Positions 1 through 64,000 of a stretch of DNA of 64,000 nt are shown in pieces (the first letter of the stretch is position 1; every line of letters begins with the position of its first letter). The stretch comes from a virus. Under the pieces are notes generated by a model. It saw nothing but the letters and a program-made list of their open reading frames with translations. It searched no databases and was not told the origin of the DNA. The translations under genes were made by a program, and so were the position numbers. The stretch lies in the IMG/VR virus record IMGVR_UViG_3300008117_008517, positions 108,577-172,576 of that record. One strand, given 5' to 3'.

Positions 1-3000
1 GTTCAGATAAAAGAAGATACTCAGAAAATCTTAAATCAGCAAGATACTATTCTTAAAATGTTGAGAGAAGGTAAAGATACACCTAATGAAACCAAAATTA
101 AAAAAATCCCTTCTGAACCAACAACTCCTAAAATCGGAAGACAGAAATTAGAAGAGAATCAAGAAAATGTAAGAGATACTAAGAGTAAAGACACTACAGA
201 CACTTCATTTTCTAAGTTAAAAAAGTTTTTTACGGAGTTAACAACTACTAAAATTGCGAAAGAAAGACAAGAGAACACTAAAGACTCTTCGATTTCTAAA
301 TCGGAAAATATTCAATCCGAATTAACAACTACTAAAATTGCAAAGGAAAGACAAGAGGACAACAAAGATTCTTCAATCTCTAAATCAGAAAAGATTCAAT
401 CCGAATTAACAACTACCAAAATTGCAAAAGAAAGACAAGAGGATACAAAGGTTCTAAAACTAGAAAAACAAAGTTCGTCCGAAGGTTTTTTAACTAGATT
501 ACATACTATATTAAAAAGAGAAAAAGAAGAATCAATAGAAGAAAGGAAGAGTAAGGCAGTGACATCTGATCTAACCACTATGAAGATGTCTAAAGATATA
601 GAAAAAGATAAAAGAACAGAATTCAAAGAAACTCCTGTTAAAACTAAAGGAGAGGTTAGTTTTTGGAATCGACTTTTTCCTAATAAATCAATTAATGAGA
701 AGGTTAAAATTCTTTCTGACTATTTTACTAAAGGTATTATATCGAAAGATGATAAAAAGGTAAAGAAAACAGACACTGAACTTACGACAGTCAAGATACA
801 AATTGAGAAACAATACGGTGGTAGGACGACCAAAGAAGATAAAACTGTTAAGGCATTTAGTAAAGAACCAACAACTGTGAAGGTTTCTAGGGATAGAAAA
901 GAAGATAGTAAAGATTCAAAAGACTCAAAAATAAAAAAAGTCTCAGAAGAACCGACTACAACAAAAGTAGCAAAAGAGAAAAGAGATGAAAGAAGAGAAT
1001 CCAAAGAAGAGAAATCAAAAGGTGGCATGTTTGGAAGCATGGACACTAAGAAAATCAAAGATGGAGTTTCTGCAATTTTACTTATCGCAGTTGGAATTGT
1101 AGCAATTGGTCTTGCTCTTAAACTAGTTGGTAAAGTAGATTTTGTGTCAGTAATGGCAATAGCACTTGCACTTCCATTAATCGCTATAGCATTTGCTAAA
1201 ATAGCTTCAGTTTTCTCAGGTAAAGAGGTAACTGATGAGAGAGGTAGAAAGTCTAGAAGCGCAGCAATCGATATTAAACAACTACCCGCTATCATTTTAG
1301 GGTTAGTTGGGTTTTCTGCAGCTATCACCGCATCGTCATATATCTTGAGTAAAGTAAAACCAATTGGATTAGCACAAGCCGTGACCGCAATTTTGATAGG
1401 TGGAGTTTTTTCCGCACTTTCATTTGGTCTACATAGACTTGTTGGAGCTTTTGGTAAGATGAGTTTATTAGGAGGTGTAAAAGCCGTTTTATTTATGCCA
1501 GTAGTTCTGGTTGCGGTATCAACTGCAATTGCACTATCTTCTTATGTACTTAGCGCTGTCAAACCAATTGGTATTTTTCAGGCAGTCACTGCTATTTTGA
1601 TTGCTGGTGTATTTTCAGTTCTAGGATATGGAATTGGAAAATTAATAAGAGCATTTAGAGGTATAGATCCAGTAACTGCATTTATGGCCGCTAAAATGAT
1701 GCCTATTGTATTACTTGCAGTAACTGCGACTATTGCTGCCGCCTCTTACCTACTTTCAGCGGTGAAACCAATAGGATTCTTTCAAGCACTGACCGCAATA
1801 TTAATTGCTGGTGTATTCACAGTATTATCTTTTGGTATAGGTAAAATAATAGGTTCTTTTAGAAGAATAGATCCAGCGACAGCTCTTGCTGCTACGGCCA
1901 TGATGCCTTTGATATTTATAGCTCTTTCATTCTCAATCATGATGTCTTCATATTTCTTAGGGAATGTTAAAGTAATTGGGCTATTTCAAGCACTTACTGC
2001 TATTGCAATATCTATAGTTTTTGTAGCACTTTCTTTTGGTCTTGCTAAGATTTTACCGGCATTTAGACGGTTATCACCAGCTGACATAACAAAAGCAGCA
2101 ATAGGAATGCCTATTATATTCACCGCACTTTCACTAGCAATAATGGTTTCTTCATACTTTATTTCGGGTGTTAAGCCAATAGGATTTGCTCAGTTTTTAA
2201 CAGCACTTGGAATTTCTATTTTATTTGTAGGGTTTGCATTTGCAACTAAATTTATAGTCAAAGGTCTTAAAGGAGTAACCACTGCTCAAGTAGTTAACGC
2301 CATGAAAATGCTACTAATAGTCGCAACTACAGTAGCGATTGCTAGTTTCATAGTTTCTGTTGCTCCTTCTGTACCATTTATGAAGACGTTACAATTCGGT
2401 CTTCTAGGAATAGGACTTGGAGCTACAACAGTTGTGATGGCCATTGCAATCAAGACAATTAAAAAAATTGGATTAGGATTAAAAGATATTTTGACTGGTG
2501 GTCTGATGATTTTAGCAATAGCAACAACTATCGCACTTTCTTCTGTGATTCTTAATATGGGTACTTATGAAAAGTATCCAAGTTGGAAATGGGCACTTGG
2601 AGTAGGAGCATCTCTTGTTGGATTTGGACTAGCGGCTGTAGTTTTGGGTTCTATTGCATCTTCTGGAATTGGAGCTCTTGCAATTCTTGCAGGACTCGCT
2701 TCAATTCTTGCAATAGCTGGTACTATTGTATTGACAGATAAAATAATTTCAGCAGGTACTTATCAAAAGTATCCAGGTGCAAAATGGATTCTTGGAGTCG
2801 GAGCTACTATGGTAGGATTCGGTCTCGCTGCAGTTACATTAGGCGGTATAATAGTCGGCACACTTGGATTAGGAGGTCTCGCTATTGCTGCTGGACTAGT
2901 CGCAGTTATCGGTATTGCTGAAACGATTGTTAAAGTAGATAAGATTATTGCCAAGGGTAATTATACGAAATCTCCTGGTGTGAGATGGATTCTCGGAGTT

Positions 3001-6000
3001 GGATCCTCGATGGTTGGATTCGGACTTGCCGCGGTAACACTAGGTGGAATAATAGTCGGTACTTTAGGTTTAGGAGGATTGGCCATCAAAGCTGGACTTT
3101 CTGCAGTTGAATCAATTGCAAAAACTATAGTGAAGACTGACAAAATATTAAGTGCTGGTCAATATACAAAGTACCCAGGTGCTGCTTGGGCTTTAACAGT
3201 TGGTTCAATTATTACAGCGTTTTCTACAGCAGTATTATTATTGGGTGCTGTTAGTTCAGGAGGAGGTCTCTTGCAAAAGTTGAGTCTTGGATTAGTAAAA
3301 AACCCATTAGAGTCAGGAATACAAGCAATAAAGAAAATAGCTCAAGCTATAGTAGATGTAGATAAAAAGTTAGCTGAAGGTAGTTATACTAAAGGTCCGA
3401 ATCCTACTTGGGCAAAAGGCATTTCCGCATCACTCTCTGCATTTTCACCAATTTACAGAATGTTATTAGCTGAAAAACTTATGAGTTTCATAGGTGGTGT
3501 CTCCGCTAAAGACTTTGCGCAAGCTATAAAAGTAATTTCTGGTGGAATAGTAGATTCCGCAAAACTCTTTGAAAGCGCAAAAGTTGCCTTTAAAAATGGA
3601 CCACCAGTTACTTGGTCAAAAGGTGTAAGTGCTTCACTCGGTGCGTTCTCATCAATATACTCACTACTCGTAAAAGATAAAATTATGAGTATTTTTGGAT
3701 CAGGAATCTCACCGAAAGATTTTTCTCAAGCTATTAAGACAATTTCTGGTGGAATAGTAGATGCCGCAAAATTATTTGGAAATGCTGCTGTAGCGTTTAA
3801 GAACGGGCCACCAGTTGAGTGGGCTAAGGGTATCAGTAAAGCACTTGGTGCTTTTTCATCTATCTATTCACTTCTAGTTAAGGATAGAATAATGAGTATA
3901 TTTGGTTCTGGTGTATCACCTAAAGACTTCTCGCAAGCGATTAAGACAATTTCTGGTGGTATAGTAGATTCTGCAAAGTTATTTGACAAGGCGTCTGTTG
4001 CATTCAAGAATGGTCCACCAGTTGAATGGGCAAATGGAGTTAGTAAATCTTTAGGAGCATTCTCATCTATATACAAATTACTAGCAAGTAATTCTGGTTG
4101 GTGGAAAAGTGGTGTCGATCCAAAAATGTATGCACAAGCTATAGTTACAATTACGAATGGAATTGTGACTGCGGCAAAGGCTTTCGGGTCGGCGTCAGTA
4201 GCATTTAAAAATGGTCCACCTGTTGAGTGGGCTGATGGGGTTGGTAAGTCACTCTCAGCGTTTCAGCCTATTTATGAACTATTATTAAAAAATTCTGGTT
4301 GGTGGAAGAGTGGTATAGATCCTAAAATGTATTCTCAAGCAATTGTGACTATAACTAGTGGTATAGTCACTGCTGCAAAGGCATTTGGTTCCGCATCGGT
4401 GGCGTTTAAAAATGGTCCACCGGTTGAATGGGCCGATGGAGTTGGTAAGTCACTAGCTGCCTTTCAACCTATATATGAGTTATTACTTAAAAATACTGGA
4501 TGGTGGAAAAGTAATATAGATCCAAAGAAATATGCACAAGCTATAGTCACTATAACTGGTGGTATAATCACCGCGGCTAAATCATTTAGTCAGGCTTCTG
4601 TTGCATTTAAAAATGGACCACCAGTCCAGTGGGCCGAAGGTGTTGGTAAGGCTCTTTCAGCATTTCAACCGGTATATGAATTACTGGTTAGAAATTCAAG
4701 TTGGTGGAAAAGTTCAATAGATCCTAAGAAATACGCTGAAGCGATAGTAACGATTACTGGTGGAATTGTAACTGCTGGTAAAGCATTCGGAGCAGCGGCT
4801 GTTGCATTTAAAAATGGTCCACCAGTTCAGTGGGCTGAAGGTGTCGGTAAAGCACTTTCAGCGTTTCAACCAGTCTATGAGATGTTGGTAAGAAATGCTA
4901 GTTGGTGGAAAAGTTCAATAGATCCTAAGAAATATTCAGAGGCTATACGAACGATTAGTAGAGGAATTACTGATGCCGCAATAGTGCTGTCTACCGCATC
5001 TGTTGCATATAAATTTTATCCAACAGAACAGTGGGCTTCTGGTGTAAGTAGAGCACTTACTGCATTTCAACCAATTTATAAGATTTTACAGAAAGATTCT
5101 GGATGGCTCAGAAGTGGTATTTCTCCAAAGATGTATGCCGATGCTATAAAGACAATTACAACTGGTATTCGAGACTCAGCGATGATTTTAGCACAAGCTT
5201 CGATTGCCTATAGAATGTTTCCAACAGTACAGTGGGCAAACGGTGTAAGTAGAGCTCTTAGTGTGTTCCAACCAATTTATAAAATTTTAGAAAAAGATTC
5301 TGGATGGTTGAGGTCTAATATATCACCAGAAAAGTACGCTAAAGCAATCAAAACAATAACTACTGGTATTCGAGACTCAGCGATGATCTTGGCTTCAGCT
5401 TCTATTGCTTATAGAATGTTCCCAACAGTTCAGTGGGCAAACGGTGTGAGTAGAGCTCTTAGTACTTTTCAACCAATATATAAGATTCTACAAAAAGATT
5501 CGGGTTGGTTCAGAAGTAACATATCTCCAGAGAAATATGCAACAGCTATAAAAACTATTACAACTGGAATAAGAGACTCGGCTGTGATTTTAGCCTCAGC
5601 TTCTCTTGCTTATAGAATGTTCCCAACAACACAGTGGGCAGACGGAGTTAGTAAGGCTTTAAGTACCTTTCATCCAATATACAAGATATTACAAAAAGAT
5701 TCAGGTTGGTTTAGAAGTAATATATCACCTGATAAGTATGCCGCGGCTATTCGTACTATTAGTCAAGGTATAGTTGATTCTGCTTTAATATTAGCAAAAG
5801 CAAAGTCCGCTTATAAGTCTTTCCCAACCACAGAATGGGCAGATGGTGTTAGTAGAGCACTTTCAGCTTTTCAACCTATTTATACGATACTACAAAAAGA
5901 TTCAGGATGGTTTAAAAGTGGAGTTTCAGTTGGTAAGTATAGTGAAGCTATAAAAACACTTAGTATGGGAATCGTAGATTCTGCGAACATACTTAGTAAG

Positions 6001-8721
6001 GGTTTGTATAAAATTTATCCAACAGTAAACTGGGTTATGGGAATATCAGGAGCTTTTGCAATGATACCAGCACTGATTAAGAAAGTAAACAACATTGATT
6101 TCAAGGGACTTTCTAAAATTTGGATGATAAGTGATAGTATTTACAAACTCTCGATTGCATTCAAGGACGCTAAGTTTACAAGTTTTCCGAGTAAAAAATG
6201 GACAAGTGCTATTTCATCATCTTTTACTATGATGATTAATCTTCTAAAGAGTATTGATAAAAGTATATCTATCACTTCACTACTTAGTGGTATTTTGAAG
6301 TCTAAATCCTTAGTTAATTACATTCTAGATTTGGATAAGAAATTTAGCCTCGGTAAATTTAACAAGTTTCCAAACTCAAATTGGGTTAAAGGGTCTACAA
6401 AGTCTATTAGTGAATTTGCGAAGTTACTCAGTGAACTTAATAAGTTGGTCTCTTTAGTAGGATTAAAGACTGGTCAATTCAAAATTTCGAGTATTCTGAA
6501 GTCTGTTTTGGATGTTGATAATCAGATATCTAGAGGTAAATTTAACAGAGTAATAAGTCAGAAATGGTCAAGTTCATTGAGAGTTTCAATACTAGAATTT
6601 TCAAACTTGTTTAAAAATGTAGATAAATTGATATCAATAATTGACTTAAAACTTGGTCAAACTAAAGTTACTAGTATCATTAAATCTATTCTACAAATCG
6701 ACCTACAAATTTCTAAAGGCAAATTTAATAAATTTATTGATAATAAGTGGATCAAAGGCACAAAATCTTCAATTATAGAGTTCGGTGGATTATTCAAAAC
6801 TATAGACAAATTAGTTTCAATAATTTCCTTAAAAATCGGCCAGACAAAGGTTACAAGTATCATCAAGTCAATACTTCAAATCGATTCACAAGTTTCAAAG
6901 GGTAAATTTAATAAATTTATTGATAATAAGTGGATTAAAGGCACAAAACAGTCTGTTCTAGAGTTCGGAAAATTGTTTATTGATGTTAATAAGAATTTCT
7001 CTGTGACTTCTTTATTACTTGGTTTTAATAAAGTCAAAATGATTTTTGATAATATTATATGGATTGATAATAAAATATCTAGAGCTAAATTTGAGAAATC
7101 ACCACCAACAAAATGGCTTACAAATACTAGAGATTCAATAGTTTATTACGGTAAATTGGCGATTGATTCTAATAAAATGTTCGGCACAGTGCCTCTAATA
7201 GCAGGTATCAAAAAGATTAAAACACTAGTAGATACAATTTTGTGGGTCGATAAGACTCTATCAAAGGGTAAATATAATAGAGTTCCAAGTTTAAAATGGC
7301 TAAACGAATCTAAAAATGCAATTTTTACATATGGTAAGATAGCAATCGATTCAAATAAGATCTTCCCTCTGATTTCACTTATAGCTGGTATTAAGAAGGT
7401 TAAAATGATATCAGAGGCTATACTATGGGTTGATAAAACACTATCTAAGGGAAGTTACACTAAAGTGCCAACGCAGAATTGGTTGACACGTTCAAAAAGC
7501 ACGATTTTTCAATACGGGAATCTAGCTATAGAATCAAATAAAAGGTTTGGAACAATTGGATTATTCTTAGGTCTGAAAAAAGTTAGAAATATTGCAGACA
7601 CTTTAAAATATGTTTCGCTTGTAATTAGCGGTGGTAATTATACTAAGTTTCCAAGCTTAGAATGGTCCAAGTCAGTTCCTGCGGCAATATCTGGCTTTAT
7701 GAATCTACCGTTTAAGGGAATGTTTGGTCAATTTTTTGAAAGTATTTTCGGGGCTTCAGAAGATAGTAAGAAATCACAATTAGGAAAAATTGTAGATTTG
7801 ATGTTATATGTTGATAAGAGATTTCAATCGGGTAACTGGAAAAAGTTCCCAACTGTTGAGTGGGTTAAAGGTACAATTTTAGCTCTTCAGAAATTTAAAG
7901 ATATAGTTTCTTTACTTAGTTTTGGTTCACTAAATACTAAGATAATGACTGCATTCGGTGGTAAGAATCCACTTGTAAGCGCAGTTTCTAACATTGAAAA
8001 ACTGGCACAGTCTTTTGATAAACTAGGAAATTCTATGAAGAATTTCAGTCAATCAATAAAAACTCTAGATACAGAAAAACTCGCAGCGATTAAGAGTCTT
8101 TCTTCAAATGTTATTTTAATGTCATTGATGAATCCAGAGCAATTTGACGCGATGTTATCTAAGTTAGAAGAAAGATCTGGAGTTTTTGCTGACCTTATGA
8201 AGGATGTGCAAGACAAGAAAGGTACTTCTGCTAAAACTACTGGTGCCCCTGGTACAGGTCAGAAAGTTGCAGGTGGTGGCGCAATGACTGATTTCAAGAT
8301 GGTACCATCATCTACGGGAGCTAGAATGTCTGGTAAATCAGATGATGCTAAAATGCTTGAGAAACTCGATGCTATGACAAGTCTACTCGCTGATATATCT
8401 AGTGTTGTTGGTAGTAAAGGAGCTTTGAAAACATACCTTGGAAGTCTTAAAGAAGATGTTGATATAGGTGATGGTGGGTTCTCACTTTTTAGTAGATCTG
8501 ATAAAAGAACCAAAAACATATTGAAAAAAGTTGGTGTATCACCAGATGGTATAAATATCTACTTATTCTCATATAAGTTTGATCCTACAGTAGTTTACCA
8601 AGGTGTAATTGCACAAGAGTTGCTTGGCACGAGATTTGAAAACTCAGTTGTACTTGATAAGTCTGGGTATTACGCAGTTGACTACTCAAAACTAGATGTT
8701 CAGTTTAAAAGAACAAATTGA
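1..8721 (+). CDS. Giant tape-measure-like tail protein with C-terminal S74-type chaperone domain (5' partial)
   Basis: The frame is open from base 1, so the gene very likely starts upstream; the first in-window ATG is at 58 (2,887 residues from there). Residues about 1-320 are charged and carry a repeated E-[LP]-T-T-x-K motif. Residues about 335-1085 hold many hydrophobic Ala/Ile/Gly-rich segments, as in tail tape measure proteins. Residues about 840-2610 contain some 28 units anchored on a Trp, with 67-69 residue spacing in the best-conserved stretch. The last 74 residues begin SDKRTKNIL and end around VDYSKL, with GVIAQE between, matching the intramolecular chaperone (peptidase S74) of phage fibres and spikes. 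Tape measures set tail length inside the tube and are oligomeric. A fibre role is less likely given the hydrophobic core. Family is inferred from architecture; the S74 match is clearer. Confidence 0.65.
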   Translation, partial: VQIKEDTQKILNQQDTILKMLREGKDTPNETKIKKIPSEPTTPKIGRQKLEENQENVRDTKSKDTTDTSFSKLKKFFTELTTTKIAKERQENTKDSSISKSENIQSELTTTKIAKERQEDNKDSSISKSEKIQSELTTTKIAKERQEDTKVLKLEKQSSSEGFLTRLHTILKREKEESIEERKSKAVTSDLTTMKMSKDIEKDKRTEFKETPVKTKGEVSFWNRLFPNKSINEKVKILSDYFTKGIISKDDKKVKKTDTELTTVKIQIEKQYGGRTTKEDKTVKAFSKEPTTVKVSRDRKEDSKDSKDSKIKKVSEEPTTTKVAKEKRDERRESKEEKSKGGMFGSMDTKKIKDGVSAILLIAVGIVAIGLALKLVGKVDFVSVMAIALALPLIAIAFAKIASVFSGKEVTDERGRKSRSAAIDIKQLPAIILGLVGFSAAITASSYILSKVKPIGLAQAVTAILIGGVFSALSFGLHRLVGAFGKMSLLGGVKAVLFMPVVLVAVSTAIALSSYVLSAVKPIGIFQAVTAILIAGVFSVLGYGIGKLIRAFRGIDPVTAFMAAKMMPIVLLAVTATIAAASYLLSAVKPIGFFQALTAILIAGVFTVLSFGIGKIIGSFRRIDPATALAATAMMPLIFIALSFSIMMSSYFLGNVKVIGLFQALTAIAISIVFVALSFGLAKILPAFRRLSPADITKAAIGMPIIFTALSLAIMVSSYFISGVKPIGFAQFLTALGISILFVGFAFATKFIVKGLKGVTTAQVVNAMKMLLIVATTVAIASFIVSVAPSVPFMKTLQFGLLGIGLGATTVVMAIAIKTIKKIGLGLKDILTGGLMILAIATTIALSSVILNMGTYEKYPSWKWALGVGASLVGFGLAAVVLGSIASSGIGALAILAGLASILAIAGTIVLTDKIISAGTYQKYPGAKWILGVGATMVGFGLAAVTLGGIIVGTLGLGGLAIAAGLVAVIGIAETIVKVDKIIAKGNYTKSPGVRWILGVGSSMVGFGLAAVTLGGIIVGTLGLGGLAIKAGLSAVESIAKTIVKTDKILSAGQYTKYPGAAWALTVGSIITAFSTAVLLLGAVSSGGGLLQKLSLGLVKNPLESGIQAIKKIAQAIVDVDKKLAEGSYTKGPNPTWAKGISASLSAFSPIYRMLLAEKLMSFIGGVSAKDFAQAIKVISGGIVDSAKLFESAKVAFKNGPPVTWSKGVSASLGAFSSIYSLLVKDKIMSIFGSGISPKDFSQAIKTISGGIVDAAKLFGNAAVAFKNGPPVEWAKGISKALGAFSSIYSLLVKDRIMSIFGSGVSPKDFSQAIKTISGGIVDSAKLFDKASVAFKNGPPVEWANGVSKSLGAFSSIYKLLASNSGWWKSGVDPKMYAQAIVTITNGIVTAAKAFGSASVAFKNGPPVEWADGVGKSLSAFQPIYELLLKNSGWWKSGIDPKMYSQAIVTITSGIVTAAKAFGSASVAFKNGPPVEWADGVGKSLAAFQPIYELLLKNTGWWKSNIDPKKYAQAIVTITGGIITAAKSFSQASVAFKNGPPVQWAEGVGKALSAFQPVYELLVRNSSWWKSSIDPKKYAEAIVTITGGIVTAGKAFGAAAVAFKNGPPVQWAEGVGKALSAFQPVYEMLVRNASWWKSSIDPKKYSEAIRTISRGITDAAIVLSTASVAYKFYPTEQWASGVSRALTAFQPIYKILQKDSGWLRSGISPKMYADAIKTITTGIRDSAMILAQASIAYRMFPTVQWANGVSRALSVFQPIYKILEKDSGWLRSNISPEKYAKAIKTITTGIRDSAMILASASIAYRMFPTVQWANGVSRALSTFQPIYKILQKDSGWFRSNISPEKYATAIKTITTGIRDSAVILASASLAYRMFPTTQWADGVSKALSTFHPIYKILQKDSGWFRSNISPDKYAAAIRTISQGIVDSALILAKAKSAYKSFPTTEWADGVSRALSAFQPIYTILQKDSGWFKSGVSVGKYSEAIKTLSMGIVDSANILSKGLYKIYPTVNWVMGISGAFAMIPALIKKVNNIDFKGLSKIWMISDSIYKLSIAFKDAKFTSFPSKKWTSAISSSFTMMINLLKSIDKSISITSLLSGILKSKSLVNYILDLDKKFSLGKFNKFPNSNWVKGSTKSISEFAKLLSELNKLVSLVGLKTGQFKISSILKSVLDVDNQISRGKFNRVISQKWSSSLRVSILEFSNLFKNVDKLISIIDLKLGQTKVTSIIKSILQIDLQISKGKFNKFIDNKWIKGTKSSIIEFGGLFKTIDKLVSIISLKIGQTKVTSIIKSILQIDSQVSKGKFNKFIDNKWIKGTKQSVLEFGKLFIDVNKNFSVTSLLLGFNKVKMIFDNIIWIDNKISRAKFEKSPPTKWLTNTRDSIVYYGKLAIDSNKMFGTVPLIAGIKKIKTLVDTILWVDKTLSKGKYNRVPSLKWLNESKNAIFTYGKIAIDSNKIFPLISLIAGIKKVKMISEAILWVDKTLSKGSYTKVPTQNWLTRSKSTIFQYGNLAIESNKRFGTIGLFLGLKKVRNIADTLKYVSLVISGGNYTKFPSLEWSKSVPAAISGFMNLPFKGMFGQFFESIFGASEDSKKSQLGKIVDLMLYVDKRFQSGNWKKFPTVEWVKGTILALQKFKDIVSLLSFGSLNTKIMTAFGGKNPLVSAVSNIEKLAQSFDKLGNSMKNFSQSIKTLDTEKLAAIKSLSSNVILMSLMNPEQFDAMLSKLEERSGVFADLMKDVQDKKGTSAKTTGAPGTGQKVAGGGAMTDFKMVPSSTGARMSGKSDDAKMLEKLDAMTSLLADISSVVGSKGALKTYLGSLKEDVDIGDGGFSLFSRSDKRTKNILKKVGVSPDGINIYLFSYKFDPTVVYQGVIAQELLGTRFENSVVLDKSGYYAVDYSKLDVQFKRTN
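235..450. repeat. 84-bp tandem coding repeat (about 2.6 copies)
   Basis: Copies start at 235, 319 and 403, exactly 84 bp (28 residues) apart, each starting with codons for ELTTTKIAKERQE. They lie in the charged N-terminal part of the tape-measure-like protein. The spacing and codon-level similarity suggest recent duplication in frame. Confidence 0.85.
3391..6000. repeat. Array of 67-69 residue Trp-anchored coding repeats
   Basis: Within the tape-measure-like gene the tgg codon of a P-P-V-x-W motif recurs at 3409, 3613, 3820, 4027, 4228 and 4429, i.e. every 201-207 bp, and the series continues with P-T-x-x-W variants. The units share an Ala-Phe-x-x-Ile-Tyr block and a WW-K-S block. More diverged units extend from about 2560 to about 7880. 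Copies differ at many synonymous positions, so most are not recent. Confidence 0.85.
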
Positions 8722-8741
8722 TTAAATTTAATATAATTGCC

Positions 8742-9170
8742 ATGAATATCTTTCAAAAAATTAAATTGTTTCGAGAGTATAAAAAAGTCATAAGAAATAA
8801 TGAAGTCACTCTAGAACAAGACTACAATATTAGAATAGACAGAGCATCAAGACTTTATACCGTTCTTAATATTCCTCAAGAATTATATGGAGAGCCATAT
8901 AATCTTAGAACTTCAGACATTGATACAATTTCACAAACATATATTAAAGAATATGTGTCAAGAGTATCTTCTTATCTTAATTCTGTAGGTTTAAACGAGT
9001 TGTATGACTTTTATGAAAATGTAAAAAAGGTTGATAAATACTCATACCTTATAGTTCTTGGATTTAAACCACTAAACTCGGTTAAATATTATAATGTGGT
9101 CTATTTTAGACTGTTACCAATTTTAATTACATCTTCGATTATTACCTTATTATATTTCATTTTCCGATAA
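8742..9170 (+). CDS. Small protein with C-terminal membrane segment, unknown function
   Basis: 142 residues from the ATG at 8742; an in-frame TTG at 8718 overlaps the preceding stop but is a poorer start. The N-terminus (MNIFQKIKLFREYKK) is basic and helical, and residues about 120-141 form one hydrophobic segment (LLPILITSSIITLLYFIF), so it is probably a single-pass membrane protein. It follows the tape-measure-like gene by 20 bp and is probably co-transcribed. No family was recognised. A role in tail assembly or lysis is possible from position only. Confidence 0.6.
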   Translation: MNIFQKIKLFREYKKVIRNNEVTLEQDYNIRIDRASRLYTVLNIPQELYGEPYNLRTSDIDTISQTYIKEYVSRVSSYLNSVGLNELYDFYENVKKVDKYSYLIVLGFKPLNSVKYYNVVYFRLLPILITSSIITLLYFIFR

Positions 9171-9190
9171 ACAAAGATCATAATATTTAT

Positions 9191-9198
9191 TATAAATA
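9191..9198 (+). promoter_or_regulatory. Candidate late promoter box (TATAAATA)
   Basis: An exact TATAAATA, the T4 late promoter consensus, ends 16 bp before the ATG at 9215. A gp55-like sigma factor is encoded in this window, which makes late-type recognition plausible. In such AT-rich DNA one octamer alone is weak evidence. Confidence 0.4.
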
Positions 9199-9214
9199 AA
9201 AAAAATATTTATTT

Positions 9215-9640
9215 ATGGGTAAATTTTACGATGTATCACAAGATACTCAAGATACATTTTACGAAGTTTTCAATAAAAAAACCTTCCCACTCGCTGTTAA
9301 GTTTCAGTTCTTAGGTTCTGAATCACAGAAAAATCTAATTAAAATATCTAAACTTCCTGACCAATATGGATTTCTTTTAGAAAAAGAACTTCTAGTATTA
9401 ATCAATGAAGATTTGATGTCTGTATTTGATGATGAGTCAATTACAATCCTTATTGAACAGGAAATCGATAAGATTTCTATAGATACACAGTCTGGTAAAA
9501 TTAAAATGATTAAGCCAGATTTAACAACATTTTCATCACTTATCTCAAAGTATGGGGTTGATAAAGTAGCAAAGGCAAATCAAGTCGAAGATCTATATCA
9601 CCAACAATTAAAAGATGGAAAAGAAGAATTTATTGCATAA
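9215..9640 (+). CDS. Conserved hypothetical phage protein
   Basis: 141 residues. The centre (LFxxEQEIDKISID-like, then a Lys-Pro-Asp-Leu-Thr-Thr-Phe block) reads like a compact soluble alpha/beta protein. The helix ILIEQEIDKI sits where a phage metallopeptidase-like domain would carry HExxH, but no His pair is present, so no enzyme activity is proposed. It lies in a tight plus-strand run behind the tape-measure-like gene, 4 bp before the next gene, which suggests a structural or assembly function. Confidence 0.6.
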   Translation: MGKFYDVSQDTQDTFYEVFNKKTFPLAVKFQFLGSESQKNLIKISKLPDQYGFLLEKELLVLINEDLMSVFDDESITILIEQEIDKISIDTQSGKIKMIKPDLTTFSSLISKYGVDKVAKANQVEDLYHQQLKDGKEEFIA

Positions 9641-9643
9641 AAC

Positions 9644-9880
9644 ATGGAAAATCTACAAACAGTATACTACACAGCTCTTAAAAAGAGATACGAGTCTCAA
9701 ATAGCGGAAGCAGAGGCTAATCTTACTCTTTACTTTAGTTCTAAAAATCTAGCTGCTATCGGTGAGCACTCTGACCTACTTACAGAACATGATAGGTGGA
9801 TAGAACAATTGGCAAATGCTAAAGACAAGTTGGAGACACTAGAGAATTTTATCTCTACTGGTCTAACTATAAATGGATAA
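9644..9880 (+). CDS. Small coiled-coil protein, unknown function
   Basis: 78 residues, almost wholly helical, with heptad-like Ala/Leu spacing (KKRYESQIAEAEANLTLYF, then WIEQLANAKDKLETLENF). It starts 4 bp after the previous stop and ends 20 bp before the next gene, so it belongs to the same transcription unit. No family was recognised; small helical tail assembly factors are common in this position. Confidence 0.6.
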   Translation: MENLQTVYYTALKKRYESQIAEAEANLTLYFSSKNLAAIGEHSDLLTEHDRWIEQLANAKDKLETLENFISTGLTING

Positions 9881-9899
9881 AAAAATAAAATAAGAAAAT

Positions 9900-10547
9900 A
9901 TGTCACAAACAAAATTAGAAGTTAACACGGTTAAACCAGACTTGTTTTTCACTAAAAAGGAAAACACCTTCAGAATCTTAGATACAGATACTGAATTTAC
10001 ATTGGATTCTTCAATTACCACCCTAGAAGAGTATATCAAAAACACCAATGGATTTGGTAAGAGTGAAGAACAAAAAGATATGGATTACGCTCACGCTCAA
10101 TATCTATGGAAAGAGTATCAAACAGAGTTGAAAAATTGCAAACTAAATTTTCATCTCGATCAAAGTCAATATTCTCTTTTGACCGACCTTTTGATAAAGA
10201 AGCTTGAATATGATACAAATACTGTTTTCATTGCAATCGAATTAGTAGATTTACTCGGATCAATTAAAGGTACTAAATTTCAAGGAGAAGAAGTAAAGTC
10301 TTTTAAAGTCACCGCTACAGAAATTACTTATATCTATCACCTTATTCAGAATTATAAAGTTAAGGGTCTATCAAAAGAAGCATTCACTTTTGCTGAAATT
10401 CTTAGACGGATTGGCGAAATTTCTAAAGTAGTTAGTTTCTATGATGCGAGAGCAAAGAACTTTACTGAAGAAATCGCTAAATGGGCTCTTAGTTTAGATG
10501 CAGATTCGGCGAGTCTAATTTATGAAGTGCCAGGAAAAACAGAATAG
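9900..10547 (+). CDS. Hypothetical protein, last gene of the tape-measure operon
   Basis: 215 residues, soluble and mixed alpha/beta, with no signal peptide or membrane segment. The start follows an A-rich leader (taagaaaatATG) with no Shine-Dalgarno site, like the structural genes of this window. It is the last gene before a convergent pair separated by a long inverted repeat. No motif was recognised; linkage suggests a tail or baseplate role. Confidence 0.6.
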   Translation: MSQTKLEVNTVKPDLFFTKKENTFRILDTDTEFTLDSSITTLEEYIKNTNGFGKSEEQKDMDYAHAQYLWKEYQTELKNCKLNFHLDQSQYSLLTDLLIKKLEYDTNTVFIAIELVDLLGSIKGTKFQGEEVKSFKVTATEITYIYHLIQNYKVKGLSKEAFTFAEILRRIGEISKVVSFYDARAKNFTEEIAKWALSLDADSASLIYEVPGKTE

Positions 10548-10569
10548 TATTAATTCTATTTTGACCATT

Positions 10570-10625
10570 AGAATCACAAATTTCGATTTTTTAAAAATTC
10601 TTTAAAATTCAAAATTTGTGATTCT
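10570..10625. terminator. 14-bp perfect inverted repeat between convergent genes
   Basis: agaatcacaaattt at 10570-10583 is matched exactly by its reverse complement at 10612-10625, with a 28-bp AT-rich spacer. The right arm lies in the 3' end of the minus-strand gene. It could end transcription from both sides, although the loop is longer than in the other terminators here. Confidence 0.5.
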
Positions 10626-10777
10626 TTTATTTTATTAGGTAGCTTCTTAAAAGAGACATCTTTAGTCCACTCTTCATCAAAAACCCATTTCATATTTTTT
10701 GGCGCCTTCTTTTTAGATCCCCATTTTCTTCTCATTGCCCAAATAAATTTGAATTGTTGTTTTGACCTTGATGGCAT
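10574..10777 (-). CDS. Small basic protein, unknown function
   Basis: 67 residues, very basic (MPSRSKQQFKFIWAMRRKWG then KKKAPKNMKW). The opening M-P-[SA]-[KR]-S-K-x-Q-x-[RK]-F pattern is common in small phage and bacterial proteins of unknown role (DUF3008-like in style). It starts 6 bp after the stop of the amidoligase-like gene on the same strand, so the two are probably co-transcribed. Nucleic-acid binding is plausible from charge only. Confidence 0.55.
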   Translation of the reverse strand: MPSRSKQQFKFIWAMRRKWGSKKKAPKNMKWVFDEEWTKDVSFKKLPNKIKESQILNFKEFLKNRNL

Positions 10778-10782
10778 TATTT

Positions 10783-11874
10783 TTACTTATTTTCTAAGAA
10801 TTTATAAAGCTTCTTTAAATATATATTCCTGTCATATTCAAAATTTGTCATAAGATGAACCACGTAAGTAAAATAGAGAAGCTTATCTATTAGGTTAGTT
10901 TTATCCATCTCACCTCCTGGGTATCTAAATTCAATATAGTTAAATCTTTTTAGAGGTATTAAATTAACCCCATAGTTTTTATAACCTTTTTCATTTAGAA
11001 TTCGGATAAGTCTATCATTTAATATATTTTCTATATCGGAAATTTTTTCATCTTGCATTAACTTTTTACATTCTTCAATTAGATTCTTTTCTTTAGTTAG
11101 TTCGGATATTAAAGAACCGCAAAATTTAGAATTTTTTCTCCATTCCATGTTTTTAAATACAAATGGGTCATCACCTGTATCATTTAAAAACAAAAGTCCT
11201 TTTATTATATTGTAATTGGTTGATTCCTTGAGTCCAATATTAATATGTATTCCAGTATTTTCTGTAAATTTCCAATATTTTTGAATACTATATGAATCAT
11301 AGAAATCTTGAATGAATCCGATTAAGTCATCAATTGAGTTGAAATATGTTAGATTTGAAAGTTCAATTCCTCTATTTAAAGTATTATCTAGTTCAAACTT
11401 TAATACACTTTTGTATTTTTTATAAAAATCTTTGAAATTACTTCTGAATTGATTCTCTAAATAATTAAAATCATCAGAGTAGAAATAAGATAAAACTTGT
11501 GGCTTTATTAATTGAACTATTAATTTATTTTCGCCTTCATAAGATTCCTCTTCTAATATTTCATCTACTAAATATTCATAATCTTCCCATTCGTATTTTA
11601 TCTCGTTTAGTATTGTCTCTATAAATTCTTGGATTTTCTCGGTAATAGTAAATTCATCTATTCTAAGAAGATGTTTTATGACTGAATTTTTTATCTTCAA
11701 GACAATCTCATTAACATATTTTTCACTATAATCAATATCACCATCTGTTAAGTCTTCTGTCTCTAACTCAATTTCTATTGATGATGTGAAAAGATCTGAT
11801 ATTTCTTTTTTTCTAAATAAGTTCAGTTTACCACTTTTTACTTCATTTATAAAATCCGTGTATTTGAAAATCAT
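10783..11874 (-). CDS. Putative amidoligase-like protein
   Basis: 363 residues. The C-terminal half carries TGIHINIGL (about 214-222), an R-K-N-S-K-F-C block, YGVNLIPL and IEFRYPGG, in the order seen in the amidoligase_2 (COG-E/ATP-grasp-related) family: G-x-H-x-N/H, then Arg, then VN and EFR-x-x-G. Such enzymes form amide bonds, and phage members are thought to modify proteins or cell-wall peptides. The N-terminus (MIFKYTDFINE) has the hydrophobic-x-Glu ending shared by several putative capsid-targeted proteins here. The N-terminal 200 residues are helical and acidic. The assignment rests on motif order; an unrelated fold is possible. Confidence 0.5.
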   Translation of the reverse strand: MIFKYTDFINEVKSGKLNLFRKKEISDLFTSSIEIELETEDLTDGDIDYSEKYVNEIVLKIKNSVIKHLLRIDEFTITEKIQEFIETILNEIKYEWEDYEYLVDEILEEESYEGENKLIVQLIKPQVLSYFYSDDFNYLENQFRSNFKDFYKKYKSVLKFELDNTLNRGIELSNLTYFNSIDDLIGFIQDFYDSYSIQKYWKFTENTGIHINIGLKESTNYNIIKGLLFLNDTGDDPFVFKNMEWRKNSKFCGSLISELTKEKNLIEECKKLMQDEKISDIENILNDRLIRILNEKGYKNYGVNLIPLKRFNYIEFRYPGGEMDKTNLIDKLLYFTYVVHLMTNFEYDRNIYLKKLYKFLENK

Positions 11875-11907
11875 ATAATATTTATTATTTTACAAAAGCC
11901 ATATAAT

Positions 11908-11937
11908 AAAAAAACGAGACTAGTGCCTCGTTTTTTT
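11908..11937 (-). terminator. Rho-independent-type terminator hairpin
   Basis: aaaaaaacgag (11908-11918) pairs with ctcgttttttt (11927-11937) across an 8-nt loop. A-tract and T-tract flank the stem, so it can work in both directions; its job here is after the minus-strand gene that stops at 11956. Confidence 0.8.
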
Positions 11938-11955
11938 AATAAAATATTATTCTTA

Positions 11956-12492
11956 TTAAGAAGGTAGTTCCTCAGTACCTTCTTCTTTAGATTCTTCTTC
12001 CTTTTCTTCAGTACTTTCTTCCTTTTCTTCCTCTTTTACTTCTTCGAAGTCATCGGAATTTTCTTCTGCCGGTGTTTCTGTTTCAACTTCAGTCTCAACT
12101 TTAACCTCAGGCTCAGCTTCAGCAACCGGCTCTTCTGTTGTTTCAGTAGATTCAACTGGTTCTTCCGTTGTTTCAGTTTCAGTTGGTGTAGCAGGTTGAG
12201 AGTCATCTTTTCCACCCATAAGAGCTTCAGCTGGAATTTTATCAACATTCAAGAAGTTCAAGTTTATGTACTTAACAATCTCTTCTGCAATATCAACATC
12301 TCCAAAAAACTGACGTAGATTTTTACCAGCTGTATCTTTGACTTTCTTTACATAAGAATTTATTAAAGATTGTGGTATATCTACAAACGTTCTTACTTTA
12401 TAGATATCATTTACTTGTAAAACAGATTCTTTTATAATTTCAGATTTTTTTCTATCTGTAGTGTATTTTTCAAATTTTCTTAGATGTTTCAT
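11956..12492 (-). CDS. Protein with very acidic Glu/Thr-rich C-terminal half; possible internal head protein
   Basis: 178 residues. Residues 1-95 look folded and helical (MKHLRKFEKYTTDRKK start; about 45-90 amphipathic). Residues about 96-178 are low-complexity Glu, Thr, Pro and Val, ending EEGTEELPS, and must be disordered and strongly negative. The start resembles the MKxLxxF start of other putative capsid-targeted proteins in this window. The leader has an AATATATAG-type box and a purine-rich aaaagg just before the ATG. No family was recognised. Confidence 0.6.
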   Translation of the reverse strand: MKHLRKFEKYTTDRKKSEIIKESVLQVNDIYKVRTFVDIPQSLINSYVKKVKDTAGKNLRQFFGDVDIAEEIVKYINLNFLNVDKIPAEALMGGKDDSQPATPTETETTEEPVESTETTEEPVAEAEPEVKVETEVETETPAEENSDDFEEVKEEEKEESTEEKEEESKEEGTEELPS

Positions 12493-12534
12493 CCTTTTGA
12501 TTAATTTTTTATATACTATATATTAGTTTTTTAA

Positions 12535-13032
12535 TTAGCTTTTTATTAAGAATATTGCAGTCACTATAACTACCGCGGTATTAAGACCAACACTCACAAA
12601 TTTGCCTAATTTTTGTCTAAATACTTCTTTTTTCAACTCCTTAATCTCTTCATCTTTTATTTTAATTATATCATCACAGAGATCTCCTCCGCCTTGGCAT
12701 CTCTCTAAAGCCATTTTCAGATCTTTGATCTCATCATCTTTAGCCTTTCCCTGTGACTCTAGATCTTTAACCTTGACTTCAAACAAAGCAATTTTTTCAC
12801 CAAGAGCATTTATTACTTTCACATAATTAGCATCAATATTATCACAATCAATTTGAAGCTGCTTAAATAATCCAAGAAGTTCTAAGTCATTGTCAAGTTT
12901 TTGAGCTTGTTCGATAGAAATAACAATTCCAATTGTGTCACCATTTTCTACTAGGTAGTAAGGCGTATCCTTTGATTGAGAAAATGATATTGTGCTCATA
13001 AGAGTTAGTAATAAAATTAGTAAGTGTTTCAT
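12535..13032 (-). CDS. Exported coiled-coil protein with C-terminal membrane anchor; spanin-like candidate
   Basis: 165 residues. A signal peptide (MKHLLILLLTLMSTISFSQS) of the Bacteroidota type is followed by a mixed segment, a coiled coil (about 65-140) and a C-terminal hydrophobic segment (about 145-163). There is no lipobox Cys at the cleavage site. Exported N-terminus, periplasmic coiled coil and C-terminal anchor is the layout of unimolecular spanins, which disrupt the outer membrane at lysis. It overlaps the upstream gene by 4 bp (ATGA), so the two are translationally coupled. Function is inferred from topology alone. Confidence 0.6.
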   Translation of the reverse strand: MKHLLILLLTLMSTISFSQSKDTPYYLVENGDTIGIVISIEQAQKLDNDLELLGLFKQLQIDCDNIDANYVKVINALGEKIALFEVKVKDLESQGKAKDDEIKDLKMALERCQGGGDLCDDIIKIKDEEIKELKKEVFRQKLGKFVSVGLNTAVVIVTAIFLIKS

Positions 13033-13451
13033 TTTTTCGTTGTTTTTTCTTTTAGAGACTCAATTAATAAATCTCCCTCTCTTTTAATCGGGTTTTTTGT
13101 AAGATTTTCTATTTTCTTTTCAGTCTCTTTCTTTTTGTCCTTTTGTACCTGTAGATCCCCTCTTAGTATCTGAATCTGTATGTCTTTTAAAGCAATAACT
13201 TTATTTATAGAATCTATTTTAAACTGATATTTAGCTGCTTCGATTGAATCTTGTTTAGCTTCAAGTTTATAAAATTCAACCTCTTGTTTAAGTTGTTCTC
13301 TTTTTTCTTCTAATTCCTCCGATCTTTGTTCTAAGTTTTTTATAAGTCTTTTGTGACCAGAAGAATCATAAAAATAAAAGAAAAGTAGAAATATAGCAAT
13401 ACCAGAAACTACAAGAATTAGCCAAGTTTTTGGATCAAAATTTATTTTCAT
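13029..13451 (-). CDS. Inner-membrane coiled-coil protein; i-spanin-like candidate
   Basis: 140 residues: a short cytoplasmic N-terminus, one membrane segment (about 10-27, LILVVSGIAIFLLFFYFY) and a long charged coiled coil (about 33-125). This matches Rz-type inner-membrane spanins in size and topology. It is first in a two-gene minus-strand unit and its stop overlaps the start of the next gene. TATAAATA lies 7 nt before the ATG on this strand. A tail or structural role cannot be excluded. Confidence 0.6.
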   Translation of the reverse strand: MKINFDPKTWLILVVSGIAIFLLFFYFYDSSGHKRLIKNLEQRSEELEEKREQLKQEVEFYKLEAKQDSIEAAKYQFKIDSINKVIALKDIQIQILRGDLQVQKDKKKETEKKIENLTKNPIKREGDLLIESLKEKTTKK

Positions 13452-13515
13452 TTCTTTTTATTTATATTTGTATTTGTATATAATATATATCTAAAATTAA
13501 AACCTTTTAATTTCT

Positions 13516-13998
13516 GTGAAAAACCTTTCGATTTTCGATTTTGATAATACTCTTTGTTTCACACCTGAATCAAAAGAAGGTATGGAAATTTATAAAAATA
13601 AGACCGGTCAAGAGTGGCCTTATCCAGGTTGGTGGGGTAGAAAAGAATCACTTGATACTGATATTTTTGATATTCCTCTTAATAAAGTTGTTTATGATAA
13701 ATATCTATCTTCTAAAGGAGATTATTTAGTACTTGCAACTGGTAGACTCTCAAAATTAACAAGTGAAGTATCATCTATACTAGAAAAATATGAACTAAAA
13801 TTTGATGAAGTTCATTTAAATCCAGGAATGGATACTTACAAGTTCAAAACGGATTTATTTGAAAAAGTAATTTACAAAATTAGACCAGATAAGGTGGTCA
13901 TTTATGATGACCGAGATACTCACCTTATCCGATTCAAAGAGTGGTCTGAAAAGCAACCTTGTTCTATAGAAATCATAGATGTTAAAAAATTAAAATAA
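13516..13998 (+). CDS. HAD-family phosphatase
   Basis: 160 residues from a GTG start at 13516 (no ATG precedes the motif). HAD motif I is FDFDNTL (7-13, nucleophile and acid Asp), motif II is LATGR (about 74-78), and motif IV is YDDRDTH (about 132-138). The GWWGR segment in the cap region resembles the HAD domain of 'Swiss Army knife' RNA-repair-type proteins. Such enzymes remove phosphates, here possibly from nucleotide or nucleic-acid ends. The gene stands alone, divergent from the spanin-like pair. Confidence 0.8.
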   Translation: MKNLSIFDFDNTLCFTPESKEGMEIYKNKTGQEWPYPGWWGRKESLDTDIFDIPLNKVVYDKYLSSKGDYLVLATGRLSKLTSEVSSILEKYELKFDEVHLNPGMDTYKFKTDLFEKVIYKIRPDKVVIYDDRDTHLIRFKEWSEKQPCSIEIIDVKKLK

Positions 13999-14071
13999 AA
14001 AGAGTCTAACAAAAGAGACGATTTACTTGAAAATTATCAAATAAATTAATCTTAAAAAATAAAATAGATTT

Positions 14072-14082
14072 TTAATATATAA
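14072..14082 (+). promoter_or_regulatory. Candidate late promoter TTAATATATAA, 3 nt before ATG
   Basis: TTAATATATAA ends three bases before the ATG at 14086. The same box recurs before many genes here. A -10-type element this close would put the transcription start at or just after the start codon. Confidence 0.5.
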
Positions 14083-14085
14083 TTT

Positions 14086-14958
14086 ATGAAATATCTTAAA
14101 CATTTCAATGAAGAGCTAAAACCTGAAACCTATATAACGGCTGGTAACAGTCTCAAATATTATGGAAAACATACAAAAGGCAATAAGCTAGTTGATTATG
14201 GATATGAGAAAGGCCACGGTTTTTATAATGCACACATACAATATGTCGGATTATCTCCAGTTTATACTGGTAAAATTACAAATCCAATTTGTAAATTCTA
14301 TTATGGAACGCCACAATGGGATGGTCCACAATCCGGTAATTCAAAATTAGTCCACACTAATTTATCAGAAGAACAATTAGTTAGCGATTGGAAAAATGGA
14401 AATGGGCCTCTATCATTTACATTAGAATTTAGATTCACCCCATCAGAAGAATTAAAATCGGATTTAAAAAAATTAAATGATGATGATAGGCTTAAATCCT
14501 CAATTAATCATTCGAATAGTTTTCACTTATTTACAATGAACGTAAGCTTGAGTGATTGGAATGAAGGATTAAAATACTATAATTATATAGAAGATGATGA
14601 TGAATTTATTGAACCAGGAGATCCAAACTATGTAGACTTAATAGATTTATATCAAAATACAAAGTCATTATCAATAAGATTAAGTAGATTAATGGATAAA
14701 GGCATTTATGGTATATTCGCTGATAGACAATCTGCACTTAAATTTAAAAGAAATTTACCTAGCCTAATAAATCCACACAAAGAAAAGATAATGAATTTAT
14801 TATCTATTATAGGTGGTGGTGCTGAAGAATTGGAAGATATTTTTGAATCTTTCGATATAATTAGAATTAACTCTTTATATCAGAGTGAGGATATAAAAGG
14901 CGTTAACTTACACAATACTTGGTATAAAGGATTTCTTTATATCAGAGTGAGGATATAA
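14086..14958 (+). CDS. Hypothetical protein with duplication-altered C-terminus
   Basis: 290 residues. The N-terminus MKYLKHFNEE fits the capsid-targeting-like pattern of this phage; the rest is soluble and unrecognised, with an acidic insert around DDDEFIEPGD. The last codons lie in a perfect 62-bp tandem duplication. Because 62 is not a multiple of 3, reading from copy 1 into copy 2 changes frame and gives the tail LYIRVRI. Removing one copy would give a protein ending WYKGFI with a stop at 14999-15001 (single-copy frame). The gene follows a TTAATATATAA box by 3 nt. Confidence 0.65.
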   Translation: MKYLKHFNEELKPETYITAGNSLKYYGKHTKGNKLVDYGYEKGHGFYNAHIQYVGLSPVYTGKITNPICKFYYGTPQWDGPQSGNSKLVHTNLSEEQLVSDWKNGNGPLSFTLEFRFTPSEELKSDLKKLNDDDRLKSSINHSNSFHLFTMNVSLSDWNEGLKYYNYIEDDDEFIEPGDPNYVDLIDLYQNTKSLSIRLSRLMDKGIYGIFADRQSALKFKRNLPSLINPHKEKIMNLLSIIGGGAEELEDIFESFDIIRINSLYQSEDIKGVNLHNTWYKGFLYIRVRI

Positions 14959-14995
14959 AAGGCGTTAACTTACACAATACTTGGTATAAAGGATT
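14872..14995. repeat. Perfect 62-bp tandem duplication
   Basis: 14872-14933 and 14934-14995 are identical. Flanking bases differ on both sides (c/t before, t/c after). The lack of any mismatch suggests a very recent event or an assembly artefact. It changes the 3' end of the gene at 14086. Confidence 0.95.
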
Positions 14996-15126
14996 CATAT
15001 AATATCAACAAACTTATCAAAATCATTAATTATTTTCAGGAATTAATTTGAGGTTAAAAAATTAAAATAAATTTTTAAACTTATAAAATTTTAAATATAT
15101 AAAACACCTAAAATCAATAAAAAAAT

Positions 15127-15408
15127 ATGAGCACAATTACTGAAAAGAAAACAAAATCCAAAGCTGATGAAATTCTTTCTAGACCGTGGAAATTGATACT
15201 TTCAAACGATGATTATAATACGTTTGATTGGGTAATCACTTGTTTGATGAAAGTTTGTGGACACGAATATGAGCAAGCTTCTCAATGTGCGCACATCGTA
15301 CACTTCAATGGAGAGTGTGATGTTAAATACGGAGATCTCGAGACAATTTCTACAATGAAAGATAAATTAGTTAATGCTGGTTTGAAAGCCTTGATCGAGG
15401 CTAATTAG
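15127..15408 (+). CDS. clpS: ClpS-like adaptor protein
   Basis: 93 residues covering a whole ClpS core: WKLILSNDDYNTFDWVI (21-37), a helix ending QASQCAHIVHFNG (50-62), then G-D-L-x-T and a final helix. N27, D28 and D29 and H59 match the pocket that holds N-terminal destabilising residues. Host ClpS passes N-degron substrates to ClpAP-type unfoldases and blocks SsrA-tagged substrates from ClpA. The sequence is close in style to flavobacterial ClpS, so it was probably taken from the host lineage. The gene ends with a stop that overlaps the convergent neighbour by 4 bp. Confidence 0.88.
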   Translation: MSTITEKKTKSKADEILSRPWKLILSNDDYNTFDWVITCLMKVCGHEYEQASQCAHIVHFNGECDVKYGDLETISTMKDKLVNAGLKALIEAN

Positions 15409-16196
15409 TCTTTTTGATTTCTAAGATAATTTTTAATATTTTCTAGATCATCTTTAGTCAGATTATCAATCGTATGCTTTATACTAAATTTCAACTCTTC
15501 TTCTTTTAACTTGTCTTCTATTTTAGCTTCTTGTCTCTCTGATTCCGTTAAAGGAGAAACTGATTTTATTAGTTTTCTAATTTCTTTAACACTCGGAGTA
15601 TTAAAGTCTCCAGATTTTGGAATTTCTCTAACAACTGGAATTTCTGATTTAAATTCAGAAATCTCTTCCTCAGAAAAGTTTTTGACAATAGATAGAATTC
15701 TCCAGTCAAGCTTTTCTTTATTTTCTCTGATAAAGTCTATAGAAAGATCATTCGCACTAATTAGATTCCAAAGTTTGAATTTTTCTATAATACTTTTATA
15801 GATTGAAATGTTAGATATTTTATCAGAAGAGCTTAAGTATAGAATCATTCTCTCCCAATTAATCCATTCTTCATACTCTTTTATAAAATCTTCCGATAGA
15901 TTTGAGTATGTCAACATGTTTAAGTCAGATATATCTTCTAAAGTAAAGTACTCCAAGGTTATGCCAGATTTAATAAAGTCCTCAGAAAGAGATAACATAG
16001 TAATTACTATTTCTTTATCTATGCCTTCAAAATCTTCACTTTCTGGTCCCCATTTTAAAAGAAATGATTCTGGTATTTCATATTCTCTAAGTACCTCTAT
16101 CGCTCCTTCTTCTTTAATTTTTTCGAGTAGTTGAAATTCAGTTAGCTCTACTTCAGAGTTTGAAACTTCTTTATTTACAATTTTAACTTTTTTCAT
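15405..16196 (-). CDS. Hypothetical protein with LSEDFI-type repeats
   Basis: 263 residues. Degenerate repeats of the form [LS]-S-x-D-F-I-[KR]-x occur about four times (SLSEDFIKSG, NLSEDFIKEY, DLSIDFIREN, NFSEEEISEF), often followed by W. Similar short helical repeats occur in large DNA viruses and phages with unknown roles. The C-terminus is a charged helix. It starts 9 bp after the terminase C-part stop on the same strand and is probably co-transcribed with it. Confidence 0.6.
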   Translation of the reverse strand: MKKVKIVNKEVSNSEVELTEFQLLEKIKEEGAIEVLREYEIPESFLLKWGPESEDFEGIDKEIVITMLSLSEDFIKSGITLEYFTLEDISDLNMLTYSNLSEDFIKEYEEWINWERMILYLSSSDKISNISIYKSIIEKFKLWNLISANDLSIDFIRENKEKLDWRILSIVKNFSEEEISEFKSEIPVVREIPKSGDFNTPSVKEIRKLIKSVSPLTESERQEAKIEDKLKEEELKFSIKHTIDNLTKDDLENIKNYLRNQKD

Positions 16197-16205
16197 TTTT
16201 AAAAT

Positions 16206-18425
16206 TTATTTTTTGAAAGGATTATCCCATTTTCCAAGAGAAATATCATTTTTATATCTATTATTAAATTTAGATTTTCTTCTTATATCTAAAAGCTGTT
16301 TATAGTCAACGCCTTCTATAAATTCATTGTTATTTAATATTTGATCTATAAACAATCTTAGTTGACTATCACTAAGACTATCAATGTAATCTTCTATTAT
16401 TTGTCTAAACTCATTTTTTTGAAAAATGGCACACATGTCAATTATTGTCATAACAGTGTCATCATGAGATGATCCATCTGCCGCGTACTTCACATTACCA
16501 GCACTTGTTGTATGTTTGATGAAAGTAGTTATTTCTTGAATATTGATTTCATTTGTAATTATTATAGATTTGTCTTCCATTTTATCTTGATACTCTTTAA
16601 CAAGTAAATTTTTATTTTCACCGACTTTTAATCCTATTTTTTCTTCAATCGCATCAGCTCTATGTTTAAATCTGAAAAATATTGAAGAACCATAGTTATT
16701 TCGTCCATCAAATACATTTGGTAAATGAGCTAAGAGTTCATTTCCATAGGTATTGATTTCTAAAACTATTTTAACGTTTTCTGGATTGAAGTATTCAAAT
16801 GCAATCAAATAAAGAAGTTCGGATAGCTGTTGAACGGAAATTAAATTACTTCTAAAAATTCCAATCTGTTCAAGTCTTCCGAAATCGACAATAGATTTGT
16901 ATTTATGCTTTTGTTGTTCAATCAATTCACTTGGCTTTATACCAACTTTAAAAATATTCACTACTGTGCTGTCTTGACCTAGACCTTCTGCCACATCCAC
17001 TGAAATAATAATTTTATAATTTTTTCTTTGGATTGGTATGTAAATATCTTCATCTTGACACCATTTTAAATCTTGATAAGAAAATTTCAACTTTCCTTCA
17101 AACTCATCAATATTTTCCCACTCATAAAGTTTTTTACCTCTTGTCATCTCATCAATCAAGGTCTCACTTAATAAGCTTCTTGATGAGTTTATGAACCTAA
17201 GATCATATTCTTGATTAAAAGCTTCTTCACCACCTATATCTTTAATAGTTTCCTTTTTCCAAGTTGTGATGTCTGAAAATTCGAGTAGCCTAATTTCGTT
17301 AAATGATTCCGCAAGTAAGTCTTCCTCTGAACAATCACTGTTGTTCAAGGTCGTTATTACCCATTTTTTTAATTCATCATTATATTTTAAACTATGTTCG
17401 TTCTTTGGGTATTGTTGTTTTAAGTAATTTAGTAACTCCTCTTTATCAATATCTAATTCTTTAACTTTCTTGGGATTAAGTCTTATATAAGTAGAAAATC
17501 TTTTTGGCACTTGCCACCAATAAACCCTTTTAGCCATATATGATGATTTTTCCCCTTCTGGCTTTTCGGCCTCGGTTAATAATTTGTGAAATAGATTAAA
17601 ACCATTAGGAGTAGATGTTATAATAATTTTAGAATTTTCTATGTTTGACACAGTTGGAAAAACAGATTTATAAAACTTATCAGCTATATTATCTGGTAAG
17701 TAAGCAAACTCATCTAGATATAAAAAGTCAGCAGTTTGACCAATAGAGGATGTTTTTGTAGTCGCGAAGCCTTTGATCCTACTTTTATTTTCAAAAACCA
17801 TAAATTTTTGATTCCAGTTAATTATTCCTTGTTGTAAGAAAAAGGGTAGTCTTTGATAAATTTCTCTTATTTTATCCAAAACTTCAACAGCTGTATCCAA
17901 TTTATTAGCAGTCACAAGAACATTCTTGTTATTATTAAAAAGAACATAATGTAGCATCATTATTGAAGAACAAATCGTATTATGAGATAGAATTCCGTTT
18001 GTATAAAGTCTGTGATTACGATGATCAACAGTTGCATCAAACATAGATGTTTTGAATTTTATCTTTTGCACACTTATTACCTTTTCTTCTCCAGTTTGAG
18101 TTTGTAGAATATCACCAACTTTTAGCTCTTTTACGAATATTTCCTTGAAATTACTACCAAAAACTATATGATTGTCTGCACTCTCTAAATGAAAATTACT
18201 CGTTTTAACTACCCAATGAGTGTATGGTTGTGTGAGATGTATTTTTGATACGGGTTCGTATCCAGTATCACTTAAAACCTTCAAGTTACTTGTGTTTAGA
18301 GAATTAATAATCTTTTTTGATATATCATCCTCATTTAGACTTGTACCTCTATACTCAATTTTTTCTATAAATTGAATCAATGAATAAAGTAATTTGATTG
18401 TTACTGATTTAAAAAATTTAAACAT
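16206..18425 (-). CDS. terL: Terminase large subunit, C-terminal part preceded by the C-half of a split intein
   Basis: 739 residues. Residues 1-149 are a C-intein: block-B-like ESADNHIVF (81-89), block F MFDATVDHRN and the splice end NGILSHN (143-149). The C-extein begins T150, which completes the Walker A motif GK|T begun by the neighbouring gene. It then carries Walker B FLYLDE (D238, E239) and nuclease acids in SVDVAEG (about 477), LEINTYG (about 555) and SSHDDTV (about 653), as in T4 gp17. The mature spliced protein would be 112 + 590 = 702 residues, a normal TerL length. TerL drives ATP-powered DNA packaging and headful cutting at the portal. It lies 77 bp from the N-part gene on the same strand. 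Confidence 0.9.
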   Translation of the reverse strand: MFKFFKSVTIKLLYSLIQFIEKIEYRGTSLNEDDISKKIINSLNTSNLKVLSDTGYEPVSKIHLTQPYTHWVVKTSNFHLESADNHIVFGSNFKEIFVKELKVGDILQTQTGEEKVISVQKIKFKTSMFDATVDHRNHRLYTNGILSHNTICSSIMMLHYVLFNNNKNVLVTANKLDTAVEVLDKIREIYQRLPFFLQQGIINWNQKFMVFENKSRIKGFATTKTSSIGQTADFLYLDEFAYLPDNIADKFYKSVFPTVSNIENSKIIITSTPNGFNLFHKLLTEAEKPEGEKSSYMAKRVYWWQVPKRFSTYIRLNPKKVKELDIDKEELLNYLKQQYPKNEHSLKYNDELKKWVITTLNNSDCSEEDLLAESFNEIRLLEFSDITTWKKETIKDIGGEEAFNQEYDLRFINSSRSLLSETLIDEMTRGKKLYEWENIDEFEGKLKFSYQDLKWCQDEDIYIPIQRKNYKIIISVDVAEGLGQDSTVVNIFKVGIKPSELIEQQKHKYKSIVDFGRLEQIGIFRSNLISVQQLSELLYLIAFEYFNPENVKIVLEINTYGNELLAHLPNVFDGRNNYGSSIFFRFKHRADAIEEKIGLKVGENKNLLVKEYQDKMEDKSIIITNEINIQEITTFIKHTTSAGNVKYAADGSSHDDTVMTIIDMCAIFQKNEFRQIIEDYIDSLSDSQLRLFIDQILNNNEFIEGVDYKQLLDIRRKSKFNNRYKNDISLGKWDNPFKK
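17979..18425 (-). other. C-terminal half of split intein (149 residues)
   Basis: Residues 1-149 of the terminase C-part. It contains the block B His (SADNH), a block F His and the terminal His-Asn, followed by Thr as +1 nucleophile. The hydrophobic-basic start (MFKFFKSVTIKLLYSL) may mediate association with the N-half. No homing endonuclease domain is present. Confidence 0.85.
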
Positions 18426-18502
18426 GATTTTTTTTATATTTTTTCATTATTATCTCAAATAAATCATTTATCTTCCTATCAAGTTGGGAAACGTTTTAAA
18501 TA

Positions 18503-19003
18503 TTATTTATCGAGAAGGTATATAAGGTCGTAAATTTTTATTTTTATTTTTTCTAAAATTGTTAATTTTCTTTGTCTCGATAATATATAGTAATATAATT
18601 TTCCAAATCTTATCTCTAATAACTCATCATTTAATCCAACAAAAACCTTCGTATTAAAGGAAAAACACTTACCAATCTGACGACTTGCCATAAGTATATT
18701 AAATCTATTATTAAAGAAGTTATCTAGTATTTCTTTTTGATAATCTCTTAGAGGTATTATAATTGGTTGACCTTCTTCTCCTTTGATGTAACAATATGTT
18801 GACGCGAAGTAGTGAATGTCGAGTGCACACCTAATATACTCTTCTTGCTCTTCAGGTGACATTTTGAAAACAAGTCCTGATGTTCTAAGACCCACTACCT
18901 TTTCAAAAAATGGATTTTCTAATCTACTGAGTACAAATCCATTATTTATTCGCTCAGTAGCATCTTCAATCATTTTTGAATCCCAAATAATTTGCCTAGA
19001 CAT
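18503..19003 (-). CDS. terL: Terminase large subunit, N-terminal part followed by the N-half of a split intein
   Basis: 166 residues. Residues 1-112 are the TerL N-extein: adenine-binding-type segment PLRDYQKEI (84-92), then MASRQIGK (105-112), which is Walker A lacking its final Thr. Residue 113 is the intein Cys1 in CFSFNTKVFVG (block A), and the intein half ends at residue 166 with a basic helix and a stop. The frame differs from that of the C-part, and 77 noncoding bases separate the two genes, so this is a true two-gene arrangement rather than a single frameshift. It is divergent from a possible small-terminase gene at 19066. Confidence 0.88.
   Translation of the reverse strand: MSRQIIWDSKMIEDATERINNGFVLSRLENPFFEKVVGLRTSGLVFKMSPEEQEEYIRCALDIHYFASTYCYIKGEEGQPIIIPLRDYQKEILDNFFNNRFNILMASRQIGKCFSFNTKVFVGLNDELLEIRFGKLYYYILSRQRKLTILEKIKIKIYDLIYLLDK
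18506..18667 (-). other. N-terminal half of split intein (54 residues)
   Basis: Residues 113-166 of the terminase N-part, starting with Cys1 and block A. Block B is not in this half but in the C-half, so the split lies earlier than in DnaE-type inteins. The tail is Lys/Ile-rich. Confidence 0.85.
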
Positions 19004-19065
19004 AAAATTTTAAAAATTTTGAAAAAAATCCACAAAGGATTATTTTATGTATATATACTAATACT

Positions 19066-19680
19066 ATGGGTACTATGTCTAAATCAGAAAAAGAGCATAA
19101 TCGTATTAACGATGAGTTTGATATGATACAAGAAGAGAATAGAGATTTTGATATTTCTAGTCACTTGGCCAAAGTTGACGACTTACCAGATTTAGGTCAA
19201 ATCGAATTATATGACTATGACTCAGATCTTACAGTCGTTGCTCAAAAAGGATTAGAAGTGATTGAATCACTTGTAGATTTATACCTTAGTGAGTTTGGTG
19301 ATTTAAAAAACCATCCATATATCAGAAATAAAGTAAAAGAAGATGCGATGGTTTACGCTGAGACATTATTTTTATCTAAAATGACTAGAAAAAACTTTTT
19401 AACGCAGTTAAGACAGATTGATAATGGTGACAATTCTGCTAGAATGCATGAAGTAATAAACCAAACGATCAGAGAAGTTCGAGAGAATTCTAAATTTTCA
19501 TCTTCTCAAAGGACCGAGTTAGAGCAATATTACAAGACATTTAGAGAGGATTTAAGTGAAGTCGCTTCTACTATGAAGAAAGATGGTGGTTCTAATTCTG
19601 GTGGAGACGATGGAACAATAGTTGATAGTAAGAAATTAAATGACTTAATTTCCGAGGCTATGAAGAAGAAAAAGAGTTAA
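19066..19680 (+). CDS. Possible small terminase subunit (TerS-like)
   Basis: 204 residues, mostly helical and highly charged. It has an acidic N-terminus, a central helical core (about 55-110), a coiled-coil segment (about 125-170), a Gly/Ser-rich linker and a basic tail (AMKKKKS). The layout of central coiled coil with charged ends, and the position head-to-head with TerL, fit T4 gp16, which recognises DNA and stimulates packaging. No sequence motif proves it. A TATATATAC box precedes the start; a second in-frame ATG follows at codon 4. Confidence 0.45.
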   Translation: MGTMSKSEKEHNRINDEFDMIQEENRDFDISSHLAKVDDLPDLGQIELYDYDSDLTVVAQKGLEVIESLVDLYLSEFGDLKNHPYIRNKVKEDAMVYAETLFLSKMTRKNFLTQLRQIDNGDNSARMHEVINQTIREVRENSKFSSSQRTELEQYYKTFREDLSEVASTMKKDGGSNSGGDDGTIVDSKKLNDLISEAMKKKKS

Positions 19681-20522
19681 ATCCTATTAAAGTTTTCAAA
19701 GCTTCTAACTATGTTAGAGTACTCTAATTGAACTTGAAACTCATTGAATCTATTTGCATTGTTGTGTGTACATTCCTTAATGACTAAAAAGTTGTCATCA
19801 TTTTTGAGTTTATCTTTAACAATTAGTTTTACATCATTTTGGGTTTTGATTAATAAACTTTCAAGTAGCTTATTAAGATCTTTAGTCATAGAAATGGATT
19901 TTGGATTATCATCGTAGAAAGTAATCTGATTATAATTATCAATTGTTTCAGAAGTTAGAATATCTCCATCTGTTTTAAGACCAATCAAGTGTTGCAAAAT
20001 TAATCTCGATTTTATATAAGCTAAATTGTCATCATTTTTATTAAAAAAAGTTTCTGATATAAAGTAATATTTTTTAACTAATAGTCCTTTTTCTTTTAAT
20101 TTTTCTTCTAAGTTTTCTATTTGTTTTGTAAAGTATTCTTTTTTATTCTTTGAGCATATTATATAAATATCATCATTTGTATTAATGACATTATTAAAAA
20201 GTGAAAGTTCTAATTTGAATTCAAGATGTTCAGCCACTGATGGGTTAAGAAATTCTTGAAGAGATATTCCTAAATTTGAAATATCAACTTTGTGTTTCTT
20301 TGATTTCACTTTTAGTGTGTTCATGAATTCGTTAGATAACCAAAATGTTTTTCCATTAAAATTTAGTTTATTACCTTGTGATTTATAAATCCCAGATTTA
20401 AATAAATTAAAATCAGAAGTTTCAAGTTTTAAGATAGGTATATTTGGATTGTTTTTATCAACAATCCAGGGTTTTGAGTCTATTTTTAGAATTACATCTA
20501 AGTCAATAAAATGAGCATTCAT
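19677..20522 (-). CDS. HAD-like hypothetical protein
   Basis: 281 residues. The N-terminus has FIDLDVIL (5-12), the middle IYIICSKN (about 118-125) and later ITFYDDNP (about 200-207). These fit HAD motifs I (DxD), II (Ser/Thr after a hydrophobic strand) and IV (DD), with a long insert between. A phosphatase or nucleotidase is possible; substrate unknown. The stop overlaps the convergent neighbour by 4 bp, and a TTATATATAA box lies about 6 nt before the ATG on this strand. Confidence 0.55.
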   Translation of the reverse strand: MNAHFIDLDVILKIDSKPWIVDKNNPNIPILKLETSDFNLFKSGIYKSQGNKLNFNGKTFWLSNEFMNTLKVKSKKHKVDISNLGISLQEFLNPSVAEHLEFKLELSLFNNVINTNDDIYIICSKNKKEYFTKQIENLEEKLKEKGLLVKKYYFISETFFNKNDDNLAYIKSRLILQHLIGLKTDGDILTSETIDNYNQITFYDDNPKSISMTKDLNKLLESLLIKTQNDVKLIVKDKLKNDDNFLVIKECTHNNANRFNEFQVQLEYSNIVRSFENFNRI

Positions 20523-20541
20523 AACATCTTATATATAAAAA

Positions 20542-20564
20542 ACCCACTCTATAAAAGAGTGGGT
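20542..20564 (-). terminator. Terminator hairpin
   Basis: acccactct and agagtgggt form a perfect 9-bp stem with a 5-nt loop; on the minus strand it is followed by a T-rich run. It ends the unit of the gene that stops at 20591. Confidence 0.8.
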
Positions 20565-20590
20565 CTTAATTTTTAGTTAATTTTTATTTT

Positions 20591-21046
20591 TTAAATGAAT
20601 CCCTTTTCTAATGAAAATTCAAACAAGGTTGGTAAGTTGAGATATTTTGAAAATAAGTCTCTAACCTGACCTGTTGTCTTTGATTTTTTCAATATTGCAA
20701 TAATTTTTAAACCAAATTCTTCTTGAAAGTCTAAGCAGCAGTCAATCCAATTCACTTTATAGTTATTTGAGAATCTCCATTCTTTATCTCCGCCTGATAG
20801 CCAATAAAGACACTTTTCAGGTGATATATTATAGAGATTTACATCTTTTAATTCAATTTCCCAAAATTTGCTATTTTTATTCTTACTTTTCATTAAAATT
20901 GCGATTGCTTCTGCTATGTCGTTTGTAACTAGATTTCCTATTTCGAAATAGTAATTGTCTCCTTCTTTGTCGACTTTTACTTGATTATCTGACCAATAGT
21001 CAAAGCTTCTCATAGTATCTACTTTTTTAAACTTTCTCATAAACAT
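20591..21046 (-). CDS. Hypothetical protein
   Basis: 151 residues, soluble, with several Trp and Cys (NWIDCCLDF near 100). No recognisable domain. It lies 14 bp downstream of the MORN-like small gene on the same strand and is followed by a strong terminator, so the two form a short unit. An internal Met at codon 3 or 12 could be the true start. Confidence 0.55.
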   Translation of the reverse strand: MFMRKFKKVDTMRSFDYWSDNQVKVDKEGDNYYFEIGNLVTNDIAEAIAILMKSKNKNSKFWEIELKDVNLYNISPEKCLYWLSGGDKEWRFSNNYKVNWIDCCLDFQEEFGLKIIAILKKSKTTGQVRDLFSKYLNLPTLFEFSLEKGFI

Positions 21047-21060
21047 ACTTATTTTTTATA

Positions 21061-21348
21061 TCAACTTTGATTAATTCCCGAATTCCAATTTCCTTTAAAA
21101 TTACCTCCTTCAAATATTCCGTTTTCCCAATTCCCGTAAAAATTACCATTTTTAAATACTCCGAATTTCCATTCTCCAGAATAAAAGTTCCCAGAATGCC
21201 AAATAATTGTGTTTTTCTTTATTTCGATTTTAGCGTCTTCAATTTCTGAGTCTACTAACCAGTAAAATTTTTGACTTATAAGTAAATCCTCTATTTTCGA
21301 TTGACTTTTTATTGACTTGTTGTCAATCAACAATTCTGCGTATCTCAT
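21061..21348 (-). CDS. Small protein with MORN-like repeats
   Basis: 95 residues. Residues about 48-93 repeat a W-x-x-G-x-F-x-x-G pattern (SGEWKFGVFKNGNFYGNW, then NGIFEGGNFKGNWNSG), which gives short beta hairpins as in MORN-type repeats. Bacterial and phage members are often surface or scaffold modules. The N-terminal half is unrecognised. An AATATATAA box lies about 12 nt before the ATG. Confidence 0.6.
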   Translation of the reverse strand: MRYAELLIDNKSIKSQSKIEDLLISQKFYWLVDSEIEDAKIEIKKNTIIWHSGNFYSGEWKFGVFKNGNFYGNWENGIFEGGNFKGNWNSGINQS

Positions 21349-21434
21349 AACTATGAGTTATATATTCATGTAATTTTACCACTTAATATTCTAATCTTAT
21401 TTTTTTCAAAATTTAGATTATTAAAAATTAAAAA

Positions 21435-21469
21435 AGTCCAAAATCTTTATCTGGTAAAGATTTTGGACT
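21435..21469 (-). terminator. Terminator hairpin with 15-bp stem
   Basis: agtccaaaatcttta (21435-21449) pairs perfectly with taaagattttggact (21455-21469) over a 5-nt loop, with an A-tract upstream on the plus strand (T-tract on the minus strand). It ends the minus-strand gene that stops at 21494. Confidence 0.85.
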
Positions 21470-21493
21470 GTTAAGGATTCTTTAATTAATATT

Positions 21494-21880
21494 TTATTTC
21501 AATCCATCAAGAAATTTACGTTCATTAGTGGATAGTGATTCCATTCCAGATTTAGAAATTTTATCAAGAATTACATCAAGTCGGTCACGTTTTTGTTCAC
21601 CATCCTGATAGTTAGTGTGTTTAGATTTGATCGTTAAGCTTGGTAGAGTTTTTAAGTTCGATATAAACTCATCATTGAAAATTATATCTTTTTTAACACT
21701 GTGGTGAACAAGACCAATGATCTTATGAGTTTCTGAATCTATAAATACTTTAGTATAACCATCTTCTGAGAGTTTGAATAGATATTCTGCATCAATATTT
21801 ATCAAATCATTATCGATACAGAGTTGATGATATTCTTCAAATTCTGAATATCGAGTAAGATGTATTGCTTGTACTTTCAT
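21494..21880 (-). CDS. Hypothetical protein with DUF6576-like C-terminus
   Basis: 128 residues. The last 30 residues (LDVILDKISKSGMESLS, then ERKFLDG) match the short helical tail found at the end of Bacteroidota rhomboid-family membrane proteases (DUF6576 type). The preceding part has no membrane segment and reads as a small alpha/beta domain. Function unknown. The tail is a useful hint of a Bacteroidota host lineage. Confidence 0.55.
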   Translation of the reverse strand: MKVQAIHLTRYSEFEEYHQLCIDNDLINIDAEYLFKLSEDGYTKVFIDSETHKIIGLVHHSVKKDIIFNDEFISNLKTLPSLTIKSKHTNYQDGEQKRDRLDVILDKISKSGMESLSTNERKFLDGLK

Positions 21881-22030
21881 ATTCTATTATTATTTAGTAA
21901 ATATAAGATAAAATTAATGATTTACAAAATTTTATTTAGAATTTTTCTCCTTGTTTACTTTAAATATAATATAAAACTTAAATTATCAAATCTGATTTTT
22001 TATATATACGAAAAACCCAAAGTCATTTTT

Positions 22031-25000
22031 ATGAGAAAAATACTCACTCGTGAATCATATTTAAGAGAACTAAATACTAACTTATATTCAAAATATACTG
22101 GAATAGAACCTATTAATGAGGAAGCTCCTTTTGCGAGTGATATTCCTTGGGGAGATTCACTTATCGGTAGATTGATAAATTCGATATCTCGTAAGTCAAG
22201 AATAGCTTTCAACAAAACAAGGATAAGTGGACTTGTAAGAGGGTTGAAATCCATTTTTGATGAAATCATGGAAATGGGTAAAATTGAAATTGTCGGTGAC
22301 GCAACTGATTTAATTAATTTTATCCGAATCTCGGATTTATTGAAATTACTAAGTGAGCAAGTTCGAGACGAGGAAGATGTTTCGGTTTTAATCGATACAA
22401 CTAATCAATTAATTGATACTGTTAAGCGATATGAGTCTGAAAATAAAGATAAAATGTTGAATGCGTTAGAGGAGTTTTTAGAATATCTAAAGGGACTTAA
22501 ATCCGGTAAAATTTCAGATGATTCAGATGATTCAGATGATTCAGAAAAGGATTCTATTGAGGACCCAACTCAAATATTCTATAAAAATTCAAGAATTCTT
22601 CTACAGTCTATAGTGGATTTATCAAGACTTATAAAACAAAATGTTGTTAGAATAAGTGGCGGTAGTGAAGAATATGAAAATAAGATAATTTCAAAAAGAT
22701 CTACTCTTAAAGTTGGTAGTGAATATCTTTATATCAATAGTAAGGGTGAGAAATTTAGATGTAAATTATTAAGCCTAGATAATAAGATAGAAAGAGCTGA
22801 TGATAAGAAATGGCTCACAACGGATGATAAAAAAGGCACTAAACTCAATAAAGATCAGGCTTGTGTTGTATATAAGAAGAAACTAGATGATTATGGTGAT
22901 AATTTCAAAAGCGAAGTTGTTGAAATCTTAAAACTTTACAGCTTAGATGGCAAAGAGCCACAAAAAGTTGAAAAACCTGGTACTGATGTTTCTACATTCT
23001 TTAACGTTGAAAAATTTAAAAATCTAGAAAAAACTTATCAAACTTCAAAGAATCCATCACAACTTAAAGAACTCATTAAAATGTGTCAATCCGGTGTTAA
23101 GATTTTTACATCTAAAAAAGACGCGGTAAATATAAAATTCTATACAGATAAGTTGAATTCTTACTCACTAATTTTAGCAAGACAACAGGCAAAAGGTCTT
23201 AATATTTCTACAACTGTGCAGAAAAAAATTACAAAACCAGGAGGTGGATTTACTTATAAAGACACTGGAGTTCAAAAGACTCTTAAACAACTTCAAGATG
23301 ATATTTCTTCATTTTCTAAGAAGACCTATTCCATAGAGATTCCTGTAAAGGTATATGCATCATTTGAGTTTGAAACTATTGAACATGAGTTGATGAATGA
23401 GGCAGAGGCTAATCTTGGTAAACAAGAGGTGTTGGCTCAAAATGCTTGGAAAAAGGTTGTAAAGGCACATAATGATTCTAAAATAGAGACTTATGTGAAA
23501 TCGATAGAAGATTTACTTGCAGTAACAGTTAAAGATGGTAAAGATACTTTAAAGTCAGCGAAGAAAGATATAAATTCGCTAGGCAAACAAGTAATTTTAA
23601 ACAAATCAACAGTTGGTACACCAATCTCATTTGAGAGTCTTATAAAAGAGGGAGTAAATATAAATGACTTATCTAAGTCAATCTCACTTTTTGCCAGAGT
23701 AATACTTGCATTTAAAGAAGATATGTCACTTGTTGGTAGTTATGGTTCGGTAATAAAGCCGATGAAGTCATTTATAAACTCTTTTGATGTTTTGACTAAG
23801 ACATTACCAAAACTGACAAATGAGTCTGTTTTAGGATTTTCTAGATTTTCTAAACTAAATGAAAAAAATGAGTTTTCTCCACAAATTAAAGAGAAATTTG
23901 ATGAGATATTCACAAATGATATTAAGGAGATGTTTACTGTTAAAGATAGAGCAGAGTTAGAAAATCGAGTAAAGGAAGTTCAAGAAGGTGAATTGGTAAT
24001 ATCAACATCTGATCCAATTATAGAAATTGTAAGATTGTTTAATAGAGCTTGGAGAATACATACACCTGGTGTTATCCCATCTGGAAGAACAGGTGGAAAA
24101 GTTTCAAACTCGGTTTTTAGAGAGTATGAAAACTTAGGAGGAGGCGGTGGTACACCGGATTCACCAGGTTCAGGTCCATATAGAAACATTGAATTATATG
24201 AACAATGGTTTGAAGCTGTTCAAGACATTTTAAGTGATACTAAGTATAGACCAGTTTTTAGTGAAAATACTACTTTTATATTTAGAAATGAAGAAACTGG
24301 TCAATCTGGTGATCCAGTAAGAAAGCCAGGTAAAATACTTCTCTCATTTATTAATAGACTTTTAAGTGATACAAAAATGTATACAGGTGGTTCAATGAAT
24401 AAATTTATAGAAGAGTATTTTGATTTAAAGAGTGAGAACACACCTCCACTTACTGAACCAGGTTTTTCAAAAGATATAGAGTTGAATGCTAAAACTACAG
24501 AGGAAATTGTTGTAGACGATGTAAAGTTTGCAAAAATTGATTCTGTTACTGCTTTTAGTAAGTATGCGGGAGATTTGGCTAAATTATTTATCGATACAAC
24601 AAAAGACTCTGAAACTGATGAACCAATGAATCAGAAATATAAAAACTTATGTTTCAAGGTAAAGGTTAAAATAGGAGATAAAGAAAAAACACTCTTTTGG
24701 AACTATAAAGGACTTGCTATGGGATATCCAATTTTCTTGTTTTCGAGTGGTAATCTACCATATAATCTAACAAAGGTTGGTGGTGATATCAAAAAAACAG
24801 AACTACCAAAAGATGTTAAATTATCTAGTCTTTTAAAAACAGGAGCTACTTTAAAGGTAGGTAATACTACGAAAGTAAGATATGCAGATATAGATGAGCC
24901 CTCTAGAGCTTCATTAAATGATGGTATCAATGACAGTAGAGTTGATATGGTAATAAATTCTATAGAAATTTTGGTTAATAAAAAGGATAATACTCCGTAT

Positions 25001-25102
25001 TTGAAGTTCGAAGATAATTATACACCTGGTAAAATAGGTACAGAAATTAATAATAACTACACAAAGTCTAGTGTTGCTAAAAACATGGTAATAGAAAAAT
25101 GA
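22031..25102 (+). CDS. Large putative internal or structural virion protein
   Basis: 1,023 residues from the ATG at 22031. A longer frame from 21860 would overlap the divergent gene and has no support; a TATATATAC box sits just upstream of the chosen start. The N-terminus MRKILTRESYLREL fits the hydrophobic-x-Glu capsid-targeting pattern. Much of the protein is helical and charged. There is a D-D-S-rich stretch around residues 160-170 and a Gly-rich loop near 700, and the C-terminal part is mixed alpha/beta. No family was recognised. The stop overlaps the next start by ATGA, and the neighbours also carry targeting-like N-termini. Confidence 0.6.
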   Translation: MRKILTRESYLRELNTNLYSKYTGIEPINEEAPFASDIPWGDSLIGRLINSISRKSRIAFNKTRISGLVRGLKSIFDEIMEMGKIEIVGDATDLINFIRISDLLKLLSEQVRDEEDVSVLIDTTNQLIDTVKRYESENKDKMLNALEEFLEYLKGLKSGKISDDSDDSDDSEKDSIEDPTQIFYKNSRILLQSIVDLSRLIKQNVVRISGGSEEYENKIISKRSTLKVGSEYLYINSKGEKFRCKLLSLDNKIERADDKKWLTTDDKKGTKLNKDQACVVYKKKLDDYGDNFKSEVVEILKLYSLDGKEPQKVEKPGTDVSTFFNVEKFKNLEKTYQTSKNPSQLKELIKMCQSGVKIFTSKKDAVNIKFYTDKLNSYSLILARQQAKGLNISTTVQKKITKPGGGFTYKDTGVQKTLKQLQDDISSFSKKTYSIEIPVKVYASFEFETIEHELMNEAEANLGKQEVLAQNAWKKVVKAHNDSKIETYVKSIEDLLAVTVKDGKDTLKSAKKDINSLGKQVILNKSTVGTPISFESLIKEGVNINDLSKSISLFARVILAFKEDMSLVGSYGSVIKPMKSFINSFDVLTKTLPKLTNESVLGFSRFSKLNEKNEFSPQIKEKFDEIFTNDIKEMFTVKDRAELENRVKEVQEGELVISTSDPIIEIVRLFNRAWRIHTPGVIPSGRTGGKVSNSVFREYENLGGGGGTPDSPGSGPYRNIELYEQWFEAVQDILSDTKYRPVFSENTTFIFRNEETGQSGDPVRKPGKILLSFINRLLSDTKMYTGGSMNKFIEEYFDLKSENTPPLTEPGFSKDIELNAKTTEEIVVDDVKFAKIDSVTAFSKYAGDLAKLFIDTTKDSETDEPMNQKYKNLCFKVKVKIGDKEKTLFWNYKGLAMGYPIFLFSSGNLPYNLTKVGGDIKKTELPKDVKLSSLLKTGATLKVGNTTKVRYADIDEPSRASLNDGINDSRVDMVINSIEILVNKKDNTPYLKFEDNYTPGKIGTEINNNYTKSSVAKNMVIEK

Positions 25103-25569
25103 AGAATTTAATGACATTTGAGAGTTTTTTTGGTCTTTTCGGAAAAAAGGATAAAAAGTCAGAAGACAAAACAAAAGAAGTAAAAAAAAGACAACCATTT
25201 GTTATGCCATTTTTTTCAAAAGAAGATGATTTACTTGCCAAAAAAGTGTACAATTCACTCAAGTCCGCAATTGAAACAGGTGATAAAAAAGTCGGAGCTA
25301 TTGGTAAATATGCCGACTATAAAAGAACTATTACCTTTGAATCAAATGGTAATAAATATAATATTGCTATTCAAAAATCTTCATCAAAAAGAAGAGATAC
25401 CACAAAACTTTTCATAGGATTAACAAAACCGGAATATTATACTCTTGTTATAAATAACAGACATTATAATGTTTCTGAAGGTATTTGTAAGGATATCTGG
25501 AATTTATTAGATAAAGATTACTCAAAAAACTGGAAAAATAAGTCAGATATAGAGAAGGATTTTGAATAA
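25099..25569 (+). CDS. Small basic protein, possible internal head protein
   Basis: 156 residues, Lys-rich, starting MKNLMTFESFFGLFGKKDKK. The short hydrophobic start ending in Phe-Glu, followed by a charged segment, resembles the capsid-targeting starts in this window. The remainder (about 45-150) looks like a compact alpha/beta domain without a recognised family. It overlaps the preceding gene by 4 bp, so it is translationally coupled to the large putative virion protein. Confidence 0.55.
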   Translation: MKNLMTFESFFGLFGKKDKKSEDKTKEVKKRQPFVMPFFSKEDDLLAKKVYNSLKSAIETGDKKVGAIGKYADYKRTITFESNGNKYNIAIQKSSSKRRDTTKLFIGLTKPEYYTLVINNRHYNVSEGICKDIWNLLDKDYSKNWKNKSDIEKDFE

Positions 25570-25583
25570 ATTTCAATTTTAGG

Positions 25584-25594
25584 TTAATATATAA
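25584..25594 (+). promoter_or_regulatory. Candidate late promoter TTAATATATAA, 4 nt before ATG
   Basis: An exact TTAATATATAA ends four bases before the ATG at 25599, the same spacing class as at 14086 and 60542. Confidence 0.5.
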
Positions 25595-25598
25595 GTGT

Positions 25599-26222
25599 AT
25601 GAAATACTTAAAACAGTTTAAACTTTTCTTAGAAGCTGATGAGTTAGTTGGAACAGATGATATTAATTCTGTAGAAGATGACAAGTCATTAGATGTTAGT
25701 ACAGAAAAGGCCCAAAAAGATTCATTAGCAGAGGTTCAAAGGAAATTAAAAGAGTTTCAAGCTAAGAAACAATCTATGGAGAATATTTTTAACGATCCTA
25801 AAATTGAAAAGGACGCTGACCTTGAAAAAGAATTACTTTCTTCAGTTTATAATAGTAAAAAAGAAACTAGACAAAGAAACAAATATCTTAGAGATTTTGA
25901 GTCGGTTTTAAGGCAGGAGCGTAGAAAAAAGAAACTACAGATGGCTATTTCTACTGATGAAGATAGAATAAAAAAAACTAATGATGAGATTAATCGATTA
26001 AACGATGATATTAAGATGGATATAACACCAGACAGAGAGTCTCAGATAAAGAGTAGCTTGGATAGAAATAGAAAGAAATTAGTAGAATTGAAAGATAATA
26101 TTCAAAAAAATAAATCCATATTAAACCGAGATGTCCTTAATTGGCAAAAGAAGAGAGAGGACTTTAAGAGAGATATGAAAGATGAGGAAGATAGAATAAA
26201 AAAACTTTCAAGTAAAATATAA
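25599..26222 (+). CDS. Coiled-coil protein with capsid-targeting-like N-terminus
   Basis: 207 residues. The start MKYLKQFKLFLEADE closely follows the T4 internal-protein style of a basic-aromatic decapeptide ending hydrophobic-x-Glu before Ala. Residues about 40-207 are almost continuous charged coiled coil, rich in Lys, Arg, Glu and Asp. A packaged, DNA-associated head protein or a scaffold component would fit. It precedes the sheath gene by 66 bp. Confidence 0.55.
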   Translation: MKYLKQFKLFLEADELVGTDDINSVEDDKSLDVSTEKAQKDSLAEVQRKLKEFQAKKQSMENIFNDPKIEKDADLEKELLSSVYNSKKETRQRNKYLRDFESVLRQERRKKKLQMAISTDEDRIKKTNDEINRLNDDIKMDITPDRESQIKSSLDRNRKKLVELKDNIQKNKSILNRDVLNWQKKREDFKRDMKDEEDRIKKLSSKI

Positions 26223-26288
26223 AAATAGAAAAAAATTGGTTTTTTCTTTTAATATATAAAACATAAAATAAAAAATAATTAAAAAAAT

Positions 26289-29200
26289 ATGGCAATTCAA
26301 ATCGGTAAATACAAAAGACCCGGTATCTTCATCGAAGAAATTGACAAGACCATTGTAACCAGTCCTCCAGTAGACACTGTGTTTTCAAATCTTGTTGTTG
26401 GTTTCTCTAGAAAAGGACCAGTTAACTCAGCTATTCTACTGAATAACTTGAGTGATCTCGAAAATACTTTCGGGTCTATTGACAGAGGATTAGAAAGAAG
26501 AGGTTCATTCTTTCATAGAACAATTACTAAAATGTTAGAAGCTGGACCAATTTATGGTATGAATTTGTTGGTGACTGACGATACACTCGACACAGTTGAG
26601 TATCAGTCTTTATCTGCAACAACTTTTAAAAACAACGATATCGAAAGAATCGATTCTTACAGAAAGTTTTTCGATACTACTGGTTTCTGGAAAAGAGATC
26701 CAGAGGCTTTTGTTGACTTAACAAGATCAAATCCTGGTTATGCTGGAAGAGTACTTAACCTAACAAACTTGGGTGATAAGTATATGACAGTATTTGTAAT
26801 CAAGTCTAAAGTGAGTGGATTCGACAGATCTATGCTTGAGTGGTATGGTTCAAAAGAAAAATTACCACCATACGTATATCCAACTGATTTGGCATCTGAC
26901 TATTTAGTAGATGTTGTTGCAGTGGGTGGTGACTGGTCTAACTACTCAGAATTGTCTGTTGATCCAAGATGGACTCTATACTTCGCTGAAGATGGATTGA
27001 AGAAAAATCAATTAAGTGCTTTTGCAAATGATAGAAACGTAACACTATTAGGTTACTACGAAGGTGTATCTTTGATTCCATATTTTAGAGATTTAAATGG
27101 TAGAAACATATTTATAGAATCTGTAATTAATAAAGATACTGACAAAACCGGCTTATTCTGTGCATTTAATAACGAAATTTTCGAAACCGACTACCCAACA
27201 GGTCTAGTTGACTTGATAGGTAATTCATTAGTTGGTGATAACTTACTCAGTAATCCACCAAGTTCAGAAGCAACTTACTATCAATCATTAGATGCTAATG
27301 ATGGTCTTGCGGATGGAGAACTTTCTATTAAATTCTTGTCATATGAGGAACAAATTACAGAAACAATCGCTATTACTAATAAAGTACTCGACAGACCTGG
27401 TAACGTATTTGGTCTTTTCGGAACTAACTCGACTTTGTTATCTAACGCTGGTGCTCGTTCGGCACAAGGCGGATTCACTCACTCGTTGAATGACTCTGGA
27501 GTTGTTAGAGGTGGTGTTGTTAGTGGTCCAAATGATGATACAAATTTAAATTACATTAAGTGGCCAAATAGAACTTACTGGTTCTCTGAGGGATATGTTA
27601 ATGATTTATTTAGAAGTGGTGATCTTATCACAACATCTTCGAGTGTTACGGCTAACTATACAGTTGACTCTATATCAGATAATGGTTATGCTGTAATTGG
27701 TGGGTCATTGGTTTCAATACCTTCTGGTACACAATCTTTAGAGTTATTGTATACAGATTATCCACAATTACCAACAACTTCAGGTACACAATCTTACAAT
27801 ATTGCATATGTACTTGATACAAATGGTAATGTTCAAGTTAAGAAGTCTACAGTTCCAAATACTAAGGTTACTGTATCAGCTAACGATGTAGTTCTTAGCT
27901 GGGGTACAGTTAGCTTATACGGAGGTAGATTCTCCGGAGGAGCGTCTGCGACTGCTAGTATCACCGACGTTACAGTTGATGCTACAACTGGTGGTGGTGG
28001 TTTGGCATACATTCCACTTCAATTTGGAGTTGATTATACTCTCAGTACAACATCTACATTGACTGAAGTTTTAGCAGAAGGTGATATTCTTATTACATTC
28101 TTGAATACTAATTCGACTCCAGATGTTAAAAACTATGAGCAATATAGAAAGTTCAAGATGTTTAATACACTCTTAACTTATATTAATACTTCTAATACGT
28201 TCAAAGGACTTGTTTTACTTGATCCAAGAACTACGACTACCAAAAAGCCTTTGAGTGAAGTTTCATTCAGAAGTTTCCAAACTGGAACAACTGTAAATAA
28301 ATCTTTTGTTATGTCAACTGGTTTGACAAGTGCTGAGATTGCTGAATTAGTAACTTACGGCGAATTAGTATTCTACAAAATCGACGATGAATTCTTGATT
28401 GACTACATTGGTCTTGAGACTAAAAATACTATACCAGTGTTAGATGGTTCTACTGCTTCTATTGGTGTTGTTGGTAAGTATTCATCTTACTATACTCAAT
28501 ATGATCAAGGAAATATCAGTACTGGTGATGTATTCTTCCAAAATGAACTTTGGGAAGGAGTAGAAGTTCAGTTCATCGAAGGAGCTGGAATAACAGCATC
28601 TTTAGATGGATATAACTACTTAATGTTCAAAGTTACAGAAGGTGGTACATACACTACACAAAACAAATCTTATCTTGCTAACTTTGACACAGGATTAGCT
28701 GGCGATCAGTTCACTGATCCAGTTTATGGATATCAATTCCTTGTAGGTGGAACATTAAACAAAGGTGTGTTTACTGCGAAATGGGACGCTGGATTAGCAA
28801 TCGAAAATGGACTTACATTACCTGCTGACGCAACTGGCGCACTTGGTGGTAGAGCTTACTTGATTGGTTCTTACAGCAATGGATTACAAGAAGGTATCAA
28901 CACCGCATCTTATAGCTACTTTGCATATGAAGTGAAAGAAGTTGTAACAGATGAGATGGTAAATGTTGATAAAGTATATGGTTACAACACTGAGTTTAGC
29001 GGGTCACCTATTTACTTAGTAAATTCAACAGATGACAGTGGTAACTTGACAGTAGAATTTAAACAATCCGATTTGTCAACTGATTCAATCTTGAGTTCAG
29101 AGAACGCTACAGTTGGAAGCGCTTTAGCAACAAACGGAACACTGTTTATCAAATCTGAGAAAGGTAATTATAAGCAAACTTTGGAACTTGAATATCCATC

Positions 29201-30518
29201 TGGTTGGACACCTATTCCAAACAAAGTTCTTGTTAAGAGAAGCAGATACGGCGAAGTTAAAGTTGGTGATTTCCTTGAAGCCGAATTTGATGAGACAATT
29301 TTAAGAGCTGATGAAATGCCGAAGAAGCTTACTAGAATATTAACTAAGAAACTTTGGCCAAATGATACAACTTATATTGAGTTGTCAACAGATTCAGCAA
29401 TTAAAGTTAGAGATATCAATGGTGATAAGCAGACTAACAGATTTACTAAAATCGATGACTATGTTACAACATATAAGGGTATCATATTGAAAGGATTCAG
29501 AATTAGAGAGGCTTCTCTACCTGATGGAACTGATACTAGATTGAATGAAATCTTAGCTGTTGTTAATAAAGGAACTACTCTATTCAAAGCTTTGACAAAT
29601 AAAGAAGCATTCGACTTTAGATATTTGGTTGATTCATTTGGATTAGGATTATCAGCAGATTCAAAACAACAATTAGTTGATATTTGTGGTGATCGTTTAG
29701 ATGCTTTTGGTATCATAAACATGCCATCTTTGAAGCAATTCAAAAACTCTTCAAACCCATCGTTTAAGGACGATTCTGGAAATGTACAACTTGAATATGT
29801 GGCTCTTGGTGCAAACCCTGAAGCAAATCCAAGTTTCTTGTACTCATTTGGTAAGGGAGTTGGTGTAACTACAGTAGGATATTTCTTACCATACGTTACA
29901 ATCGATGATAATGGTAGAAACATAGATGTACCACCAGCACCATTTGTTGGATTGACCTTTATGAGAAAGCACAAGAGCACTACAACAAGTGTAACTCCTT
30001 GGACTATCGCTGCGGGTGTTAATAACGGTAGAATAAATGGAATACTTGACCTAGAACAAATCTTCACTCCATCTGATTTGGAATATTTGAACCAAGCTCA
30101 GATGAACCCTCTTACATTTAAGAGAAACAGAGGATTTATAATTGAGACTGAAAATACAGCTCAAGTTCTTGTTAAGTCAGCTCTTTCATTAATACACGTT
30201 AGAGAAGTATTGATTGAACTCGAAAGAGAACTTTCAAGAATGTTGTTAGACTTCCAATGGACAGTCAACTCACCTGAGACTAGATCTCAAATCAAGTTGG
30301 CGGCTGACGTAATTTGTGAAAAGTATGTTGCTCAAAATGGTTTATTCAACTACTTCAACAAGATTGACGAGGAAAATAACACTCTTGAAATCATAGAGAA
30401 CTCTATCGGTGTTCTTGATACATATGTAGAACCTATTAAGGGTATGGGTATTATCGTTAATAATATCACTATCTTGAGAACAGGAGCTATATCAGCAGGT
30501 GGATTTATAAATTCATAA
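26289..30518 (+). CDS. Tail sheath protein (T4 gp18-like), oversized
   Basis: 1,409 residues. The N-terminus (YKRPGIFIEEID, 8-19) and the following VVGFSRKGPVN block match contractile sheath proteins. The C-terminal 200 residues carry the conserved core, including VREVLIELERELSRMLLDF and a final strand block ending AGGFINS. Sheath subunits stack around the tube and contract to drive it through the envelope. The protein is about twice the length of T4 gp18; the extra sequence is Ser/Thr/Gly-rich beta-type material in the middle (about 350-1000), probably surface domains. The leader is A-rich (taattaaaaaaatATG), and a strong terminator follows. Confidence 0.9.
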   Translation: MAIQIGKYKRPGIFIEEIDKTIVTSPPVDTVFSNLVVGFSRKGPVNSAILLNNLSDLENTFGSIDRGLERRGSFFHRTITKMLEAGPIYGMNLLVTDDTLDTVEYQSLSATTFKNNDIERIDSYRKFFDTTGFWKRDPEAFVDLTRSNPGYAGRVLNLTNLGDKYMTVFVIKSKVSGFDRSMLEWYGSKEKLPPYVYPTDLASDYLVDVVAVGGDWSNYSELSVDPRWTLYFAEDGLKKNQLSAFANDRNVTLLGYYEGVSLIPYFRDLNGRNIFIESVINKDTDKTGLFCAFNNEIFETDYPTGLVDLIGNSLVGDNLLSNPPSSEATYYQSLDANDGLADGELSIKFLSYEEQITETIAITNKVLDRPGNVFGLFGTNSTLLSNAGARSAQGGFTHSLNDSGVVRGGVVSGPNDDTNLNYIKWPNRTYWFSEGYVNDLFRSGDLITTSSSVTANYTVDSISDNGYAVIGGSLVSIPSGTQSLELLYTDYPQLPTTSGTQSYNIAYVLDTNGNVQVKKSTVPNTKVTVSANDVVLSWGTVSLYGGRFSGGASATASITDVTVDATTGGGGLAYIPLQFGVDYTLSTTSTLTEVLAEGDILITFLNTNSTPDVKNYEQYRKFKMFNTLLTYINTSNTFKGLVLLDPRTTTTKKPLSEVSFRSFQTGTTVNKSFVMSTGLTSAEIAELVTYGELVFYKIDDEFLIDYIGLETKNTIPVLDGSTASIGVVGKYSSYYTQYDQGNISTGDVFFQNELWEGVEVQFIEGAGITASLDGYNYLMFKVTEGGTYTTQNKSYLANFDTGLAGDQFTDPVYGYQFLVGGTLNKGVFTAKWDAGLAIENGLTLPADATGALGGRAYLIGSYSNGLQEGINTASYSYFAYEVKEVVTDEMVNVDKVYGYNTEFSGSPIYLVNSTDDSGNLTVEFKQSDLSTDSILSSENATVGSALATNGTLFIKSEKGNYKQTLELEYPSGWTPIPNKVLVKRSRYGEVKVGDFLEAEFDETILRADEMPKKLTRILTKKLWPNDTTYIELSTDSAIKVRDINGDKQTNRFTKIDDYVTTYKGIILKGFRIREASLPDGTDTRLNEILAVVNKGTTLFKALTNKEAFDFRYLVDSFGLGLSADSKQQLVDICGDRLDAFGIINMPSLKQFKNSSNPSFKDDSGNVQLEYVALGANPEANPSFLYSFGKGVGVTTVGYFLPYVTIDDNGRNIDVPPAPFVGLTFMRKHKSTTTSVTPWTIAAGVNNGRINGILDLEQIFTPSDLEYLNQAQMNPLTFKRNRGFIIETENTAQVLVKSALSLIHVREVLIELERELSRMLLDFQWTVNSPETRSQIKLAADVICEKYVAQNGLFNYFNKIDEENNTLEIIENSIGVLDTYVEPIKGMGIIVNNITILRTGAISAGGFINS

Positions 30519-30536
30519 TTCTGAATAAACATAATT

Positions 30537-30566
30537 AAAACCCAGATAGGAATATCTGGGTTTTTT
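30537..30566 (+). terminator. Terminator hairpin after the sheath gene
   Basis: cccagata (30541-30548) pairs with tatctggg (30553-30560), extended by A/T pairs and followed by tttttt. Confidence 0.88.
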
Positions 30567-30609
30567 ATTTAAACAAAATAGGTGTATTTAATATATATGT
30601 TAAACTTAT

Positions 30610-32304
30610 ATGTTTATGAATTTAGATATTTTTAGAAACCCGGATCCATCGGGAAAACTGTACAAAGAATCTTTTTTATATAAAAATTTTCCAGAAGAAT
30701 ATAATTTTATTGTTTCATATTGTGATATCAATAAAATAGTAGATATTAGTTTTAAGGAAAAAGTTTATCTCGTTTTAAATGAATTGAAGTCAATACCAGC
30801 TTGTAAAAATTCAAATTGTAATAATAGAGTTAAATTTAAAAATTCAACGATTGGGTACTTGAAATATTGCTCGAAGAAGTGTGTTTCGGACGACCCAAAT
30901 ATAAAGAAGATCAAAGAAGAGAAATCAATATCTAAATGGGGTACAAAATCTCCTGCTCAGTCACAAGAGATAAAAGATAAAATCATAAAAACTAATCAAG
31001 AGAAATATGGTCATAATTCACCTATGAATTTAAAATCAATTCAAGATAAATCAATGCAAACTTTAATCAAAAATTGGGGAGTTGAAAATCCAAGTAATTC
31101 TAGTGAGTTATTGCAAAAAAGAATTGAATCTTTTAAATCAAGTTCATTTAAAGATACTTTTAAATTAACATCATTAAAGAGATATGGAGTTGAACATCCA
31201 TGGAGAAATAAAGAGATTCACTCAAAAACGATTTCTCATTTCTATGATGATTATGTTGTTAGAATAAATAGTAAAATAAACACTAATGAGTTTGTTTTTT
31301 TAGGTTTTGAAAAATCGATATCTACACATCTACTATTTAAATGTTGTAAGTGTGATCGGAATTTTAAAATATTAACATACCAATTCTATTATAGAATTAA
31401 TTCTGGTCTTAGTATTTGTACTAACTGCTTTCCTATTTCTGAAAATTCTTCAATATCACAGATCGAGGTTTATAATTTTATCAAAGAAAATTACGCCGGT
31501 GAGATACTAGTTGATGATAGATCTTCGATAAAACCCTACGAGATAGATATATTTCTTCCATCACTAAACATTGGATTCGAATTCAATGGATTATGGTGGC
31601 ACTCATCTAAATATAAAAATGAGAACTATCACTTGGTTAAAAGAGAGGTTGCAAGTTCTAATAATATAAAACTTTTAACTATATGGGAAGATGATTGGAC
31701 TATCAAACGAGAGATTTGCAAATCATTTATTCTTAATAAGCTTAATAAATCAACAAAAATTCCAGCAAGAAAATGTGAGATTATAGAAATAGATTATAGT
31801 TCCTCAAAGGCCTTTTTAAACGAAAATCACTTTCAAGGTGATTGTAAATCTTCTATTAGAATTGGTTTATTTTATCAAGGAATTTTGGTATCTCTAATGA
31901 CATTTTCAAAATTAAGACTACCATTAGGAGGTAGACACAGAGAAGGAGTCTATGAATTAACTAGATTTTGTAATAAAATTTTTACTACTGTTGTTGGTGG
32001 TTCTTCTAGGTTGTTAAGTTACTTTTTAAAAAAGTATGATCCATTGTCTATTGAAACCTATTCTGATAATATGATTTCAGACGGTAATATGTATGATAAA
32101 TTAGGATTTTCATATCAACACACATCATCACCGAGTTATTGGTATGTAATTGATCAAAAAAGAGAAAATCGTTTTAATTGGAGAAAATCAAGATTGAAAA
32201 AAATTGGTGGTGATATGGATAAGACCGAGCAACAAATTATGGAGGAATGGGGATTTTATAGAGTTTATAATGCTGGTAATAAAAAATGGATATTGACAAA
32301 ATAA
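30610..32304 (+). CDS. Homing endonuclease, EDxHD/Vsr-like
   Basis: 564 residues. N-terminal zinc-finger-like Cys pairs (CKNSNCNN near 70, CSKKC near 90) are followed by several K-[YW]-G-V-E-[NH]-P repeats typical of DNA-binding modules in phage homing enzymes. The catalytic part has YEIDIFLPSLN, FEFNGLWWHSSKY, a conserved His-Leu-Val-Lys and TIWEDDW, matching the EDxHD family with a Vsr/PD-(D/E)xK fold. Such enzymes nick or cut intronless or cognate alleles and spread themselves. It sits as an independent unit between sheath and tail-chaperone genes with terminators on both sides. A second Met at codon 3 may be the start. Confidence 0.82.
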   Translation: MFMNLDIFRNPDPSGKLYKESFLYKNFPEEYNFIVSYCDINKIVDISFKEKVYLVLNELKSIPACKNSNCNNRVKFKNSTIGYLKYCSKKCVSDDPNIKKIKEEKSISKWGTKSPAQSQEIKDKIIKTNQEKYGHNSPMNLKSIQDKSMQTLIKNWGVENPSNSSELLQKRIESFKSSSFKDTFKLTSLKRYGVEHPWRNKEIHSKTISHFYDDYVVRINSKINTNEFVFLGFEKSISTHLLFKCCKCDRNFKILTYQFYYRINSGLSICTNCFPISENSSISQIEVYNFIKENYAGEILVDDRSSIKPYEIDIFLPSLNIGFEFNGLWWHSSKYKNENYHLVKREVASSNNIKLLTIWEDDWTIKREICKSFILNKLNKSTKIPARKCEIIEIDYSSSKAFLNENHFQGDCKSSIRIGLFYQGILVSLMTFSKLRLPLGGRHREGVYELTRFCNKIFTTVVGGSSRLLSYFLKKYDPLSIETYSDNMISDGNMYDKLGFSYQHTSSPSYWYVIDQKRENRFNWRKSRLKKIGGDMDKTEQQIMEEWGFYRVYNAGNKKWILTK

Positions 32305-32330
32305 AAAATCCCAGAATATTCTGGGATTTT
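32305..32330. terminator. Bidirectional terminator hairpin
   Basis: aaaatcccagaat and attctgggatttt form a perfect palindrome, flanked by A and T runs, between a plus-strand gene ending at 32304 and a minus-strand gene ending at 32333. Confidence 0.85.
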
Positions 32331-32332
32331 AT

Positions 32333-32584
32333 TTATGGTTTGAATCCACTACCTAGATTATTCATACCACTCATTATCTGATTAGGATTGAAGTTTGGCA
32401 TTCCTTTTTGTTGTGAATCTTCATCTTGCTTTCTTTGCTTTTCTTCTTCTTCATTTAATTCATTGACAATTTGTATATTTTCTTCTAACATCCAGAATGG
32501 CCAATTATCAATTGAAAATTCGTTAACATGAAAGTGCTTTTGAAGAAGAAGTTTATTTTTCAATAAAGGCCTCAAAGGCATCAT
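32333..32584 (-). CDS. Second tail-chaperone frame, possibly reached by frameshift
   Basis: 83 residues from the paired ATG ATG at 32584/32581; the frame itself is open further upstream. It overlaps the 3' end of the gp26-like gene in another frame. The segment EFSIDNWPFWMLEENIQ resembles the short T-domains that follow tail-assembly chaperones, and the C-terminus is Gln/Asn/Gly-rich. It may be made from its own start or as a fusion: the upstream gene ends gaa aaa taa, and a +1 or -2 shift at this A-run would enter this frame. No direct evidence distinguishes the two. Confidence 0.55.
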   Translation of the reverse strand: MMPLRPLLKNKLLLQKHFHVNEFSIDNWPFWMLEENIQIVNELNEEEEKQRKQDEDSQQKGMPNFNPNQIMSGMNNLGSGFKP

Positions 32585-33494
32585 GAACAACGAAAATACC
32601 TGACGCTCCGTTGGGAAATTGCATTTCAGCACGGACCTCCTCTCCGTTGATATTCTTAACTAGTTCTTTGATACCAAAAGTCATTTTACCAACTGCTGCG
32701 TTTAAGAATTGGAAGGAGATATCATCCATTTCTTCGAAGTCTTTTAACTTAGCCTTTATACCTTCGTAAGTTATTGAATTTCTACCTTCAAGCATGAAAG
32801 GTATAATTTTAAGAAATGCGAGATTGGGAGTTCTATTCTCATTATTTTCTTTGATAATATAGTCAGTGAAGGCTTTTTGTATACCAATGTTTGGAGGAGT
32901 TAATTCGAACTCTTTTCCATTAATCGTTTTGAAAACATAACAGTTTTTAGATTTATTAAAAAACTTCTCAAGTTTTTCATCGATTTCATGGAATTTAAAG
33001 TTATCTCTTATAAGATCGATTTGAGCATCACCTGCGCCGTGTGGTACTGTTACCGCAAGAGTGTTACCTTTTTGAAAAGTTAATTCTCTAATAGTAAAAA
33101 CAAGATAAAGTCTGTCTTGATCTTTAACATCTAAGTAGCTACCAATATTTCCGTTTGAATATTTAACTCTAACACATGATTGTAGCATATCATTCATTTT
33201 TTCAACGATATCATAGAAGTTATTATCATCTACCATTGAATATGATTGAATTTCCTTTACCATAGCTGGTCTTATCATTAAGGATGTTCCTGCTGGGTAG
33301 AATTTGCCACAAGGTAAATCTTTGATGTCAAAATGAAAGTACTGAAGGTCAGAAACTTTAGTATTATCAACATTTTGAACAACAATTTGTTCAGCCATGT
33401 TTTTAGCTGGATTAAAGTCAGTGGATTTCTTTTCTCTTTCTTCAAGATGTTTTTTCAAAAAATCTTCTTCTGACATTTCTTTATTAGTTGACAT
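32553..33494 (-). CDS. Baseplate hub / tail assembly chaperone (T4 gp26-like)
   Basis: 313 residues. The pattern around LPCGKFYPAGTSLMIRPAMV (60-79), a segment beginning D-x-x-x-x-x-x-x-x-x-C-V-x-V-K-Y (near 105-115) and D-x-D-R-L-Y-L-V-F (near 125-132) fits the T4 gp26-type base plate family, which helps assemble the hub and tape measure. The first 50 residues are charged and probably flexible. It is a minus-strand gene between sheath/endonuclease and tube genes, and its 3' end overlaps a second frame as in tail-assembly chaperone pairs. Confidence 0.65.
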   Translation of the reverse strand: MSTNKEMSEEDFLKKHLEEREKKSTDFNPAKNMAEQIVVQNVDNTKVSDLQYFHFDIKDLPCGKFYPAGTSLMIRPAMVKEIQSYSMVDDNNFYDIVEKMNDMLQSCVRVKYSNGNIGSYLDVKDQDRLYLVFTIRELTFQKGNTLAVTVPHGAGDAQIDLIRDNFKFHEIDEKLEKFFNKSKNCYVFKTINGKEFELTPPNIGIQKAFTDYIIKENNENRTPNLAFLKIIPFMLEGRNSITYEGIKAKLKDFEEMDDISFQFLNAAVGKMTFGIKELVKNINGEEVRAEMQFPNGASGIFVVHDAFEAFIEK

Positions 33495-33650
33495 TTGATT
33501 TTATTATTTTTTAGGTATATATACTTATATTATGTTTCTCTGGGTTTGTTTTTTTCAAAAAAAACATAATTTATATCCAAAAATCGGAAAAAAGTCACTT
33601 TTTTATATCAATATATAATCATGTAATTAGATAGAGGTAATTATAGATAA

Positions 33651-33660
33651 AATATATAAT
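33651..33660 (+). promoter_or_regulatory. Candidate late promoter box upstream of tail tube gene
   Basis: aatatataat lies about 45 bp before the tube ATG at 33705; a second similar box is at about 33610. The 210-bp gap between the divergent genes here is AT-rich with no other feature seen. The tube start has an A-rich leader (aaataaaaaaattaATG). Confidence 0.4.
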
Positions 33661-33704
33661 TCATAGTTGCCAAAGCGATTAAACAAAAAATAAAAAAATT
33701 AATT

Positions 33705-34331
33705 ATGCCGCTTCCACATTTTACCCAGTTACAAGTAGCTGGAGCTCCTGGTGGTCCGGGTACCAACCCACAAGAACCAGTATATTTAAACTTGTTCGAG
33801 GTTACATTCGTGTTACCTACGATTCTTCAAGCTCAAGGTAGAGACCCAATTTTGTTTCTACAACAAGCTTTATCAATTGATTTGAATACAACCAACAAAA
33901 CTCTTGGTGTTTCTAACCAAAGATGGAAGTACTCAACTCGTGCGTTCATCAATGCTGGTCCAAGTGAAACACACATCGAAGACCTAGCAGTTTCTTTTAA
34001 CGTTAACGTAAACAATAACGGTTCTATGGAAACTTGGGCTGCACTTAGAGCTTGGTACGATTTGGCTTGGAATTCACAAAACGGTTATTTGCATTATAAG
34101 GCAGATACTGTTGGTACACTTATCGTTAACCAACACGATAAAAAAGGATTGGTACTTAGAAGAGTAACTTTCCAAAACTGTCAATTAAAGGCGGTATCAT
34201 CACCTTCACTTACTTATGAAGGACAAGGTATCTTAGCAAACGTAACCGCAAACTTTGTTTGTGACTACTGGGTTGATGAATATATCGATGGTACATTTAC
34301 AATTGCACCTCCATTTGTTGCTGGATATTAA
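33705..34331 (+). CDS. Tail tube protein (T4 gp19-like)
   Basis: 208 residues. It begins MPLPHFTQLQVAG, followed by a Pro/Gly loop and LFEVTFVLP (29-37). The mid-region contains WKYSTRAFINAGPSETHIEDL and ETWAALRAWYDLAW, and the end has LTYEGQGILANVTANFVCDYW. This is the compact beta-barrel type of contractile-tail tube proteins, next to sheath and tail chaperones. Subunits stack as hexamers to form the DNA channel. The A-rich leader and strong terminator suggest high late expression from its own unit. Confidence 0.85.
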   Translation: MPLPHFTQLQVAGAPGGPGTNPQEPVYLNLFEVTFVLPTILQAQGRDPILFLQQALSIDLNTTNKTLGVSNQRWKYSTRAFINAGPSETHIEDLAVSFNVNVNNNGSMETWAALRAWYDLAWNSQNGYLHYKADTVGTLIVNQHDKKGLVLRRVTFQNCQLKAVSSPSLTYEGQGILANVTANFVCDYWVDEYIDGTFTIAPPFVAGY

Positions 34332-34353
34332 TAAAATTTCAGAAATATTTAAT

Positions 34354-34383
34354 AAAAAACCGATACTTTGTGTCGGTTTTTTT
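34354..34383 (+). terminator. Terminator hairpin after tail tube gene
   Basis: aaaaaaccga (34354-34363) pairs with tcggtttttt (34373-34382) over a 9-nt loop, followed by a T-run. Confidence 0.85.
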
Positions 34384-34434
34384 ATTGAACATAACTAAGA
34401 ATTCTTCATATAAAATTAAAATATAATATTTTAG

Positions 34435-35541
34435 ATGAAGGTATTTATAACAACTGATTGGCATTTCGGAGTTTATCTAAACAATTTAGATAAATGGTTA
34501 AATATGATGGAAGACTATTTCTATAATTTTTTTATTCCATATCTAAAAGAAAATGCTAAAGAGGGAGATATACTCGTTCATTGTGGCGATCTATATGATA
34601 ACCGTACATCTATTCCAATTATTGCTTCTTATAAGGCTGAGAAAATATTAACTGAGATTTCTAAAATATTACCAGTACATTTAATTGTTGGAAATCATGA
34701 TCTTTGGAATAAAGGCACTAATGATGTCAATTCAGTTAGACTATTTAATTTTGTTGACAATATTACAGTCTATACCGAGACTACCAGTGTAGAAGTTTTT
34801 GGAAGTAAATTAGTCTTAATGCCGTGGGTTGAAAAAAGATTAGATATGATAAAAGAGATTCAATCTAATTCAGGAGATTATTTGTTCTGTCATAGTGATT
34901 TAAATGGGTGTAGAATGCATTTAAACTCTGTTGCACATAGAAACGCAGATAAGATAGATGTAGATGAATTTAATAGATTTAAACACGTATTCTCGGGACA
35001 CATCCACATCAGACAAACTCATAAAAACTTCACATTTATAGGGTCACCCTATCAAATGGACCGAAACGATATGGGAGATCAAAAAGGAATTACAGTACTT
35101 GATTTAGTTAGTGGAGAAGTACATTTTGAACCTAACACCTATTCTCCCGTCTTTAAAAAAGTGCAAGTTGTTACTGAAGATGATATTGATGCAATTGACT
35201 CTCTTAAAAATTCAAAGGACTATATAGACCTAGTTATATCTAATAACTTACTCATTAGTAATAGAAAAATTAGAAGAAAGTTAGAAACTCTTTTAGAGGT
35301 AGGCAATTTCTCATCTGTTGAATACTTAGATGATATTGTAAAAGGTGAAAAAGAAAAGAAAGATAAAGAACTTACAGAAGAAGAACTTAAAATATCAATT
35401 CAGTTAGAATACGAGGATTTTATAAAAAGTTATATTGAAAATCAAAAGTATGACAATGAGAACTTTAAAAGTGGTATAATTTCTGAGTTTTCTGAAGTTA
35501 TAAAAATATACAATGAGAACTATAAAGTTAAAAACGACTAA
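34435..35541 (+). CDS. Mre11/SbcD-like recombination endonuclease subunit (T4 gp47-like)
   Basis: 368 residues. All metallophosphoesterase motifs of Mre11/SbcD are visible: D8-W-H10, G51-D52 in HCGDLYDN, G86-N-H-D89, H153 in CHSDL, and G188-H-I-H191. The C-terminal third is a charged helical region that would contact the gp46-type ATPase. With gp46 it processes DNA ends for recombination-dependent replication. No gp46 partner is in the window. It is transcribed alone and ends in a 4-bp overlap with the convergent cupin-like gene. Confidence 0.88.
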   Translation: MKVFITTDWHFGVYLNNLDKWLNMMEDYFYNFFIPYLKENAKEGDILVHCGDLYDNRTSIPIIASYKAEKILTEISKILPVHLIVGNHDLWNKGTNDVNSVRLFNFVDNITVYTETTSVEVFGSKLVLMPWVEKRLDMIKEIQSNSGDYLFCHSDLNGCRMHLNSVAHRNADKIDVDEFNRFKHVFSGHIHIRQTHKNFTFIGSPYQMDRNDMGDQKGITVLDLVSGEVHFEPNTYSPVFKKVQVVTEDDIDAIDSLKNSKDYIDLVISNNLLISNRKIRRKLETLLEVGNFSSVEYLDDIVKGEKEKKDKELTEEELKISIQLEYEDFIKSYIENQKYDNENFKSGIISEFSEVIKIYNENYKVKND

Positions 35542-35813
35542 TCTAACTTTTGTAGTCTAATCATCAAATCACCAGTACCCTTTATTAATCTGTGATAAAC
35601 TCCTTTAGGTATAAATATTTCACCTTCTATATTAATTGGTAATTTATCATCTAGTTGAAATTTCCAATCAGTTTTCTCAATAGATTCAATTATTCTATCT
35701 TCAAAATCACGATGCCAGTATAAATCTCCAGAATCAACATCTTGATAGAATGTTCTGATATAATTATTATCAGATATTTTTTGTTCTTTGAATGGTAACA
35801 TCATATTTTCCAA
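35538..35813 (-). CDS. Small cupin-like protein
   Basis: 91 residues. DLYWHRDFEDRIIES (30-44), WKFQLDDKLP and EIFIPKGVYHRLIKG (66-80) give the pattern W-H-R-D ... Q-x-D ... P-x-G-x-x-H-R of short single-domain cupins seen in T4-like phages. The two His and the Asp could bind a metal; catalytic activity is unproven. It overlaps the upstream minus-strand gene by 13 bp and the convergent gp47-like gene by 4 bp. Confidence 0.65.
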   Translation of the reverse strand: MENMMLPFKEQKISDNNYIRTFYQDVDSGDLYWHRDFEDRIIESIEKTDWKFQLDDKLPINIEGEIFIPKGVYHRLIKGTGDLMIRLQKLD

Positions 35814-36217
35814 AAGTGTATGTGAATTTCTCCTAGGTATTCTGAAATATCTGTATTATATAAAGATATTAACTCATCTAAATCTAAGTCAATTATTCTA
35901 ACTCCTCTATCAATCGTTGTGTGATACTTCCAACCCAGGTTGGTCATGTAACCAATACACTCTTTCACTATATTGACAATTTCCTCAATATGATTTTTGT
36001 TTGTAGACACACTGACATTAACATAGTCTTTAAATCCACTTTCTACCCTTGTGTTCCTAAACCAATCCTCGTGAGGTTCATCTAAAAATTTACTCCTTTC
36101 TATTATAGAGTAATTAATTTGAATATCTTTAAGATCAATTAATATAAATTCTAAATCTTCCTTTACTTCATCGGAATCTGAATTTTCGAATAATTTATAT
36201 TTAGTAATATATTTCAT
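35801..36217 (-). CDS. Hypothetical protein with capsid-targeting-like N-terminus
   Basis: 138 residues starting MKYITKYKLFENSDSDE: a basic-aromatic segment ending Leu-Phe-Glu, then an acidic stretch. The rest is a soluble alpha/beta domain with no recognised motif. It is in a three-gene minus-strand unit (DUF5872-like, this gene, cupin-like) and overlaps the next gene by 13 bp. Confidence 0.55.
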   Translation of the reverse strand: MKYITKYKLFENSDSDEVKEDLEFILIDLKDIQINYSIIERSKFLDEPHEDWFRNTRVESGFKDYVNVSVSTNKNHIEEIVNIVKECIGYMTNLGWKYHTTIDRGVRIIDLDLDELISLYNTDISEYLGEIHIHFWKI

Positions 36218-36247
36218 ATTATGAATATTATATGTATCTCTAAATTT

Positions 36248-36826
36248 CTACCAGTAACCAGGATATGTCTTACCTCCCCAAAGATGTCCATATCTATTAG
36301 CTCTACATGCCCAGTAACCTGGTTTAGTTTTATCTTTTTTCAAATGACATTGATGACGAGCTGCAAATGATTTTCTGGCCTTTGGATCAGATACTTTTGC
36401 TGTTAATCCACCTGAAACATCGCCGAAATGAACTACTTTAACATTTCCAGTTTTTGGATTTTTAACATATACTTTATACTTCTTTGGACCTGAGCTCCTT
36501 GTTGGATGGTTCAATTCGACCTCTCTTCCTTTATATTCAGCCTCATTAACCTCTTCTAAAACTTCTAGAGGTAAATCTAATGGTACTAACTCGCCTTCAA
36601 ACATTTCAAATCTACCAATATCTGAACTTTCGAAGAGCTCTTTGTCATGACCTGATAACTCAATTAGACCACCATCGAATAACTCTCTGGATTCTTTCAA
36701 TAATTTAAAATACGAGTCTGATCCGTATCTGAATATATTTTCAGTAATAGACATATTATTGTCAATATGATACTGAAGATGTTCGGAAACTAGAGCCTCA
36801 TTGTTGTATTTTCTTAAATATTTCAT
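36248..36826 (-). CDS. DUF5872-like protein, possible internal head protein
   Basis: 192 residues. The start MKYLRKYNNEALVSE resembles the targeting starts of this phage. Residues about 115-192 are strongly conserved in style: KYKVYVKNPKTGNVKVVHFG, DPKARKSFAARHQCH and KPGYWACRANRYG. This is the DUF5872 pattern known from phages and large DNA viruses, with conserved Cys and His that might bind zinc. The middle is acidic. The domain's biochemical role is unknown. First gene of its minus-strand unit. Confidence 0.7.
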   Translation of the reverse strand: MKYLRKYNNEALVSEHLQYHIDNNMSITENIFRYGSDSYFKLLKESRELFDGGLIELSGHDKELFESSDIGRFEMFEGELVPLDLPLEVLEEVNEAEYKGREVELNHPTRSSGPKKYKVYVKNPKTGNVKVVHFGDVSGGLTAKVSDPKARKSFAARHQCHLKKDKTKPGYWACRANRYGHLWGGKTYPGYW

Positions 36827-36914
36827 CGAAATATATTCTAATTTATTTTATATATTAAACTTCGGTCAAGAAAAGGACTTTTTATATATATTAAAAATAG
36901 ATTCGAATCAGTAA

Positions 36915-39900
36915 ATGCAGAGTTTAGTTTTCTTTGATAAAGAAGGAAATCCACTTAATTTTTATTATAACCAATCAGTTGGAAGATATGAAGGTGATAT
37001 TTTATTTCCTGAAAACTCTGATGATACTTTTAAGACACAAGCCCTTTATCTCTTTGAAAAAATTGATGCCTTTGAGTATGAAAATGTAGATTATCTTACA
37101 CTCAAGAAATTTCAGCTTTTTAATGAGTATGGATTTCACTTCTATCCGGGAGTTGCGAGTCAATCGGTTACTAAAATAGAGCCTGTCAATCAAGAGTCTG
37201 CTTACTATTCAAAATGGATTTACTCAAAGAACATAGAATCAAAGTATAAGAAGGGAACCTTTGTTAAATTCAACAGTCCAATTTTTGAATTTACAAATCC
37301 AAATAGGATATATGCAGTTGTTGGGTCAAAAAAAGATGCAATTTGTGTACTGTCACTTTTAGACAATAACACATTCGAAACAAATTATGGTGGACTTTAT
37401 GGATTGACTTCAAGTTACGATAATATTTACGTAGAGGGGGTTGATATAATAGGTATCTATAATTATATAACTCCTGATCTAAGAGATACTTTGTCATTAT
37501 GGAACGAACCATCATTTTATGATAGATTATATCAGTATAGAAGGTTAAACTTAGTCAATACAGAGAAAAATGATAACTATAGAAGAACTAAAAAATATGA
37601 CGATGTTGAAGTTGTAACTATAGAAAATCCAAATATCTTGGATATAGTACACTTTGAATACAACTGCTCTTCAATTCCAGAAAATACTACTCTCTGGATG
37701 GAAGTTATTACAAGAACTGACCTTCCGAGAGTCTACAAAGCTGGACTTTCATTTTCAACATCGGGTAGTGTTTTAAACTTTGATAACCCAGTTCCGAGAA
37801 TATTAAAACCGGGTGTGGAATTTAAAGTTCCCAATTCAAGTTTGAATTTAGACTTCTATAAAGTAACTTCTATACCTATTTTCACAGGAAATAATACTCT
37901 AACTTATTATGCTACAGGAAGTCAAGTAATTTGGGATAATAGAATATATCAGTGTATTCAAGCATACACTTGGTCTGGTGCTACTTACTCAGTTCAACCA
38001 ACTGGAACCACAACTTCTGAATTATATTGGGGCAATGCTACTTATTTACCTATAGAACCTTCTTCTTCGTCCGGTGCGATTGTGAATGAATCATTAGTCG
38101 GAGGTGAGATTTATTTGACAACTGATCATTTATATTTCAGTCAATCTTTTACTCAGTCAGTTGAGGTAACACTTGCATCAACTGTTGAAAAGTTTAATCA
38201 AGAACTGAAAATACTTGATATTGATTTATATTACAAAGACTATGCACTTAGAGCAGATTTAATTTATCCAACTAACTATGCAGTAGTAAATTTCTACCAT
38301 ACAGAAATTGGTCCTACTTATAGTGTGGGTGGTCTAAAATCTGTTTACGAAAGATGTATTCAAGTAGAAGAGAGACTTACAAAAGAATTTAATTATAATT
38401 ATTCAGAAAATTGGAACTATAATATAGTTTTCACAGACATAGATGAGTTTGGAATTATTATAAAAATTAATAAGATGGTCTACGGAGAGAGAATTGATTG
38501 GATATATTCTTCAGGCCTAGTAGACATGGAAAGAACCATCGATAGTACCTTGAGAAATTGGTTAACTAGACATTTTTTAAGTTTAAACACTTTAGGTATA
38601 CTTCCTAGTTTGACTACTGTAGGATATGCGTCAGTTTATTATAACACTATAACTTTACAAACTGACTTTCCTAACGTTCCGATTGAATTCTCAGTTCAAG
38701 TTGGTACAACTGCCGATTATTACATAGAACATAGCATAGTGACATTTTTTGATTTAGGTAAAAATTTATCAATCAAGATAAACGGAAGGACTTATGAAGA
38801 ACTTGTTGTTTATAGTGGTAGTACACCTGATATTGCTCAGACTCTTGAAAATTGGGTTGAAAACTGGTCTGAAACCGTTAATGATTTTGGAATCTATGTT
38901 TCTAACGCTGCCAGTTCATTAAAGTTTAATGTAAAAAAACAAAGTCAACGAGTTAGTTTAGATATAAATGTTGGAAAGTCTTCACTTCCTGGAATACAGA
39001 ATTATAGAATAATTGAGAGGGCAACTGGTAATTTAGGTGCATTAATTACATCAAATGAAATATTACTTGGAACAGCTAGTGGCGAATCACTAGAAGAAGT
39101 TGGTTTTGCTACTGGTCAGGTTATTGGAATTAATAAGACGTTTTACCCACTACAAAATATAGAATATAACTCTTTATATTTGAATCCAGATACTATAAAT
39201 TTAAGCTACGAAGGTCCTTTCTGGGGATTGACCGATTCTCTTTGTTCATCGGCACCATTTACGACTGTAGCATTTACAATCGGATGGGGTCAAACTGGTT
39301 GCCCACCATCTTTCTCACCAAGTTTACTTAGAGGTATGTATGATGAACAGGCTTACAACACATCATTCAGTATAGAGTATATCTTCTCAAATACATATAA
39401 CTCTAATACTTTTGAAGGTGTGGCAAATATGGTTGATATATCATATGTAGAACCAGCTAATTGTATTTATGTACTTGGTGACTCTTTAAGAGTTTTTGAT
39501 TCTACTCTTGCAAATGTTATTTCTGATATTGATATATCTGGTTTAACAGCAAGTAGAGAACTATGTTATAACAATGTTTCAAGTTACATTTATGCTCTGA
39601 GTGAAAATGCTCTTTATAAAATTGATCCATTTATTCATCAGGTGGTCGCTTCTTTCTCTTTTGCTTCGACGGCGTATTCTATACAACTTAACAAAAAGAA
39701 CGGGGATATTTATGTATCATTTAATGCGGCTTCACAGCTTTATGTTTATGATATTAATGACTCATTAACAGTTATTACTACTCCTTTCGCTACTTTAGGC
39801 ATGGTCTTTAATGACTTTGAAGAAGATATGTATGTTAATACAAATGCTGTTGGTTTACTTAGAATAGATGGTACAACTAGGACAATTTCTAATCAGTACT

Positions 39901-42900
39901 TCATATATGGTAATGATAATCCAATTGCCTATGATCCAGAAAACGAAGCAGTCTATACTTTTTATGAAGGCACTAATTTATATAAAGTCGATAATAATAC
40001 CGCAACAAGTATACCGCTAATTTCCACCGGAACATTCAACAGTTTACTTTTTAATAATTTGACTAGTACGATTAATTCATCGTCGAATTTAGGTTATAAT
40101 TCACTTTTACTTAGTGACGCTACAATTGAATTCAGTGTATCACCTTCTGATTATGGATACCAGGCCTTAAATCAATATGATGGTGATATTTATATAGGTG
40201 GAACTTCACAAATACTTACGATAGATGCTACAAATGGTCAAACTAAAAATGTTCAATCATATCCTGGTGGTGCTGTCACAAAATTAATTTATAATCCGGA
40301 TAGAAGAAGTATTTGGTCAATTCAGCCTGATACAAATCTTGTAATTGAGATTCAAGTTGTTTTGAGTTCATACTTTGAACTTGAGACAACAGTTGCTACG
40401 CCATCTAACGATACATTTTACGGAACACTTAGTCCTGATTACAAAGACCGTGATTATTTATGGTTGAGCGTTAGAGAATACATAAGAAGACCAAGAGAAA
40501 ACTTTAATGACGAACCTATTGTTAGTTTATATTGGAGATGGTTTTCTGACAACGTTCCCGAATTCTTTCTCTATGATTTCTCAGGAACTCAGTTACCAAC
40601 GACTGGTGTTCTTGCATATACTGGTGAAAAACCTTTACCAAATCCTGTTTTAAATAAATCAGCTAATAGAGATATTAAGAAAATTAGTGACCCTTCTGTT
40701 CAGCAGACAATTTTCGACTCAATAGAACACGATCTGGAATATGTTGATGATAATGAAGATATAAGTGTTGTACCAGAACCTATTCAACTTTTTATTGGAT
40801 ATAATTCTAAAAACGAGGGAGGTCTAAGAAGTATTTTACAACTGTATAAAAGAGAAGATATTGACTTTACCATAACTACTACAAATTCAAATTATGATAT
40901 AATCACTATCGAGACAATCGTTGATCGAATAAGTGGAGATGTTTATGGTAAAATATCACTTGATACCAACTCAACCTCATTTTTTACTTCGAACTCCTCA
41001 GGAGTCACAAGAGGATTCAAAAGGGGACAACATTTGGCGATATTTATTAAAGATGTCACTAATAGTAAACGTCAATATGTTTCTATTAACAGTGGTTATT
41101 TAGTAAAGATTAGAGAAGTTTATACAAGAGAATTGATAGTCGACTTCTTTAAATCAGTTGATAGATTTCAGACTGAAAAAACAGTGATTAGTAACTACCC
41201 AAAAACGGGAAATACAACCTACCTATCAGTAAGATTCAAAGTTTGGGACAGAGAAATTGGTAGATTCAATATATTGGGTCAAACCGAAATAGAGGATGTT
41301 AGGTATCACACTGAATTGAATAATGTTGGTAAATTAGTATCATCTGACGATGTTTATATTTTCAAAGAATATGATATAAAAGAAGAGGGAATTGATTGGA
41401 ATTATTTGAATGCTAAAAGAAAAGAAATGCTTTTGGTAAAACACTTAATTTACCCTTACATCGGAGCCTATAAATCAATTATAAATGCAATAAATTACTT
41501 TGGATATAATGATTTAGAACTTTACGAATATTATAGAAATATAGATGATGAGTCTGAAAATTTTGGTAAACTTTTCAAAGTTGAAATACCTGATATCTTT
41601 GATAATACTGTTGAGGGGTGGAAAGACAATGATTTTATTAAGCATACTTTTCCAAATCCTAAATTTGAAGATACAAATTTATTTAATTTAACTTTCAGAA
41701 TTACTGATAAAGAGGGTAATAATGTTCTTTACTATACCTTGGAAGAAGTTCAGAAAAAATTACAAGGATTGAAATATTGGCTTCAGAAGAATATAATACC
41801 AATTACACATAAAATACTTGATATAACTGGAAGAGCTGATTTTGTCGGTGGCACAACCTTAGTACATTTGACTAGAGACGCTCAAATTTTCAGAATAAAT
41901 GAGAATTACACACCAATTCTATTTGATCTAAACGAGGCTTATTTGCTACCAGTAAATAGTGGATCAACTGTATATAATTGTGTTTTAGACTTTTACATAA
42001 ATGAGCAAGTATCGAAGACTCTTCTTCCTCAATATTTTACAATTGATATTAAGACGTATGAAATCTATAGAGAGTGGTATGCATTTAGAACCTATCAAAT
42101 CGGTGAAAGAGTTGTTTATTATGATAAGTTATATGAGTCGGTCGTAAGTAACAATAGAACTAATAATCCAAGAAAATTCGAAAACGCTGAAGTTTGGCAA
42201 GTTAATACTGCATACAAATTGACCGATGTTGTTTCTTACGATAGACTAATTTACATTTGGACTGGACAAGCTGGTGCTACATTTTCAACTATATCTCCAG
42301 TTTTAGACGAGGGAGTTGGTAGTAACTGGTTAAATATTACTGAATGGAAGTTAATTGATCTAGTTCCAGTTGAAAAGATAACAGAATATAGGGATTTAAG
42401 TGGTGTTAACGGATTAAGAAATTTGATGCCGTTTAACTTTACAGTAGATTCTAATATCACACCTTATTTAGTAATTGAAGTAACCTCTGATAATGGTTAT
42501 GGACTTACTTATAGAGACAGAAAGAATTTTGAGATAAAGGGTATACTGGATATTCAAGAAATAGAAGCATTTGCAAACTTGACAACAAAGCAATATAGAG
42601 ATGCTACTACACCAGTAGTTTACGCAGATATTTCAACAGTACCAGATTTATCGATGTCTGCTGGAGCATTTGCTGTTGTTTCGTCAGACTTGTCTGGTAA
42701 TCCAACAAATCGACCTTACTCTGATCTTTCTGGAAATGTTGTTTATCCAAGTATACAACACGAGTTCCCTTATACGATCACTAACAATTCATCATTTACT
42801 GTAAATCAGTTCAAAATTGAATTTAGTGGTGATTTTGCATTCTTGAATAATCCTTATGTTGTGAGTACTCAGGGAAGTGCATATGTAACAGGACTTGATA

Positions 42901-43559
42901 TGTATTGGAATGGTTCACTCGCTCCAGCACAGTCTGTCACTGTGAGAGTAAGAGCTAATGTTACTAGCGGTGGTAAAGCATACTGGGTAGATAATCCGAA
43001 TACTGCAAATAACCAGTCATATGTTCCAGTTGAAGATCCATCTTTTGCATATAATGTAGTTTCGAAATTGGCATCAGGAACGAATTACGGTGTAACATTC
43101 TCAACTTCTGCGAATCTAACAGTAAGTTATCGAATACTTTATTACAGGCAAGTTGCAATTGGGGCACTGGTAAATCCTACCGATCCTATACCTGGACAGT
43201 TCCAAATATTTACATTCTCACAACAGGGAATTAATATAATTGGTCTTTCTGACTCAGTAATATATGGTACTAATTATGCTACCGTAGCTGATGGATTTAA
43301 TAATGTTCTAGGAGACTTCGGATACGCTTACTATCAATCAAGAACATCAGGTGCGAACTTTAGACCTACATTCTTAGTAGCCACTTGGTATACACCATCT
43401 CTTTTTAATTCTAGTGTCTACTATACTGGTCCCACACCAACCTTAGCAGGATTTAGTGTTGGTAATCCTAATTTTAACGCTGATTTTGCATCTACACTAC
43501 AGTTTGGTACAAATTCTACATCTGGTGGATGGACTATTGCTAACTATTACTATCCATAA
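36915..43559 (+). CDS. Giant tail/baseplate structural protein with beta-propeller-like region
   Basis: 2,214 residues. Residues about 835-1125 contain repeated Y-V/D-x-x-N ... L-Y-K-I-D blades (for example NCIYVLGDSLRVFDS, YIYALSENALYKIDP, DIYVSFNAASQLYVYD) like a beta-propeller. Two small W/Y-rich modules (near 340-375 and 1720-1810) resemble carbohydrate-binding-type folds. Residues about 1490-1640 form a helical core (GAYKSIINAINYFGYND). The C-terminal 300 residues are Ser/Thr/Gly-rich beta structure with aromatic residues. It sits beside the gp25-like wedge gene, so a gp7-like wedge or a receptor-facing baseplate protein is likely. The exact T4 counterpart is uncertain. Confidence 0.7.
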   Translation: MQSLVFFDKEGNPLNFYYNQSVGRYEGDILFPENSDDTFKTQALYLFEKIDAFEYENVDYLTLKKFQLFNEYGFHFYPGVASQSVTKIEPVNQESAYYSKWIYSKNIESKYKKGTFVKFNSPIFEFTNPNRIYAVVGSKKDAICVLSLLDNNTFETNYGGLYGLTSSYDNIYVEGVDIIGIYNYITPDLRDTLSLWNEPSFYDRLYQYRRLNLVNTEKNDNYRRTKKYDDVEVVTIENPNILDIVHFEYNCSSIPENTTLWMEVITRTDLPRVYKAGLSFSTSGSVLNFDNPVPRILKPGVEFKVPNSSLNLDFYKVTSIPIFTGNNTLTYYATGSQVIWDNRIYQCIQAYTWSGATYSVQPTGTTTSELYWGNATYLPIEPSSSSGAIVNESLVGGEIYLTTDHLYFSQSFTQSVEVTLASTVEKFNQELKILDIDLYYKDYALRADLIYPTNYAVVNFYHTEIGPTYSVGGLKSVYERCIQVEERLTKEFNYNYSENWNYNIVFTDIDEFGIIIKINKMVYGERIDWIYSSGLVDMERTIDSTLRNWLTRHFLSLNTLGILPSLTTVGYASVYYNTITLQTDFPNVPIEFSVQVGTTADYYIEHSIVTFFDLGKNLSIKINGRTYEELVVYSGSTPDIAQTLENWVENWSETVNDFGIYVSNAASSLKFNVKKQSQRVSLDINVGKSSLPGIQNYRIIERATGNLGALITSNEILLGTASGESLEEVGFATGQVIGINKTFYPLQNIEYNSLYLNPDTINLSYEGPFWGLTDSLCSSAPFTTVAFTIGWGQTGCPPSFSPSLLRGMYDEQAYNTSFSIEYIFSNTYNSNTFEGVANMVDISYVEPANCIYVLGDSLRVFDSTLANVISDIDISGLTASRELCYNNVSSYIYALSENALYKIDPFIHQVVASFSFASTAYSIQLNKKNGDIYVSFNAASQLYVYDINDSLTVITTPFATLGMVFNDFEEDMYVNTNAVGLLRIDGTTRTISNQYFIYGNDNPIAYDPENEAVYTFYEGTNLYKVDNNTATSIPLISTGTFNSLLFNNLTSTINSSSNLGYNSLLLSDATIEFSVSPSDYGYQALNQYDGDIYIGGTSQILTIDATNGQTKNVQSYPGGAVTKLIYNPDRRSIWSIQPDTNLVIEIQVVLSSYFELETTVATPSNDTFYGTLSPDYKDRDYLWLSVREYIRRPRENFNDEPIVSLYWRWFSDNVPEFFLYDFSGTQLPTTGVLAYTGEKPLPNPVLNKSANRDIKKISDPSVQQTIFDSIEHDLEYVDDNEDISVVPEPIQLFIGYNSKNEGGLRSILQLYKREDIDFTITTTNSNYDIITIETIVDRISGDVYGKISLDTNSTSFFTSNSSGVTRGFKRGQHLAIFIKDVTNSKRQYVSINSGYLVKIREVYTRELIVDFFKSVDRFQTEKTVISNYPKTGNTTYLSVRFKVWDREIGRFNILGQTEIEDVRYHTELNNVGKLVSSDDVYIFKEYDIKEEGIDWNYLNAKRKEMLLVKHLIYPYIGAYKSIINAINYFGYNDLELYEYYRNIDDESENFGKLFKVEIPDIFDNTVEGWKDNDFIKHTFPNPKFEDTNLFNLTFRITDKEGNNVLYYTLEEVQKKLQGLKYWLQKNIIPITHKILDITGRADFVGGTTLVHLTRDAQIFRINENYTPILFDLNEAYLLPVNSGSTVYNCVLDFYINEQVSKTLLPQYFTIDIKTYEIYREWYAFRTYQIGERVVYYDKLYESVVSNNRTNNPRKFENAEVWQVNTAYKLTDVVSYDRLIYIWTGQAGATFSTISPVLDEGVGSNWLNITEWKLIDLVPVEKITEYRDLSGVNGLRNLMPFNFTVDSNITPYLVIEVTSDNGYGLTYRDRKNFEIKGILDIQEIEAFANLTTKQYRDATTPVVYADISTVPDLSMSAGAFAVVSSDLSGNPTNRPYSDLSGNVVYPSIQHEFPYTITNNSSFTVNQFKIEFSGDFAFLNNPYVVSTQGSAYVTGLDMYWNGSLAPAQSVTVRVRANVTSGGKAYWVDNPNTANNQSYVPVEDPSFAYNVVSKLASGTNYGVTFSTSANLTVSYRILYYRQVAIGALVNPTDPIPGQFQIFTFSQQGINIIGLSDSVIYGTNYATVADGFNNVLGDFGYAYYQSRTSGANFRPTFLVATWYTPSLFNSSVYYTGPTPTLAGFSVGNPNFNADFASTLQFGTNSTSGGWTIANYYYP

Positions 43560-43565
43560 TATGGA

Positions 43566-43943
43566 TTATACAATAAATGCAGAGACTTCTAATTCAGAAA
43601 TTTTGAAATCAATTTGCATAACTTCTTGCCATCTTTCTGGGTCCTCGAATATTTTTACTTCAAGTCCGTAATTTGTCAGATCTAATTCTGGTATGTATTT
43701 TTTGATTTGTTTTTGAATTGTAGACTTAACTCCTTGTGAAGAAATTTTGGTTTGATGAAGTAATAGTATTAAGTCACATCCAAAGTCGGGATCGCCCAAA
43801 AGTTCACCCTTATTTGTAAAGATTATCATTTCATATTTTTGAACAATAACCCTTAGTGCATCATCCTCAATAATTTTATTAAGTTGAAATTTAGGGTGAC
43901 CTGGATATCCAATATAATGGTCTTTAAAGTCTAATTCAGCCAT
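43566..43943 (-). CDS. Baseplate wedge protein, gp25-like
   Basis: 125 residues. The core has QKYEMIIFTNKGELLGDP (35-52), then FGCDLILLL and a C-terminal segment LTNYGLEVKIFEDPERWQ, matching the GPW/gp25 wedge family in order and length (T4 gp25 is 132 residues). It forms part of the inner baseplate wedge and links it to the sheath. It is convergent with the giant tail gene (6-bp gap). An AATATATAG box lies 4-5 nt before the ATG on this strand. Confidence 0.8.
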   Translation of the reverse strand: MAELDFKDHYIGYPGHPKFQLNKIIEDDALRVIVQKYEMIIFTNKGELLGDPDFGCDLILLLHQTKISSQGVKSTIQKQIKKYIPELDLTNYGLEVKIFEDPERWQEVMQIDFKISELEVSAFIV

Positions 43944-43963
43944 AGACTATATATTTTTATAAT

Positions 43964-44188
43964 CTATTTGCCTATTAGTATTTTTCTAAACTTACCTAAG
44001 ACTGTCATTCCTAGAATAATTGGATCTGTATTTGTCTCTAACTTTGAAGTATTTTCTGAAATTATATAAGTAAGATCAAATAGTTTATCAATATTTTCTC
44101 TCTTTTCAGATATAGACCAATCAATAAAATTTTTTCCTAGAAGTTTAAATAAAATATCAATTTTATCTTGACCAAAATTTGACATCAA
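43964..44188 (-). CDS. C-terminal fragment of the gp44-like clamp loader, separated by an in-frame stop
   Basis: 74 residues from an ATG pair. It lies in exactly the same frame as the upstream clamp-loader ATPase part (starts differ by 747 bp), and the frame between them is open except for one TAA at 44315-44317. The combined frame would be 323 residues, close to T4 gp44 (319). The fragment is helical, as expected of the clamp loader's C-terminal collar domain. It may be produced separately, by readthrough, or not at all. Confidence 0.55.
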   Translation of the reverse strand: MMSNFGQDKIDILFKLLGKNFIDWSISEKRENIDKLFDLTYIISENTSKLETNTDPIILGMTVLGKFRKILIGK

Positions 44189-44314
44189 AAAGTGATAAAT
44201 CTTTTCAAAGTCTGCAGATTCATCATATAAAAAATTATATAGGTCTAATTTTAATTTATTAGAAATATTTGATGTTTCGAGACTAAGATTTCCGGTATCT
44301 TTTAGATTTTGAAG

Positions 44315-44935
44315 TTAGACAAACATTCCTCTGAAGTCGGGAAATTTTTTATTTATCAGAGTAACAAGATCATCTTTAGATATAGAGAATTCTTCTTCCT
44401 TAGAAATCTGGTTTGTAATTCTTTTGTAAATTTCTTGCTTTAAAAATTTCTCTTCAGTGTGATCTTTACAGTCAAAATCAATTATTGTAAATCTAGATTT
44501 AATCCCATCAGAAATTTTATTCAAATGATTTGTAGTTAGAATAAATCTAACATTTTTGTGATATTGTTCAATGAAGGCTTTAAGCGCATCTTGATATTGA
44601 GAAGAAACCCTTTCAAACTCATCTAGAAAGATATACTTGATGGGGTCATCTGTTTCTAACATTGGTTGAGTTTTACAGAATTTCTCAACATCACTTCTCA
44701 GAGTTTCAATTGATGTATAAAGTGAGCTATTAATCTCAAGAAAAGCTTTATCCTTTGTATACTTTCCTATTAATATCCTAGCTAAAGAAGTTTTCCCAGT
44801 TCCGTAATGTCCCGAAAATATATAATTTTTTGTTATACCATTTTCGAAATGTTGTCTAATTCTTGGGAGTAAAATTATGTCTTCTAGTGTTTTTGGCCTG
44901 TATTTTTCCCAAAGAAGTAGATTTTTTAACGACAT
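44315..44935 (-). CDS. Sliding-clamp loader ATPase subunit (T4 gp44-like), truncated by an in-frame stop
   Basis: 206 residues. It begins with W-E-K-Y-R-P-K (9-15), then Walker A GHYGTGKTS (42-50), Walker B IFLDEFE (101-107), sensor-1 TTNH (133-136) and an SRF arginine finger (146-148). These are all motifs of AAA+ clamp-loader large subunits, which load the replication clamp; in T4 the clamp also couples replication to late transcription. The gene stops after FPDFRGMFV, where family members continue into the collar domain; that domain is encoded in the same frame directly after the TAA. Either a nonsense mutation, readthrough, a two-part protein or a sequence error. Confidence 0.8.
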   Translation of the reverse strand: MSLKNLLLWEKYRPKTLEDIILLPRIRQHFENGITKNYIFSGHYGTGKTSLARILIGKYTKDKAFLEINSSLYTSIETLRSDVEKFCKTQPMLETDDPIKYIFLDEFERVSSQYQDALKAFIEQYHKNVRFILTTNHLNKISDGIKSRFTIIDFDCKDHTEEKFLKQEIYKRITNQISKEEEFSISKDDLVTLINKKFPDFRGMFV

Positions 44936-44956
44936 TGTATAGAGATTAAAATGTTT

Positions 44957-44965
44957 TTATATATA
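44957..44965 (+). promoter_or_regulatory. Candidate late promoter box, 5 nt before ATG
   Basis: tttatatata followed by ctaac directly before the ATG at 44971, in the divergent gap between the clamp loader and sheath-stabiliser-like genes. Confidence 0.42.
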
Positions 44966-44970
44966 CTAAC

Positions 44971-45987
44971 ATGATAGGTCAAAAGTTTAATTTTGATGAA
45001 GTATTCTTCAGAGATTTGACAGTCTGTGTACTCGATACATTAGAGGGTAGATTAAATTGGATAAACAGATTTACAAGTGGTGATATTTCGGTACAAGTTC
45101 CGATTTATTATTCACTGAGTGGAGATGAGAGATTTCTACTTGATTCTTTTCAAGATGACATAGTTTCAGAGAATCGATACGTAGAGTTGAATACTGATAT
45201 TATACCAAGAGGTCATTTAACACTCAATAACTTTAATATAAGATCCGATGAATTTAGAAATCCAAATGTTTGGTTAAGAGCAGTAGTTGAAGATAATGTT
45301 GAGGTAAAAAAATTATTGAAGCAAGTAAGAGCTATTCCAATAACAGTAAACTATGATTTAGCAATCTATTTAAAAAATGAAATTGATGTTTTCAAGTGTT
45401 CGCAAGAAATTATGAATACTCTCTGGCTTTATAGATTCATATATTTTGAACATAATTATATGAATATTGATGCTGTGATGACTGTTCCCGATTCGAATAA
45501 TGTTGAAATACAACGTGAGAAAAATCTAAAAAGTGACAATACTATAAAACTCTCTTTAAGTTTAGAAGTTCAGACATATTATCCAGCATTTACATCAAGA
45601 AAAGATTGTAAAATTGAAACTACAGCGGCCCTTATTAAGGGTAGTAATATTATAAAAGTTGGACCGGTTTTCACAAAAACTTGTTATGGATTCAAACCAG
45701 TTACCGTTTCTATCGGTGATATTAAAGTGGGTCAACAATTTAATTCTATACCGAATTTTATACCTAATGGTACCTTTATAGAGGGTGTAAATAATGAAAC
45801 ATTTGAAGTTGTGTTAAGTAATCCTTCTTCTGGAGATGTTGAAAATTTACAAATAGTTATACAACAAGAGCCTGATGGATCAGTTATTCAACCATATAGA
45901 ACAAGGTGGTTTGGAAACCTACAGCCTTTGAGTATGAAAGTTGGTACCGGATTACAAACAAATGATCCGTCGTCACCAAATAAATAA
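44971..45987 (+). CDS. Possible tail sheath stabiliser / completion protein (gp15-like)
   Basis: 338 residues. The N-terminal half has SVQVPIYYSLSG (about 34-45), an I-I-P-R-G-H-L-T-L block (about 75-83) and PITVNYDLAIYLKNEID (about 121-137) followed by S-Q-E-I-M-N-T-L. This order resembles gp15-type tail completion proteins (v-P-I-x-Y ... P-x-x-x-x-Y-D-L-x-I-x-x-K-N-x-x-D). Such proteins cap the tail and join it to the head. The C-terminal 130 residues are beta-rich and unrecognised. Divergent from the clamp loader. Confidence 0.5.
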   Translation: MIGQKFNFDEVFFRDLTVCVLDTLEGRLNWINRFTSGDISVQVPIYYSLSGDERFLLDSFQDDIVSENRYVELNTDIIPRGHLTLNNFNIRSDEFRNPNVWLRAVVEDNVEVKKLLKQVRAIPITVNYDLAIYLKNEIDVFKCSQEIMNTLWLYRFIYFEHNYMNIDAVMTVPDSNNVEIQREKNLKSDNTIKLSLSLEVQTYYPAFTSRKDCKIETTAALIKGSNIIKVGPVFTKTCYGFKPVTVSIGDIKVGQQFNSIPNFIPNGTFIEGVNNETFEVVLSNPSSGDVENLQIVIQQEPDGSVIQPYRTRWFGNLQPLSMKVGTGLQTNDPSSPNK

Positions 45988-46051
45988 AAAAGAAAAAAAA
46001 GAGTTTTTAATTGTAATATATAGTTTATATAAAAAATAAAATACAAAAAGT

Positions 46052-47335
46052 ATGAAGAATCTTAAACTTGAGCTGTTTAACTTCAAGAAATCATTGTCTT
46101 TCGAACAATCAGACGTTGAATATGTTATTGAAGGTCACCTTAATTATACTAACGAGTTATCAGAAAAGCAGATAATTAATTCACTAAATGAAAAACTAAA
46201 GCCTTTCACTTATGATAAACAAGTTAAAACTTTTTTAGAAAGTTTAAATGATGATATTAAAAATTATGAACTTCTTTATGAATTGAAGAATTTATATAAT
46301 GTCCTTAATTCTAAAAATCAAGGTGAGTTGTATCGTCAACCAATTAATGTTTTACTACAAACAATTAATCTTGAAACAGATCAAGATAGAATGGCTAAAA
46401 TTTTGAATGAGCTAGCTGTTTATGATTGGGTACCAGAGATAAAAGTATTTGTTCACAATTTATCTAAGTCACCTGAGCAAAAAACCAATCTTTTGAGTGG
46501 TGGTAAAGGCGAATCTGTTTATACAATTGTTGAACAAGTTGAAGAAGGTCACCTTTGTTTCATCAAAGATTCTTGGTTTTTATTGACAGATGAGAATATT
46601 GAAAAAACACTTTTAGAAAATAATGTAAAAGACGAAGAAAGACTTCGTACACTTAGATCTCTACAAACAGCTCTTCAATTTTGCACAATAAATGAAAGCA
46701 GAATTGATTTTAGAATTTCCGAATACTTAACTGTAGGTCTTTCTGTTACTTCGAAAGGAGGAATATTTATTAATGATGATGAATTAAATGAAGAAACAAC
46801 TCTTGAAAATTTATTCTCATCTCCAGTAATTCCTATTGTTAATAAGAATTTTTATCCACTTTTGGTAGAAGTTTCTAAGAATTTAGATTCTTTTGTTGAA
46901 CTTGATGTTGTTAAGAGAATATCTAACTTGATTAATCCTACTTTAGAAGTATTTGCATTTAATTTTAAGAGCAATACATTCGTTTATCGTTGTGATGAAA
47001 GATATGGCAATTCATTCTTTAAATACGATTCAGCAATAGAATTAGTAAATGAGGTTAGAAATGAATTGAACTATGATTTGACTTATTTTTATGAAAATAA
47101 ACTTTCAAAAGAACTTGTAACTAAAAGAAGACTTGAAGATAAAGAAAGAGAAATAACTCTAAAATTAGAAGATGTTCAATTCAATATTTCTAAAGTCGAA
47201 GGATCAATCAAAATGATTGGTGAATCCGAAGTATTAGTTCAAGCTTTGGGTAATTTGAAGAAAAGAGAAGATTCTTTATCAGTAGAATTACAAGCTGTAA
47301 AGGAACTTCAATATAATGAAAGAATTAAACTTTAA
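46052..47335 (+). CDS. Hypothetical virion-type protein with C-terminal coiled coil
   Basis: 427 residues. It starts MKNLKLELFNFKKS; the body is mixed alpha/beta with many acidic residues, and residues about 355-420 form a coiled coil (RRLEDKEREITLKLEDV). No family was recognised. The leader is A-rich with an AATATATAG box 40 bp upstream, and the gene ends at a strong terminator, so it is a single-gene late-type unit. A structural role is plausible by style and context. Confidence 0.55.
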   Translation: MKNLKLELFNFKKSLSFEQSDVEYVIEGHLNYTNELSEKQIINSLNEKLKPFTYDKQVKTFLESLNDDIKNYELLYELKNLYNVLNSKNQGELYRQPINVLLQTINLETDQDRMAKILNELAVYDWVPEIKVFVHNLSKSPEQKTNLLSGGKGESVYTIVEQVEEGHLCFIKDSWFLLTDENIEKTLLENNVKDEERLRTLRSLQTALQFCTINESRIDFRISEYLTVGLSVTSKGGIFINDDELNEETTLENLFSSPVIPIVNKNFYPLLVEVSKNLDSFVELDVVKRISNLINPTLEVFAFNFKSNTFVYRCDERYGNSFFKYDSAIELVNEVRNELNYDLTYFYENKLSKELVTKRRLEDKEREITLKLEDVQFNISKVEGSIKMIGESEVLVQALGNLKKREDSLSVELQAVKELQYNERIKL

Positions 47336-47355
47336 TTTTTAAAAATAAAAAAAAT

Positions 47356-47384
47356 AAAAAATCCTCAAATTTTGAGGATTTTTT
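47356..47384 (+). terminator. Terminator hairpin
   Basis: atcctcaaa (47361-47369) pairs with tttgaggat (47371-47379), extended by A/T pairs, then tttttt. The following 160 bp to the sigma gene is AT-rich; besides a small aagaga/tctctt hairpin near 47440 nothing was seen. Confidence 0.85.
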
Positions 47385-47555
47385 ATTTTCAAAACTTTTA
47401 GACTTAAAATTATATAAAATTTGTAAATAGCTTCTAAGAGAAAATCTCTTCAAAATAGCTAAAATTAATTTTAAATGAGGCGTTAAATAAAATTTATTTA
47501 ATTTTATTAGAAAAAAAAATTAAAAGCCATTTACTTAAATAATAAAGATCTCTAT

Positions 47556-47894
47556 GTGGAGATGATCGTCTCAAAAGCTCAGGGTAGACTTACTAGAAAA
47601 GCTGAAAAAATGTTGGAAATATTAGCCAAAGAAACTATTAAAAAAATGCGTTATTGGTCTAATGATGATAAAAATGATTGTTATCAATCTGGTCTTTTAG
47701 ATATGTTCCAGAATTGGTATAATTTTAATGAAGAAAAATCAGTTAATGCTTTTGCTTATTTTACTGAAGTATTTAAAAGAGGAATCGCCAAGGGATTTAA
47801 CGAAATCTACAAAAAGAAGGGAGATAACGAAAATTTAATCAAATTGATATCTATTGAGGGATCAAATGACGGACAGGGTCTACATTCCTTGTAA
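47556..47894 (+). CDS. Late transcription sigma factor, gp55-like (short)
   Basis: 112 residues from GTG 47556; the ATG at 47562 is an equally good start. The segment YWSNDDKNDCYQSGLLDMF, then YNFNEEKSVNAFAYFTEVFK and a basic helix ending IYKKKGD match the sigma region 2 core of T4 gp55 (Asn-Phe-Asp ... N-x-x-A-Y-x-T-x ... I-K-K-E). gp55 directs host RNA polymerase to TATA-box-like late promoters. The protein is shorter than T4 gp55 (185 residues) and ends GLHSL, without the acidic-hydrophobic tail that binds the sliding clamp. A homing endonuclease begins 35 bp downstream. Confidence 0.75.
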   Translation: MEMIVSKAQGRLTRKAEKMLEILAKETIKKMRYWSNDDKNDCYQSGLLDMFQNWYNFNEEKSVNAFAYFTEVFKRGIAKGFNEIYKKKGDNENLIKLISIEGSNDGQGLHSL

Positions 47895-47913
47895 AGAATA
47901 GTAGCTAAAGGTT

Positions 47914-47924
47914 TATAATATATA
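47914..47924 (+). promoter_or_regulatory. Candidate late promoter TATAATATATA, 5 nt before ATG
   Basis: TATAATATATA followed by catac and the ATG of the homing endonuclease at 47930. Confidence 0.45.
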
Positions 47925-47929
47925 CATAC

Positions 47930-49486
47930 ATGATTGTAAACGAATCCATAATTGTAAAGGGTCATCCAAGAAATTTGTCTTTTTATAAAAAATTAGGATA
48001 TGATATAGAGGTTGGTAAAGAGTGTGAAGTTCTAACAACTCACTTAACACCGGGTTCACCAGTAAAAATAGACTGTAAATGTGATAATTGTGAATCTATA
48101 ATTTCTATGGAATTTAGATTCTACTATTCTTATACTCAAGGATTTAAAGAATCTTACTTTTGTGTTTCTTGTAAAGGGATAAAGTCTAAAAGTACGAATA
48201 TTGAAAAGTACGGAGTTGATAATCCAATGAAGTCAGATGTAGTAAAAAACATCTTGAAAGAATCCGTTTTAAAAAAATATGGAGTTGAACACTACTCAAA
48301 AACTGAGGAGTATAAAAATAAGTACAAAAAAACCTGTTTACATAAGTATGGTGTGGATAATGTGTCAAAGTCAGAAGAAATAAAAAAACAGATCTCAGAA
48401 ATTAAATTCAAACAATTAAATTCAATAGAAAAGTTTAGAAGTTCACTCTCTGATGAATATGAGGTTTTAGATTACACAATTGATAGAAATTTTAAAATAT
48501 TTCATAAAGTTTGTAGTTCTGAATTTACAATTTTTATTGGAACATTAAATGATAGAACTAGAAATAATAACATCATTTGTACAAACTGTAACCCAGTAGA
48601 CCAGTTGGTTTCAGGTAGAGAAATTGAACTAAGTCAATTTTTGAAAGAATGTGGTGTCGAATTTATATCTAATTCTTATGAAATAATACCACCAATGTCT
48701 CTTGATGTTTTTATACCAAGTTTAAATTTAGCTTTTGAATTTAACGGTGTTTATTGGCATTCTGAAATTTATAAAGATAAATATTATCATTTAAATAAGA
48801 CAAAAGAGTGTAATAAAAGAGGAATATCGCTTGTACATATATGGGAAGATGATTGGGTATATAAAAAGGAAATAATTAAGTCAATTATTTTAAATAGAAT
48901 TTCTAAAATTAGTAATAAAATCTATGCCAGACAGTGTGAAATTAGAGTTGTTAAAAGTCCGAAAATAGTTAGAGAATTTTTAAATCAAAATCATATACAA
49001 GGATACAGTAATTCAAGTATAAATCTAGGTCTATTCTATCAAGACGAATTAGTCAGTCTAATGACATTTGGAAAGAAAAGAAAAGATACAGAATTAGTTA
49101 GATTTTGTAATAGAATAAATTTATCAGTAGTCGGAGCCTCTTCAAAGCTTTTTAAGTATTATATTAATAATTATGAATATTCAATTATAGAATCTTTTAG
49201 TGACTCTTCTATTTTTACAGGTGATATGTATGATAAATTAGGATTCAAATTTGTGCACGACACTCAAGTTAATTACTGGAGAGTTGTCGATGGGGTTAGA
49301 AAACATAGATTTAATTTTAACAAAAAGAGACTTGTTAAAATGGGACATGACTCAAATTTATCAGAAAATGAAATATTACAGAATCTTAAATACTGGAGAA
49401 TCTGGGGATGCGGACTTAAAAAGTGGATCTATCGAAAAAATGACACTCAAAATCAAACTATATCAGTTGATTCAATTAGAGTGTAG
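47930..49486 (+). CDS. Homing endonuclease, EDxHD/Vsr-like
   Basis: 518 residues, clearly related to the enzyme at 30610. N-terminal part: GHPRNLSFYKKLGYDIEVGK, then Cys-x-Cys-x-x-Cys zinc-type motifs (near 44-50 and 75-82). Middle: three K-Y-G-V-[DE]-[NH] repeats. Catalytic part: S-L-D-V-F-I-P-S-L-N, FEFNGVYWHSE, His-Leu-Asn-Lys and HIWEDDW. C-terminal part: N-Q-N-H-I-Q-G ... M-T-F-G-K and Y-D-K-L-G-F blocks also shared with the first. It sits right behind the late sigma gene. Its last 34 bp overlap the convergent transpeptidase-like gene. Confidence 0.82.
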   Translation: MIVNESIIVKGHPRNLSFYKKLGYDIEVGKECEVLTTHLTPGSPVKIDCKCDNCESIISMEFRFYYSYTQGFKESYFCVSCKGIKSKSTNIEKYGVDNPMKSDVVKNILKESVLKKYGVEHYSKTEEYKNKYKKTCLHKYGVDNVSKSEEIKKQISEIKFKQLNSIEKFRSSLSDEYEVLDYTIDRNFKIFHKVCSSEFTIFIGTLNDRTRNNNIICTNCNPVDQLVSGREIELSQFLKECGVEFISNSYEIIPPMSLDVFIPSLNLAFEFNGVYWHSEIYKDKYYHLNKTKECNKRGISLVHIWEDDWVYKKEIIKSIILNRISKISNKIYARQCEIRVVKSPKIVREFLNQNHIQGYSNSSINLGLFYQDELVSLMTFGKKRKDTELVRFCNRINLSVVGASSKLFKYYINNYEYSIIESFSDSSIFTGDMYDKLGFKFVHDTQVNYWRVVDGVRKHRFNFNKKRLVKMGHDSNLSENEILQNLKYWRIWGCGLKKWIYRKNDTQNQTISVDSIRV

Positions 49487-50061
49487 GTAAATTTATTCCC
49501 ATGTATTTTAGAGGCTTTTTTACAAATTAACATAAATTGATCAAAGTCTTTAACTCTTTTAAATACTTGACACCCTTCACTCCAATTTTCTACCCAAGTT
49601 GTATCTTGACCAGCCTTATGAATATTGATTCCAAAATAACCAGTATCGACCACTTTCTCTTCAAATACTAAGTCTTTATTTTTATCTCTCCACACACTAA
49701 CTTCACCGTTTCTTTGACATAATGCCCAGTATTTAGATTGATGTTTATCAATTTGGTAAACACTTCTGTATTGATTTGGTACTAATCTAGCTACGCCTTT
49801 TTTATTTGTAAATTGTTGCACACCTTTTTTTCCAGGATCAGTAGTTGCATTCCAACAATAGAACTGCCATTTACCTGACTCATCTTTAAAAGTTATGGTT
49901 AAACAATCATCGAATACATTAGTAACCTTATCAGATACTTGTGATTGGTTATTTCTAACTCCGACTATATTGACATCATAAGATTTATTTGATTCATCCT
50001 CGAACCAAACATATCCTTTATTTTTCACTGCTTTCTCAATTTGTTCTCTTGTATAACACAT
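49453..50061 (-). CDS. L,D-transpeptidase-like protein, possible cell-wall enzyme
   Basis: 202 residues. FGINIHKAG (about 142-150) and ENWSEGCQVFKRV (about 158-170) give the His ... Ser-x-Gly-Cys arrangement of L,D-transpeptidase (YkuD-type) active sites, where Cys is the nucleophile. The N-terminal 100 residues are beta-rich with FYCWNATTDPG. Similar uncharacterised proteins occur in Bacteroidota phages. It could cut or remodel peptidoglycan at lysis or entry, but there is no signal peptide and no proven activity. Single minus-strand gene, divergent from the dehydratase. Confidence 0.5.
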   Translation of the reverse strand: MCYTREQIEKAVKNKGYVWFEDESNKSYDVNIVGVRNNQSQVSDKVTNVFDDCLTITFKDESGKWQFYCWNATTDPGKKGVQQFTNKKGVARLVPNQYRSVYQIDKHQSKYWALCQRNGEVSVWRDKNKDLVFEEKVVDTGYFGINIHKAGQDTTWVENWSEGCQVFKRVKDFDQFMLICKKASKIHGNKFTYTLIESTDIV

Positions 50062-50132
50062 GGTAAAATTTATTGATTTACTGATATATATAAATTTTTT
50101 AAAACATTTTAAGTCTTAGATGTATAAAAATT

Positions 50133-51170
50133 ATGAAAAAAATTGCACTTATCACTGGAATCACGGGACAAGATGGTAAATACTTAGCTGAGTTACTATT
50201 GTCTAAAAATTATATTGTTCATGGAATTAAAAGAAGAAGTTCCTCTTTTAATACATCAAGAATAGACCATCTTTATGAGACACAGAGAGAGTCATTTTTC
50301 TTACATTATGGAGATCTCACTGATTCAACTAACCTGATTAGAATTATTCAAGAAGTTCAACCAGATGAAATTTATAATCTCGCCGCACAATCACACGTTA
50401 AGGTATCTTTTGAAACTCCCGAATATACTGCAAACGCTGATGCTATTGGAACCCTTAGAATTTTAGAGGCAATAAGAATTTTGGGACTTGAAAAAAAGAC
50501 TAAGTTTTATCAAGCCTCAACTAGTGAAATGTTTGGTTTGGTACAAGAAATCCCTCAAAAAGAAACTACACCATTCTATCCTAGAAGTCCTTACGGGGTG
50601 GCAAAATTATACTCACATTGGATTACTGTAAATTACAGAGAAGCTTATGGAATTTTTGCTTGTAGCGGCATACTATTTAATCATGAGTCTCCACTAAGAG
50701 GAGAGACATTTGTAACAAAAAAAATCACACAAGCTGTTGCTAAAATAAAATTAGGACTTGAAGATAGATTGCTACTTGGAAATCTTTCAGCTGAGAGAGA
50801 TTGGGGCCACTCAAAGGATTATGTTGAAGGTATGTGGCTTATGATGCAACATTCAAATCCTGACGACTTTGTTTTATCTACTGGTAAAAAAATATCAGTT
50901 AGAGATTTTACTACTATGGCTTTCAAATTTGTAAATATAGATATTGATTGGCAAGGATCTGGAATTGACGAGGTCGGTGTTGATAGAAAAACAGGTAAAG
51001 TTCTAGTTTCAGTTGATGAGAGGTATTTTAGACCTACCGAAGTTGATCTACTTATAGGAGATTCAACTAAAGCGTATGAAGTACTTGGTTGGAGACCAAA
51101 GTATGAAGTAGAGGAGCTTTGTAGAGAAATGGTTGAGTATGATTTGAAGTATTTTCAATCAAACAAATAG
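50133..51170 (+). CDS. gmd: GDP-mannose 4,6-dehydratase
   Basis: 345 residues, the usual length. It has the NAD(P)-binding loop GITGQDG (9-15), D-L-T-D-S (71-75), the NLAAQSHV block (82-89), the catalytic T130 and E132 in ASTSEMFG, and Y154-x-x-x-K158 in [22 protein letters not shown] and the [12 protein letters not shown] segment are family signatures. It converts GDP-mannose to GDP-4-keto-6-deoxymannose, the step before GDP-fucose or GDP-rhamnose-type sugars. In a phage it may alter host surface sugars or decorate virion proteins. All key residues are present. No partner epimerase or reductase is in the window. Confidence 0.93.
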
Positions 51171-51208
51171 TAATTTTTTTTGTATATTAGTTTGAAAATT
51201 GTTAATTT

Positions 51209-51508
51209 ATGAATAAGTGTGTTTTACAATTATGGGAAGAGTCCTCTAGAAATGGAATAATATTACAAGATGGTTGCTCGATACATGTCTCTGAAGTCGA
51301 AAGAGATTCATATTTGAAAGGTGTTTATGACTCAAGAACTCCTAAAATTCCTAGTAGTTATGAGAGAATAGTAGGAACAACGGTCGAGGCATTTGTTTCC
51401 GACAATCTATACTCAAAATTATTAGATAGTAAAAATTTAAGACTTACTGAAATTGAAAAAAATAACTTGATTTCACTAGAAGAAATTATATTTAAACCAA
51501 ATACATGA
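51209..51508 (+). CDS. Hypothetical protein
   Basis: 99 residues, acidic and soluble, with no recognised motif. It starts 38 bp after the dehydratase gene and its stop overlaps the next ATG (ATGA), so the two small genes are translationally coupled. Confidence 0.55.
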   Translation: MNKCVLQLWEESSRNGIILQDGCSIHVSEVERDSYLKGVYDSRTPKIPSSYERIVGTTVEAFVSDNLYSKLLDSKNLRLTEIEKNNLISLEEIIFKPNT

Positions 51509-51807
51509 ACTTTTACTTCTTTTTAGTTACTATTTATTATATTTTTTCTAGGAATCGTCTTTTGACTGATGTTAAAAATAGAAATTATACAAATAGATTA
51601 CTAGTTATCCTCGATTCGGTTTATTTCGCATCGATGATATTATACTTCGGATGGGTAGTATTTTTATTTTTTACAAATTTCTGGTTAGGAGCTACTCTAT
51701 CACTTCTATTAGTGGTTAGATGGTTCTTTTTAGATCCATTTAATATGAGAAGGGATATTCTTTATTGTATCATTAAAATGTGTACACTTTGTCTTATTAG
51801 AGGTTGA
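51505..51807 (+). CDS. Small membrane protein
   Basis: 100 residues with a hydrophobic N-terminus (about 1-14) and two strong membrane segments (about 33-55 and 58-72), joined by basic loops. The last residues overlap the convergent head-completion gene by 11 bp. No family was recognised. A holin would fit the size and topology but nothing else supports it. Confidence 0.55.
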   Translation: MNFYFFLVTIYYIFSRNRLLTDVKNRNYTNRLLVILDSVYFASMILYFGWVVFLFFTNFWLGATLSLLLVVRWFFLDPFNMRRDILYCIIKMCTLCLIRG

Positions 51808-52330
51808 ATCTTTTAAGGTGATCTTCAGTTATGATTATAAAATTCCATCCTTTTTTTTCACAGTATTTAATCATCGTTTTCCATTTCTCACTGTTTTTTT
51901 GAGCCATTTTTAGATCGTACTCAAAATTTTTTAATTTCTTTATCGAACTTTTAGAATCAGGTACTTGAAGTTTTTTTTCTTGTAGACTCAAAACCATTTT
52001 ATATTCTTTCATCGGTTTCACTTCAGCAATTACCTTTTTAGTAATTCCCTCTCCTTGTTCTATTTCATAATAAAAGTCTGGATAATAATTGTGACTTTTA
52101 ATTCTGATATCACCTTTATCATAATGGGTTAATTGATATGGAATTGTGATACACTCTGAGCCCCACTTAACTATTTTATCATTAGCATCTAACCAAGTCA
52201 TTATTTTCAATTCCCAAGAACTTCTATAATAAACACCACCTTGAGAATTTAATTTTAAGACTTTTTGAGTGTGTGTTGGAATGAAATTTCCTTGATGGTA
52301 GTTACTATTTTTGGGTGCACTGTTTAACAT
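51797..52330 (-). CDS. Head completion nuclease (T4 gp4-like)
   Basis: 177 residues from the ATG at 52330; an in-frame ATG at 52348 would overlap the divergent start codon and is judged less likely because the promoter box lies between. The order G-N-F-I-P-T, YRSSWELKIMTWLD, WGSECITIPY, YYPDFYYEIE and IAEVKP, with N-S-E-K-W near the end, matches the T4 gp4 head-completion family. The E-x-x-x ... D ... E-x-K residues form a PD-(D/E)xK-type nuclease site. It acts on filled heads before tail joining. It shares a 16-bp divergent start region with the next gene. Confidence 0.85.
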   Translation of the reverse strand: MLNSAPKNSNYHQGNFIPTHTQKVLKLNSQGGVYYRSSWELKIMTWLDANDKIVKWGSECITIPYQLTHYDKGDIRIKSHNYYPDFYYEIEQGEGITKKVIAEVKPMKEYKMVLSLQEKKLQVPDSKSSIKKLKNFEYDLKMAQKNSEKWKTMIKYCEKKGWNFIIITEDHLKRFNL

Positions 52331-52332
52331 CC

Positions 52333-52343
52333 TAATATATATT
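52333..52343. promoter_or_regulatory. Palindromic bidirectional late-promoter candidate
   Basis: taatatatatt contains the perfect palindrome aatatatatt and fills the 16 bp between two divergent ATGs (52330 minus, 52347 plus), 2 nt from one and 3 nt from the other. Confidence 0.55.
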
Positions 52344-52346
52344 GAC

Positions 52347-53042
52347 ATGGGTGCTCTACAAGAAAGGATAAAACTTAATCAGAAAGTTTTTGGTAAAAAT
52401 ATAGTAGATTTTTATAAGAGTAATGTGATTTTTATGGTTGATAAGTATTCAAAATCTGATGATATGTGCACTGCAATCTCTATTTCTGATATAACTACTG
52501 GTAGATTTTATTTTTTTCACTATCAAGATCCTTCAAATTGGATGAAATACTCACCGGTTTTTGTTGTGGGATTTAAACAAATTAGAGACTTGAAAATTAT
52601 TCTTGCATTGAATTTCAATTTCATACCACTTGAAATAAGAGCTGGTATTTTTGATAAATTTATTATAGAGAGGAATTTTAAAGACGATGATAGTTTAGAG
52701 GTAGATTTTCAGGGAGTTTATAGAGAATTACTAAAATTCGGATTTGAATATTCAATAGTTGAATACAACGCTATACAATTGAATTTAGTTCATCAAATTA
52801 ATTTAGAACTATTACCAAGATTTTTATATTCATCACATCCTAAAAATACATATGATCCGAATAAACTTATGGAAATATGGACTAAGAAGTTAGAAACAAG
52901 AAAAGAAAGACACGAAGAAATGATGTCAGCTATATTGTCTGAATTTTACGATGTTACTGGTGCAATATCAGAGAAGTATGAACAATTAGAATCACATATA
53001 AAAAGACTTCAAAATAGTTTAAATAAATTCATGAACAAATAA
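52347..53042 (+). CDS. Hypothetical structural-type protein next to the head-completion gene
   Basis: 231 residues from the ATG at 52347. Residues about 40-105 read FVVGFKQIRDLKIILALNFN and FIPLEIRAGIFDKF after F-Y-F-F-H-Y, a pattern seen in uncharacterised T4-like proteins. The last 60 residues are a coiled coil. T4 places wedge and DNA-end-protector genes next to gene 4, so a head or baseplate role is possible, but no homology to those proteins was seen. Confidence 0.55.
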   Translation: MGALQERIKLNQKVFGKNIVDFYKSNVIFMVDKYSKSDDMCTAISISDITTGRFYFFHYQDPSNWMKYSPVFVVGFKQIRDLKIILALNFNFIPLEIRAGIFDKFIIERNFKDDDSLEVDFQGVYRELLKFGFEYSIVEYNAIQLNLVHQINLELLPRFLYSSHPKNTYDPNKLMEIWTKKLETRKERHEEMMSAILSEFYDVTGAISEKYEQLESHIKRLQNSLNKFMNK

Positions 53043-53079
53043 ATTTAAAGTTTATATAATTAAAAAATTATATTACTAA

Positions 53080-54117
53080 ATGAAAACAATTTTTCTTGAA
53101 TATATCTGGTTAGACGGTAATTACCCACAAAGACTAAGATCGAAGACTAAGATCGTAGAAGTTAAAAATGAAGATAAATTGAAATTATCAAATTGGGGTT
53201 TTGATGGATCATCTACTTCACAAGCTGAGACTTCTAAATCAGAAATGGTTCTTGTTCCTGTAAATAAGTTTAAAGATCCATTCAGGGAAAATGGCTACTT
53301 CGTAATGTGTGAAGTGTATAATACAGATATGACTCCTCACTCTACTAACAAGCGATACACTCTTTCTGAGACTGTAGAAGAGTCTGATGAAGAAACACTC
53401 TATGGTTTTGAGCAAGAGTACATAATTTATGATAATAAAACCGGAAAACCACTTGGATGGCCTAAAGATGGGTTTCCAAGACCACAAGGTGACTATTATT
53501 GTGGAGTTGGTGGTAATAATGTGTCTGGTAGAAAATTTGTCGAAAAACACGCTGAGTATTGTATAAACGCAGGTTTGAATTTTACTGGAATTAATGCTGA
53601 GGTAATGCTTGGACAATGGGAATATCAAATCGGTCCGGTGAAAGCACTTGATGGTTCGGATCAACTTTGGATTTCAAGATATATTTTAGAAAGATTATCA
53701 GAAGAATTTGATTATTCTATTGAGTTTCACCCTAAACCTTATCAAGGAAACGACTGGAATGGAAGTGGAATGCATGTCAACTTTTCAACATCAGATATGA
53801 GAAAAAACTTCAAAGAAAAGAAAAAACTAATTGTTGAAGCTTGTGAGAAACTAGGTAAATCAGTAGAGAACCATATTAAAGTTTATGGAGTTGGAAATGA
53901 ACTTAGACTAACTGGTACTAATGAAACATGCTCTATAAATCAATTTAAATATGGAATTGGTGATAGAACCGCGTCAATTAGAATTCCTTTCTCAGTTACT
54001 GATGAAACAACTCCGGGATATCTAGAAGACAGAAGACCAGCATCAAACGCAAATCCATATGAAATTTGTGATGTTATGATAAAAACAATCTGTGTTGGTT
54101 CAGAAGTTGGAATTTAA
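53080..54117 (+). CDS. glnA: Glutamine synthetase, type II (GSII)
   Basis: 345 residues, normal for GSII. Signatures in order: NWGFDGSSTSQA (about 38-49), YGFEQEY with the metal-binding Glu (about 108-114), AEVMLGQWEYQIGP (about 168-181), DWNGSGMHVNFST (about 227-239), GNELRLTG (about 272-279), SIRIPFSV and YLEDRRPASNANPYE near the end. Every metal- and substrate-binding motif is intact. It makes glutamine from glutamate, ammonia and ATP. In phage-infected cells this could support nucleotide synthesis or change nitrogen signalling. A strong terminator follows; base use looks like that of the neighbours. Confidence 0.93.
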   Translation: MKTIFLEYIWLDGNYPQRLRSKTKIVEVKNEDKLKLSNWGFDGSSTSQAETSKSEMVLVPVNKFKDPFRENGYFVMCEVYNTDMTPHSTNKRYTLSETVEESDEETLYGFEQEYIIYDNKTGKPLGWPKDGFPRPQGDYYCGVGGNNVSGRKFVEKHAEYCINAGLNFTGINAEVMLGQWEYQIGPVKALDGSDQLWISRYILERLSEEFDYSIEFHPKPYQGNDWNGSGMHVNFSTSDMRKNFKEKKKLIVEACEKLGKSVENHIKVYGVGNELRLTGTNETCSINQFKYGIGDRTASIRIPFSVTDETTPGYLEDRRPASNANPYEICDVMIKTICVGSEVGI

Positions 54118-54120
54118 TCC

Positions 54121-54150
54121 AAAGAGTCCGATAATATCGGACTCTTTTTT
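54121..54150 (+). terminator. Terminator hairpin after glutamine synthetase
   Basis: aaagagtccgata (54121-54133) pairs with tatcggactcttt (54135-54147), followed by T residues. Confidence 0.88.
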
Positions 54151-54219
54151 TAATATATAATCGAAACTACTTAGAAGCAGTTTTAATTAATATATATTTC
54201 AAAATTTTTAAAATTTTTA

Positions 54220-55899
54220 ATGGCATCAACATATAATCCTCTAAATCAAGGCAGTAATGTACAATACCTTAATTCAGCTATAGAAAATAGAGGACTCTTT
54301 AGTAGAATACTTAGAAATCTTTCATCATGGGGTATGAACTATGACGATATGATTATGAGAAATCAAGTAGGTATCGGTATAAACGAAGACCCATATTCTC
54401 AACAAGGTAATTCTATGTATGACTTTTTTAGTAAAAGAGCTGTAGCATCAGTTCTTAACAGGAAGTCAATACCTTATCTAGATAGATCATATTCTGATAA
54501 AAGAAGAATTTTAAGAGAGTACTCGATCAAAGACGAAATAAGAGATTTTGTTTCTACAGTTTGTGATGAGGCGGTAATCTATTCAGAAAAAGATTTTTGT
54601 AGTCCTAAAAACTTATCTACCGACCTTTCACAAGATATCAGGGATAAGTATCAAGAATCTTTCGAAAAAATTTATAATAGATATGGATTTTCAGATTCTG
54701 TTACTGCTTGGAATTTGATGAAAGATTTTTTGATTGATGGTTATGTTGCTATGGAAATTGTATGGGATGATAAAAATAAAAATATTGTACACTTTAATCG
54801 TCTAAGACCAGAAACTTTAGTTCCAGCATTTGAGCCTTCTATAGGAAATTTGTGGATTCAATATCCAGAAGATCCTCAACTTAGAAGAATTTTCTTAGAC
54901 TCACAAATTATTTTTATCTCATATACAACTCAAAATGACTATTCAGAAACATCTTATGTTGAAGGTTTGATTAAACCGTATAATCAACTTAAAATTATTG
55001 AGCAGACTAAAATTATGTTTAACATAATTAACGCAACTGTTTATCAAAAATTTACAATTCCTGTAAAAGGTCTTTCAAGACAGAGAGCTGAGGAACAAAT
55101 TGGCCAACTTATAAACGATTATTCTGAAGAGGTTGAATGGGATGATACACTAGGTACTCTTCAAATTAACGGAACAAAACATCTTCCTTATAATAAACAA
55201 ATTTGGTTTCCAGAAGGTGACGCTGGTACTCCTAATATGGAACTAGTTTCACCTCAGGGCCACAATCTTAATGAGGACGATATTCTAAAATGGTTTTTTA
55301 ATATTTTAAAAAGGGCTTCAAAAATACCAGTGCAAAGATTTGAAGGCGACAATGGTGGTGGTAATGTCTTTACTGATGCTGCTGAGATGACAAGAGATGA
55401 GGCAAAGTTCAGTAATTTTGTTAATAGATTAAGAGCTAACTTTAAAGAATTAATCGTTAAGCCTCTTAAATTACAAATGCTCGTGGAATTTCCCGAATTA
55501 AAAAATGATGAAATAGTACTTAATCAAATTGATATTGACTTTGTATCTAATCAGCTTTTTGAAGAATGGAAGAAACTTGGAAACATGGCAAAAAAGATAG
55601 AGATACTTGGTAGTTATACAGGTATACAAAAGGCAGATGGTACTCCTTATTTTCACATTGAATATTTGATTGACCATGTCCTAAGGCTATCTGCAGAAGA
55701 AAAAGAAGAAAATAGAAGATATTGGATTAAAGATTCAGCGGGAGCTGGTTCTTCTGATGCTACTCCAAGTGAGATGCCTGAGGGCACAGAGACACCGACT
55801 GAAACTCCTACCGAAACACCGACTGAAACTCCAGAGACTCCAGAGGCAGGTGGAGAAGAGGGTGGTGAGGGAGAGGCAGGTGGAGAATTTGAATTTTAA
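54220..55899 (+). CDS. Portal protein (T4 gp20-like)
   Basis: 559 residues, close to T4 gp20 (524). The core contains DEIRDFVSTVCDEAVIY (about 108-124), the DGYVAMEIVWDD block and F-N-R-L-R-P-E-T (about 190-200), a portal crown/stem region with VQRFEGDNGGG and a D-E-A-K-F-S-N-F-V-N segment. The last 60 residues are low-complexity Glu/Thr/Pro/Gly. Twelve copies form the vertex through which terminase packages DNA and the tail attaches. It begins the head module and is followed by a truncated endonuclease remnant on the other strand. Confidence 0.9.
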   Translation: MASTYNPLNQGSNVQYLNSAIENRGLFSRILRNLSSWGMNYDDMIMRNQVGIGINEDPYSQQGNSMYDFFSKRAVASVLNRKSIPYLDRSYSDKRRILREYSIKDEIRDFVSTVCDEAVIYSEKDFCSPKNLSTDLSQDIRDKYQESFEKIYNRYGFSDSVTAWNLMKDFLIDGYVAMEIVWDDKNKNIVHFNRLRPETLVPAFEPSIGNLWIQYPEDPQLRRIFLDSQIIFISYTTQNDYSETSYVEGLIKPYNQLKIIEQTKIMFNIINATVYQKFTIPVKGLSRQRAEEQIGQLINDYSEEVEWDDTLGTLQINGTKHLPYNKQIWFPEGDAGTPNMELVSPQGHNLNEDDILKWFFNILKRASKIPVQRFEGDNGGGNVFTDAAEMTRDEAKFSNFVNRLRANFKELIVKPLKLQMLVEFPELKNDEIVLNQIDIDFVSNQLFEEWKKLGNMAKKIEILGSYTGIQKADGTPYFHIEYLIDHVLRLSAEEKEENRRYWIKDSAGAGSSDATPSEMPEGTETPTETPTETPTETPETPEAGGEEGGEGEAGGEFEF

Positions 55900-55908
55900 T
55901 GTGAGGGT

Positions 55909-56277
55909 CTAAACTTCTTCAGAAGTTTTTCTTTTTTCAGAAATAGTTTGCTTCATTTTTCTGTAGATTCTTTTATTCTGAATCGGATATTCAACTCCAT
56001 AATTTTTTTGTAGAGTTTCTTTTCTTTTATACTCTGAGCATTTTCTACAATAATAAATTCCAAACTCGTTACCGTATTTTATATAATTTTTAAAAATAAC
56101 TTTTTTTACTACTCCACATCCATCGCACTGACAGTCAATTTTTTGATGAGAACCCTTTGATAAAAGATCTATTGGAATAATAATTTCGTCTCCTATTGAA
56201 ATATCATATCCTAAATTTTCGAAATAGTGAAAATTTGATTCAGAAATTTTTATTGTTATCTCTCTATTAAGAATCAT
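55909..56277 (-). pseudogene. Truncated homing endonuclease remnant
   Basis: 122 residues. The N-terminal domain parallels the enzyme at 47930 residue by residue: F-x-x-L-G-Y-D-I-x-I/V-G, then K-I-D-C-x-C-D-x-C, a second Cys pair (YYCRKC) and N-Y-G-V-E-Y-P. It stops after a basic segment and lacks the whole catalytic EDxHD part. It ends 9 bp from the portal stop and sits between portal and protease genes. It may be a decayed element or a retained DNA-binding domain. Confidence 0.7.
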
Positions 56278-56431
56278 AAAAAACCTCTAATTTTAAAGAT
56301 ATATATACAATTATATACACTCCCTTGAGTATCTTCTCCTTACTTTGTTGGATAACCTCCTATAAAAAATCCACCTTTATAATTTTTAGAATTTTCAAGT
56401 CGATATATAATAAAAATAAAAGATAAATTTC

Positions 56432-58654
56432 ATGAAATCAGTTCTTATTGTTGAGAATTCTATGAATTCTCTGAATATCTCAGAGAGTAACAATAAGGAA
56501 GATCAATTTGTTTTAGGTGGTATTTTTACAGAATTCGATGTAAAAAATCGAAATGAAAGAGTATATACTGCTGACAGATTTCTTCCTTGCCTTCAAGAGT
56601 TAAATGAGAGAATAGAATCTATGGGTGTTGTATATGGTGAGTTTGATCACCCAGATGTATTTGATACTTCACTTTCAAGAGCTTCTCACATTGTAACTAA
56701 GGCACATTATGTTAAAGAAAATAACAGAGTAGAAGGTGAGATTAGATTACTTAATACTCATTGGGGAAAAGAAGCTAAGGCTCTAGTTGGAGATAACTGT
56801 CCAATATTCGTATCATCAAGAGCTGCTGGAATAACTGAGTCAGACGGTACAGTAACACTTAAAAAATTATTTACTTACGATATTGTTGCTGATCCTGGAT
56901 TCGCATCTGCAAAAATGAATGTTAAGATACTTAATGAATCTTTAAATTATTCAAATAACGCTAACTTTAGGATATATGAAATGTCCGATGAGTCAAAAAT
57001 AAACGATCTATTTAATATGAACACTAACGATTTGGTGACAAAACAACAATTGACTGACTACTCTCAGTATTTGGTCAATGAGTTAGCTTCTACTAAGAAA
57101 GAAGTTCGTAACGCTATCAAGAAGGGTAATTTAAATCCTAAAAAATTGGAGCAGTTACTTGAATACTATGAGAATTTGAATGAGACTAATTCTCAAATTT
57201 TAAAATATTTAGATTATTTGGCTGAGAAAGTACAAATAGTTGTAAATGAAAACACAGATTTGAAAAACACTGCTGACAGATTGATTAAACATAGTGATTA
57301 CTTGGCTGAAAATTTAGAAAAAGCAATCAACTATACTGAGTATGTTGCAGAAAATCTTGATAAGAATATTGAGTATTCTGAATATATCGCAGAAAATTTG
57401 GATAAGAACATTTCTTATGCTGAATATATCGCTGAGAATTTAGATAAGAATATTTCTTATGCTGAATATTTGGCTGAAAACTTAGACAAAAACATCGCAT
57501 ATTCAGAATATCTTGCAGAAAATTTGGACAAGAACATCGCATATTCAGAGTATATCGCTGAGAATTTAGATAAGAATATTTCTTATGCTGAATATTTGGC
57601 AGAGAATTTAGATAATTCTATCGCATACTCAGAGTATCTTGCTGAGCATGTGGAAGGTAATATCGCTTATTCTGAATATATCGCAGAGAACTTAGATGAC
57701 AACATTGCTTATTCAGACTATATCGCAGAAAATCTTGACAAATCAATTTCTTATCAGAGTTTGATTGTTGAGAAATTAAATGGTGGTAAATTGTTCGAAA
57801 GTAACGAAGAAGAAGAAAGACTTCCACTTTTGAATGTTGTTGGTATTAATTCATATGAAGAGGAAGAAGAGGAAGAAGGTGATAAGTATGGTGAAGGTGA
57901 AAACTGGAACGACTCAGCTGAATCTCCAACTTCTGAAGAAACACCACAAGTAGGTGAATCAAATGATACCGAAGAACATCTAGTAGTTGCAGAATCTAAT
58001 GAAGCTGAAGAGACTCAATCAGAAGCTGAAGAAACTCAGTCTGAAACTGAAACTCAATCAGAATCTGAAGAAACTCAGTCTGAAGCTGAAGAAACTACTG
58101 GTGAGACAGAAGAAAAAAGATACGAAGGTAATTCTGATTCAGAATTATCACAATCTATTGATAAATTGATCGAAGAAGCTAAAAAACGTAAAGCTACTGA
58201 AACATCCGATCTACATTTCCTAACGTTTTTAACAAAATCTCAGGTTGATAGCTACTATTCTTTGACAAACGAAGAACAAGACGCTGTTAAACTTTACATA
58301 AGCGAAAAAAGTTTCTTTACACAAGTTGATGTGTTGAGATTAATATCTGAGGCTTTAACTGCTAAAAACGAATCTCTTGAAGAAAGAGTAATCAGATTGA
58401 TGCCTGAAAACATCAAGCCAATCTGGAACCAATTAAATGAGAATGCTAGAAAATCTATCTTATCACAAGCTAGATTATACCCATCTGAAGTAATGGCAAC
58501 TGATTCACAAGTTGATCACTTCTGGATGACTAGAAATCTCAAGAAAAACGAATCTGTAACTAAGAAATTAGTTTCACATGAAAGCATGATTCAAGAAGAT
58601 AGAATATCTGAAAAAGAATTGGGAGCAATCATGGAGAGATTCAAAAACTTATAA
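56432..58654 (+). CDS. Prohead protease (gp21-like) fused to scaffold core
   Basis: 740 residues. Residues about 25-165 match the T4 prohead protease (S77): GGIFTEFDVKNRNERVY, GEFDHP with H73, VSSRAAG with S128/S129 and FTYDIVADPGFASA near 148-160. The rest is scaffold-like: a helical region, 11 near-identical 14-residue units (about 289-441), a Glu/Thr-rich acidic region (about 465-570) and a helical C-terminal domain (about 580-740). In T4, protease (gp21) and scaffold (gp22) are separate genes. I-S-E at 16-18 could be a self-cleavage site. The gene lies between portal and capsid genes, as expected. Confidence 0.85.
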   Translation: MKSVLIVENSMNSLNISESNNKEDQFVLGGIFTEFDVKNRNERVYTADRFLPCLQELNERIESMGVVYGEFDHPDVFDTSLSRASHIVTKAHYVKENNRVEGEIRLLNTHWGKEAKALVGDNCPIFVSSRAAGITESDGTVTLKKLFTYDIVADPGFASAKMNVKILNESLNYSNNANFRIYEMSDESKINDLFNMNTNDLVTKQQLTDYSQYLVNELASTKKEVRNAIKKGNLNPKKLEQLLEYYENLNETNSQILKYLDYLAEKVQIVVNENTDLKNTADRLIKHSDYLAENLEKAINYTEYVAENLDKNIEYSEYIAENLDKNISYAEYIAENLDKNISYAEYLAENLDKNIAYSEYLAENLDKNIAYSEYIAENLDKNISYAEYLAENLDNSIAYSEYLAEHVEGNIAYSEYIAENLDDNIAYSDYIAENLDKSISYQSLIVEKLNGGKLFESNEEEERLPLLNVVGINSYEEEEEEEGDKYGEGENWNDSAESPTSEETPQVGESNDTEEHLVVAESNEAEETQSEAEETQSETETQSESEETQSEAEETTGETEEKRYEGNSDSELSQSIDKLIEEAKKRKATETSDLHFLTFLTKSQVDSYYSLTNEEQDAVKLYISEKSFFTQVDVLRLISEALTAKNESLEERVIRLMPENIKPIWNQLNENARKSILSQARLYPSEVMATDSQVDHFWMTRNLKKNESVTKKLVSHESMIQEDRISEKELGAIMERFKNL
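57296..57754. repeat. Eleven 42-bp coding repeats in the scaffold part
   Basis: 459 bp encode 11 units of about 14 residues of the form [SA]-E-Y-[IL]-A-E-N-L-D-K-N-I-x-Y. The 14-residue period equals two heptads, so a long coiled coil is expected. Synonymous differences between units show they are not all recent copies. Confidence 0.95.
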
Positions 58655-58693
58655 TCTACAAAAAAGTAGACAAAAACAAAAATTTAAAAAAAT

Positions 58694-60433
58694 ATGTCAC
58701 ACATTAGAATAGACAAACAAAAAGCAGTTAAGAAGTGGGCTCCTGTATTGGAGAACATGGGTGTTACTGGTGAAAGAGTTGACTGGATGGCAGAATATGC
58801 TGAGTTTCACTCTATTAACGAAAACGCTTACGCTAATGCTACTACTGCTGGTATGGGTCAAGTAATTGCTCCAACTCCAAATGCACTTCCTGGTAACCTT
58901 AACTTAGGTAACACAATTGGTACAAACGGTGTAGGATCTGGAGATCTTGGTCAAAACCTTTTACCAGTAGCTATGAAAATCGCAGCTCAGACTATCGGTC
59001 TTGACCTAGTTGCTGTAAAACCATCACCTGGTCCAAAAATCGATCTTCTTTATATTGACTTCCAATATGATGATGTAAACACAGAAAGTGGTATTAATTC
59101 AAGACCACAGGTTTTCAAACTTACAGGTGCTACAAATTTATCAACTGCTATAGGAACTGTTTCTACTTATGTAACTACTACTCAGGGTTATAAATTAACA
59201 TCTGGTGGTATTCAGGGAGGTAGAGTATTTGCAACAATTGCAACCGCTTCTACGGTATCTGGAGCACCATCAGCTGGAGCTTTTTATATCGCATCAACAG
59301 AACCAACAGTTAAAGCAGGTATAGTTGAATTCTTGGGATTCTCAAGAGTTGATGGATATCCGATGTTTAAGACCTATAGACAAGTTAATGCATTTGGTCC
59401 AGGTGGATATTCTTCACTTACTAACTACTCTTTTGAAGCTCAGTATAACACATTCAATGCAACTGGGTCAATGACCGCTCAAATTACGACTGTTGGTACT
59501 CAGCCACTTACTGGCACAGTTACTATTGACTTGGTATCTGCACTCGAAGATCATCTTCCAGGATTTTCAGCTAACTGGACATCTAATATTGCATCAGGTG
59601 ATTATCCAATGAGTCGTCAGACTGATGATAATACATATTCAGGTATCATCGGTCCTAAGGTATCTTCTAAGTCAATTCAAGTAGGTACAGTTGAAGTTTC
59701 AACTGCACTTAGAAGAACTGAAATTGAAGACATCAAGGCTAACACTGGTATGGACATCGTTCAGAAGATGGAATCAATTCTTGTTAATGAATTGTCTCAG
59801 ACAATTTCAAGACAAATTGTTAATAAGATTTTTGAACTTGGTGACAGAAACAGAAATACATCGCCAGTACAAACTGGATTAGGTGTTACTGTAGTCGGAA
59901 CAACTGCATCTTCTATATTCGACTTGAATACAGTTTATGCTCAATCTGCAGTTGTTGGTGGTGAAACTACACACGCTGTTCAACGTAAGTTGATCACTAA
60001 GATGGTTCATGCTTCTAACTACATTGCAACAGAAGGACGTGTTGGTCCAGCTCAATTCGCTGTAACAAACGGAGGTCTTGCTGCATCACTTATGGATATC
60101 GCTGGATATACAATTAACCCAGTTAAATCTAAAATCACTGGTCAAGGTCAATTGTACCCTGTTGGTCAAATTGGTGATATTTCTATCTATGTTGATCCTT
60201 ATATGAAGTATAATGATAACAGAATTGTTGTTGGTAGAAAGAACAACCCTGATCAACCAGGTCTTATCTTCATTCCTTACTTGATGGCTCAGTCTATCAG
60301 TGTAATTTCTGAAGCTACTTTTGCACCAAGAATGTTACTACGTTCTAGATATGCAATCGCAGATGTTGGTTTCTTCCCAGAGAAGCAATATATGACTATT
60401 GTTGTAACTGATAACGCACAGTTGTTGAACTAA
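58694..60433 (+). CDS. Major capsid protein (T4 gp23-like)
   Basis: 579 residues. It begins MSHIRIDKQKAVKKWAPVLE with a basic helical propeptide. I-N-E at 41-43 followed by NAYANATTAG is a likely maturation site. The body has LLPVAMKIAAQTIGLDLVAV (about 93-112), a Gly/Pro loop, and a C-terminal half with ALRRTEIEDIKANTGMD and YVDPYMKYNDNRIVVGRK, typical of gp23-like HK97-fold capsids. The leader is A-rich (caaaaatttaaaaaaatATG) and a strong terminator follows, consistent with high expression. Confidence 0.92.
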   Translation: MSHIRIDKQKAVKKWAPVLENMGVTGERVDWMAEYAEFHSINENAYANATTAGMGQVIAPTPNALPGNLNLGNTIGTNGVGSGDLGQNLLPVAMKIAAQTIGLDLVAVKPSPGPKIDLLYIDFQYDDVNTESGINSRPQVFKLTGATNLSTAIGTVSTYVTTTQGYKLTSGGIQGGRVFATIATASTVSGAPSAGAFYIASTEPTVKAGIVEFLGFSRVDGYPMFKTYRQVNAFGPGGYSSLTNYSFEAQYNTFNATGSMTAQITTVGTQPLTGTVTIDLVSALEDHLPGFSANWTSNIASGDYPMSRQTDDNTYSGIIGPKVSSKSIQVGTVEVSTALRRTEIEDIKANTGMDIVQKMESILVNELSQTISRQIVNKIFELGDRNRNTSPVQTGLGVTVVGTTASSIFDLNTVYAQSAVVGGETTHAVQRKLITKMVHASNYIATEGRVGPAQFAVTNGGLAASLMDIAGYTINPVKSKITGQGQLYPVGQIGDISIYVDPYMKYNDNRIVVGRKNNPDQPGLIFIPYLMAQSISVISEATFAPRMLLRSRYAIADVGFFPEKQYMTIVVTDNAQLLN

Positions 60434-60452
60434 TCAATAATTTGAAAATTAG

Positions 60453-60480
60453 AAAACCCCTTCGAAAGAAGGGGTTTTTT
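60453..60480 (+). terminator. Terminator hairpin after the capsid gene
   Basis: aaaaccccttc (60453-60463) and gaaggggtttt (60468-60478) form an 11-bp stem with a GAAA loop, then T residues. Confidence 0.92.
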
Positions 60481-60528
60481 ATTTTTATATCTTTTTCATT
60501 CGAAGTTTGATAATCTAGTTTTAGTCCA

Positions 60529-60538
60529 TAATATATAC
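60529..60538 (+). promoter_or_regulatory. Candidate late promoter box, 3 nt before ATG
   Basis: ATAATATATA followed by ctt/c and the ATG at 60542; the start of the NFACT-R, peptidase and small-protein unit. Confidence 0.48.
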
Positions 60539-60541
60539 TTC

Positions 60542-60931
60542 ATGATAAAAAATTATCAACTTTTCTTAGAATCAAAAAAAGATAAGTTTCCTAATATTAA
60601 AACCGTCAAAGTAGGTGATTTCACAGTTTTGATTGGTAAAGATTCTAAATCAAATGACTATTTAACAACTATTAAGTCACAAGACGAAGATATTTGGTTT
60701 CATGCAAAAGGCGTTCCTGGAAGTCATGTTGTGATTAAAAGTAGAGAAAGTTTGCCAACTCCAGAAATTATTGAAGAAGTTGCTAGAATTGCTGCGAAAA
60801 ACTCAAAGTCTACTGGTAAGACAAAAGTAGTTTATTGCAAGATTAAGTTTGTAAATAAAACCAGTGATATGAAAGAAGGTCAAGTTTCGGTAGATTACAA
60901 CAATGCAGATGAAATCGAAGTTGAAATTTAA
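60542..60931 (+). CDS. NFACT-R (RqcH-type) RNA-binding domain protein
   Basis: 129 residues. Residues about 23-118 form a full NFACT-R domain (DUF814): VLIGKDSKSNDYLTT (29-43), DEDIWFHAKGVPGSHVVIK (48-66), an A-R-I-A-A-K-N-S-K helix and a final G-x-V-x-V strand. In RqcH/Rqc2 and Tae2 proteins this domain accompanies the large NFACT-N part and binds the stalled 50S-nascent chain complex for C-terminal tailing; here only the R domain is present. The first ten residues (MIKNYQLFLE) resemble a capsid-targeting peptide, so the protein may be packaged. It begins a unit that runs toward the tmRNA. Confidence 0.85.
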   Translation: MIKNYQLFLESKKDKFPNIKTVKVGDFTVLIGKDSKSNDYLTTIKSQDEDIWFHAKGVPGSHVVIKSRESLPTPEIIEEVARIAAKNSKSTGKTKVVYCKIKFVNKTSDMKEGQVSVDYNNADEIEVEI

Positions 60932-60958
60932 TATATAATAAAATTAAGAACAATTTAA

Positions 60959-62299
60959 ATGTCTTTTGAAAGTGTTACATTCTTATATACAGATACTTTA
61001 CACGAAATTATAGATAATATTTCCGGACCAGTTGCTGAGGCACTGTTAAAGGCACAAGGTGATAGATTTGTAAAGAATCCTTTTAAAATTGAAGTGGTCG
61101 ATGTTTCTAAAACACATAGTAGATTTTGGGTGACTTTCAAAGATCATAAACAAAATATGAAGATTAAGGCATTTATAAATTCAATTTTGCCTAATTCATT
61201 CACCGATCATCAGATTTGGGAATTTATTCAAGAATACAATAAACTAGCACTTGGTAAAGAAACTCAAGCAGAGACTAAGGTCACTTATAATAAAATTGAA
61301 CCAAGAGCTTTTAGATTCGAACCAAAAGATATAAGAAATACATTTATCTCACTAGTAACACAGACTTATCCACACGGTCATGAAGAAGAAGTTATGAAGT
61401 TTATGCCTCAAGATCTTAGTAAAGACGAGTTTGGCAATTACTACAAAATAATAGGTAAATCTCAGACTATGTTTACTTCACATCTTGACACTGCTGACAG
61501 AACTAAAAGTTATGTTAACTTGGTGAGTGTTGAAAGAGATGGAGATGAGATAATTATGACTGACGGAACTAGTATTTTAGGAGCTGATGATAAAGCAGGT
61601 GTTACTGTTATGCTCTACATGATGGCTCATAACATACCGGGTATTTATTACTTTTTTATAGGTGAAGAAAGAGGTGGTATAGGTTCTTATAAATTGGCAG
61701 CTGCTTTTGATAAATACACTCACTTAAAAGATGTTAAAAGATGTGTTTCGTTTGATAGAAGAAACTACTTTTCAGTGATCACTAAACAATCTTATAGACA
61801 ATCCTGTTCAGACGAATTTGCGCAAGCTTTAGCTGACGAATTAAATAAGTCAGGACTTAGTTTATCACTCGACCCAACTGGTATTTATACTGATTCGGCT
61901 TCATTTATTGATGATATACCAGAATGTACAAATGTATCTGTTGGTTATTTCAGTGAACACACAACAAAAGAGTGTCAAAATATTTCATACCTTGAAAGAT
62001 TAGCAAAAGCCTGTCTATCTGCAAATTGGGAAGAACTTCCAACTGTTAAAAAAGTAGGCTTTGATGAAGAAATTTTAAGGAAGTATAAAGGATTCTTAGC
62101 TGAATTAAAGGCAAATGTATTTAATTTAGAAGTTAGAATGGTCAATGATTTTGGAGATGCTATAATTAAAATAGAAATAGAACCAGATTTAGAATTGGTT
62201 TTTGAAGAGCTAAAAATAATAAGCAGACTACTTACAAAACATAAAATGGACCCAGATGTCACATTTGATAATCAATATATTAAAATAAATTTAAAGTAA
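60959..62299 (+). CDS. Zinc metallopeptidase, M20/M28/M42-like
   Basis: 446 residues. The di-zinc peptidase pattern is clear: SHLDTADR (His and Asp, about 173-180), LGADDKAG with the bridging Asp (about 206-213), GEERGGIGS with the Glu-Glu pair (about 233-241), SFDRR (about 262) and a late GYFSEHTTKE with the last His (about 335). About 110 N-terminal residues are a separate domain. Such enzymes trim peptides or act as aminopeptidases in the cytoplasm. Located between the NFACT-R gene and the tmRNA. The next gene overlaps the stop by one base. Exact family (M20, M28 or M42) cannot be fixed by eye. Confidence 0.8.
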   Translation: MSFESVTFLYTDTLHEIIDNISGPVAEALLKAQGDRFVKNPFKIEVVDVSKTHSRFWVTFKDHKQNMKIKAFINSILPNSFTDHQIWEFIQEYNKLALGKETQAETKVTYNKIEPRAFRFEPKDIRNTFISLVTQTYPHGHEEEVMKFMPQDLSKDEFGNYYKIIGKSQTMFTSHLDTADRTKSYVNLVSVERDGDEIIMTDGTSILGADDKAGVTVMLYMMAHNIPGIYYFFIGEERGGIGSYKLAAAFDKYTHLKDVKRCVSFDRRNYFSVITKQSYRQSCSDEFAQALADELNKSGLSLSLDPTGIYTDSASFIDDIPECTNVSVGYFSEHTTKECQNISYLERLAKACLSANWEELPTVKKVGFDEEILRKYKGFLAELKANVFNLEVRMVNDFGDAIIKIEIEPDLELVFEELKIISRLLTKHKMDPDVTFDNQYIKINLK

Positions 62300-62748
62300 T
62301 GAAGTTTAATACAATTAAATATAGTAAAATATCAATATCTGAGGCGTCTAAAGAACCTTGGGAAGATGATTATGCGGATTCTTATGAAGATAGATATGAT
62401 AAATATGGAACTTATGGTCGAGATTTTTATGATGATGCACCAGAAGAAATAGAAGAGGATGATCAGAAAGATAATATCTCCTACGAAATAAGAAAAATTT
62501 TGTCTTTATATGGTATAGTAGGCGAAGTTGAATTTGAAGAAAAATATGGTCTCTCTATAAGAATATACTTAAAGAAAAGAGAGAAAATGAGTAATATTAT
62601 TAAAATAATGGATACTGTTATTAATAAAGTAAAAAAACAAATATTACCACAGTATGAATCTGAAGTTGAGCTATATGAGACTACAAAAGGTCAGCCGGTC
62701 CTAGAATTTGATTTTTACCTTTTATCTGATAGCGAATCACCATTTTAG
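62299..62748 (+). CDS. Small acidic protein with capsid-targeting-like N-terminus
   Basis: 149 residues. The start MKFNTIKYSKISISEASKE contains I-S-E before Ala, a good prohead-protease-type site. Residues about 20-60 are rich in Asp, Glu and Tyr and probably disordered; the rest (about 65-149) is a compact alpha/beta domain. No family was recognised. The start overlaps the peptidase stop (taATG), so translation is coupled. Confidence 0.55.
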   Translation: MKFNTIKYSKISISEASKEPWEDDYADSYEDRYDKYGTYGRDFYDDAPEEIEEDDQKDNISYEIRKILSLYGIVGEVEFEEKYGLSIRIYLKKREKMSNIIKIMDTVINKVKKQILPQYESEVELYETTKGQPVLEFDFYLLSDSESPF

Positions 62749-62760
62749 AAAAAACTTTGC

Positions 62761-62791
62761 TTGACATTTAATATATAACTCACTATATTTG
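62761..62791 (+). promoter_or_regulatory. tmRNA promoter: host-type TTG-N20-TAnnTTTG plus embedded late box
   Basis: TTG at 62761 is followed after 20 bp by TATATTTG (62784-62791), an exact fit to the Bacteroidota housekeeping -33/-7 pattern; read as sigma-70 it is TTGACA-N17-TATATT. A TTAATATATAA late-type box (62768-62778) lies inside the spacer, so both programmes could drive the tmRNA. Confidence 0.65.
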
Positions 62792-62808
62792 TAGAAATTA
62801 TTTTACAT

Positions 62809-63185
62809 GGGGATGAACTTGAATTGATTCGCAGGGTAAAGATGATTAAGCAGGCATCGGTTTGGTAAAGTCCGATTAAAATAAATTATCAAAACAAGTA
62901 AACGGCAACGTTTCTAACGAAGTAGGAACCAGTGAAGATTTAGTAGCTGCTCTACAAAACAACTTGCTCACTGTGAATGAGCTTGAAGTAGCCTAATCTT
63001 AGGATACATTCTAAAAATTCACACTGAATCACAACAGTATAAATAGTGATAGTTTTTTGTTAGAGTGTTTTTGAGTCGAAACAACTAAATATTTTGTAAG
63101 TTAAAGAAAGAACTTTCTAAGCTTGTGAACGATTAAGCATTTCTAACTGAGGAAGACCCCGTAGCGAAAACGGGCATCTCCACCA
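62809..63185 (+). ncRNA. ssrA: tmRNA (transfer-messenger RNA)
   Basis: 377 nt. The 5' end ggggatgaacttgaattg and attcgcaggg follow the tmRNA start pattern. ggggatg (62809-62815) pairs with catctcc (63175-63181) as a 7-bp acceptor stem with one G-U, followed by A and encoded CCA (63183-63185). A 5-bp T-arm (cccgt/acggg) closes the loop agcgaaa, which departs from the usual TTCGAAT-type loop. Between them lies a long mRNA-like and pseudoknot region. tmRNA rescues ribosomes stalled on broken mRNA and adds a degradation tag. A terminator follows at 63219. Phage-borne tmRNAs are known in large phages; SmpB would come from the host or another part of the genome. Confidence 0.85.
62904..62996 (+). 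other. Predicted tmRNA tag reading frame (30 codons)
   Basis: After aagtaaac, the context of Bacteroidota resume codons, the frame ggc aac gtt tct runs 30 codons to taa at 62994-62996. The tag would start GNVSNEV and end NELEVA. Most tags are 8-15 residues ending LAA. An internal D-L-V-A-A (codons 12-16) resembles a usual tag end without its stop. The resume codon is inferred. Confidence 0.55.
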
Positions 63186-63218
63186 ATTAACCACTCTAAA
63201 GATAGAATCTTTAGACCG

Positions 63219-63247
63219 ACACCAACCATAAGGTTGGTGTTTCTTTT
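63219..63247 (+). terminator. Terminator hairpin after tmRNA
   Basis: acaccaacc (63219-63227) pairs with ggttggtgt (63232-63240), then ttcttttttt-type T-run. A smaller tctaaaga/tctttaga hairpin (about 63195-63215) lies between it and the tmRNA 3' end. Confidence 0.88.
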
Positions 63248-63991
63248 TTAATATATCTTAATTATTTTATCTGACTTGTTGTATATTGAATTTACTAATA
63301 CAGTTAACCACTTTTCTTTATCTTTTCGATACAAATCGTCACTTATTCGGACTATTCTCCAGTCGTTACCTATTACCCATTCTTCTAATAATCTATCTTT
63401 GGCTTGTTTTTCTTCTAATTGTCCGTATATGTCTTTGAAGTGCCAAATTCCGTCGTATTCTACTATCACTTTAAGATCATTTGAATAAATATCTCTTGTC
63501 AAAATTGTCTCTTTATATTTAAATCCACCTCCTGATGTCCATTTATGTATTTTATAATTTTCTTTCAGATAATTTTTAATTTCTTCTTCGCCTTTTGATG
63601 TGAACCTTTTGTTTCTATTGGTATTGTTTCTTATTATTTTATTTGCATATTCTTCATTTTTCCACAGATTTTTACTAGAATCAGATATTTTCTTTTTTGT
63701 CTCAATTGAAGATCTTGATTTAGAACAAGAGTCAGAGCAAAAAAATCTATTTTTTCTTTTTCTAAATTTACTACTGACTTCGTTTATTTTAAATTCCTTA
63801 CCACACGTATTGCACGAAACATCGTGTTCTACAACTAATCTGTTTTTCTCATAATATTTCTTTTTTGCCTCTGATATTTTATTACCTCCTTTATCTCCAT
63901 TTGTGGTGTTTTTATCACACCATCTTACATGATTCGCATATATAGAGTGTATACCTTCTATTTCTTTGTTACAATATTTACAAACTTTCAT
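63248..63991 (-). CDS. Homing-endonuclease-like protein with zinc fingers and Vsr-like nuclease fold
   Basis: 247 residues. Two zinc-finger-like units open the protein: C-K-Y-C ... H-x-x-x-x-x-C (3-25) and C-N-T-C ... C-S-D-S-C (about 60-90). A basic linker follows, then a C-terminal domain with VIVEYDGIWHFKD (about 173-185) and W-R-I-V-R-I-S-D-D (about 212-220), as in Vsr/DUF559-type free-standing phage endonucleases. It is convergent with the tmRNA gene. The start is 10 bp from the window edge, with tATATATG-like context. Confidence 0.72.
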   Translation of the reverse strand: MKVCKYCNKEIEGIHSIYANHVRWCDKNTTNGDKGGNKISEAKKKYYEKNRLVVEHDVSCNTCGKEFKINEVSSKFRKRKNRFFCSDSCSKSRSSIETKKKISDSSKNLWKNEEYANKIIRNNTNRNKRFTSKGEEEIKNYLKENYKIHKWTSGGGFKYKETILTRDIYSNDLKVIVEYDGIWHFKDIYGQLEEKQAKDRLLEEWVIGNDWRIVRISDDLYRKDKEKWLTVLVNSIYNKSDKIIKIY

Positions 63992-64000
63992 ATATTTTAT

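Follow-up and report, generated by a model that had tools for sequence, protein, structure and literature searches.

Does a small protein resembling the late sigma factor gp55 of phage T4 read an AT-rich box that recurs upstream of genes on the same viral DNA? Both lie in a 64,000-nt stretch (hereafter the window), corresponding to bases 108577-172576 of an IMG/VR virus record of 172,576 bases (G000), which is probably a fragment of a huge-phage genome. The portal protein of the window shares 80% identity with that of LR756502 (642 kb), 74% with LR745206, 56% with LR756504 and 50% with LR756501, and at most 36% with those of LR756500, PAU, Lak and Tenacibaculum phages. The portal and prohead-protease genes were assigned by matches to PHROG_213 and PHROG_207, respectively, and the tail-sheath gene (26289) by PHROG_34521 (E 5e-90). 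Features of the window are listed in Table 1.

Table 1. Box sites, sigma factor gene and tmRNA-like gene of the window
Feature	Position	Strand	Remarks
ATATATA box	14075..14081	+	4 nt before ATG 14086, predicted leaderless; M1 score 11.0
ATATATA box	25587..25593	+	5 nt before ATG 25599, predicted leaderless; M1 10.9
ATATATA box	26252..26258	+	30 nt before tail-sheath gene 26289; M1 11.7
ATATATA box	44959..44965	+	5 nt before sheath-stabilizer gene 44971, predicted leaderless; M1 11.5
ATATATA box	46016..46022	+	29 nt before ATG 46052; M1 7.9; orthologues keep about 26-31 nt
gp55-type late sigma factor, sigma region 2 only	47529..47894	+	probable start ATT 47529; called GTG 47556 internal
ATATATA box	47918..47924	+	5 nt before ATG 47930, predicted leaderless; M1 10.4
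ATATATA box	54153..54159	+	upstream of portal gene 54220; M1 11.1
ATATATA box	56403..56409	+	22 nt before prohead-protease gene 56432; M1 7.3
ATATATA box	60531..60537	+	4 nt before ATG 60542, predicted leaderless; M1 7.7
ATATATA box	60931..60937	+	21 nt before ATG 60959; M1 11.2
ATATATA box, then TATATTTG (sigma-A -7-like) element	62771..62777	+	before tmRNA-like gene; by sequence
Divergent tmRNA-like gene, encoded CCA	62809..63185	+	Rfam tmRNA model 1-374, 28 bits, E 1.5e-9

A single box, probably a promoter, recurs upstream of genes

De novo motif discovery by EM on 114 upstream regions of G000 yielded the motif TTTAATATATA. Runs from several seeds, some of them unrelated, all reached tttaATATATAana, with an LL of 174 compared to a maximum of 64.5 among 20 shuffled control sets. 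The resulting PWM matches 62% of the G000 upstream regions, compared to 3-6% of shuffled and 0% of mid-gene sequences. On the held-out genome of LR756502 it matches 45% of upstream regions (shuffled 9-11%, mid-gene 1%, convergent regions 4%), and on those of LR756501, LR756500 and LR756504 it matches 55%, 38% and 31%, respectively, against about 5-11% after shuffling. Within the window, a PWM trained outside it found a box in 25 of the 37 intergenic upstream regions, compared to 3.4 ± 1.7 (maximum 9) in 200 dinucleotide-preserving shuffles, and 29 genes have a match at most 150 nt upstream. The core ATATATA occurs at 7.25 per kb in non-coding and 0.13 per kb in coding DNA, a 55-fold bias, compared to about 2-10-fold for the other AT-only 7-mers tested. 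The literal TTAATATATAA, with seven exact copies in the window and 19 at one mismatch against 11.8 expected, is weakly enriched; the actual motif is TTTAATATATA.

The mild window-wide excess of TTAATATATAA is what an artefact of AT-rich intergenic DNA might produce, but such an artefact is contradicted by the dinucleotide-preserving shuffles, the held-out genomes, the far stronger non-coding bias of ATATATA than of other AT 7-mers and the conserved position of the box among orthologues, and we give it a negligible probability. The original observation of a recurrent box before at least 15 genes is confirmed: all the positions it cited are box-like, although the one at 62768 precedes the tmRNA-like gene rather than a called protein gene. 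The motif discovery against shuffled sequence that it proposed separates the box clearly from the control, and the outcome it named as contrary, a box no commoner than in shuffled DNA or inside genes, is not what either comparison gives.

The box is rare (4-9%) before co-directional genes separated by a gap of less than 10 nt and common before longer gaps, which fits the starts of transcription units. Aligned sites have a single box without a strong -35 element, and only weak A/purine preferences upstream. The box is very probably a phage-specific promoter. It is present upstream of portal orthologues (33 of 36 distinct upstream regions, mostly 16-25 nt from the ATG) and prohead-protease orthologues (20 of 26); the portal gene of the window has a second box-like site at about 54190-54196, and ATG 47930 opens a 518-aa ORF downstream of gp55. 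In the window itself, the genes of gp55 and MCP have no scoring box in their vicinity. Near-palindromic boxes are shared by the divergent gene pairs 44315/44971 (44959-44965), 18503/19066 (19051-19057) and 49453/50133 (50086-50092). In the first pair, the clamp-loader gene 44935-44315 is 22 nt away from the box, at an M1 score of 9.8. Such boxes between divergent genes may work in both directions.

Box-led genes and a second, sigma-A-like motif

In the window the box precedes virion (late) genes, namely those of the sheath, sheath stabilizer, portal, protease, and spanin- and endolysin-like proteins, and the sampled box-led genes of LR756502 include those of portal, protease, decoration, baseplate and adaptor proteins. 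It also precedes genes of RNR, topoisomerase II, clamp loader and PhoH. The designation as a "late" promoter is supported in part: virion genes carry the box, but nucleotide and replication genes carry it too, and by gene content it is not strictly late.

Another motif of LR756502, distinct from the box, is TATATTTGTA, the Bacteroidota sigma-A -7 element TAnnTTTG (PMC7366714, PMC9723704). TAnnTTTG was also found in pT24, MA9V-1 and Lak-A1. In LR756502, the sampled first genes behind it include those for nicotinamide phosphoribosyltransferase, PRPP synthetase, RNase H and RNA ligase, and none of the sampled genes belongs to a virion family. The presence of TAnnTTTG in these phages suggests a Bacteroidota host.

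The box and a sigma-A -7-like element both stand upstream of the tmRNA-like gene, in the window as well as before its copy in LR756502. The score of this gene is below the Rfam gathering score of 47, yet the match spans the model end to end, and the gene is conserved in relatives. ARAGORN, run on the window, did not call it.

The window encodes a gp55-type sigma factor

Searched against PHROG, the ORF called at 47556 hit PHROG_234 ("late sigma transcription factor") with an E-value of 1.2e-7, and hhalign aligned it to T4 gp55 with E 2e-6 and a probability of 89.5%. The AlphaFold2 model, computed with 27 relatives as input (pLDDT 81.7), consists of four helices followed by a disordered tail. 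A Foldseek search of the PDB returned T4 gp55 (7d7c_F) as the top hit, with a TMq of 0.75; comparison of the two gave a Z of 13.1 and an rmsd of 1.9 over 104 aa with 21% identity, the next sigma factor having a Z of 9.9. A direct phmmer search against PDB sequences gave no meaningful match, whereas the fold search did find gp55. Pfam assigns only a weak Sigma70_r2 match to the protein of ~121 aa, which lacks sigma region 4. The ORF encodes a sigma factor of the T4 gp55 type, and the region-2 signature first noticed in this small ORF is borne out by both the profile and the fold. With the window gp55 as query, tblastn gave 88-89% for LR756502 and LR745206, 55% for LR756504, 46% for LR756501 and LR756500, 38-40% for Lak, and 31-37% for pT24, PAU and MA9V-1; altogether, gp55 relatives are encoded in 271 viral-contig stretches.

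The residues N13, L54, R57, F86, H95, Y97 and T99 line the base pockets of T4 gp55 (PMC7892883). At the positions resolved in the alignment (all except L54 and R57), the window protein keeps N13, F86, Y97 and T99 and has Phe in place of H95. In gp55 of the LR756501 type, N13 is replaced by Asp and T99 by Ser.

The gp55 frame is open 5' of the called GTG, and the profile match starts upstream of that codon. Most relatives begin with an ATG at MYLNNKDL, with which an ATT at 47529 is aligned in the window, and there is no in-frame ATG, GTG or TTG upstream of this ATT. The true start lies 5' of the called GTG, probably at the ATT, which would give the ~121 aa. Among distinct upstream regions that lack an upstream start, the gp55 start codon is ATG in 42, ATT in 19, ATC in six and TTG in two. 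In the window and in the loci L009, L014, L032, L033, L051, L075, L241 and L254, ATT or ATC replaces the ATG of relatives without any upstream ATG, GTG or TTG. In two of these loci (L033 and L051), the ATT/ATC start is overlapped by an upstream ORF similar to the C-terminus of a homing endonuclease. The recurrent ATT/ATC start may possibly reflect translational control of the late sigma factor.

Leaders of gp55 genes carry a box-like TATAACATGAAA in 51 of 95 distinct upstream regions, located 38-82 nt and mostly 47-60 nt before the start, which suggests that gp55 activates its own gene. In many of these leaders, for example L012:9917-9982, TATAACATGAAA precedes a variable hairpin and AAAAAATAA. 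These leaders are possibly structured; RNAalifold found no base pairs common to them, and individual hairpins appear plausible by eye.

Two classes of box-to-ATG spacing

For 403 box-led genes in five genomes, spacing was taken as the distance between the final A of ATATATA and the ATG. It is bimodal, at 4-8 nt or 17-32 nt, with almost no sites between these classes or below 4 nt (one at 3 nt and two at -1). Single distances of 4, 5, 6, 7 and 8 nt are represented by 74, 48, 21, 14 and 9 genes, respectively; 167 genes fall at 3-8 nt, 16 at 9-16 nt and 104 at 17-24 nt. Independent loci gave 90/7/162 and 50/11/108 for the 4-8, 9-16 and 17-32 nt classes. Counted without a gene caller, the codon in the 4-8 nt class is ATG in 133 cases, GTG in six and TTG in none. 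Non-box AT 7-mers show no void at 9-16 nt. The near and far classes have identical core and flanks, and sites of the far class show an enrichment of A 5-7 nt past the box, which is where the AUG falls in the near class. Of 41 distinct upstream regions of sheath-stabilizer orthologues, 30 have the exact spacing of 5 nt, with differing flanks. TAnnTTTG likewise peaks 3-5 nt before the ATG; in Flavobacterium it occupies positions -12 to -5 relative to the transcription start (PMC9723704).

The RNA would start probably about 5 nt past the last A of the box. Since the A of the AUG would then be at the predicted +1 in ~40% of the box-led genes (167 of 403), their mRNAs are predicted to be leaderless. 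For most of the remaining box-led genes, the 5' leaders would be A-rich and about 13-27 nt long. The predicted fraction compares with about 4-13% in known Bacteroidota, where 3.7% of 5' UTRs are shorter than 10 nt (PMC7366714), 5.5% are leaderless or near-leaderless (PMC9723704), and 13% of leaders in F. johnsoniae are at most 10 nt long (PMC6847099). Leaderless genes with an adjacent -10 box are known from Actinobacteria and Deinococcus-Thermus (PMC3160421, PMC12340547). There, too, the position of the promoter box, about 10-12 nt ahead of the start codon, implies a +1 at the AUG, but the box is that of the house-keeping sigma factor, whereas here it is phage-specific and belongs to a probable Bacteroidota phage. 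The bimodal spacing and the predicted leaderless class are new here.

The box might be a true gp55 promoter and the near class nevertheless not leaderless, with the transcription start elsewhere or the real start codons downstream, because the ATG calls are computational and the start positions predicted. We consider this improbable in view of the hard lower limit of 4 nt, the near-exclusive use of ATG and the exact spacing kept by orthologues. Even less probable is a translation-initiation or mRNA element in place of a promoter. In its favour, translation in Bacteroidota does without SD sequences and relies on Kozak-like signals (PMC6847099), and many boxes lie 4-8 nt from an AUG. Against it, one and the same extended box is found at two distances separated by a void (9-16 nt), genes inside tight operons hardly ever have it in front of them, and the tmRNA-like gene is preceded by it. 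The sigma-A motif, which is independent of the box, is spaced in the same way.

Comparison with T4-type late promoters

The T4 consensus TATAAATA occurs in 6.1% of upstream regions of this genome compared to 5.3% after shuffling, and in 12.7% compared to 1.4% in T4 itself, so that simple enrichment detects the known case. The expectation of a single-box promoter differing from the T4 consensus is upheld. Compared to TATAAATA (T-13 A-12 T-11 A-10 A-9 A-8 T-7 A-6), the box reads (A/T)ATATATA; the two are identical at six of eight positions, the sole consistent change, A to T, affects position -9, and the box shows an additional upstream preference for TTT. Both promoters consist of a single -10-like box without a -35 element before virion genes, and both systems have a factor with sigma region 2 only, the same fold and most of the base-pocket residues that the alignment resolves. 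In contrast, the window protein is much shorter, has another C-terminal tail and comes without a detected gp45. Moreover, TATAAATA sites upstream of T4 genes are at least 13 nt from the ATG, whereas many boxes here are only 4-8 nt away.

According to PMC2988020, the late promoters of KVP40, 44RR and S-PM2 have in silico consensus sequences near that of T4 with small clade-specific changes, those of Aeh1 have a/gC at -13/-12, and a cyanophage late box is reported as highly similar to that of T4. The box described here is likewise a near-T4 consensus with a small base change, located at -9 rather than at -13/-12 as in Aeh1; its predicted leaderless geometry is not described for these T4 relatives in the text consulted. 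Replacement of H95, which contacts base -9 in T4, was considered as the cause of the change and rejected: aligned cyanophage gp55s also have Phe at this position, so we claim no structural cause.

The motif is present in four huge-phage clades, represented by LR756502, LR756504, LR756501 and LR756500, and in IMG/VR relatives. In upstream regions of pT24, PTm1, MA9V-1, PAU and Lak-A1 it stays at the shuffled level, and in T4 it is also at background. A divergent late consensus had been proposed for Bacteroidota T4-like phages in general; the divergence from T4 holds, but the assignment is too broad, as the motif is at background in these five. A motif search for the late box of pT24, PAU, MA9V-1 and PTm1 gave no clear answer.

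Which factor may read the box

We propose that TTTAATATATA is the counterpart of the T4 late box and, with a probability of about 0.72, that the gp55-type sigma factor recognises it while bound to the RNA polymerase core of the host. By homology with T4, gp55 would take the place of the host sigma factor on the core polymerase and recognise the box in single-stranded form, beginning at -12. Host sigma-A promoters (TAnnTTTG) appear to serve the early genes. No cellular-type RNA polymerase beta subunit was found in these phages. LR756502 and several relatives encode other sigma factors, and recognition by gp55 is thus inferred from the box architecture and homology.

A second, ECF-type sigma factor, or an alternative sigma factor of the host, might read the box instead. 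LR756502 encodes a 199-aa ECF-type sigma factor (363663-364262, L118:3663-4262) with region 2 (E 3e-15) and region 4 (E 1e-8), and further proteins with sigma region 2 are encoded by LR745206, LR756504, LR756501, LR756500, Lak-A1 and MA9V-1. ECF promoters normally need a -35 element. The aligned sites have none, the box is close to that of T4, gp55 is encoded in every motif-bearing genome tested, and Lak-A1 and MA9V-1 have such sigma factors yet lack the motif. Since these two phages also have gp55, the presence of a sigma factor alone does not decide, and we regard a second sigma factor as an unlikely reader, although the least unlikely of the alternatives to gp55.

Searches with Pfam PF02916 and PF09116 for the gp45 clamp matched T4 only and none of these phages, in which clamp-loader genes are present. 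At the C-terminus, the place of the sliding-clamp-binding motif in the T4 gp55 family, gp55 has a different conserved tail (hydrophobic-H/Y-S/N/T-hydrophobic). A clamp-binding tail common to gp55 and DNA polymerase was considered and rejected, as it was not found in DNA polymerase. In LR756500, near 231550-233587 (L093), a 537-aa ORF adjoining gp55 shares its NAEIYSI tail. In addition, the family B DNA polymerase is seemingly split into two ORFs (G000:92793-93089), with counterparts in pT24, PAU, MA9V-1 and LR756502.

Implications for huge phages

Taken as a whole, this clade of huge Bacteroidota phages might run a largely leaderless gp55-type late programme, with the box fused to the start codon at a fixed spacing in ~40% of box-led genes and with gp55 self-activated in many members and often started at AUU or AUC; we hold the odds of this full picture to be even. 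The megaphage paper predicted no host with confidence (PMC9723777), and TAnnTTTG in the 642-kb LR756502 is independent evidence of a Bacteroidota host. The box gives a testable definition of late promoters for phages that have the largest known genomes and are known from metagenomes alone, and it aids the annotation of both gene starts and transcription units in huge phages. The leaderless messages, if true, would represent an unusual mode of late-gene expression in a phylum without Shine-Dalgarno initiation.

Follow-up and report, generated by a model that had tools for sequence, protein, structure and literature searches.

In T4, the prohead protease gp21 and the core scaffold gp22 are the products of two genes, which stand in the order portal, protease, scaffold, capsid. 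The protease cuts after [LI]-x-E, and the core proteins gp22, gp67 and gp68 are degraded to peptides (PMC9026906, PMC9958956); its own activation removes nine N-terminal residues (PMC9958956), and the T4 core holds ~576-580 copies of gp22 per 55-100 of gp21 (PMC9958956, PMC5694885). Protease and scaffold have also been described as one protein. In P2, which belongs to another phage lineage, gpO is a single polypeptide with an N-terminal protease (residues 1-141) and a C-terminal scaffold (195-284) that cleaves both itself and the capsid protein, and its description mentions no repeat array (PMC7552001). Freshwater phages carry genes annotated as "prohead core scaffolding protein and protease" (PMC9723584), an annotation that is also given to ORF-300 of Tenacibaculum phage PTm1.

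We analysed a window of 64,000 nucleotides (the whole stretch of DNA studied here) from a virus record of 172,576 bases, in which a single gene joins a gp21-type protease domain to a regular array of predicted cleavage sites. The likeness to T4 gp21 (MEROPS S77; PF03420) extends to the protease fold, the H/S/D triad, the candidate N-terminal activation site and the [IL]-x-E motif, and the T4 gene order is kept, as is the dense [IL]xE content of a scaffold that T4 degrades to peptides. T4 differs in its use of two genes, in the irregular spacing of the gp22 sites and in a gp22 without detectable relation to the array or to the C-terminal domain of the fused protein. The initial annotation was correct that T4 keeps the two functions in separate genes, but the fusion is not peculiar to this phage, as P2 gpO, PTm1 and the freshwater phages show. 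The fusion is already known; what is new is the regular, predicted cleavable array with its conserved unit number. Our literature search found no description of a regular 14-aa array with one cut motif per unit and ~11 units across a megaphage clade. The features are as follows (a slash marks a predicted cut).

54220-55899, + strand: gp20-like portal gene (Pfam Portal_T4, 1e-56; phrog_213, 1.4e-56)
56432-58654, + strand: fused gene for prohead protease and predicted cleavable scaffold, 740 aa (ORF; homologues all fused)
56432-56941, + strand: gp21-type serine protease domain, aa 1-170, with H73, S128 and D150 (hhalign, Foldseek, phrog_207)
56447-56458, + strand: predicted N-terminal activation site IVE8/N9 (aligned to T4 gp21 LIE9/T)
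56930-56941, + strand: predicted protease-scaffold junction site LNE169/S170 ([IL]NE/S in 61/61 homologues)
56942-57289, + strand: helical linker, aa 171-286, with a degenerate unit YLAE265/K (AF2 helices 204-231 and 236-271; conserved columns)
57290-57751, + strand: array of eleven 14-aa units Y-S-E-Y-[IL]-A-E/N-L-D-K-N-I-A, aa 287-440 (repeat phase, alignment, AF2)
57752-58132, + strand: array end (LIVE447, LFE456/S) and low-complexity acidic linker, aa 441-567 (conserved LFE/S column)
58133-58651, + strand: conserved C-terminal helical domain, aa 568-740 (34-sequence alignment; AF2)
58694-60433, + strand: gp23-like major capsid protein gene, a predicted substrate (Pfam Gp23, 6.5e-27; phrog_138, 2.1e-24)
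58814-58825, + strand: predicted capsid propeptide site INE43/N44 ([ILM]xE in distinct capsid N-termini)

The gene begins at an ATG in the ORF list, and the coordinates first assigned to it hold. A small reverse-strand gene (55909-56277) lies between it and the portal gene, and the capsid gene follows; this portal, protease-scaffold and capsid neighbourhood is that of a T4-like megaphage, with the nearest relatives among phages of 634-735 kb. The best phage matches to the fused gene are LR756502 (642 kb), LR745206 (635 kb), LR756501 and LR756503 (735 kb) and LR756504 (636 kb). Searches returned 84 related loci and 61 distinct full-length homologues, every one of which (61/61) keeps the fusion. 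The homologous fused gene of Lak megaphages (Prevotella phages) shares the junction site and the C-terminal region but has an acidic linker where the array would be and no 14-aa units, and with the Lak protein as query we recovered only one close relative from viral contigs. PTm1 ORF-300 is likewise a homologous fusion between portal and capsid genes, with the invariant junction Glu and a strong [IL]xE excess; its repeats, however, are ~16 aa long, few and irregular, and it has no 14-aa Y-[IL]-A-E array. These PTm1 repeats (L089:5992-7758; KELSEGIEKWIK and similar) carry LSE/G; repeated cut sites possibly arose here independently.

Several other features of the window were recorded. The reverse-strand genes at 55909-56277, 51797-52348 and 63248-63991 resemble zinc-finger or homing-type endonucleases by eye and are inserted among head genes, and in several relatives a similar gene lies directly ahead of the fused gene. 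A glutamine synthetase gene (53080-54117, + strand; Pfam catalytic and N-terminal domains) is directly upstream of the portal gene, and a GDP-mannose 4,6-dehydratase gene is found at 50133-51170 (+ strand; Pfam E 3e-154). At 58-8721 (+ strand), a tape-measure-like protein of 2,887 aa has a 67-aa sequence repeated in tandem about twelve times as well as membrane-like stretches, and a stretch at its C-terminus resembles, by eye, an S74-type intramolecular chaperone. A perfect 62-bp tandem duplication (100% match) occupies 14872-14995.

The N-terminal domain matches the T4 gp21 profile with an hhalign probability of 99.9% (E 3e-33) and phrog_207 at E 1.6e-26, and a Foldseek search with the AF2 model placed the T4 gp21 chains of 5jbl at the top (E 1.3e-6), followed by herpesvirus proteases; against Pfam PF03420 (gp21) it scores 21.1 bits, below the curated cut-off of 27. 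By predicted fold, profile similarity and H/S/D triad, it is classified as a T4 gp21-type protease (MEROPS S77), in agreement with the gp21-like protease first proposed. H73, S128 and D150 align with H85, S140 and D168 of T4 gp21, which we take to be the T4 catalytic triad, and are invariant across 39 sequences, as is S129. A triad has been described for the SPN3US protease, the alignment of which is consistent with this choice (PMC5694885). Among the catalytic residues named in the initial annotation, H73 and S128/S129 are retained, and D154, replaced by Thr in Lak and PTm1, gives way to the invariant D150.

The protease is predicted to cleave after [LI]-x-E in head proteins, and the motif is conserved at the expected sites. 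These candidate sites outside the array, as well as the C-terminal domain (aa ~568-740), had been overlooked initially. Alignment with T4 gp21 runs from the first residues and sets IVE8/N on MNEPQLLIE9/T, and I[VI]E/[NH] is present at the N-terminus of 60/61 homologues; the nine residues that T4 gp21 sheds from its N-terminus on activation give this position a parallel established by experiment. At the junction, E169 does not vary even when clade B, Lak and PTm1 are included. The capsid site is represented by [ILM]xE in 67/67 distinct N-termini (66 matched by pattern, and the one with TINEN assigned by eye), and its P1′ residue is Asn in all but one of them. Within the array, P1′ is Asn in 72% and His in 23% of units, which agrees with the capsid site, as it should if a single enzyme acts on both sites; the T4 gp23 site, by contrast, has Ala at P1′.

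The array units, eleven as originally counted, are contiguous, starting at aa 287, 301 and so on to 427, and Y[IL]AE is found in 10 of the 11, with YVAE in the remaining one (aa 304-307). The predicted cuts fall after E293 and then every 14 residues up to E433; a degenerate twelfth unit (YLAE, 262-265) lies upstream and LIVE (444-447) downstream. At the DNA level, Tandem Repeats Finder reports the array at 57332-57742 with periods of 42/84/126 nt. Compared to composition-preserving shuffles, the array has 10 [IL]xE against 4.6 expected (p 0.006) and 11 [ILV]xE[NSAGH] against 1.8 expected (p 0.0002), with no excess of the control motif [IL]xD. Because the units are duplicates of one another, comparative conservation, with a near-fixed P1 Glu among homologues, counts for more than this excess; on both grounds the earlier observation that the units fit the T4 consensus is confirmed. 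The positive control, T4 gp22, was similarly enriched (16 [IL]xE where 5.7 were expected, [IL]xD not in excess), as were the PTm1 fused scaffold (18 vs 6.7) and a cyanophage gp22 (13 vs 6.2), and PAU gp152 was not (4 vs 2.5). Dense sites thus appear typical of T4-type scaffolds, of which the array would be a regularised form.

From the architecture, the protease homology, the conservation pattern and the absence of a recognisable gp22, all directly observed, we infer with a probability of roughly 0.7 that the product of the gene is a prohead core protein which unites protease and scaffold and dices itself. Portal and capsid protein would assemble around this fused protein, which would enter the prohead through its helical rod and C-terminal domain and act there as the internal scaffold. 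Once the shell is complete, the gp21-type domain would activate by cutting its own N-terminus at IVE8/N, free itself at LNE169/S, remove the capsid propeptide at INE43/N and cleave the rod unit by unit, each time behind the Glu of Y-[IL]-A-E. The array products would be 14-residue peptides running from Asn to Glu (e.g., NLDKNIAYSEYLAE and NLDKNISYAEYLAE), which would exit the head ahead of DNA packaging. Dicing is favoured by the one motif that is common to the N-terminus, the junction, the capsid propeptide and the array. Self-digestion of the scaffold, which had been proposed from this sequence at the outset, is therefore well supported by comparison (P1 and P3 conservation, sites outside the array, absence of gp22, the excess in T4 gp22), and cutting itself is the predicted step. 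Against dicing, a continuous helix must unfold locally in order to be cut, the 462 kb phage (L086) keeps Glu in some units only, and neither the array nor the C-terminus has detectable homology to gp22.

A different reading, which we consider improbable, is that the array is purely a structural helical rod or ruler of fixed length (~11 units), in which Y-[IL]-A-E packs rods or binds the capsid and the [IL]-x-E is coincidental to packing. Its strongest points are the predicted continuous helix, the invariance of Y4, A6 and I13, and the unit number: the comparison among relatives suggested earlier gave exactly 11 contiguous units in 47/61 distinct homologues (range 7-15), with 10-12 throughout genomes of 476-735 kb, over which a dependence of unit number on genome size was rejected. 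In the main clade Y1, Y4, A6 and I13 are nearly invariant and yet unneeded by the protease, so some of the conservation reflects structure or binding. The P1 position behaves otherwise. The 61 distinct homologues yield 676 units with 131 different sequences (units within one protein, and homologues, are not independent of each other); all but one of these units (675/676) have Glu at position 7, and Asp replaces it in 0/131 distinct units and never in the main clade. By comparison, 13 distinct units have Asp in place of Glu at position 3, and 21 have Glu in place of Asp at position 10 (Fisher 6e-5 and 2e-7 against position 7, uncorrected for relatedness). P3 is I or L, freely exchanged, with 8-13% V, and in this it differs from the other hydrophobic positions (L/V preferred at 9, I/V at 13). 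With a period of 3.5 residues, the hydrophobic stripe of the predicted helix comprises positions 2/9, 5/12 and 6/13; positions 7 and 14 both lie on the opposite, outer face, where 7 hardly changes and 14 varies more than any other position. A near-fixed, solvent-facing residue is poorly explained by helix packing and would be explained by recognition of an extended P4-P1 peptide. A distant clade (the 462 kb phage and relatives) keeps the 14-aa period and Y..Y[ILV]xE, with conservation at positions 1, 4, 5 and 7 (P3 [ILV] 100%, P1 Glu 75%), while P2 varies freely among A, V, K, I, N, S and G, and positions 9, 12 and 13 drift as well. A purely structural role is also at odds with this retention of P3 and P1 and with the return of the motif at three cut positions that lie outside the array and are defined by function.

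It is less probable still that cuts are confined to the junction, N-terminal and array-flanking sites and that the freed rod remains as an internal or injected head protein: the junction sites are E/S and invariant and some T4 core fragments do stay in the head (PMC9026906), but the array sites share the P1′ Asn of the capsid site, and an enrichment as dense as that of T4 gp22 suggests full dicing. Equally remote is the view that the repeats form a tail of the protease without being the scaffold and that the core comes from a separate, unrecognised gene, as the fused protein's lack of gp22 homology (hhalign probability 0.2% for C-terminus and array against the gp22 profile phrog_237) and the several proteins of T4 cores (PMC9958956) might suggest, given that the ORF list holds no further forward-strand gene between portal and capsid fit to be a core protein, that phrog_237 searches found no gp22 in the window's record, six complete huge-phage genomes or PTm1 (T4 control E 9e-96), and that the related fused gene of PTm1 is annotated as scaffold plus protease.

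Under the self-dicing reading, the scaffold role is suggested by gene position, predicted helix, motif and gp22 absence, and the fused protein would resemble gp22 in function, as an [IL]xE-rich helical core protein, and not by homology. AF2, run on an alignment of the window and viral-contig loci only, predicts aa 276-449 as a single continuous helix of 174 residues (~26 nm if fully helical; pLDDT ~73), in a whole model of moderate confidence (array pLDDT ~73, pTM 0.26) with the acidic linker region (aa 441-567) unstructured (pLDDT mostly 25-38). The rod of two-heptad modules envisaged in the initial annotation is matched as to the continuous helix; its coiled-coil two-heptad packing is plausible. 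The C-terminal domain (173 aa) is predicted to be all-helical (pLDDT 76), with A583, P658, W665, F697 and W698 invariant in a 34-sequence alignment reaching PTm1, and is probably the end by which the scaffold binds shell or core. Foldseek found no match for it in the PDB, and a PDB sequence search with the whole protein gave nothing significant; weak Pfam matches (DUF1549, bZIP and similar families) were rejected as helical or low-complexity artefacts.

The fusion would fix protease and scaffold at 1:1 unless a scaffold-only product exists, so the tie between protease dose and scaffold that had been proposed follows from the fusion and holds only without such a nested product. Met184 and Met196 are conserved candidates for a nested start like that of lambda Nu3. 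Synonymous variability shows no clear reduction at either of them, Shine-Dalgarno sequences are absent from the start sites of this clade, and synonymous constraint in the C-terminal part is modest.

Between 1 and 4 copies of the 14-aa Y-[IL]-x-E unit were also observed in small, unrelated proteins encoded far from the head genes in three megaphage genomes (LR745206, LR756501 and that of a 508 kb phage), at the following loci.

L124:1453-1704, - strand: unit-bearing small gene
L125:1120-1743, + strand: unit-bearing small gene
L160:5118-5315, - strand: unit-bearing small gene
L127:825-1511, + strand: unit-bearing small gene

A three-unit HMM matches ORFs of 83 aa in LR745206, of 65 aa in the 508 kb phage and of 207 aa in LR756501, the last of which contains a collagen-like stretch. 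Two of the unit-bearing small genes come after a similar short gene. In the 65-aa protein the P1 Glu is missing from 2/3 units, so that the unit may serve packing apart from cleavage. We tentatively raise the idea, doubtful as it is, that Y-[IL]-A-E units form a portable core-packing and cut-here module, which as an array makes up the scaffold rod and in one to four copies recruits unrelated small proteins into the prohead core, where they are then trimmed. If true, such a module would parallel the T4 capsid-targeting sequence but be made of the scaffold's own repeat.

Scaffold removal is directly testable with the array, from which a set number of cuts should release a recurring 14-residue peptide that starts with Asn and ends with Glu. 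The array would also offer a natural, regular protease substrate, for which sister clades lacking the array are available for comparison.

Follow-up and report, generated by a model that had tools for sequence, protein, structure and literature searches.

Phage tmRNAs as such are already known; what is new here is a long tag that is strongly conserved throughout a clade of huge phages and differs from that of the host at its working end. It is encoded in the window, the whole 64,000-nt stretch analysed (positions 108,577–172,576 of IMG/VR record IMGVR_UViG_3300008117_008517, a 172.6-kb fragment), within a block at 60542–63185 that codes for a stand-alone NFACT-R domain, a PepT/M20-like zinc peptidase, a small acidic protein and a tmRNA (all coordinates are those of the window, plus strand). 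The block probably supplies the late genes of a trans-translation route that the phage encodes itself and keeps largely private; its NFACT-R protein may limit the RqcH of the host.

The four components had been named in the original prediction, and domain matches and, for the tmRNA, homologues and covariation indicate that they are real. Their order, capsid gene–NFACT-R–peptidase–acidic protein–tmRNA, is kept in relatives, which was the check that the prediction had proposed: the tmRNA is present in 53 of the 56 distinct contigs with sufficient flank, and NFACT-R, the acidic gene and the tmRNA occur jointly in 46. NFACT-R and the tmRNA are not strictly linked, since no NFACT-R is detectable beside the peptidase in nine of the 56 contigs and six of these nine keep the tmRNA. 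Gene fusion joins NFACT-R to the peptidase in one relative (L082) and the peptidase to the acidic protein at five loci. T4-type head genes adjoin the block. The long tag without an AA end, SmpB, ClpP, ClpC, the tmRNA promoter and a T4-like N-terminal signal, all described below, go beyond the prediction.

A divergent tmRNA and its tag

The divergent tmRNA gene (62809–63185), in which the CCA is encoded, matches RF00023 over its full length with 28 bits (E 1.7e-9), below the curated Rfam cut-off of 47 bits, and ARAGORN reports no tmRNA at these positions. Homologues were detected with nhmmer at 141 loci, there are 68 distinct homologues, and compensatory changes are found in 38 of the 52 consensus pairs of the family. 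As these homologues lie at the same place and covary, the tmRNA is certain and a chance tmRNA-like match is ruled out. Its assignment to the RF00023 family follows from the covariation and from homology to the tmRNA of a relative (G006) that scores 65.3 bits, above the cut-off.

The acceptor stem is formed by GGGGATG (62809–62815) and by CATCTCC, which was read directly together with the terminal ACCA (63175–63185); all seven acceptor pairs are formed in 66 of 67 tmRNAs. The pair G3-U70, which is the alanine identity pair, is present in 67 of 67. A73 is also in place, as is a T arm (CCCGT-AGCGAAA-ACGGG, 63158–63174) with a covarying stem that is perfect in 63 of 67 and that in most relatives consists of 6 bp closed by a GGCAGUA loop. 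The consensus structure, as modelled, contains the P2 helix and the stem of the first pseudoknot. Upstream is a Bacteroidota-type promoter, TTG-N20-TATATTTG (62761–62791), recognised from a motif, TTG-N18-22-TAnnTTTG, that precedes 32 of 66 distinct tmRNAs against 0.5 expected by shuffling. Direct reading of the sequence 3' of the gene gives a terminator-like hairpin, CACCAACC/GGTTGGTG, with a T run (63220–63249).

The tag frame, GNVSNEVGTSEDLVAALQNNLLTVNELEVA, spans 30 codons (62904–62993) and is closed by a TAA stop (62994–62996). Its resume codon is GGC, with U at −5 and A at −4, a signal found in 66 of the 68 homologues, and the stop is always TAA or TAG. The frame is open in 68 of 68, at a length of 27–30 codons, with every length change a multiple of three, and dN/dS is 0.47 in frame versus 0.76 and 1.28 in the shifted frames. 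In a relative whose tmRNA ARAGORN does detect (L263), the program's tag frame and start match those assigned here. The middle of the tag (NEVGTREDLVAAL) is helix-like and conserved across the 68 sequences. The last residue is A or V in all 68, and an AA end, of the LAA-like kind that marks the SsrA degron, occurs in 0 of 68; in a Bacteroidota control, 29 of 30 tags are 9–10 aa long, about a third of the length of the phage tag, and end LAA, MAA or YAA.

The phage tmRNA shares with the bacterial ssrA–SmpB system the acceptor stem with G3-U70, A73, the T arm, the long helix between the 5' and 3' halves, the pseudoknot-1 stem, the resume signal with A at −4, a stop-terminated tag and the presence of SmpB in the same genomes. 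It differs in the length and ending of the tag, in its derived T arm, in escaping ARAGORN and in its phage-encoded position behind a capsid gene. Both tmRNA and, in some cases, SmpB have already been reported in huge phages (PMC7162821), and one tmRNA is listed for Mar_Mega_1 (PMC9723777). The former survey used ARAGORN, which misses most members of the present family, and ARAGORN-based tmRNA surveys of huge phages undercount. The texts searched make no mention of the long, conserved tag, of a block with NFACT-R or of a set made up of ClpP, ClpC-like protein and ClpS.

SmpB, the Clp proteins and the probable fate of tagged chains

SmpB, with its C-terminal tail intact, is encoded in six of the nine records searched and in both of two further huge phages; the three records without it are fragments of less than 250 kb. 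All large relatives of 385 kb or more have it, as does one that is smaller. In relatives the gene lies about 130–150 kb from the block, and neither SmpB nor ClpC was found in the window's own 172.6-kb fragment. ClpP is present in seven of the nine records and an AAA_2 unfoldase in six. In two relatives (L185 and L186) the unfoldase has the Pfam domains AAA, AAA_2, ClpB_D2-small and UVR, which amounts to two AAA modules. A Clp_N domain was detected in none of the nine records, whereas the control Bacteroides has one. Both genomes of about 640 kb carry SmpB, ClpS, ClpP and a ClpC/A-like unfoldase without Clp_N.

The window itself encodes a 93-aa adaptor (15127–15408) that matches Pfam PF02617 (E 1.4e-17) and misses the NCBIfam ClpS equivalog cut-offs (best 40.6 bits against 117), so that ClpS-like is the safer label. 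The original prediction had counted ClpS towards the module; it is indeed encoded at 15127 and in nine of nine large relatives searched, although outside the 2.6-kb block, near the terminase gene. The phage set thus resembles ClpC/ClpA–ClpP with ClpS in its two AAA modules, UVR motif, ClpP and ClpS-like protein, but its unfoldase lacks Clp_N, the usual dock for ClpS. As there is no phage Clp_N domain for docking, ClpS most likely acts on host ClpC or ClpA.

The proposal of a phage programme for rescue and turnover gains strength because SmpB, ClpP and the ClpC/A-like unfoldase are phage-encoded too. The tmRNA, SmpB and Clp parts occur together in these genomes, so that the virus probably tags and clears chains by a pathway of its own during infection. 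Without the AA end of the host tag, the tagged chains would probably escape the SsrA route of the host and pass to the ClpC-like protein and ClpP of the phage. A fully orthogonal tag-and-destroy system, in which phage tmRNA and SmpB write the 27–30-residue tag, the N-domain-less ClpC-like protein and ClpP read it, and ClpS and NFACT-R restrain host ClpC/ClpA and RqcH, can be offered tentatively and is unlikely to hold in full.

It is quite possible, if short of an even chance, that the phage tmRNA instead supplements the host system, the tag being a degron for host ClpXP/ClpCP, its length a product of drift and the co-location of NFACT-R a matter of late-operon neighbourhood. The tag ends stay small and hydrophobic, so that it could be a variant degron for host ClpXP, and in huge phages that are more distantly related the tags end VAA, EIA or VLA. 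In E. coli, tag templates are tolerant of change and phage growth needs just ribosome release (PMC2481249). The absence of AA ends from all 68 tags argues against such a supplement, as does the fact that ClpP and an unfoldase are encoded by the phages themselves. Moreover, ClpX reads mainly the C-terminal end of a tag, yet here the middle is conserved.

The NFACT-R protein and its neighbours

The 129-aa NFACT-R protein (60542–60931) matches Pfam PF05670 (NFACT-R_1; E 2.4e-16, 60.7 bits, cut-off 29.8), and its profile matches RqcH structures over 447–554 (E 2e-25). Its AlphaFold model has a mean pLDDT of 88.8, and Foldseek relates the model to RqcH, CCDC25 and NEMF structures with E down to 6e-10 (TM 0.77 for RqcH). 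Identity to B. subtilis RqcH is 37–39% over the aligned fold. Unlike RqcH, Rqc2 and NEMF (PMC8373112, PMC8012679), the protein has no HhH or coiled-coil/M domain, and the absence of NFACT-N, as predicted, is confirmed by a Pfam scan and the model; tRNA selection or alanine tailing is therefore not expected. RqcH-size NFACT-R proteins occur in 91 of 118 Bacteroidota genomes, the stand-alone form essentially never. Contamination or a trimmed host RqcH is rejected, because in many phages the gene is a complete reading frame with phage head genes on one side and the peptidase gene on the other. Matches in short Listeria/Enterococcus 'phage' records, probably bacterial RqcH, were put aside, and a degenerate NFACT-R in one relative (L077; hhalign probability 1.9%) is not claimed.

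The protein is probably a 50S-binding fragment and may antagonise host RqcH. Its likeliest role would be to sit on obstructed 50S complexes and so curb RqcH tailing, because the 50S-seated fold of RqcH is kept while the tRNA-selecting and tailing parts are gone. A role outside ribosome rescue, as a nucleic-acid-binding internal head protein packaged by a T4-like signal and injected, is conceivable but less likely. CCDC25, a eukaryotic stand-alone NFACT-R protein that likewise has a short extension, binds DNA, and the fold match extends to its DNA complexes (PDB 7eof, 8woh); its identity to the phage protein is 25%, however, and in both sequence and fold the latter is nearer RqcH. The gene adjoins the capsid gene, but a tmRNA is also close by in most loci.

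The signal in question is the N-terminal stretch MIKNYQLFLES (60542–60574), which appears similar to a T4 capsid-targeting sequence; pLDDT is low at residues 6–11. The motif, defined post hoc and by eye, occurs in 41 of 64 NFACT-R and 46 of 67 acidic homologues versus 5 of 81 peptidases, and in 6 of 56 window ORFs versus 0 of 252 internal Met. T4 internal proteins with a capsid-targeting sequence (PMC3012670) may have a counterpart here, given the short motif on the phage NFACT-R, acidic and other proteins and the adjoining T4-type head genes. The motif suggests that NFACT-R may also be packaged and injected.

The 446-aa peptidase (60959–62299) matches phrog_4191 'peptidase' (E 3.7e-66), an NCBIfam PepT-like model (E 7e-10) and PepT structures. 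With the PepT/M20-like phage peptidases of phrog_4191 it shares the catalytic domain and metal-site residues, the expected H175, D177, D210, E236/E237, D266 and H334 being invariant in four relatives; it differs in its extra N- and C-terminal parts and in the relatives' fusions. The original prediction had made it a member of the module, but such a peptidase is common among phages, with 368 phage records that contain it, and so lends little weight to tag turnover. As a tag reader it is unsupported, being widespread in phages without the block. The acidic protein (62299–62748), an ORF of a conserved family, is modelled with a disordered acidic N-terminal part, an alpha-beta domain from residue 53 and an acidic C-terminal tip ending PF, and a PF or PW end is found in 57 of 69 homologues. 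It has no Pfam, PHROG or PDB relative and no confident fold match; the best, to a ribosomal protein S6 permutant (E 0.004), is unconvincing.

Probable role in ribosome rescue during infection

In the private route favoured here, the phage tmRNA would be charged with alanine, bind phage (or host) SmpB and, late in infection, enter ribosomes that have stalled on broken mRNA. The phage-specific helical tag would then be added and the ribosomes recycled for capsid production.

It is improbable that the tmRNA serves chiefly for ribosome release, with a tag that is non-degradative or that addresses chains elsewhere, for instance to some protein of the phage or to the inside of the capsid. A helix-like middle, an end unlike that of the host and a gene close behind that of the capsid would suit such an address, but the C-terminus has stayed hydrophobic. 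Homology of the tag to another phage protein was rejected, as nothing tag-like was found elsewhere in the nine records searched, and the tag thus has no obvious localisation precedent. Decay of the tmRNA to a pseudogene, or its use as a decoy that does no more than titrate SmpB, is highly improbable: the low Rfam score, the negative ARAGORN result, the non-canonical T loop and the tmRNA of phage DS6A, which has a tRNA-like domain only (PMC4131195), are outweighed by covariation throughout, the invariant G3-U70 and the conservation of open tag, resume signal and promoter.

No stand-alone NFACT-R family had, to our knowledge, been linked to a phage rescue locus before. Because SmpB, ClpP, a ClpC-like unfoldase and ClpS accompany the long tag in these genomes, it becomes directly testable whether a phage privatises ribosome rescue as well as what happens to the chains thus freed.

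The tmRNA and its tag frame

The last gene of the block, at 62809–63185 in the window, encodes a tmRNA that is undetected by ARAGORN and that Rfam matches over its full length at a sub-threshold score (28 bits against a cut-off of 47). Homologues occupy the same position in the related contig L004 and in the huge-phage relatives LR745206 and LR756502, and were found in 141 of the 159 sequences searched, the window included, giving 68 distinct full-length sequences. The homologue in G006, a related record, scores 65.3 bits, above the Rfam cut-off, and is also detected by ARAGORN. The acceptor stem is fully paired (7 of 7) in 66 of 67 sequences; its pairs 5 and 6 show compensatory changes, and the third is the alanine identity element G-U throughout (67/67). 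When RNAalifold was given 39 tmRNAs and no structure, it returned the tmRNA layout of acceptor, a long helix linking both halves, first pseudoknot stem and T arm, with pair-preserving double changes at 38 of 52 pairs. The T arm is derived in most members, with a six-base-pair stem and a GGCAGUA loop, which is probably why ARAGORN misses most tmRNAs of this clade.

The element TTG-N18-22-TAnnTTTG, the promoter type of Bacteroidota, lies 9–26 bases upstream of the tmRNA in 32 of 66 distinct cases, where shuffling would give 0.5, and makes the tmRNA look like a transcription unit of its own. Such a promoter fits the predicted host phylum. The source IMG/VR virus record, of which the window forms positions 108577–172576, has 172,576 bases and is probably a fragment of a far larger phage; its nearest named relatives, LR745206 and LR756502, have 634,780 and 642,428 bases, and in the published survey of huge phages those of this size class belong to the Mahaphage clade, with Bacteroidetes as predicted hosts (PMC7162821).

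Translation on a tmRNA resumes at a codon with an A four bases upstream (PMC2481249). This signal, usually with a U before the A, is present in 66 of the 68 tmRNAs and places the start of the window tag at GGC 62904, opening a frame of 30 codons (27–30 across the clade). Length differences among the 68 tags are always multiples of three, and dN/dS is 0.47 in the tag core; for the shifted frames it is 0.76 and 1.28, a modest contrast, as constraint also acts on the RNA. The predicted frame is best supported by an independent result: ARAGORN, blind to the clade alignment, reads GNTNEVGSVEDLVFALRNNILKANRLAVA in the related contig L263 from the identical start and in the identical frame. Every tag ends in A or V (68/68) and none in AA; among 30 Bacteroidota control tmRNAs, 29 carry tags of 9–10 residues ending in LAA, MAA or YAA, and the remaining one looks misparsed.

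Long tags as such fall within the published range of 8–35 residues (PMC8012679). Other huge phages, less closely related, likewise carry tmRNAs with long tags that all differ: AKSKTTATQVEELEIA, ending EIA, in the 508-kb phage G001 (G001:C1:59955-60348) and, by direct reading, DNVNSFEQSILNELFAPVEMAVAA, ending VAA, in LR756504 (280507–280863) and GDYKMNAEDMMSIPTSLTGKVATESFVEDLVLA, ending VLA, in LR756501 (718388–718731). In huge phages, tags seem to have diversified in both length and sequence.

The genes beside the tmRNA

The original prediction placed the tmRNA in a ribosome-rescue and turnover module with an NFACT-R protein, a zinc peptidase, an acidic protein and, elsewhere, ClpS at 15127. 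Each gene was confirmed at its position (NFACT-R 60542–60931, peptidase 60959–62299, acidic protein 62299–62748), and the gene order proved to be conserved in relatives. Of 80 distinct peptidase-bearing contigs, 56 had enough flank for a synteny count: the tmRNA is present in 53, an adjacent NFACT-R gene in 47, the acidic gene in 47, and tmRNA, NFACT-R and acidic gene together in 46. Because IMG/VR contigs are not dereplicated, the 56 are not independent events, and breadth is better gauged by the 68 distinct tmRNA sequences. A few lineages have the tmRNA farther downstream in inverted orientation, or carry an inserted second copy of the peptidase gene. A distant relative with the peptidase and no tmRNA nearby has seven clustered tRNA genes (L085:8205-10927).

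Gene fusions support a functional link between the three proteins: NFACT-R is fused directly to the peptidase at L082:9650-10795, with loss of the DIWxHxKG-PGSH motif, and the peptidase to the acidic protein in five contigs (L015, L054, L055, L067 and L068). The tmRNA is joined to them by neighbourhood alone.

The window NFACT-R protein matches residues 447–554 of Bacillus subtilis RqcH (E 2e-25), and its predicted model superposes on RqcH with a TM of 0.77 and 39% identity. Unlike RqcH, it has neither NFACT-N, which selects tRNA-Ala, nor the coiled-coil/M part, which reaches the stalk base (PMC8373112, PMC8012679). NFACT-R matches occur in 91 of 118 Bacteroidota genomes, almost all in ORFs of about 500–600 residues, and the single short ORF begins 44 bases from a contig end; the hosts therefore have RqcH-like proteins, and stand-alone NFACT-R is the phage form. 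On the simplest reading, it would compete for obstructed 50S subunits or act there as an adaptor.

The N-terminus of the NFACT-R protein, MIKNYQLFLES, resembles the T4 capsid-targeting sequence; the pattern recurs in 41 of 64 NFACT-R homologues and 46 of 67 acidic proteins, and in only 5 of 81 peptidases. T4 packs internal proteins by means of such a sequence (PMC3012670). The recurrent form MK..(K)(F/Y)..F.E begins many window ORFs (60542, 25599, 35801, 14086, 10783 and others), pointing to a group of internal proteins that would be packaged; the motif was chosen post hoc, so its P of 3e-5 within the window is indicative only. The acidic protein and its homologues end in an acidic tip with a final PF or PW in 57 of 69 cases, similar to the C-terminal tip by which SSB binds many partner proteins.

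Other genes of the window

The large terminase is split into two ORFs 77 bases apart (16206–19003, minus strand), with intein-like ends ASRQIGKCFSFNTKVFVG... and ...DHRNHRLYTNGILSHNTICSS; Pfam recognises the terminase part as Terminase_6N and no intein model matched; together the two ORFs may carry a naturally split intein. In a head-maturation protease-like protein (56432–58654) a repeat of the type YSEYIAENLDKNI occurs about ten times, and genes for glutamine synthetase (53080–54117) and GDP-mannose 4,6-dehydratase (50133–51170) lie near the head genes. Two large DUF7487 proteins (30610–32304 and 47930–49486) are probably homing-type endonucleases, and DUF7487-like fragments are found on the minus strand at 55909–56277 and, directly after the tmRNA, at 63248–63991. 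A protein with a TnsA-like endonuclease domain (51797–52348, minus strand) has a similar ORF in LR756502.

Clp partners and possible fates of the tag

Nine large records, the window's own among them, were searched for partner genes. SmpB, with its C-terminal tail kept, is present in six, as well as in two further huge phages, and was not found in the other three, which are all fragments below 250 kb and include the window's own. ClpS is in all nine and in most relatives adjoins an HAD-family gene and a terminase gene. ClpP is in seven, with one to three copies per genome; the one at G000:C1:80790-81317, in the window's own record, seems to keep Ser, His and Asp at the places predicted from other ClpPs. 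Six records encode a ClpC/A-like unfoldase of about 710 residues, and both of those examined, from contigs L185 and L186, contain two AAA modules together with a UVR motif. None of the nine records has Clp_N, which a Bacteroides control does have; the unfoldases of L185, L186, L187 and L188 are without it, those of L185 and L186 having a short acidic/serine-rich stretch at the N-terminus instead. As there is no phage Clp_N for docking, the likeliest site of ClpS action is the host unfoldase. The tmRNA, SmpB, ClpS, ClpP and unfoldase all co-occur in the two ~640-kb relatives, which does not prove a single pathway.

Phage tmRNAs and huge-phage SmpB are already published (PMC4131195, PMC7162821, PMC9723777); the main texts of the open-access papers searched describe neither this conserved long tag nor its synteny with NFACT-R, nor SmpB, ClpP, ClpC-like and ClpS as a combined set.

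Beyond the sequence evidence, we infer that broken mRNAs would stall ribosomes late in infection and that the alanine-charged phage tmRNA would enter them together with SmpB, the stalled chain gaining Ala and the phage tag and the ribosome being freed. In E. coli, a tmRNA-dependent phage requires ribosome release alone (PMC2481249). The tag may be non-degradative, or host Clp may read it as a variant degron; as a third possibility, the phage's own ClpC-like/ClpP pair may read it.
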